22,661 nt of DNA from a virus. This document shows, in pieces, positions 1 to 22,661 of the stretch. Each line of letters begins with the position of its first letter. Position 1 is the stretch's first letter. Below the pieces are notes generated by a model, which saw only the letters and a program-made list of their open reading frames with translations, had not been told where the DNA came from and did no database searches. Both the position numbers and the translations under genes were made by a program. The stretch spans positions 1 through 22,661 of the IMG/VR virus record IMGVR_UViG_3300049431_000009. One strand, 5' to 3'.

Positions 1-739
1 AACTTGGCTGGTCATTGATAGAGTGCAGCCAAGTTCAGAAACCGTCAATACAAAGACAGGGATGATTGTCAAGCAGTGGCACAAGAATGGTGTCCTGCAC
101 CGTGACGGTGACAAGCCTGCACAGGTCACGACAATGAAGTCAGATATGGGTTCTGGAAGATATGTCAAGCGCCAAGCTTGGTTCAAGGCAGGCCATATCC
201 ATCGAGACGGTGACAAGCCAGCAGAGATCATCCACAGAGAGCACGGTGAGAATGTCAAAGAGACATATGCCAAGTATGGTTACACGCACAGAGAACCAGA
301 AAACGGCCCAGCTCAGATCACCAATATGGAACACAGAGTAACGCATGAATACATGATGAACGGTACTCTGCATAGACCAGTGGAACAAGGACCAGCGTAG
401 ATCGAAATCAGCCCACAGGATGGAAAGGTGATTGGTTACGAACACAAAGAGTTCGGACGGATGAAATCCCCATCACCTACCACACCTGCCAAGTATGCTT
501 TCGGTGAACACCACTTCGAGCATCCAGATGGCACCAAGGTGAAAGTCAGATCACCGGATTGGTCAGGTGTTACAAAGGTGCAGGTACATTCAGCTGATGG
601 TCAATTTTACGAGCATCATGTCAGTAGTGATGGTATTGTACAGTCATACCGCGACTACAAAGACCACACTGCCAGCGAAGACGACAAGGCGATGGTCATG
701 CAACATGTGCAGGCAGCGAAGGATCACACGCCTGCTTGA
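1..739 (+). CDS. HRDG-PA repeat protein, 5' end outside window, one in-frame TAG
   Basis: The frame is already open at base 2, so the gene starts upstream of the window; the GTG at 23 is probably internal. It holds four degenerate repeats of about 30 residues with the pattern W-x-x-N/A-G-x-x-H-R-(D-G-D)-x-P-A, a MORN-like variant I know from phage and bacterial proteins of unknown function. TAG at 398-400 interrupts the frame directly after the fourth PA. The earlier repeats read PAQV, PAEI and PAQI, so the interrupted PA-TAG-I matches glutamine or glutamate. The downstream part (to TGA at 737-739) is rich in His, Asp and Val and has a clear coding character. The 3' end overlaps the convergent uvsY gene by 16 bases. 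Function unknown; a scaffold or binding role is only a guess. Confidence 0.8.
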
Positions 740-1158
740 AACTTCTTCCACTCGATCATATCACGAATCAGAAACCCACGAGCATGGACGCTCTTGATGA
801 TGTCTTCTAGAAACTTGATCTTGTCGATAGCAAGACCACGACGAACCTTCAGCTCGATCATCTTCTGGTGATTTGAGACAGCCTTGTCAAGATCTCCCTT
901 GACAAGACGCACTGATGGCAGCTCTTCAAATCCAAACTGCTTCATCTCTTGCAATGTCATTGTTCTGCTGTAGAACGACTCAAGCACATTTGTGAACTTC
1001 TGAATTTCCACATCAACGGTCAAGAGCGCACGACGAGCTGCGTTGAGCTTTTCATACCATTTCGAGTGGAGAGATGCAGTGCGAGTGATCTCTTCCTGCA
1101 TGTCATTACCAAGACGGGAATCTTTGGCCCACTCTGTTTCAATTTCGTTGATGCTCAT
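724..1158 (-). CDS. uvsY: UvsY-like recombination mediator
   Basis: 144 residues, close to T4 UvsY (137). In T4, UvsY loads the UvsX recombinase onto gp32-coated single-stranded DNA in recombination-dependent replication and repair. The match from memory runs end to end: an N-terminal LHSKWYEKL segment (T4 LYSKWLNKH), a central SFYSR (T4 DYYSGR), then KGDLDK, and a C-terminal HARGFLIRDMIEWKKFQAG (T4 KSRGFAIKHIQDMRAFEAG). The protein is mostly helical and charged, fitting the hexameric mediator. Start ATG at 1158; stop TGA. No TAG codons. It lies tail to tail with the repeat-protein gene and is the last gene of the leftward block. UvsX itself is not in the window. Confidence 0.85.
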   Translation of the reverse strand: MSINEIETEWAKDSRLGNDMQEEITRTASLHSKWYEKLNAARRALLTVDVEIQKFTNVLESFYSRTMTLQEMKQFGFEELPSVRLVKGDLDKAVSNHQKMIELKVRRGLAIDKIKFLEDIIKSVHARGFLIRDMIEWKKFQAGV

Positions 1159-1210
1159 GACACTTGACTCTTGATTGATTGGCGGATCTTACATCTGCTG
1201 CAATCAACCG

Positions 1211-1708
1211 TCAAGTTCTTTTGATGATGTCGTACCGCAGGAATTCGAAAGTAGCGGTTGACGAAACTGGTGTGGTTTCCTGTGTCTCTTCAGAAAATTG
1301 CAGGGTACCCAGATAGATGGGCAGGACTTGAAGGAACTCTGCCATGAGTACCGGAACATTGTGGGAGTTATATACTGTCAGGATTGCGTTTGTATACTTC
1401 GTCTTATCCACCTGAACTGCGTTTTCGCTCTTGTCTTTGGGAGCGCCAAGACCACGCATCCAATCATGGATGGTCAGGTAATTACGAAGATGCTCGTCTA
1501 CCAAGAACTCTATCTGCAATGGGCTGTAGATCAGCTTACTGCCATAGGTTGGTCCAGTATAGAACGGTGACGGTACATTGACCGAAGGGAGACTCAACTC
1601 GGGCATTGCGAAATTTGTTGAATTGAAGGATACCTCTGGGAAATCTATCAATGTCAAGGTAGCCCGGTTGGATGTAAGGTAGTTCAGGGTATTCTGTGGT
1701 GTACTCAT
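1211..1708 (-). CDS. Tail-tube-fold structural protein (gp19/gp3-like family)
   Basis: 165 residues. A conserved-looking core (LIYSPLQIEFLVDEHLRNYLTIHDWMRGLGAP, then AILTVYNSHNVPVLMAEFLQVLPIYLGTLQFSEE, then ATFEFLRYDI) matches the beta-rich tail-tube fold I associate with T4-like tube, tube-terminator or connector proteins: an extended strand, a helix in 'NYL-I--WM-GLG-P', then paired strands. Start ATG at 1708 is forced by an upstream in-frame TGA; stop TGA at 1211. It lies downstream of terL on the same strand but is separated from it by a 460-base non-coding gap. Which tube-family member it is cannot be decided from sequence alone. Confidence 0.5.
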   Translation of the reverse strand: MSTPQNTLNYLTSNRATLTLIDFPEVSFNSTNFAMPELSLPSVNVPSPFYTGPTYGSKLIYSPLQIEFLVDEHLRNYLTIHDWMRGLGAPKDKSENAVQVDKTKYTNAILTVYNSHNVPVLMAEFLQVLPIYLGTLQFSEETQETTPVSSTATFEFLRYDIIKRT

Positions 1709-2168
1709 GGGTCATAGGTCCGGTCAATGGTTCATACACTGATTTAACCCATACTAAATCCCAGATGAAGGAGCGAAGCGACTGAAGTGGATGAGCGTAG
1801 CGAATACACCCAGATCCCATCATACAGGTCATTCCCGATGCTCCGCATGTCATTCCGTTCAGTCATCGTGCTACGCACTCGACTTCACTGTCATGACGCA
1901 TGGGTTTGTTCAGGTAGCAGTAAGGACAGGTACAGGTCATGACCGGACAAGCGGGAATGGTCGGGGTCGCTCACTGCCGTTCACTCCAACCCATCCCCTA
2001 CCCCTTCCCTTTTAAGGGTGTTTGTTTCTCGAAATTCCAAGGGTAAACTATGTATTAGTTTTGTAACTTGATTATAAGTTGTTGATTTACAACAAGGTTT
2101 TATTGAACTGATTGATCACTTTTTGTACAGATAGACCTTGTAAAAATTGTCCTACAATCCTGATTTAC
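1709..2168. other. 460-base gene-free region with repeats
   Basis: No credible coding frame on either strand, even reading TAG as sense. The left part (1741-1990) is GC-richer. It contains a near-identical direct repeat (GAGCGAAGCGA at 1771-1781, GAGCGTAGCGA at 1793-1803) and an imperfect inverted repeat pairing 1781-1803 with 1866-1889. The right part (2030-2168) is AT-rich. Such a stretch between terL and a tail gene could be an origin, a packaging site or an untranslated RNA; nothing decides between them. Confidence 0.45.
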
Positions 2169-3827
2169 TCAAAATCGGCTCCATCCAGTGTCAACTACTT
2201 CCCACAGGTCACCATCATATCGTTCAAATTTTGAGCTATTATTGACATGTGTTCCATCATTGACGATGAAGCCAATACTCTTTTTCATCTCGTCAATCGA
2301 ACCAGTTGAAACATCTTTCATGGAAGCCATGACATCTAGGTCTACAAGCGCCTTGAAGCTCCGTGTCTGCGTCATCCAAGCAAACAGTACCAACCCCATT
2401 ACCATGTCGTCTGTACATCCTTGCTCAGCCTCGTAGGAGTTACCAGACTTAGAGAATGTGTTCAGTTCGGTGATGGTATCCTTGCATGAAAGCTGTAGAT
2501 GCCTTTGCTCAAGCAGCAGCTTCAGAGATGAGCATCCAAGCTTCTTGACAGTCGTTGAAGTCTTGATACCTCGCTCCGTCTGCTTGCCACCACCAAAAGT
2601 AATTTGTTTTCCATGTGCACCGCGATTTTCAGTCTTGACGAGGTTGTCGTACTCGAAGTCATGGTGTAGGATGTGGCATACCTAACCACCCATGTTATTG
2701 TTTTCTACCAGCACGAAAGCTTTGTTGTAGGCATTGCCAACGGTGTTGATGATCACCGCATAGTCAGATGGTGTCATCTGGTTGTTGCGGAAAGATCCAA
2801 CTTGCCGGTATGGTAGTTCTGTGATATCGATCACATGGAATGCCTGATAGTCGAGTCCCTTACCTTCTGACACATCGCATATCATCGCATACTGGTGATT
2901 GCGCTCTGGTCGTTCGAACTGCTTGAATCCCTCGTTCGAGGAGAACATCGGATTCTGGATTGCCGATGCCAGTGCCTTCAGCGTGCTACCGCTAATGAGC
3001 GTCCCTGAAGAACCAAGGAACTCTACGGAGTATTCGACTGCGAACCTCTGTTCATCGAAGTTCATTTCGGCAAGAGTTTTTTGTTTCCACACTTCGTCGC
3101 GACCCGGAACTTTCCACCAAGGTGCTTCGATGAGCTTCCAGCCGTTGATGTTTTTCTTGGCACCATCGACATAGTTGTAGAAGTGATTCATGCCGTTTGG
3201 TGTTGACATGAAAACGATGATAGAGTCTTGACCAGAAGACACGACAGGCAGGGTACCAGCAGCGAAGTCATCCCAGTTTTTGATAAACGCAGCTTCGTCA
3301 ACACAAAGTAGGTTGATAGACTTACCACGCATCGCAGAACCAGTAGATGCACCGGAAATCACCATGCACTCATTGTCGAGCGAAAAACTTCTCTTGTTCC
3401 AGACCTTGACACCGGGCTTTAGGAAGTCAGGGAGTGACTGGAACATGTCTTGGATACGGCGAACGATTTCCTGTGCTTGGTCGGCCTGCTGTGCTACGAT
3501 GCCGACATTCTTGGCCTCGTTGAAGCAGATGTAATGCAGGATCATACCGGCAGCTGATTGTGTTTTACCGCACTGACGGGCGGCAGCAAAAAGAATTCTT
3601 CTTTCCCCACCGGAGATCGCGTTAGCAATTTCCTCTTGGTATGGGTACATTTCGAATGGCACGATACCACGGTCAAGGTGGATAACCTTCACATAAGTTT
3701 TCAGGAAGTAGATCGGATCATTCGCGCATCTATTCCACTCGTCAATCAACGCCTATGGATAATTTCTTTTAGATCCAGCTTTAGGAAGGTTGATATTACC
3801 ATTGTAATATTTTTCAGATTTCTTCAT
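2169..3827 (-). CDS. terL: Large terminase subunit (gp17-like), two in-frame TAGs
   Basis: 552 residues reading through TAG at 3753-3755 (codon 25) and 2682-2684. It is the motor that pumps and cuts DNA during head filling. The N-terminal ATPase shows Walker A AARQCGKT, Walker B LLCVDEAAFI and coupling motif MSTPNG. The C-terminal RNase-H-like nuclease has acidic clusters CDVSEG, VENNNMGG and TDDMVMGLVLFAW. The ATG at 3827 is preceded by GGTGG and gives MKKSEKYYNGNINLPKAG, the usual start of T4-type terminases. Without readthrough the gene would have to begin at a TTG and lose its nuclease domain. The second TAG falls in NNMGG-TAG-VCHILHHDFEYDNL, where remembered relatives carry Gln. Stop TGA at 2169. 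It is preceded by a terminator, so it probably has its own promoter. Confidence 0.93.
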
Positions 3828-3840
3828 ACACCACCAATAA

Positions 3841-3877
3841 AAAAGGGTAGATATATTTTAATCTACCCTTTTATTTA
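3841..3877 (-). terminator. Rho-independent terminator after phoH
   Basis: A perfect 12-bp hairpin (3841-3852 with 3861-3872, 8-base loop) of the AAAAGGGTAGAT type. It is U-rich on both strands, so it can work in either direction. Its place between the phoH stop (3897) and the terL start (3827) means it ends phoH transcription before terL. Confidence 0.85.
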
Positions 3878-3896
3878 CAAGAATCAGTAACTTAGA

Positions 3897-4682
3897 TTAG
3901 CTCCAGATAGCGCGAACCCAAGCACCGCATAGTCCTGAACGAACAACATCATCGATACCGAACTCGACAGTGCCTGTTCTGGATGACAACTCTTTGTGCT
4001 TCAATGTCATCTATAGCGCCCATTTCAGGCCATTTTCTTGTTTAAGGTCGGTTTGGCGAACATCCCCATCGAGCACGAGTTTCGAGTTCTCACCGATTCT
4101 CGTCACGATTGATGTCATTTCATCGACTGTCGTGTTCTGTGCCTCTGTGACCAAGATGAAAGCGTTCGAGAAGCTACGACCACGGATGTGCTCAAGAGCT
4201 ACCATTTCAATGTCGCCACGCTTCAGTGCAATCTCGTACACCGATTCGCCAAGTCTCTCTTTCAAGATGTGAATAGTCTCGGCAAGCCAGACTTCCATTT
4301 TCTCTTCGAGGTTGCCCGGAAGAAGACCGATGGTACGACCGCATCCAACATTGGGACGGGTGATGACAATCTTTTTGATCTGGCCGCGATTGAACATGTC
4401 AGCTGCATGCGATACGGTCAAAAATGTTTTACCGACACCGGCAGGGCCAAAGATCATGATCTGTTCACACTTTTGATCCTGAAGGATCTGCATCAACTTG
4501 CGCTGATTATCGTTTTTCGGGAGGATTACTTTTGGCTCCGGTCTATCATGGATATGATGGATGTTGTCAGGGATAGAAGTGTTTTTCTTTTGCTGCTTCT
4601 CGGAACGGACAATCTTCCGATCTAAACGCTTCTGCTGGGCTGGAGTCAGTGCTGCTGCTAGGTAAGAGGTATGACGAGACAT
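3897..4682 (-). CDS. phoH: PhoH-like P-loop ATPase, one in-frame TAG
   Basis: 261 residues reading through TAG at 4011-4013. PhoH proteins are P-loop NTPases related to the helicase core and common in phages; their role is uncertain (RNA metabolism or phosphate response has been proposed). The sequence shows Walker A GPAGVGKT, the family motif ITRPNV with GLLPG, a Walker-B-like ILVTEAQN, and LDGDVRQTD. After the TAG it continues as MTLKHKELSS then IDDVVRSGLCGAWVRA, which I recognise as the normal C-terminus of the phage family, so the TAG is sense. Stop is TAA. Start ATG at 4682 has a strong AGAAGGA site. Odd: the Walker B has Thr where family members usually have Asp (VDEAQN). Confidence 0.9.
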
Positions 4683-4710
4683 ACTTTATTCCTTCTGTGG
4701 GTTGGTGAAA

Positions 4711-4752
4711 TGAAAAAGCCGTTGCAGGGCAGAACTTACCCCGTAACGGCTT
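4711..4752 (-). terminator. Rho-independent terminator
   Basis: Stem 4716-4723 / 4745-4752 (8 bp, AAGCCGTT type) with a 21-base loop. On the minus strand it ends in GGCTTTTTCA, a typical U-tract. It lies just past the stop of the 86-residue gene and upstream of phoH. Confidence 0.7.
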
Positions 4753-4776
4753 GTGTGTAAACCCTATAAGTCAGGG

Positions 4777-5037
4777 TCACGAATTCTTTTTCCGGTTTGC
4801 AGTGTTGCGAATCAATGCAGAAAATTCTCGAATTCTGCTTGACATTCCTTCGTCACCAGCATAAGCTATCTGGTCGGCAACAGCATCACAGTGATTGCTC
4901 AAAGCCATAAGCGACTTGTATGCAATCAGCGATTCATTGGTACCGTCGGTAGTTCTAGCCTTCTGGTAGTCAGCAGTGTTGTTCCGAGGAGTGAATCGCT
5001 CAATCAGTGATTTGAAGTCTGGTTGGTTGGTTGACAT
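4777..5037 (-). CDS. Hypothetical 86-residue protein
   Basis: I do not recognise this protein. It is hydrophilic with a helical central part (SLIAYKSLMALSNHCDAVADQIAYAG) and a basic C-terminus (NTANRKKNS), and has no membrane segment or signal peptide. Start ATG at 5037 follows AAGG at suitable spacing; stop TGA; no TAG. A terminator follows. It is divergent from uvsW with only 46 bases between the two starts, so promoters for both directions must fit in that gap or overlap the genes. Confidence 0.7.
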   Translation of the reverse strand: MSTNQPDFKSLIERFTPRNNTADYQKARTTDGTNESLIAYKSLMALSNHCDAVADQIAYAGDEGMSSRIREFSALIRNTANRKKNS

Positions 5038-5083
5038 TACAGTGCCTTAAATCATGTTATCAGATATTTAGCGAAGTAAATCA

Positions 5084-6538
5084 ATGTCAAGAATTCAGTG
5101 GGTCAATGCCAGTTTCTGCAAGCTTGTAGCAGACCCAAGCATCATCATGGAATAGCACGAAAAGTTTTCCTTCTAGCCAGCAGGGTGGCGATTCATGAAG
5201 GCATACAAGTCTGGCCGCTGGGATGGTTGGATTAGACTTGTACACCGCAACGGAACTTTCCCGACTGGCATCGTTCCACTGGTGATGAAAAGCCTTATGA
5301 ATTCTGGCGAGCAAGTATCCCTGAGTTCTGAATTTTCTGCCTTCAAAGAAACACTCCCATTTGTCGAAGATGATCTCGATCTCCCATTTGCACTGTGGCC
5401 TCACCAGATTGACGCAATCAGCATTGCACTCACGAAGAAGCGCCGAACGATCTTGTCGCCGACCTCATCTGGCAAGAGCCTGATCATCTACTGTATCGCA
5501 AGAACGATGATCGATGCCGGGCTGAAAATACTTGTCGTCGTACCTTCTGTCATGCTTGTCCAGCAGATGTCGTCTGACTTCGCCGACTACTCAGTAAAAA
5601 ATAACTGGGATGTTGAAGGCAATGTGCACTCCATCACCGCTGGCGAAAACAAAAATACAAGGAAGCCGATCACCGTATCGACATGGCAGTCTCTTCAGAA
5701 CATCAAAGACCCAGCATACTTTGAACAGTTTGATGCAGTTTTTGGTGACGAGGCTCACGGTGCCAAGGCGACTGAGCTTTCATCTATCATGGAACAGTGT
5801 GTCAATGCTTTCTACCGCATCGGCTTGACTGGTACGCTTGATGGTGATAAGGCCAACGAACTCACCGTACAAGGCCACTTTGGACCTACTACGCGAGTTG
5901 CAGAGACGAAAGAACTGCAAGATCTAGGGCAGGTTTCGAATGTCAAGATCCATACACATATCCTGAAATACACAGATCCACAGTTCCTCAAGGCTGTCAA
6001 GGGATTGCCTTACAAGGACGAGATTCAGGTCATCGTCAACAAGAAGTCGCGTAACAACTACATCCAGAAGGTCGTAGGCGAACTCGAAGGTAACACGCTT
6101 ATCCTTTGCATGCTGGTAGAGACTCATGTCAAGCCACTGGCCGAACAGCTTCAACTGGCATTCCCAGAAAAGCAGGTATACATACTATCAGCAAAGACGA
6201 AAAAGGAAGAGCGCGAACGACTCAGGAAGTTGGCAGAGTTAGAAAGTAATTTGATTTTCATTTCTACCTATGCACTCTTCTCGACAGGTGTTAGTATCAA
6301 GAATCTGCACAACTGTGTCTTCGCACACCCGTTGAAAGGCTGTATCAAAATTTTACAAAGTATCGGGCGTGTGCTCCGTTTACATGCCTCTAAAGAGTTT
6401 GCGAATGTCATTGACATAGCTGACGACTTCAGAGGTACCAGCAAAAAAGAAAATTATGCTCTGAGTCACTTCATCATAAGAGCAAATCTGTACCGGCAAG
6501 AAAAATTCCCAATCAACATAGTAGAGGCTCAAATCTGA
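5084..6538 (+). CDS. uvsW: UvsW-like recombination helicase, two in-frame TAGs near the start
   Basis: 484 residues reading through TAG at 5153-5155 (codon 24) and 5174-5176 (codon 31). T4 UvsW is a superfamily 2 helicase that unwinds R-loops and branched DNA and switches off origin replication. The N-terminal DNA-binding part aligns from memory: FSF-TAG-PAGWRF....GRWDGWIRL against T4 FSFEADGYRF....GNWDGRIRL, so the second TAG sits where T4 has Glu. Helicase motifs: LWPHQIDAI (Q-like), I SPTSSGKS, II GDEAHGA (DEAH), III GLTGTL, V STGVSIKN and VI QSIGRVLR. An ATG at 5195 would delete the conserved beginning of this domain. Stop TGA overlaps the next start (TGATG). Confidence 0.93.
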
Positions 6539-6969
6539 TGGAAAGTAAAGAAAAACTGCTAGACGACATCCTTGAATCGAATGACCTCGAATCAATCGCC
6601 GATCTCGACTTCACTGCAACCTCGCTGGTGACAGTGACCGGCAAGCACATTGTTGCATGGTGCCGTGACCTCACAGAAGATTTTGGTATCCATTTGCTGA
6701 TGCTTCCGTATTCGGTGGAGTACCACATCATTGAAGGCGAACGAAAGATCTATCTCACGCGCATGAACCCGTACAGTGAAGACATCTACCATCCGATCCC
6801 TATGGAGATGGTCATGTCAGTAGGTCATCTGAATGAAGGTATGCTGGAAGTTTTCGAGGAAGCAGCTGATGAATGGTTGAACAGCTTGACCGAGGAAGAA
6901 CCCGAAACTGCTGTTGTGAAAGAAGAAACCAATGTGGTATCCTTCAATCCATCCAAACGACTACACTGA
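6538..6969 (+). CDS. Hypothetical acidic 143-residue protein
   Basis: Translationally coupled to uvsW through a TGATG overlap. I do not recognise it. The N-terminus is acidic and helical (ESKEKLLDDILESNDLESIADLDF), the middle looks like a mixed alpha/beta domain (VTGKHIVAWCRDLTEDFGIHLLMLPYSVEYHIIEGE), and the C-terminal tail is strongly acidic (LTEEEPETAVVKEE). No signal or membrane segment and no TAG. Its place between uvsW and thyX suggests expression with DNA-metabolism genes. Confidence 0.8.
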   Translation: MESKEKLLDDILESNDLESIADLDFTATSLVTVTGKHIVAWCRDLTEDFGIHLLMLPYSVEYHIIEGERKIYLTRMNPYSEDIYHPIPMEMVMSVGHLNEGMLEVFEEAADEWLNSLTEEEPETAVVKEETNVVSFNPSKRLH

Positions 6970-6976
6970 GGAAAAG

Positions 6977-7870
6977 ATGAGCTTTACACCAACAGCAAAA
7001 ATCATTGCAGACAGTATCTGCAAAATCACCGACAAACGGTTGACTACTCTCGAAGTAGAGTTCAACCGCTTTGTACTGGCAGAGTTCAATACGCATCGTG
7101 CACTGAGCCGTAACGGCAGCAGTTCGCGTGCCATCCCTGTCCAGCGTGCCACTGAAATCGTCAACGAGAATCCCGGACTGCCGGTCTTCTGGGCACAGAA
7201 CAAGCCGGGCATGGCAGCGACTGAAGAGCTTTCAGGTGATGACCTTGTGTATGTGCAGGAAGGCTGGGATCTTCACCGTGCCCTGACAACCTACTTTGTT
7301 CTGGAAATGAGCGAGCGCGGCCTGCACAAGCAGCTTGCAAATCGCTTGCTTGAGAATCACGGCACTATCAAGATGGTAGTCTCTGCAACCGAATGGGAAA
7401 ACTTTTTCTGGTTGCGCTGTGATGGTGCAGCACAGCAGGAAATGTCTGTACTGGCTGACAAAGTTCGCGAGGCAATGGCCGACTCCATTCCAGTTGTACT
7501 CGATGCTGGTGAATGGCACACTCCCTACTTCAAAGCAGGGTTCTGGCGACCAGACATGGAAGAGCCACTTGAAGATGCACTGTCAATTTCGGCATCATGC
7601 TGTGCTCAGGTTTCATACCGTCGTACAGATGACAGTCTGGAAAAGGCTAAAGATGTTGCGAAGAAGCTGTTTGAGGGTGCCCGAGTACATAGTTCACCAA
7701 CTGAGCATCAGGGATCACCAATGATTCCAGTCAAGAAAAGAAGTGCAGTCGGTGCAAACTGGCAGAAAGGCGTGACCCACCTTGATCGATTTGGTGCTTT
7801 CTGGTCAGGTAATCTGTGTGGTTGGATACAAAATAGGCAGTTGATTGAAAACAATGTAAAAAGAGGTTGA
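6977..7870 (+). CDS. thyX: FAD-dependent thymidylate synthase ThyX
   Basis: 297 residues. ThyX makes dTMP from dUMP using methylenetetrahydrofolate, NADPH and FAD, supplying thymidine for phage replication. The signature appears as THRALSRNGSSSRAIP (canonical R-H-R-x7-S; the first Arg is Thr here, a variation I know from other family members). Later conserved segments include EWENFFWLRC, QPE-like positions replaced by AAQQEM, and SAxCCAQVSYRR near residue 200. Start ATG at 6977 has GAGG at 6968-6971; the upstream frame from 6932 overlaps the previous gene and lacks such a site. Stop TGA. No TAG codons. Last protein gene before the tRNA region. Confidence 0.93.
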   Translation: MSFTPTAKIIADSICKITDKRLTTLEVEFNRFVLAEFNTHRALSRNGSSSRAIPVQRATEIVNENPGLPVFWAQNKPGMAATEELSGDDLVYVQEGWDLHRALTTYFVLEMSERGLHKQLANRLLENHGTIKMVVSATEWENFFWLRCDGAAQQEMSVLADKVREAMADSIPVVLDAGEWHTPYFKAGFWRPDMEEPLEDALSISASCCAQVSYRRTDDSLEKAKDVAKKLFEGARVHSSPTEHQGSPMIPVKKRSAVGANWQKGVTHLDRFGAFWSGNLCGWIQNRQLIENNVKRG

Positions 7871-8380
7871 CATGGGTACCGAAGTCTCGTAATATCTCTC
7901 TTGTCGGAACGGTACTCTCAGCCAAATCTGGGGTCAAGGCCATGTAACATGCTGTTGGAGCATGGGTCGGTACTTCCAACCCGACAACGAATCGAGCCGG
8001 TAAGACCGGCAGGTGGAATCCTGATCCATGCGGTGCATAGACGCGAACAGGGATAGCAAGCATCTTAGTGCGAAAACGGATGCAGCTGGCGGTCTTACCC
8101 TCTCCCGAGACTGAGCCAGTAGTGTACTGAAGCACTTGAACATTCAGATGTACACATGAACTGAGCACGACCTTGGTTCATGAAATCGGCCAAACGAAAC
8201 CTGTTAAATCCAGTTAATAGAGGTTGGCAGCAAGGAACCGTAACCTTGCAAAGTATTCCGAAGCACGGCAAGTAGTGAAAAAGTAACGAGCAACACTTGA
8301 ACCTCGTGAAAAGTAGACGAACCCCAAACCCGAGGAGTTAGATGATGGCAATGTATCTTAAAATAGTTGCCGCTTATTTG
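7871..8380. other. 510-base gene-free, hairpin-rich leader before the tRNA array
   Basis: No believable coding frame; long minus-strand frames here have no family resemblance. Several hairpins are visible: 7954-7980 (GTTGGA/TCCAAC), a 9-bp helix 7999-8007 with 8091-8099 enclosing smaller stems, and 8230-8249 (GCAAGG/CCTTGC). It resembles the structured spacers within the tRNA array, so it may be transcribed as processed RNA from upstream. Confidence 0.5.
7999..8099 (+). ncRNA. Candidate structured RNA closed by a 9-bp helix
   Basis: GGTAAGACC at 7999-8007 pairs with GGTCTTACC at 8091-8099. Inside are ATGC-GGT-GCAT (8028-8038) and a GCATC/GATGC stem (8060-8064 with 8079-8083). An alternative local hairpin, 7997-8010, competes with the long helix. 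Strand is assumed from the tRNA direction. Confidence 0.3.
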
Positions 8381-8408
8381 TTGACTCTGTTGAAAAAGTA
8401 GGTATAAT
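8381..8408 (+). promoter_or_regulatory. Sigma70-type promoter for the tRNA array
   Basis: TTGACT (8381-8386), a 16-base spacer and TATAAT (8403-8408), ending 29 bases before the first tRNA. Near-consensus, so host polymerase could transcribe the array from early infection. Confidence 0.8.
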
Positions 8409-8437
8409 TGCCGACTGTAAATAGAATCAGATGATCT

Positions 8438-8522
8438 GGGTGTGTAGGAAAATTGGTAACCCCAGCGCGCTGTAAACGCGCCGCCACAAGCTCTGTTGGT
8501 TCAAGTCCAACCGCGCCCACCA
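8438..8522 (+). tRNA. tRNA-Tyr (GTA)
   Basis: Acceptor GGGTGTG/CGCGCCC with A73 and encoded CCA. Anticodon loop CTGTAAA on a perfect GCGCG/CGCGC stem. Long variable arm typical of tRNA-Tyr; T arm GTTGG/CCAAC with loop TTCAAGT. Confidence 0.92.
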
Positions 8523-8527
8523 GATTT

Positions 8528-8605
8528 GGGACATTGAAGGGAATTGGTATACCTTTCATCCTTAGAAGTTGAAGTTTCTCGGTTCGAGTCCGAGGTGTCC
8601 CACCA
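8528..8605 (+). tRNA. Atypical tRNA, anticodon TAG (nominal Leu, identity uncertain)
   Basis: Acceptor GGGACAT/GTGTCCC, A73, CCA and a perfect T arm (CTCGG-TTCGAGT-CCGAG). Anticodon loop CTTAGAA sits on TCATC/GTTGA with a U-U mismatch at the 30-40 pair, and there is no free base 26. TAG would read CUA/CUG (leucine), but the variable loop is only about 5 bases whereas bacterial tRNA-Leu is class II. The charged amino acid is therefore unclear. It does not pair with UAG codons. Confidence 0.65.
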
Positions 8606-8611
8606 AATAGC

Positions 8612-8685
8612 GGGATCGAAGCATTAAAGTGATGCAGTAGGCTTTTAACCTACTGAAGAAGGAGCGTTACCTTCCGATCCCACCA
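8612..8685 (+). tRNA. Atypical tRNA-Lys (TTT) without consensus D and T loops
   Basis: All stems are perfect: acceptor GGGATCG/CGATCCC, D stem GCAT/ATGC, anticodon stem GTAGG/CCTAC, T stem GAAGG/CCTTC; A73 and CCA present. Anticodon loop CTTTTAA gives TTT. But the D loop (TAAAGTG) lacks GG and the T loop (AGCGTTA) lacks TTC, so the usual elbow contacts cannot form. Confidence 0.65.
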
Positions 8686-8690
8686 GACAT

Positions 8691-8777
8691 GCGCTATGTT
8701 CCTGACATCGGTCTTCTAAACCGATTCCATGAGAGTTAGGTGGTAGGCGAGAGGTTCAATTCCTCCATAGCGCACCA
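8691..8777 (+). tRNA. Atypical tRNA, probably Arg (TCT), D-arm missing
   Basis: Acceptor GCGCTAT/ATAGCGC (7 of 7), A73, CCA and a T loop TTCAATT. The only good anticodon arm is TCGGT-CTTCTAA-ACCGA (8708-8724). Only 10 bases separate it from the acceptor, too few for a D arm, while 26 bases lie between it and the T arm. Could be a D-armless tRNA, a rearranged tRNA or a decaying gene. Confidence 0.5.
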
Positions 8778-8784
8778 AAGTTGT

Positions 8785-8860
8785 TGGGAAATAGTGTAGT
8801 AGGTTTGCACACGCTCCTTTGAAGTGCGTAGGTTGGGTTCAAATCCCGATTTCCCTGCCA
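8785..8860 (+). tRNA. tRNA-Gln (TTG)
   Basis: Begins with U1 and has discriminator G73 (GCCA), both glutamine features. The 1-72 pair is U-U, a weak end pair of the kind GlnRS favours. Anticodon loop CTTTGAA on CGCTC/GTGCG with a U-U mismatch at 30-40. T arm TTGGG/CCCGA, loop TTCAAAT. Confidence 0.85.
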
Positions 8861-8876
8861 GAATGAAATTGTTCTA

Positions 8877-8932
8877 GCAAGCCTTACTGTCGTGAGACGA
8901 GGAAGGAAGAATCGGTGCTCGATGTAGCTTGC
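8877..8932 (+). ncRNA. Candidate small structured RNA between tRNAs
   Basis: GCAAGC (8877-8882) pairs with GCTTGC (8927-8932) around two small hairpins, one near GTCGTGAGAC and one ATCG-GTGCT-CGAT (8912-8924). No T-loop motif and no CCA, so not a normal tRNA. The rest of 8861-9016 shows no gene. Confidence 0.25.
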
Positions 8933-9016
8933 ATTAAGAGTACCGCCGAAACCGTACAGGTTAGAGTGGACAGTGTGGACTGTTCAAGCAACGGTAAATA
9001 AATCCACAAGTATTAC

Positions 9017-9109
9017 GGCGAGTTGGTAGAGTCCGGCTTATTACTTCAGTCTTGAAAACTGACGGGTGTTAATAGCGCCCCGTGGGTTCGAATCCCACAC
9101 TCGCCTCCA
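9017..9109 (+). tRNA. tRNA-Ser (TGA)
   Basis: Class II tRNA: acceptor GGCGAGT/ACTCGCC, anticodon stem TCAGT/ACTGA with loop CTTGAAA, long variable arm CGGG...CCCG, T arm GTGGG/CCCAC with TTCGAAT, encoded CCA (discriminator T). Confidence 0.92.
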
Positions 9110-9117
9110 AGTTAAGA

Positions 9118-9216
9118 CTGCATGACGATGCAGTAAAGTGATCGATCAGCCAGAGGCGTACTTCTGGCAGATGGTACAAACAGATCACGCAGGCAGGGAA
9201 ATTTGGCCTCGCCCTG
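9118..9216 (+). ncRNA. Candidate structured RNA segment between tRNAs
   Basis: A run of clean stems: CTGCAT-GACG-ATGCAG (9118-9133), an outer GTGATC/GATCAC helix (9138-9143 with 9183-9188) enclosing GCCAGA/TCTGGC (9149-9154 with 9163-9168), then CAGGG/CCCTG (9194-9216). No coding frame. Confidence 0.3.
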
Positions 9217-9228
9217 TCCAGAATTGTG

Positions 9229-9301
9229 GTGGAGATAGTGTATCGGTTAGCACGCGTGTCTGTGAAACACTCAGGTAGGGTTCGATTCCCGTCTCCACAC
9301 C
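9229..9301 (+). tRNA. tRNA-His (GTG)
   Basis: Starts GTGGAGATAG, preceded by a G that can be the G-1 typical of tRNA-His. Anticodon loop CTGTGAA on GTGT/ACAC plus one mismatch. T loop TTCGATT; the T stem looks one pair short. The 3' end reads ACCT, so the final A of CCA must be added by the host enzyme. Confidence 0.85.
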
Positions 9302-9309
9302 TTTATTGC

Positions 9310-9384
9310 GCCGCTGTAGCTCAGAGGCAGAGCAGTCGCCTTGTAAGCGACAGGCCGAGATTTCGAAATTCTCCGGCGGCACCA
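9310..9384 (+). tRNA. tRNA-Thr (TGT)
   Basis: Acceptor GCCGCTG/CGGCGGC, A73, CCA. D stem GCTC/GAGC. Anticodon loop CTTGTAA on a perfect GTCGC/GCGAC stem. T loop TTCGAAA with one mismatch in the T stem. Confidence 0.92.
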
Positions 9385-9402
9385 AATAGTTGAAAATAGT
9401 TG

Positions 9403-9431
9403 TTGACAGATGCAAAGAGATCGATTATACT
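9403..9431 (+). promoter_or_regulatory. Internal sigma70 promoter within the tRNA array
   Basis: TTGACA (9403-9408), a 17-base spacer and TATACT (9426-9431): almost perfect consensus. It lies 33 bases before tRNA-Asn and would restart transcription for the second half of the array, including the suppressor tRNA. Confidence 0.82.
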
Positions 9432-9464
9432 CCTTGCATAAATTGATGACTAGATAAAGAATAT

Positions 9465-9539
9465 TCACAAGTAGCTCAGCGGTAGAGCCGACGACTGTTA
9501 ATCGTCTGGTCGGTGGTTCGATCCCACCCTTGTGAGCCA
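9465..9539 (+). tRNA. tRNA-Asn (GTT)
   Basis: Acceptor TCACAAG/CTTGTGA with G73 and CCA, as in bacterial tRNA-Asn. D stem GCTC/GAGC. Anticodon loop CTGTTAA on GACGA/TCGTC. T loop TTCGATC. Confidence 0.93.
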
Positions 9540-9545
9540 TACAAC

Positions 9546-9620
9546 CTGTTCGTAGCTCAGTTTGGTCAGAGTGCTCCATTTGGAATGGAGAAGTCGGAGG
9601 TTCAAATCCTCCCGGACAGA
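9546..9620 (+). tRNA. tRNA-Pro (TGG)
   Basis: Acceptor CTGTTCG/CGGACAG, A73, no encoded CCA (CAT follows). Anticodon loop TTTGGAA on CTCCA/TGGAG. T loop TTCAAAT. Confidence 0.9.
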
Positions 9621-9687
9621 CATTTAGATACTCCATATCGAGTATCGAACCTTAAATACATTAAGGACAACAGCTGGAAGGCACTGA

Positions 9688-10350
9688 ATGTATTTTCTGA
9701 TATACAAGATTACCAACTTGATAAATGGTAAGATCTACATCGGTGCTCATAAGACCGATGACATCAATGATGGGTACATGGGATCTGGTCTTCTCATTAA
9801 GAGGTCGATTGAAAAGTATGGGATTGAAAATTTCAAGAAAGAAATTCTATCGCATCACGATTCTGAAGAACAGATGTACCTCACTGAGAGTCTTATTGTC
9901 GATGATGAATTTCTGAAAAGAGATGATGTCTATAATTTGAAACTTGGTGGTGATGGTGGCTGGGATTACTTAAATGATGGCGAAGGCTTGTATAATAGAT
10001 TAAGTTCTAAAAATTTTTAGAACTGGTGGGTAGCCGGAAATAAAGCTAGTGTGGCTAGGTGGTTAAACCACGAAAAAGTTGCAGATTTGAAATATCACAT
10101 GTCTAAAATTTCACATGATGGTACATAGGCATTAAAAGAAAAGTACAAAGATGAAAATTGGACATTTTCAGGCAAATTTCATTCAGATGAATCCAAGATG
10201 AAAATTGGCCTTGCAAATTCGAAAAATCAAAAAGGTACTGGTAATTCGAATTATGGAAACATGTGGATAACTAACGGTAAGTTGTCCAAGCTTATACCTA
10301 AAAATTCTGTCATAGATGAAGGTTGGTATAAAGGTAGAAAATGTAAATGA
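9688..10350 (+). CDS. GIY-YIG homing endonuclease with two in-frame TAGs
   Basis: 220 residues reading through TAG at 10018-10020 (codon 111) and 10126-10128 (codon 147). The N-terminus carries the GIY-YIG nuclease core: MYFLIYKITNLINGKIYIGAHKT with the two signature strands, then YGIENFKKEIL and a conserved Glu in LTESLIVDD. The C-terminal part after the stops (WWVAGNKASVARW, then FSGKFHSDESKMKIGLANSK, then NMWITNGKLSKLI) resembles the DNA-binding repeats of phage homing enzymes. Such enzymes cut an allele lacking the gene and promote its spread. It sits between tRNA-Pro and tRNA-Glu. Stop TGA lies 4 bases before tRNA-Glu. Transfer signs: placement inside an RNA array and an AT-richer 3' half. 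Confidence 0.87.
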
Positions 10351-10354
10351 TTTT

Positions 10355-10429
10355 GGCCGCGTCGTCTAGAGGTTCGGACAACTGGTTTTCAACCAGCAGA
10401 TCAGGGTTCAAGTCCCTGCGTGGCTACCA
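10355..10429 (+). tRNA. tRNA-Glu (TTC)
   Basis: Begins GGCCGCG-TCGTCTAGAGG, like bacterial tRNA-Glu. Anticodon loop TTTTCAA on CTGG/CCAG. T arm AGGG/CCCT with loop TTCAAGT. A73, CCA encoded. Acceptor ends in a G-U pair. Confidence 0.9.
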
Positions 10430-10431
10430 CT

Positions 10432-10537
10432 TTATGCGTTTGAGTCAGTAACCGAGACTTCTCATTCATGGTGATGTAAGATGGCGGCAGAGCCGTTAAA
10501 AGTCTTTCTCAGGACTAGCCATCACACCAGCGCATAA
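10432..10537 (+). ncRNA. Candidate structured RNA closed by a 7-bp helix
   Basis: TTATGCG (10432-10438) pairs with CGCATAA (10531-10537). Inside, GTGATG (10471-10476) pairs with CATCAC (10520-10525) around CGGC-AGA-GCCG (10485-10495) and AGTC/GACT (10501-10516). A nested multibranch fold of about 106 bases with no tRNA T loop or coding frame. Confidence 0.4.
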
Positions 10538-10544
10538 TTAAATT

Positions 10545-10635
10545 TGTCGATGTGGATTGAAACTTGGTCGGTAGCCGTTAGGTAGATCAGGGACTAAATC
10601 ATATAGGTAATACGGTTCGAGTCCGTCTTCGGCAA
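10545..10635 (+). tRNA. tRNA-like relic, identity undetermined
   Basis: A T arm (ACGG-TTCGAGT-CCGT) and weak acceptor TGTCGAT/TTCGGCA are visible over about 91 bases, a class II length, and a GGTCGGTAG D-loop-like part is present. I find no acceptable 5-bp anticodon stem with a 7-base loop and no CCA. It could be a degraded class II tRNA. Confidence 0.3.
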
Positions 10636-10643
10636 ATGTTTTC

Positions 10644-10719
10644 GGGGGATTAGCTCAGTTGGTAGAGCAGGTGCTTTGCAAGCATCAGGTCGTCGGTTCG
10701 ATTCCGACATCCTCCACCA
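10644..10719 (+). tRNA. tRNA-Ala (TGC)
   Basis: Acceptor GGGGGAT/ATCCTCC, A73, CCA; D arm GCTCAGTTGGTAGAGC; anticodon loop TTTGCAA on GGTGC/GCATC; T arm GTCGG/CCGAC with TTCGATT. Fully canonical. Confidence 0.95.
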
Positions 10720-10722
10720 GAT

Positions 10723-10792
10723 ATGCAGAATAATGCTTCGAAAGGGGTTAGCGGTGATGCATTGCCATAGAGCTGTACACCGTCATCTGCAT
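10723..10792 (+). ncRNA. Candidate structured RNA closed by a 7-bp helix
   Basis: ATGCAGA (10723-10729) pairs with TCTGCAT (10786-10792), enclosing CGGTG/CACCG (10752-10756 with 10778-10782). It fills the gap between tRNA-Ala and tRNA-Ile and has no tRNA arms. Confidence 0.35.
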
Positions 10793-10798
10793 TGTTTT

Positions 10799-10874
10799 CG
10801 AGGGTTAGCTCAGTTGGTAGAGCAACGGACCGATAATCCGTAGGTCGCTGGTTCGAATCCAGCACCCTCGACCA
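10799..10874 (+). tRNA. tRNA-Ile (GAT) with C33
   Basis: Acceptor CGAGGGT/ACCCTCG, A73, CCA; canonical D arm; T arm GCTGG/CCAGC. Anticodon loop is CCGATAA on ACGGA/TCCGT. Position 33 is C instead of the near-invariant U. Confidence 0.9.
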
Positions 10875-10878
10875 GTTA

Positions 10879-10968
10879 GGAAGCGTGGCAGAGTGGCCGA
10901 TTGCAGGTCTTTGCTAAAGATCCGACCCTTAACCGGGTCCGTAGGTTCGAATCCTACCGCTTCCGCCA
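10879..10968 (+). tRNA. tRNA-Ser (GCT)
   Basis: Class II: acceptor GGAAGCG/CGCTTCC, G73, CCA. Anticodon loop TTGCTAA on GGTCT/AGATC. Variable arm ACCC/GGGT. T arm GTAGG/CCTAC with TTCGAAT. Confidence 0.94.
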
Positions 10969-10972
10969 GTTT

Positions 10973-11049
10973 GGCTATGTAGCTTAGAGGCTTAAAGCAT
11001 CCGCCTGTCTAGCGGAATATCGCGGGTTCAAATCCCGCCATAGTCGCCA
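10973..11049 (+). tRNA. tRNA-Asp (GTC)
   Basis: Acceptor GGCTATG/CATAGTC, G73, CCA, as in bacterial tRNA-Asp. Anticodon loop CTGTCTA on TCCGC/GCGGA. T arm GCGGG/CCCGC with TTCAAAT. Confidence 0.93.
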
Positions 11050-11050
11050 A

Positions 11051-11144
11051 ATTACAGAGAAAAGCGAATGGGCATTCGCAGAAGAAAGTTGTGCGGTACT
11101 ACAAGAACCCTCAAGTCAGGATGATAGCCCTCTGACCTTGTAAT
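11051..11144 (+). ncRNA. Candidate structured RNA closed by a 7-bp helix
   Basis: ATTACAG (11051-11057) pairs with TTGTAAT (11138-11144). Inside are GCGAAT-GGGC-ATTCGC (11064-11079) and GTCAG/CTGAC (11115-11119 with 11132-11136). It exactly fills the space between tRNA-Asp and tRNA-Met. Confidence 0.38.
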
Positions 11145-11150
11145 GTTTGT

Positions 11151-11226
11151 TGCGCTGTAGGGAAGTTGGCATCCCGCTTGGCTCATAACCAAGAGATCGT
11201 CGGTTCGAGTCCGACCGGCGCTACCA
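11151..11226 (+). tRNA. tRNA-Met (CAT)
   Basis: Anticodon loop CTCATAA on a perfect CTTGG/CCAAG stem; D stem GGGA/TCCC; T arm GTCGG/CCGAC with TTCGAGT; A73, CCA. The 1-72 pair is U-U, an initiator-like unpaired end, but the anticodon stem lacks the three G-C pairs of initiators. Initiator, elongator or Ile2 (lysidine) type is undecided. Confidence 0.9.
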
Positions 11227-11425
11227 GATCCCTGTCTCGGCTGGTTAATCCGAGTGACTTGCAGGTGGTAGATGTAACCTGATAAGATTGACCTCGCTGA
11301 AAAAGACGGTCATGGGGCTGATAATCCCGAAACTGTAAGTTAGCTAATATGCAAATGCCTGTGGATGGGTGGTCTTCCATGTTGTTGAGGCGCGGTAAAA
11401 ATCCGAAGGACTGCCACGAATTTGT
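11227..11425 (+). other. 200-base spacer with hairpins, one mimicking half of tRNA-Ile
   Basis: Stems: CTCGG/CCGAG (11236-11254) and CAGGT/ACCTG (11262-11281). Then comes a D-arm-like GACC/GGTC (11290-11311), one base, and an anticodon-arm-like TGGGG-CTGATAA-TCCCG (11313-11329) with GAT in the right place. No acceptor or T arm follows, so this is not a complete tRNA. No coding frame. Confidence 0.35.
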
Positions 11426-11501
11426 TGAGGGATAGCATAGCGGCTAATGCAGGTGGCTCTAACCCACCCTTACCTCGGTTCGAGTCCGAGTCCCTCCACC
11501 A
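11426..11501 (+). tRNA. Amber suppressor tRNA (CTA), reads UAG
   Basis: Fully canonical class I cloverleaf. Acceptor TGAGGGA/TCCCTCC with a U1-C72 mismatch, U8-A9, D stem GCAT/ATGC with GG in the loop, anticodon stem GGTGG/CCACC with loop CTCTAAC (anticodon CTA at 11459-11461), 5-base variable loop, T arm CTCGG-TTCGAGT-CCGAG, A73, CCA. It is the tRNA needed to decode the 15 in-frame TAGs. For charging, U1 with a weak 1-72 pair, G2-C71, G10 and U35 suit glutaminyl-tRNA synthetase; A73 instead of G73 and C38 do not. The short variable loop argues against Ser, Leu and Tyr. Confidence 0.95.
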
Positions 11502-11707
11502 AAATTCATAGTGCCATTCCCTGAAGGTAAGCCTGACACTATGAGTAGTCCGTAAAGACCCAAAACTACAAAATGAGCGCGATACGGCTATGTCCCTGTG
11601 ATTCTAGTAAGGGGTTATCCGCACCAGATCGAAAAATGACTTAGGTGAGTAAGCATGACGACACCTTTGCCGCCCTCTAGTTATGTCCTATGCCGTCAGG
11701 TTATGGC
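11502..11707 (+). other. Gene-free trailer of the tRNA array
   Basis: No gene seen. It contains hairpin CATAGTG/CACTATG (11507-11543) and AGGTG/CACCT near 11643-11666, continuing the pattern of structured spacers before the array terminator. Confidence 0.35.
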
Positions 11708-11746
11708 AATGCCCGGTTTCTTACTAGAAGATTCTGGGCATTTTTA
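11708..11746 (+). terminator. Rho-independent terminator of the tRNA array
   Basis: AATGCCC (11708-11714) pairs with GGGCATT (11736-11742), running into TTTTTATTT. It ends array transcription just before the peptidyl-tRNA hydrolase start. Confidence 0.8.
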
Positions 11747-11761
11747 TTTCAGGAGTATGAT

Positions 11762-12124
11762 ATGAATGTCAAGCAAGTAATCGTTGTCAGAAAAGATCTC
11801 AACATGCCAGCAGGAAAGCTTGCTGCACAGGTTGCGCACGCATCAGTTGGCGCATTCATCAAATCAGCCTCATACAGCACGAATGTTATCTCATTGTGGG
11901 AATCAGACGGGTGCACTAAGATCGTGCTGGAGATCGAAGATCTCGAAGCCCTATTGGCACTTGCGCACAAGGCAGACAACTTCCTTCACGAGTGCACTGA
12001 TCTCATCGTAGATGAAGGTCGTACTTGCTTTGATGGAGTTCATACGGTAACCTGTCTTGGAATCGGACCTTACTACTCCGATGACATCAATTTCCTTACA
12101 GGTCACTTGAAGACATATCGATGA
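11762..12124 (+). CDS. pth2: Peptidyl-tRNA hydrolase 2 (PTH2 family)
   Basis: 120 residues, the usual PTH2 length. The enzyme releases peptides from prematurely dropped peptidyl-tRNA and recycles the tRNA. The signature is at the N-terminus: KQVIVVRKDLNMPAGKLAAQVAHASVGA, followed by KIVLEIEDLEALLALAHKA and a C-terminal VTCLGIGPYYSDDINFLTGHLK. The start ATG at 11762 has a strong AGGAG site (the frame is open to 11690, but through the terminator hairpin). PTH2 is typical of archaea and eukaryotes and occurs in some large phages. No TAG codons. Its stop overlaps the next start (ATGA). Confidence 0.92.
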   Translation: MNVKQVIVVRKDLNMPAGKLAAQVAHASVGAFIKSASYSTNVISLWESDGCTKIVLEIEDLEALLALAHKADNFLHECTDLIVDEGRTCFDGVHTVTCLGIGPYYSDDINFLTGHLKTYR

Positions 12125-12363
12125 ACGAAGGATGGGTATTTCACTGGCATGCAAGAGCCGAGCTTTTTGCATTCTCGCAGGTAGGTACGCTTGTCATCAT
12201 GAATGACATGAAGAAAAATTTGACATACGAAGGTGAAATTGTTGACAAGCGCACTTGCAAGCTGACTGGCGAACCCTGTATACTCGTCAGATGGAGCTTT
12301 GGTCAAGTCGAAGCTATGTATGCTAATGACTTGCGAGTTCATGTTCACATTGAGGATTATTGA
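12121..12363 (+). CDS. Hypothetical 80-residue protein
   Basis: Overlaps the hydrolase stop by four bases (ATGA), so it is translationally coupled. I do not recognise it. It is short and beta-rich (YEGEIVDKRTCKLTGEPCILVRWSFGQVEAMYANDLRVHVHIEDY), which could form a small barrel of the SH3/Tudor kind seen in other coupled phage peptides. Stop TGA. The 3' end overlaps the end of the convergent HNH gene by 7 bases. Confidence 0.75.
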   Translation: MNEGWVFHWHARAELFAFSQVGTLVIMNDMKKNLTYEGEIVDKRTCKLTGEPCILVRWSFGQVEAMYANDLRVHVHIEDY

Positions 12364-12965
12364 GATTTAGAAATCCTTCCATAATTCCAACCACTTGGCA
12401 ATTCTTCACCTTGCATTACAAATGATGTTCTATGTCCGTCATTTATGATTTTTCTACCTTTTAACTTTTCGGATATTGATTTCTTCTTTTCTTCCGAACA
12501 TGCAATACCGGTCAGTTTATCGACTCTTTTCTGTATCGTAGAAGTGCTTTGTTTCTTTCCGAGTCTAGACTTTGACATCATTTCCTTTGAATCTTCTGTA
12601 TGTGATTTACCATACATTGGGTGAAGTTCGCCACTATTACTCTTTTGAAATTTCTCTCTGCTGCTTTGATACAATCTGGAATTTTGATACCTCTACTTGT
12701 ATTTGTCCATAGCACCCATTGTCCATAGTGCTTTGTACATCTTATATCTATCTCTTCCATCTGTCATTTTGGTTAGAAGATAATGGCATATGAAATGCTT
12801 TCTGGCAGATATTCTAACCAAATTGGTTTTACTATTTGACCCACCTAGGCTTTTAGGTATAATGTGATGCAGTTCGGTGTATCCAGATTCTTTATGATCT
12901 GGTATACTTATGATCTTGAAATATAGGCGTGTGTATTTGTTGTCTAGAAACGCGTAAATATCCAT
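12357..12965 (-). CDS. HNH homing endonuclease, one in-frame TAG
   Basis: 202 residues reading through TAG at 12693-12695. The N-terminal HNH core is GYTELHHIIPKSLGGSNSKTNLVRISARKHFICHYLL (H-H, N, H). After the TAG comes RYQNSRLYQSSREKF, then LHPMYGKSHTEDSKEMMSKSRLGKK and SEEKKKSISEKLKGRK, which are NUMOD3-like DNA-binding motifs. The C-terminal NDGHRTSFVMQGEELPSGWNYGR is typical of phage homing enzymes. The core and the DNA-binding part are useful only if joined through the TAG. It lies on the strand opposite to its neighbours, a sign of insertion as a selfish element. Stop TAA. Confidence 0.88.
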
Positions 12966-12993
12966 TGCTGGTGCTCCTGAGAAGTGCTAGAAT
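12965..12993 (+). promoter_or_regulatory. Sigma70-type promoter for the exonuclease gene
   Basis: TTGCTG (12965-12970), a 17-base spacer and TAGAAT (12988-12993), with a TG one base before the -10 (extended type). It lies 47 bases before the exonuclease start. Confidence 0.55.
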
Positions 12994-13039
12994 GTATGGG
13001 GACGGCAATCCCGCGATACATAACTATTTAGGAATTACT

Positions 13040-13609
13040 ATGAGATTAGCATCGCTAGATTTGGAACTAGAACAGCCATCAAGGGAAATCATTCAGCTCG
13101 GTATTGCATGGGAAAATGTAGATACTCTTCAGATAGAGACTAAAAGCTTTTTCATCACACCAAGTGAACCAGTCTCTGATTTTATTTCTGAACTCACTGG
13201 CATCACCGATCATGATTTCGACTGGCAGAAGCCACGGGACTATTGCTTTGCCGAGTTCTCAAATTTCTGGCATGAGCATGTTAGGCCAAAAGTTTTCGAC
13301 TCGACATTGACATGGGGTTCGGGTGACATCCAGACATTGCGCTCTCAGATGAAAAAGCATGTCGGTACAATTTCTTCCAAGTACATGAATGTCAAGGACA
13401 TCTACAACTACCGCGAGATGATTCGTGGTCGCAACCCAAGCAACAAGGTTTCACTGAAAAGTGCAATCGCGAATCGCAAGATGAAGTTTGAAGGGCGTGC
13501 ACATGATGCAGCAAATGATGCGAAAATGACGCTTGAACTTTTCCGCAACATGTATCATAATGACCGTGACATGTATGAAAACATCCAAGAGATGAAACTC
13601 TACAACTGA
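13040..13609 (+). CDS. DEDDh 3'-5' exonuclease
   Basis: 189 residues. It is a metal-dependent exonuclease of the DnaQ/oligoribonuclease class: motif I SLDLELEQ (D-x-E), a middle motif around TWGSGDIQTL (Asp), and motif III GRAHDAANDAKMTLELF (H-x4-D, the DEDDh form). The arrangement with ELTGITDHDF resembles the KapD/ERI-like branch and phage single-domain exonucleases. Possible roles are degradation of host nucleic acid or trimming of RNA or DNA ends. Start ATG at 13040 follows AGGA with good spacing; the longer frame from 12929 would begin opposite the HNH gene. Stop TGA, no TAG. Confidence 0.88.
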   Translation: MRLASLDLELEQPSREIIQLGIAWENVDTLQIETKSFFITPSEPVSDFISELTGITDHDFDWQKPRDYCFAEFSNFWHEHVRPKVFDSTLTWGSGDIQTLRSQMKKHVGTISSKYMNVKDIYNYREMIRGRNPSNKVSLKSAIANRKMKFEGRAHDAANDAKMTLELFRNMYHNDRDMYENIQEMKLYN

Positions 13610-13660
13610 ACACCTAGGACCGTTTGCGTTATGCGCAAGCTGGGTGGGCGAGAACTGCCA

Positions 13661-13687
13661 AGCCACATGATTCGCTACCATGTGGCT
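13661..13687 (+). terminator. 9-bp hairpin overlapping a promoter
   Basis: AGCCACATG (13661-13669) pairs with CATGTGGCT (13679-13687). There is no U-run, so termination is uncertain. The hairpin covers the -35 region of the next promoter and may instead be an operator-like palindrome. Confidence 0.4.
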
Positions 13688-13691
13688 GAAG

Positions 13692-13700
13692 TGCTATAAT
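13692..13700 (+). promoter_or_regulatory. Extended -10 promoter
   Basis: TGCTATAAT: perfect TATAAT (13695-13700) with an extended TG. The preceding GAAGTGCTA is shared with the promoter at 12988. It lies 13 bases before the 13714 start. Confidence 0.65.
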
Positions 13701-13713
13701 TTAGGAGATTGAG

Positions 13714-13950
13714 ATGCACAGCGTAGATGTGTTGTTTGGTCAGTACCGGAAGTCAAAGACAGGTGAACGGTTTGGACAGTGGTTCGTCAATCGTTATGTC
13801 AAAGACGAAGGTAATGATCCAGATCTGAAAACGCTTTTCTATGCTCCTTCTCATGAAGCATATGTCAGTCTCAGGCACTGGCTGACACGAAATGATTATG
13901 CTTGGACACTACCGACACCTTACCGAAACCTAGACACATTGGAGATATAG
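13714..13950 (+). CDS. Hypothetical 78-residue protein ending at TAG (or 102 residues by readthrough)
   Basis: I do not recognise this protein. It starts at ATG 13714 with an AGGAG site and encodes a mixed hydrophilic domain (VLFGQYRKSKTGERFGQWFVNRYVK, then YVSLRHWLTRNDYAW). The frame meets TAG at 13948-13950, one base before the kinase ATG (13952). In this genome TAG is normally sense; readthrough would add 24 residues plus the TAG residue and end at TGA 14029-14031 inside the kinase gene in another frame. The junction spacing looks like a true gene end, which makes this the only gene where TAG may act as a stop. Confidence 0.7.
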   Translation: MHSVDVLFGQYRKSKTGERFGQWFVNRYVKDEGNDPDLKTLFYAPSHEAYVSLRHWLTRNDYAWTLPTPYRNLDTLEI

Positions 13951-13951
13951 A

Positions 13952-14353
13952 ATGAGCAAGACCCTTTGGATTCTCCGTGGCCTGCCCGGCGCTGGCAAGT
14001 CAACCACTGCCCAGAAATTGTCTGAAGCTCTTGGTTGCTGGTACTTTGAAGCCGATCAGTATTTCACTGATCCAGAAGGCAACTACAGCTATGACTCTGC
14101 CAAAATTCATGATGCCCATCTCTGGTGCCAGAATCAGGTTTACAGCCAGATGCGAGTAAATGCCGATGACATCATCGTGTCAAACACGAGTACGACTGCA
14201 AAGGAAATTCAAGTATATACTGACATGGCAGAAGATTTTGGTTACTCTGTTATTTCTATGGTTGTTGAAAATCGTCATGGTCATCAATCAGTGCATGGTG
14301 TACCGGTAGAAATTCTACAGAAAATGAAGCAACGATTTCAGGTGAGTTTATGA
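13952..14353 (+). CDS. P-loop kinase, N4BP2/polynucleotide-kinase-like
   Basis: 133 residues. Walker A is near the start (RGLPGAGKSTTAQKL). Then come EADQYFTDPEGNYSYDSAKIHDAHLWCQNQ and an NTSTTAKEIQVYTDMAEDFGY segment. This is the signature of the AAA_33/N4BP2L1-like kinase family, related to the 5'-hydroxyl kinase domain of T4 Pnk and bacterial Pnkp. Likely reaction: transfer of ATP gamma-phosphate to a nucleic-acid 5' end or a small molecule; the substrate cannot be told from sequence. Its stop overlaps the phosphoesterase start (ATGA), indicating translational coupling. No TAG. Confidence 0.85.
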   Translation: MSKTLWILRGLPGAGKSTTAQKLSEALGCWYFEADQYFTDPEGNYSYDSAKIHDAHLWCQNQVYSQMRVNADDIIVSNTSTTAKEIQVYTDMAEDFGYSVISMVVENRHGHQSVHGVPVEILQKMKQRFQVSL

Positions 14354-14940
14354 GTAATGTACAAGTGACACCGAAGATCTGGTTCTGTTCAGATCTTCAC
14401 TTCCACCACACAAACATCGTGAAGTTTACAGATCGTAAGCTGGTCACCACTCAGGAAGAACACACTGAGTGGCTTATCAGCATCTGGAACAATCAAGTGT
14501 CTGCTGGTGATATCGTCTACCACCTCGGTGACTTCTCGTTCGCTTCCAAGCCAGACAAGATCATCGATGTACTGTCTCGCCTGAAAGGTCAGAAATTTCT
14601 CGTCAAGGGAAATCATGACCGTAGCAAGAACCTGAAGGTGTTGCTTGCAGAAGGTCACATCCAGTGGTTTGGCGACTACAGAGAAATCAGAATTGGTGAA
14701 TTTAGCACTTGCCTTTTCCATTTCCCTATTGTAGCATGGCATCGTCAGCATTTTGGCGCATACCATCTGCATGGTCACTGCCACGGCAGCTACCAGCCAG
14801 AGAAAGGCAAGTGCTTGGATGTTGGTATTGACAATGCTTACAAAGTGTTCGGTGAACACCGTCTCTTCAGTGTAGACGATATCATCGAGTACATGAGCAA
14901 ACGAGAATTGGCTATCGGTGATTATCACCGCGACAGGTAA
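14350..14940 (+). CDS. Calcineurin-like metallophosphoesterase
   Basis: 196 residues with all family motifs in order: D-x-H in CSDLHFHH (about residue 14), GD in YHLGDFSF (about 59), GNHD in VKGNHDRS (about 92), H in FHFPIVAWH, and GHCH in LHGHCHGSYQ (about 142). It binds two metal ions and hydrolyses phosphomono- or diesters. The family includes the 2',3'-phosphatase module of bacterial Pnkp and many phage phosphoesterases. It is coupled to the upstream kinase by a 4-base overlap, which suggests joint action. Stop TAA, no TAG. Confidence 0.92.
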   Translation: MSNVQVTPKIWFCSDLHFHHTNIVKFTDRKLVTTQEEHTEWLISIWNNQVSAGDIVYHLGDFSFASKPDKIIDVLSRLKGQKFLVKGNHDRSKNLKVLLAEGHIQWFGDYREIRIGEFSTCLFHFPIVAWHRQHFGAYHLHGHCHGSYQPEKGKCLDVGIDNAYKVFGEHRLFSVDDIIEYMSKRELAIGDYHRDR

Positions 14941-14944
14941 TGAC

Positions 14945-15193
14945 ATGACACTCAAAATGACCATATCGGTGTATTCCACTACACCGGAAGATACACATAT
15001 TGATGCAGATGTCACATTCTCGCTTGAGAATCGCAAGTGGTCAGATGCCTTACCGCATCTGACCTCGATTCTCCGGCATGCTACATACCAGATCGATCAA
15101 GAGCTTGAGGCAGAAATTCTTCAGCTCGTTGAACAGAAAAGAGTTGAAAAGCTTGAAAAGCTTCGTTATGAATATCTTCGAGACTTGAAATAA
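14945..15193 (+). CDS. Hypothetical 82-residue protein with C-terminal coiled coil
   Basis: ATG at 14945 with AGG upstream; an alternative ATG four codons later is possible. Unrecognised. The first half is beta-like (MTISVYSTTPEDTHIDADVTFSL), the second a long charged helix (QELEAEILQLVEQKRVEKLEKLRYEYL) with heptad-like leucines. Stop TAA. Four bases separate it from the phosphoesterase stop, so it belongs to the same operon. Confidence 0.72.
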   Translation: MTLKMTISVYSTTPEDTHIDADVTFSLENRKWSDALPHLTSILRHATYQIDQELEAEILQLVEQKRVEKLEKLRYEYLRDLK

Positions 15194-15199
15194 GTTTAA

Positions 15200-15276
15200 G
15201 CAGGCATAGTGTTTAACGGTTAGCACAGTGTCCTTCCAAGTCACGAGTTCCGATTCGAATTCGGATGCCTGCTCCA
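15200..15276 (+). tRNA. tRNA-Gly (TCC), outside the main array
   Basis: Acceptor GCAGGCA/TGCCTGC, CCA encoded (discriminator T). Anticodon loop CTTCCAA on GTGTC/GTCAC with a U-U mismatch at 30-40. T arm TCCGA-TTCGAAT-TCGGA. It stands alone 6 bases after a protein gene, 3.7 kb from the array. Confidence 0.92.
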
Positions 15277-15302
15277 ATTAACCACCAAAGAGGAAATGTA
15301 AA

Positions 15303-15677
15303 ATGCCATCCGCACACATCCGTAAGGGTAACGCATGGAAAAATGGATACTCGAACTACAAGACCAAGGGTCAGTACGAGAAGAACCGCAAGCGCGATCT
15401 GAACCATCACTTGGAAGACCATCCAAGTGACAAGGTTGCAGAAAAGGCACTTAGTACCATCAAGTACCGTCGCAAGAAGCCAGCTGCTAAGCAAGGCTGG
15501 GTGACTGGTAAGATCATGTTCGCTATGATGGGTTACATCGGCGTGGACAAGAAGGAAGGCGGTTTCTCTGGACAGCATGCAAAAGCTACCCAGATGAAGA
15601 TTGCGCAGTACATGAAGATGTCTCGCAAGTCACAAAACTCGATCAACCACTCGCCGAAGAAGACAACCAAGAAGTGA
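15303..15677 (+). CDS. Very basic 124-residue hypothetical protein
   Basis: ATG at 15303 with a good AGAGGAAA site. The protein is lysine- and arginine-rich throughout (YEKNRKRDLNHHLEDHPSDKVAEKALSTIKYRRKKPAAKQG, ending NHSPKKTTKK) and has no membrane segment. Strong positive charge suggests nucleic-acid binding or a head-internal protein. The DHPSDKVAEKAL segment recalls small basic proteins I have seen in other large phages, without known function. Stop TGA. It is the last gene before the baseplate operon. Confidence 0.75.
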   Translation: MPSAHIRKGNAWKNGYSNYKTKGQYEKNRKRDLNHHLEDHPSDKVAEKALSTIKYRRKKPAAKQGWVTGKIMFAMMGYIGVDKKEGGFSGQHAKATQMKIAQYMKMSRKSQNSINHSPKKTTKK

Positions 15678-15683
15678 GCAAAT

Positions 15684-15720
15684 CTCCGGTTAAATAAGGT
15701 ATCAACCAGTTTAACCGGAG
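15684..15720 (+). promoter_or_regulatory. 11-bp hairpin holding the ribosome binding site of the baseplate operon
   Basis: CTCCGGTTAAA (15684-15694) pairs perfectly with TTTAACCGGAG (15710-15720). The GGAG in the 3' arm is the only Shine-Dalgarno candidate for the ATG at 15731 (10-base spacing). There is no U-run, so it looks more like a translational gate, or the stem of a weak terminator, than a strong terminator. Confidence 0.5.
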
Positions 15721-15730
15721 TCTCATTGAG

Positions 15731-16687
15731 ATGGGAAGCGTACTACAGTCATAGCCATCGAGAAGTGGTGTAGATAGTAACGGCAATGCCTTTACAACCA
15801 CCAGTGAAATTCCAAGACCGACAACGACAGCTGCAAAAGCTGCGTTGCCACTTGCGACCTCTGTAAAAAATTCTGATCCAGATAGCCCATCGTCGGCTAT
15901 GAAGTCGATTTCTCCGCAACCAACTGTTCTTGACTATTCGAACTTTACCGATGTCGATCCGTACATCGAGATCGTCGGGTATCCGTATGAGCGGTTCATT
16001 CAGGATGGTAGCAACCTGCAAGCGCCAATCGTTCGCGTTCGTCTTCCATTGATTGGTCCGGTTCAGTCTGGTTACAGCATGAACTACACATCGTCTGATA
16101 TGTCATTTGCGTATGACGCTGCTGTCGAGCCTATCAAGAATTTGGCAAACATGGCAGGATTTGATTTCAAAGAAAGAAACAACACGGTTGACATGTTGGG
16201 CGGATCTGCACTGCAAACCGCTTTCAATGCTGCTTCGTTTGGTGGCGAGTTCAGAAACCAACTGGCTAACGAAACTGGTCTTGCTACCAATGGCAGACAG
16301 GAATCTTCTTTTGTCAGTATCGGCATGCGTGACCATTCATTCGATTGGATTCTGGTACCGAGAAACGCTGATGAGACTGCCGTCATCTTGCAAATCATCA
16401 AGTTGATGAAGCTAAACATGCACCCGACTGTTACCGGTATCGGTAATTCATTCCTGAAGTTCCCTACCGAGTTTACCATCGGCTTCTACTCAAGAAAGAA
16501 CAATGGCGAGCGCCTGAACATTCCTGTGATCCCAGATTGCTCGCTGGCATCTTTCAACATCACCTATAACCAGAACGGCGCTGCCAGATTCCATGATGAC
16601 AACACGGCACTGAGCTACAGGCTGTCCATGTCATTTGTCGAAGGCAACCAGCTTACACGCGAAGACATTGAGCGCGGAGACTACTAA
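15731..16687 (+). CDS. Baseplate tail-tube initiator/cap (gp54/gp48-like), TAG at codon 8
   Basis: 318 residues; T4 gp54 is 320. These proteins share the tail-tube fold and start tube polymerisation on the baseplate. TAG at 15752-15754 is codon 8 (MGSVLQS-TAG-PSRSG). Without readthrough only a TTG at 15845 would be available. The N-terminus is a Ser/Thr/Pro linker. The C-terminal tube-like domain shows DHSFDWILVPRNADETAVILQIIKLMKLNMHPTV and then FLKFPTEFTIGFYS, matching the F-F-W-L-P-N--EA--I--II---K--M-P and YPSEF pattern I remember for gp48/gp54. TAA overlaps the next ATG. Confidence 0.75.
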
Positions 16688-17202
16688 TGAAATACTTTCA
16701 AGAGCTTCCACTCGTAGATTATCCGCTACCGTCAGGCGAGCTGGTCAAGGCAACCGATCTCAATATCCGGTACACCTTCACAGACGATGTACTGTCACAG
16801 CCGTTTGCGTTCTACGAGTACCAATGGGGCGACTCGGATACTCCAGACAAGGTTGCCAAGATGTACTACGGTGACTATGACCTTGCATGGCTTGTCATGA
16901 TGTCTGGTCAGTTGTTCGACTGGATCGAAGACCTGCCGGTACCGCAGCGGTTCTTCCAGCCATACCTAGAAAAGAAGTACGGCGTTCCGCTCGAATATCT
17001 GTACACGCAGGTTCATCATTTTGAAGATGAGAACGGCTTTATCGTTGACGAGTTTTCCAATGGCAACCCAGTGTTCGTCTTCGACTATGAAGAAACTCAA
17101 AATGAAAGCAAGCGCGTTGTCAAGCTGATTTCCAAGAGATACCTGAAAGACATCAAGAAAGAATTCAGAGAGAAGTTGCTGGCTATCAGAGAGGTTAACT
17201 GA
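16687..17202 (+). CDS. Baseplate wedge protein, gp53-like
   Basis: 171 residues. T4 gp53 is a wedge subunit (196 residues) that clamps gp25 and gp6. Here the part around YYGDYDLAWLVMMSGQLFDWIEDLPVPQRFFQPYLEKKYG matches the gp53 core (IYGNPQLYWVLLMCND...). The C-terminus RYLKDIKKEFREKLLAI resembles the T4 end (INSFMNDLIRIME). Start and stop overlap both neighbours (TAATG and TGATG). No TAG codons. Confidence 0.75.
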   Translation: MKYFQELPLVDYPLPSGELVKATDLNIRYTFTDDVLSQPFAFYEYQWGDSDTPDKVAKMYYGDYDLAWLVMMSGQLFDWIEDLPVPQRFFQPYLEKKYGVPLEYLYTQVHHFEDENGFIVDEFSNGNPVFVFDYEETQNESKRVVKLISKRYLKDIKKEFREKLLAIREVN

Positions 17203-18443
17203 TGGCATATTACGAACCAAGTACCTGCATACTGGAAGAGCTTGTACTCATCAACTTCAAGGGTGAAGAGCTTGACATCATCCCTACATTCTCTTCTCTG
17301 GAATTGCAAGAAGATATTTTCATGTCTGCGATGGTCGGTGATGTCAGGCTTGTCGAGATGCACGACTTCCAGTAGAACTTTCCGATTGTAGGACAAGAGA
17401 AGTTAAGGATTTCATACAAGACAGTTGAAGATTTTGATCTCATCACTCTCACATTCTCCGTCTACGGGATGTCTGACAAACTCGAAGTCGGTAACGGTAT
17501 GTTTGGGTATACTCTGAACTTTGCTTCCGTCGAGTTCGTTAACAATATTGCAACAAAAACAACGATCTCGATCAATAGACAAGATCCAGTAGGTGTGGTA
17601 AAGCGTGTCTTGAAGGATACACTGGGATCTCGTAAAAAGTTGATAGCTGATGATGTTGGCAATGGGATTGACTTCATTGCACCTAGAATTTCTGGGTTCG
17701 AGTTGATCAACTCGCTTGCTGCTAGGTCATCTGGAAAAGCCGATGGATCATTCGGGTTTCTATTCTTCGAGACTCCGGCAGGGTTCAACTATCGCAACCT
17801 GAACATGCTCAAGCAGCAGAAGCCACAAGAGTACAAGTTCTCTCGTACCGTCAGCGTGAACCCAGATGTTGACCGGATGAGAGTAGTCCAGAACATTCAG
17901 CTTGAGGATGCTGCTAACATCCTTGATCGTATTGACAAGTCTGCGTTCGGCGCGAATATCACCATATTCGATCCACTGAAGCGGGTCGCGTACAGGAAGA
18001 AGATCTCGTACTTTGACCAGCGCGTACAGGACAAGCTTGACAAGATTGAAGGTGATTCTGCAAAGCATTCACTACAGACAAAAGAATTTTCATACACCAA
18101 TCCGTCCAGTGAAATGCTGTTGCCGCTTTCTGATCGATCAATCGGCAAGGTTCAGCGGATGATGCTGATCAACACGCTGGAGTATGGCATCCGGTACAAT
18201 GTCGATATTCCCGGTAATTCAACATTGCATGCAGGTCAGATGATCGACTTGCAGCTGCCTTCTTCTACTGGTGAGGACATCATCAACAACGAAGAAGACC
18301 GCTTCATGACAGGCAACTATCTCGTGACATGCGTGAGGCATAAATTCACAAAGAACAATCATGTCATGTCACTGCAAATCGTCAAGGACAGTTTCAAGAA
18401 TGACCATGACCAATTACAAGCAACATTGAAGAAGCGCATCTAA
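17202..18443 (+). CDS. Baseplate hub protein, gp27-like, one in-frame TAG
   Basis: 413 residues (T4 gp27 is 391) reading through TAG at 17373-17375 (codon 58, DFQ-TAG-NFPIVGQEKLRISYKT). Gp27 trimers form the hub that carries the spike and joins the tail tube. The order of elements fits: a beta-barrel with NFPIVGQEKLRISYKT, FSVYGMSDKL, a middle FLFFETPAGFNYRNLNML, and a C-terminal barrel RYNVDIPGNSTLHAGQMIDLQLPSSTGE followed by FMTGNYLVTCVRHKF. The following gene encodes the spike, as in T4. TAA overlaps the spike ATG. Confidence 0.78.
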
Positions 18444-19234
18444 TGAAACAAGATTTCGGCCAGAACCACTACACCTTCTTCGGTGAGTGTGAATCCAGAA
18501 ATGATCCACTAGAAGCTGGTCGTATTCAGGTCAGGATCTTTGGTCACCACACGCGTGATAGATCAGTTCTTCCAACTGAGATGCTCCCTTGGTGCCAATG
18601 CCTGCTGCCTGTCACTTCTACTGACACGACCATGAGCAATATTCAGATCGGTACCGTAGTCTATGGGTTCTTTCTGGACGGAGAAGACAAGCAGATTCCG
18701 ATGATCACTCATGTGATCGGTGGCCTAGTAGCAGATGGGGTTGCTCACTACTTAGGATATATTGATAAGACGCTCTCAGGCTTCGCTGACGGGCGTTTTA
18801 GGTCAAAGCCTACTCAGGTATTGCCTTTGGAGAAAAACGATCCATACGCGGCTGTGTACCCGTTCAATCACGCGTCTGAGTCTGAGTCTGGTCATGTATT
18901 CGAGGTCGATGACACACCGGGTGCCGAAAGAATCCATGTACTGCACCGGGCTGGTAGCTTTATCGAGATCCACCCAGATGGAAGCATCGTAAAGAGATCA
19001 GCTGCTGATACCTGTGATGTCTCTGTCGGTGACCATGCCACATCTTGCCAGCAAATGCGTGTCGAAGTCGGCGCTGACTATAGCATCAAGGTATCAGGCA
19101 ATGCGGTAATCAATGTCACAGGGAACTCGCAGGAAAAGGTTGGCGGTTCCAAGACCATAGAGGTCGGCGGTGATTTTGTGATCAATGCAGGCGGCTAGAT
19201 TGTCGCCAACGGAAGCCAGATTCATCTGAATTAA
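18443..19234 (+). CDS. Tail spike, gp5/VgrG-like without lysozyme domain, one in-frame TAG
   Basis: 263 residues reading through TAG at 19196-19198. The N-terminal OB fold is clear (CESRNDPLEAGRIQVRIFGHH, then LPWCQCLLPVTS and IGTVVYGFFLDGEDKQIPMITHVIGG). The middle carries the gp5C/VgrG motif EVDDTPGAERIHVLHRAGSFIEIHPDGSIVKRSA, and then come beta-helix repeats of about 8 residues (DYSIKVSGNAVINVTGNSQEKVGG...). The TAG falls inside the last repeats (INAGG-TAG-IVANGSQIHLN), with TAA following. T4 gp5 has a lysozyme domain between these parts; it is absent here. It pierces the host envelope. Confidence 0.85.
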
Positions 19235-19261
19235 ATACGATATTAACTAGGATGCTGACTC

Positions 19262-19642
19262 GTGCCTGCTTACAGATACAAAGACTTCTCACTTTCATTC
19301 AAACCGCATCCCCTTACAGGCGATGTCGTTCGCGTATATGACAAGGATGCTGTCAATCAGTCACTGAAGAACATCATCCTGACGGAGCGCGGAGAGATCC
19401 CATTTTCTGACAGAGGTTCCAACATCAAGTCAAAGTTGTTCGAATTGATGACTCCAGAAACCTCCAGAGAGATCAAAGAAGACATCCTGAGCGCCATCCT
19501 TGCGTATGAACCGAGAGTCATTGTGGATGATGTCATCATCACAGAACTTCCACAGGAAAACTCAATATCAGTGAGCATCGTGTATCGCATCAGAACACTT
19601 GACGAGCTGATCACCTTTACCATATTTTTGAAAAGAGCCTAA
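19262..19642 (+). CDS. Baseplate wedge protein, gp25-like
   Basis: 126 residues (T4 gp25 is 132). Gp25 has a lysozyme-like fold without activity and nucleates the sheath. Recognisable features: DFSLSFKPHPLTGDVVRVYDKDAVNQSLKNIILTERGEIPFSDRGSNIKSKLFE and, later, ILAYEPRVIVDDV. These match the family pattern of an N-terminal D/SF----TG, the conserved L-T--GE-PF---G-----LFE and -EPR. Start is GTG at 19262 with AGGA upstream; a TGA directly upstream excludes extension, and the nearby ATG is out of frame. Stop TAA. No TAG. Confidence 0.87.
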   Translation: MPAYRYKDFSLSFKPHPLTGDVVRVYDKDAVNQSLKNIILTERGEIPFSDRGSNIKSKLFELMTPETSREIKEDILSAILAYEPRVIVDDVIITELPQENSISVSIVYRIRTLDELITFTIFLKRA

Positions 19643-19645
19643 GAC

Positions 19646-21430
19646 ATGCCGACGAATACTGATAGACTGCCTCTGGCTTCTGGTGACTTTAACGACAACC
19701 GGGAAAAGATTAAAGAGTTCCTGAAATCTCAGCCGGAACTTTCCGACTACGATTTCGATGGTAGTGCCATTTCCGTGCTGCTTGATGTGCTTGCATATGA
19801 CAACTACCAGAAAGCATTTTACCTTAACCAGATCGGTAATGAGAGTTTTCTCTCGTCTGCCATCAAGCGCAACTCGATTGTATCGCGAGCCAAGGATCTA
19901 GGGTATTCACCAAGGTCAAAGCGTGCATCTTCTTTCAAATTTGATCTGGTACTCACGGCTCCTAGCCTTACAGCGTCTGCATTTCTCGTCTAGGACAATA
20001 TCAAGTTCAACTCGGACTCATACGCATTTGTTACCAATGACTCTTACCAAGCAGTGCGCCAAGTTGATGGTACCTACCTTGTCAGCAATGTAATTGCATA
20101 TGAGGGCAATCGGCTTTCATACAAGCAGGTTATCTCAGAAACGAATAGAAAGCGCATTAGCATCCCAAACCCAAATGTCGATACCTCTTTGATAAAGGTA
20201 AGCGTAGCATCGGTTGCGAGTCCTACCGAGTTCCTTGAATTCCAAGTAGTTGACAATGTGCTTGATGCCGACTCTGCGACTCGTGGATTCTTCATCGAAG
20301 AGGTTGATAACGGCCTGTATGATATCGTTTTTGGTGACGGTGTATTGCTACAGTCACTTGAAATTGGTGATATTGTTAATGTCTCTTATTTCGTCACGAA
20401 TGCTGAACTTGCTAACAGCCTTTCAGTCCTAAGTCTTGAGACATCGATTGACGGTATAACCTCAGCTGGGTTCGTTTATGATGGAAAGTCTTCAGGTGGT
20501 GCACCGGAAGAAAGCATCGAGTCAGTCAGGGTAAATGCGCCTCTTTTCAGAGAGACATACCAGCGTGCCGTGACTCCTCCAGACTACGAAGTGCTCATCA
20601 AAAAGCTATTCCCGATTGCAGGCGATGTCAAGGCAGTTGGCGGTGAAAAGGTATTGCCGCCTAAGTTTGGCACTGTCGTAATTTTCGTAAAACCGCTATC
20701 TGCCAATTTCTTGACATCACGCGAGAAGGGAGATCTGATTGCTTTCTTGGAAAAGTACAAGACAGTGCTTTCGAAAGTCGAAATCGCCGATCCTGAGTAC
20801 ACCTATGTCATCCCACAGGTTAATATCGAAGCTGACACTAAAAAGACAAGTCAGTCGGCTGGTGAAATCGAGGATGCAATCGAAGCGGGTATTATACAAT
20901 ACAGCAATGACCGTTTTGAAAAGTTCAATGCGGTGTTCAGGCAGTCTAACTTCATCTCGTATGTCGATAAACTGTTCCCATATATCATTTCATCCGCAAC
21001 TAGGTTCTCGATTGAAAAGCGGATCTTCGCCACGCTCAAAAAGAATGTGGCCTACGAGTTTTCCTTTGCAGCTGAAGTAGACGAGTGTACGCTTATCAGC
21101 ACTGAGTTTTCTTACAATGGCATCGACAAGTGCTTCTTCAATGAAGAGCTTGGTATACTGAAGATCATGACGCTTGACACTGATGGCGTGGCTCGTGTCG
21201 TAAATTCAAATGCCGGTACACTTGATCTTTCGACTGGAAAGATGAAGATTTTATCTATTGCGATTGACTCCATTCCAGAAGATGATCGCCTGTATGATGA
21301 GTCATATCAGGACTACTACATCCGCTTCCAAGTGAGTAGCCGCGCAGACTATGTTGGGAAGAATGAGTACAGCATTGTGAAAATTGAATCGCCTGTCGTT
21401 ACAGTGACCAAGACTAGCGGAGTTCTCTAA
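19646..21430 (+). CDS. Baseplate wedge protein, gp6-like, one in-frame TAG
   Basis: 594 residues reading through TAG at 19991-19993 (codon 116). Gp6 (T4: 660 residues) dimerises to form the inner ring of the baseplate. The N-terminal DFDGSAISVLLDVLAYDNYQKAFYLNQIGNESFLSSAIKRNSIVSRAKDLGYSPRS is the hallmark of the gp6/gpJ family. Later come FGDGVLLQSLEIGDIVNVSY, then NAPLFRETYQRAVTPPDYEVLIKKLFP and a C-terminal ring domain with QSNFISYVDKLFP. The interrupted place is SASAFLV-TAG-DNIKFNSDS. TAA overlaps the next ATG. Confidence 0.9.
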
Positions 21431-22661
21431 TGACTAGCACAAGAAGTCTTTTTGCCAAAAGGGCAATCCCAAGTCACATCATTGACAGTCAATCGTCAAT
21501 CGTAGACTTCTTGGAAAAATATCTCATCTGGTCCGAAGAGACAGGGAACGCTACTGCTGACATTTACGATCTACTGAAAAACCGGGACTCTGCTAGTGCG
21601 GAGTCCGAGTACATGGAGTTTTTCAGAAAGGAATTTTTGCCTTCTATCCCAGATGATGCCAAGGCTGACAAGTCTCTTTTGGTTAGGCACATTCTTGACT
21701 TGTACAAGACTCGTGGTACCGAGAGATCTTACAAGTTCTTGTTCAGTATCTTATTCAACGAATCCGTCAAACTGACTTATCCGCGTGATAGCATTTTCAT
21801 GCCTTCTGCTGCCAAGTGGGTCATTGAACGGAGTGTGTTTGTCAAGTCTGCTACCAGCTTGGTAGGGTTTGCGTTCGAGCGTACTTTCCTTGTCACTGGG
21901 AAGCGTAAGATAGAAGTTGAAGTAAACTATGCGGTAAAGGCAGGTGAAAATCTTTACGAAATTTTCTTCAGATCGAGAAGAGAGCTTCCAGCTGCACTTG
22001 ACTCTGTTGAAATTAACGGACTGACATATAAAGTTTCATACACTGTTGGCATTTCAAAGATAGTCCGTAGAGGGTAGGGATTTACCGAAGGTCAATTGTT
22101 CACTATCCAGCGTGGTAATGGATCTCCGATAACACTGAGAGTTTCTTCAGTTTATGCCGATGGTGGTATAAAGACTATTACCGTCGTCAGATTTGGTGCC
22201 AATTTTCAAGTTGATAGCATCAATGCTGTAATTTCACCTGTTGAAATCGACAACACTGAGTACCTTAACACAATCGGTACTAACAGCTATTCTACTGCAA
22301 GTAAAGTGCCAGAGATTTCAGAGTTTGGCTTGGTTGTCAAAAACAACTGGATCTCGGCTGGGTACTTTTATGACGATACCTATGCAGGTGACATTGTAGC
22401 ATACTTTGAAGAGTCTACCCAGTAGGAAGCTGTAGGATCGGCTCTGATCAGATTCACGGCTCAGCCATTTACCGATTACATTGGATACCATGCAGATATC
22501 AAGGGATTTCCCTCTGATCAGTCAAAGCTCCTTGACTCGGACATCATTCAAGAATTCTCGTACATTGTGGAAAGTTCGGTAGAATTTGAACTTTACAGAG
22601 GTATCGTTGATCGGCTATTGAACCCAGCTGGTGTAAAATTTGCGTCTGAAAGATCATTCAC
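21430..22661 (+). CDS. Large baseplate wedge protein, gp7-like N-terminal part, two TAGs, runs off window
   Basis: At least 410 residues, open to the end of the window, reading through TAG at 22075-22077 (codon 216) and 22423-22425 (codon 332). The N-terminal FLEKYLIWSEETGNATADIYDLLKNRD, then EYMEFFRKEFLPSIPDDAKADKSLLVRHILDLYKTRGTERSYKFLFSILFNE is a block I recognise from gp6/gp7-neighbouring wedge proteins of T4-like and larger phages. The first TAG lies in RRG-TAG-GFTEGQLFTI, a place where Gln would fit the beta-turn pattern G-Q-G. Its place after gp6 agrees with the T4 gene order. The exact family is tentative. Confidence 0.7.

Follow-up and report, generated by a model that had tools for sequence, protein, structure and literature searches.

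A T4-like bacteriophage probably reads UAG as a sense codon through a CTA-anticodon tRNA of its own, with glutamine, attached by the GlnRS of the host, as the most likely residue. The DNA analysed, termed here the window, is an entire IMG/VR virus record of 22,661 bases. In the proposed mechanism, the phage would supply an amber-suppressor tRNA (positions 11426–11501), transcribed along with a tRNA array. This tRNA would pair with UAG via C34 U35 A36 and would out-compete the host release factor RF1, so that ribosomes could then pass the UAGs in phage genes, most likely with insertion of glutamine. UAA and UGA would stay stops.

Judged from its genes, the record is a fragment of a T4-like myovirus; it carries terminase, PhoH, UvsW, ThyX, a tRNA array, PTH2, an exonuclease and a baseplate cluster. 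The host is most likely Gram-negative. The closest terminases among phage records are those of Pseudoalteromonas phage XG4 (52%), Rhizobium phage RHph_I1_18 (47–49%) and Sinorhizobium phage phiM12 (48%). A close relative was not found among viral contigs, where the top terminase match reaches 55% over a short piece and about 50% at full length, very near records possibly being missing from the search; peptide searches of these contigs with gp6 and UvsW found no close relatives either.

Recoding in the genes surrounding the tRNA had been proposed in the initial annotation, and it is borne out by 15 accepted in-frame TAG codons in 11 genes:

2..739 (+), protein without assigned family, cut by the contig end; TAG 398–400
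2169..3827 (−), terminase large subunit (TerL); TAGs 3755–3753 and 2684–2682 (codons 25 and 382; 382 aligns with Gln)
3897..4682 (−), PhoH-like protein; TAG 4013–4011
5084..6538 (+), UvsW-like helicase; TAGs 5153–5155 and 5174–5176
9688..10350 (+), GIY-YIG (SegE-like) homing endonuclease, inside the tRNA array; TAGs 10018–10020 and 10126–10128
12357..12965 (−), HNH/NUMOD3 endonuclease; TAG 12695–12693
15731..16687 (+), baseplate tail-tube-cap-like protein; TAG 15752–15754, N-terminal, beyond the homologous part
17202..18443 (+), tail protein (phrog_350); TAG 17373–17375
18443..19234 (+), baseplate hub/gp5-like protein; TAG 19196–19198
19646..21430 (+), baseplate wedge gp6-like protein; TAG 19991–19993
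21430..22659 (+), baseplate wedge-like protein, cut by the contig end; TAGs 22075–22077 and 22423–22425

The same frames contain no internal TAA or TGA. PHROG profile matches span the TAGs in TerL, PhoH, UvsW, the tail protein and gp6, so that TAG occurs in frame within conserved genes, as in code 15, and for 13 of the 15 TAGs the homologue alignments cover the position. With TAG as a sense codon, none of the 25 complete frames stops at TAG; 16 stop at TGA and 9 at TAA. The accepted TAGs compare with 221 CAA/CAG codons; the count leaves out TAGs that precede the likely starts of UvsW, Pth2 and the AAA kinase. The two homing endonucleases hold three in-frame TAGs between them, and therefore depend on recoding as well.

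Coding density alone is too noisy at the GC content of the window (the gain is 0.19 with TGA as sense and 0.23 with TAG as sense), and for this reason internal-stop counts and homologue alignments were used. Counting stops that split two open stretches of at least 80 codons each gives 7 TAG, 1 TGA and 1 TAA in the window, two of the seven TAGs being antisense to genes. The first 50 kb of phAss-1, a positive control, give 14 TAG, 1 TGA and 4 TAA, and none of eleven T4-like relatives shows an excess of TAG over both other stops. In-frame TAG is absent from the homologues, which cover 106 groups for the terminase and 90 for gp6, and thus recoding appears to be confined to this lineage, as far as it has been sampled. 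A CTA tRNA was not found in 160 loci of relatives, a weak result, since these hold five tRNAs in all.

That the TAGs are assembly errors, or mark decaying genes, might be suggested by the origin of the window as a single metagenomic contig that has no close relative for comparison. This reading is very improbable: internal stops of the accepted frames are TAG throughout and never TAA or TGA, the 11 genes are otherwise intact, and with equal odds for each stop codon a run of 15 TAGs out of 15 would be expected about once in 14 million.

The tRNA that would decode these codons is:

11426..11501 (+), amber-suppressor tRNA, anticodon CTA, with U1.C72, G2-C71, A73 and encoded CCA (ARAGORN, Rfam)

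The fully canonical cloverleaf and the CTA anticodon that the initial annotation had described were recovered by ARAGORN, one of the checks it had called for, with boundaries at exactly 11426–11501. The Rfam model RF00005 scores 51.9 bits (cut-off 29; E = 1e-8 for the window), and the match is therefore well beyond chance. In the ARAGORN cloverleaf, the acceptor has seven positions with U1.C72 unpaired. The D arm has a 4-bp stem that includes G10-C25 and the D-loop AGCGGCTA; the anticodon stem is 5 bp (GGTGG/CCACC), with the loop CTCTAAC providing U33, C34 U35 A36, A37 and C38. A variable loop of 5 nt, a 5-bp T stem with T loop TTCGAGT, and A73 followed by encoded CCA complete the molecule. 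The U1-C72 mismatch, G2-C71 and U35 to which attention had been drawn are all present, as are A73 and C38, the two residues noted as unlike those of a normal tRNA-Gln. Cloverleaf, invariant residues and CCA are those of a bacterial-type tRNA, and the CTA that follows U33 and precedes A37 is an amber-suppressor anticodon. The thermodynamic fold taken alone is weakly better than shuffles (z −1.7).

ARAGORN labels the gene tRNA-Pyl, a label that derives from the anticodon alone and was given to every CTA anticodon checked. In pyrrolysine tRNAs the anticodon stem characteristically has 6 bp and the variable loop 3 nt, and the D loop is reduced. The suppressor has a full-size D loop with GG, a 5-bp anticodon stem, a 5-nt variable loop and a standard T loop, and pylS is not seen within the window; tRNA-Pyl identity was discarded on structure, and its probability is negligible.

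The suppressor is the last tRNA of an array, and the elements of this region are:

8381..8408 (+), sigma-70-like promoter TTGACT-16-TATAAT before the array, by consensus match only (11/12)
8438..11501 (+), array of 16 tRNAs (ARAGORN), suppressor last
8785..8860 (+), ordinary tRNA-Gln(TTG), with U1.U72, G2-C71 and G73 (ARAGORN)
9403..9431 (+), second sigma-70-like promoter TTGACA-17-TATACT within the array, by consensus match only
11708..11749 (+), probable intrinsic terminator 3′ of the suppressor (fold z −4.8)
11762..12124 (+), PTH2-type peptidyl-tRNA hydrolase (PF01981, E 1e-32), first gene 3′ of the array
15200–15276, tRNA-Gly(TCC), apart from the array (ARAGORN)

The terminator has a 9-bp stem, AATGCCCGG/CTGGGCATT, and then a T-rich tail; its long loop let it escape the pattern scan. 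The promoter-like sites (the overall number of such matches is near the shuffled expectation) and the terminator hairpin make it plausible from the sequence that the array forms one transcription unit. A theta or HDV-like ribozyme after the suppressor was discarded, with neither a descriptor nor an Rfam match. No HDV-like motif has its cleavage site at the 3′ end of any array tRNA (start within 5 nt), as judged by a home-made descriptor that had no positive control and gave one chance-level match elsewhere.

Several other features of the array deserve mention. A tRNA-like RNA at 8690–8777, missed by ARAGORN, has a 9-bp acceptor and a 4-bp T stem (13 bp, as in tRNA-Sec), an extended anticodon arm and encoded CCA, and lacks a D arm. 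It scores 35.6 bits with the Rfam tRNA-Sec model, under the cut-off of 47, and its loop CTTCTAA is that of tRNA-Arg(UCU), a tRNA present in most T4-like relatives and absent from the array besides this candidate. A degenerate tRNA-like stretch at 10565–10640, with a good T arm and no proper acceptor or CCA, is probably a tRNA pseudogene. The tRNA-Leu(TAG) at 8528–8605 lacks the long variable arm typical of leucine tRNAs, and the tRNA-Met(CAT) at 11151–11226 has U1.U72 unpaired and lacks the GGG/CCC anticodon stem of an initiator. Long non-coding gaps separate the tRNAs (8861–9016, 9110–9227, 10430–10560, 10720–10798, 11050–11150, 11227–11425 and 11502–11690), several of them closed by a helix that begins right after the upstream CCA; they show no Rfam family and no shared repeats, and their folds are mostly mildly better than shuffles. 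Upstream of the array, some 500 bases (7870–8380) have no convincing gene and no Rfam match, and are possibly a structured RNA. Phage phiM12 has a relative of the PTH2-type hydrolase, and also a TTA-anticodon (ochre) tRNA (L078:10714–10789; ARAGORN).

The initial annotation held that the CTA tRNA explains the recoding. This stands in so far as the tRNA and the recoded genes occur together in the window, for which reason the suppressor is regarded as the natural decoder; it does not carry over to phages in general, as many with a CTA tRNA give no sign of recoding. Of about 100 viral loci that carry such a tRNA, most have no TAG excess, and in RHph_I1_18, which has one, TAG nonetheless ends three of 44 checked genes, including the tail tube gene. 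The inference of recoding thus rests on the genes and not on the tRNA alone.

In view of such phages, the CTA tRNA might be incidental, and UAG might be read by a second phage suppressor encoded elsewhere, by a host that suppresses or reassigns UAG, or in an RF1-poor host. The window is a 22.7-kb fragment, and RF1/RF2, GlnRS or a second suppressor may sit elsewhere in the phage. Against an incidental role, the tRNA is complete, its array has promoter- and terminator-like signals, and a CTA tRNA is the obvious decoder; in addition, its acceptor end is of a rare type, and a TAG-to-Gln code is not known to exist in bacteria. This alternative is improbable. The comparison of acceptor ends covered 104 CTA tRNAs, which comprise ARAGORN matches in viral contigs (found via a loop pattern), RHph_I1_18, two from phAss-1 and that of the window; the ends of a few without encoded CCA are possibly off by one. 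G1-C72 is found in 75 of the 104, and a weak or open 1-72 pair together with G2-C71 in five: the window tRNA, one phAss-1 suppressor, and those at loci L142, L181 and L183. The L142 tRNA has A1.A72, G2-C71 and G73, and its 135-kb contig (L142, L253–L259) has 16 TAG, 2 TGA and 7 TAA internal stops; this contig probably represents another phage with TAG recoding, and its CTA tRNA is of Gln type. L181 lies on a contig of 65% GC, where the internal-stop count says little. A tRNA with U1.C72 and G2.U71 (L123) is on a contig of which 60 kb were read, without an excess of TAG. The association of a weak 1-72 pair plus G2-C71 with recoding is suggestive rather than statistical, the cases being few.

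Phage code 15 with Sup-CTA is already well described, and the window probably adds a T4-like lineage to it. Forty-nine INPHARED genomes and 666 gut vOTUs use the code, 52% with Sup-CTA (PMC11210395), and proteomics has confirmed glutamine in crAss-like phages (PMC9523058). In jumbo phages, recoding reaches 6–9% in gut habitats and 0–0.65% elsewhere (PMC13037316). Like phAss-1 and other code-15 phages (PMC10607447; crAss-like, PMC9523058), the window has a CTA suppressor, a large tRNA array and TAGs in hallmark genes, and one CTA tRNA of phAss-1 shares U1.C72 and G2-C71 with the window suppressor. However, the three phAss-1 suppressors have G73 where the window has A73, and code-15 phages are mainly gut phages of other lineages, whereas the present one is T4-like, with no recoding among the relatives sampled. 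The suppressor tRNAs that are associated with theta ribozymes in gut phages (PMC10879173) likewise belong to recoded phages, but the window tRNA has no HDV-like motif and its CCA is encoded. The cultured, distant T4-like relative RHph_I1_18 also has a CTA-anticodon tRNA; this differs in having G-C at 1-72, is 58% identical to the window suppressor, and belongs to a phage in which TAG ends genes and no sign of recoding is seen. No report of TAG recoding in T4-like phages was found in the literature, of which coverage was incomplete.

As to the amino acid, 13 TAG columns were scored against homologue profiles, with 106 homologue groups for TerL and 90 for gp6, and every sense codon in these genes served for calibration. 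Control accuracy is 92% overall and 61–71% for Gln codons, and the TAG columns vary more than the average column. Raw summed scores are −0.6 for Glu, −2.5 for Gln, −2.6 for Thr and −2.6 for Ser, with Asn fifth. After calibration, Gln alone has a score that its true codons also reach (6% tail); the tails are 0.2% or less for Ser and Thr, and zero for all other non-Gln residues. Most of the weight comes from a single strong column, TerL 382, where Gln is the majority residue (weight 8 versus 1 for Glu). The calibrated test supports Gln without proving it, since TAGs at tolerant sites would favour residues with weakly conserved codons, Gln included. From these alignments the TAG residue is most likely glutamine, and Trp or Tyr is very unlikely.

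The tRNA itself points the same way. In Escherichia coli, an amber tRNA-Trp is charged with Gln, pairs 1-72 and 3-70 determine the glutamine identity of an amber tRNA-Ser, and amber tRNA-Asn mutants with a weakened 1-72 pair insert Gln (PMC9976931). Like the window tRNA, these suppressors have a CUA anticodon that includes U35, and those derived from tRNA-Asn and tRNA-Ser have an altered 1-72 pair as well; they are laboratory mutants in the cell, whereas the window tRNA is a natural one from a phage. The window suppressor has the features of a GlnRS substrate, namely a weak or open 1-72 pair, G2-C71, G10 and U35, but not the discriminator G73. U1.C72, G2-C71, G10 and U35 make amber suppressors GlnRS substrates, and host GlnRS therefore most likely charges this one. 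A73 in place of G73 counts mildly against glutamine. Derivatives of supF with A73 are reportedly charged with Gln, so A73 weakens Gln charging but leaves it possible; because of A73, the suppressor is classed as a likely GlnRS substrate and not as a tRNA-Gln. C38 is unusual (five of 104 CTA tRNAs). It should be pointed out that U.U at 1-72 occurs in the tRNA-Gln and the tRNA-Met of the array, and hence a mismatch there is not unique to a glutamine tRNA.

It is rather unlikely that the suppressor decodes UAG with another amino acid or a mixture, the candidates being Glu (by a non-discriminating GluRS, without amidation), Thr, Ser and Lys. A73 and C38 are a poor fit to a textbook tRNA-Gln, Glu is slightly ahead of Gln in the raw column scores, and few TAG columns favour Gln. 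These points are set against the scores of the non-Gln residues, which fall far under those of their own codons, the predominance of Gln at TerL 382, and acceptor features that match those of glutamine-inserting suppressors.

The suppressor had been regarded as no simple mutant of the neighbouring tRNA-Gln at 8785–8860, and its sequence agrees: identity is 54–66%, depending on gap penalties, and the tRNA-Ala and tRNA-Met of the array are at least as similar to it. The further claim of a separate origin holds to the extent that no source tRNA was found, and nothing beyond that is supported. In bacterial genomes, neither the exact 28-nt 3′ end of the suppressor nor a tRNA-Ala pattern aimed at the host had a match. 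Its exact anticodon-plus-T-arm pattern gave zero matches in viral contigs, and blastn against phages gave weak matches only (E 0.2 or worse). The T arm is identical to that of the tRNA-Leu(TAG) at 8528–8605.

One small gene appears to use TAG as a stop:

13714..13950 (+), small gene apparently ending at TAG 13948–13950, 1 base before the ATG of the next gene

It has a good ribosome-binding site, and a homologue search for it found none. Read-through would lengthen the product by 25 residues, the first of them at the TAG and the other 24 overlapping the next gene in a different frame. Either the stop is vestigial and the added tail is tolerated, or UAG still partly terminates. Among genes of structural or late type, 7 of 11 contain TAG, compared with 1 of 12 among the others (Fisher P 0.009). 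This bias is taken as a hint only, because P becomes 0.08 after correction for gene length and the gene classes were assigned by the analyst. A late-expression pattern of recoding has been reported in crAss-like phages (PMC9523058). Tentatively, UAG might be only partly reassigned, being read as Gln late in infection, after build-up of the suppressor, and still as stop in early genes, although this is doubtful.

The finding places stop-codon recoding in the T4-like superfamily, and offers a candidate recent, low-density case for the study of how recoding begins. A CTA tRNA in a phage is by itself poor evidence of recoding; a weak 1-72 pair with G2-C71 may mark the suppressors that accompany it, and this rule is testable. 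It is conceivable that the PTH2-type hydrolase adjoining the suppressor array clears peptidyl-tRNA during recoding. If partial reassignment proved true, it would represent a timing device that a T4-like phage acquired recently and independently, whereas such devices have been proposed for other groups.
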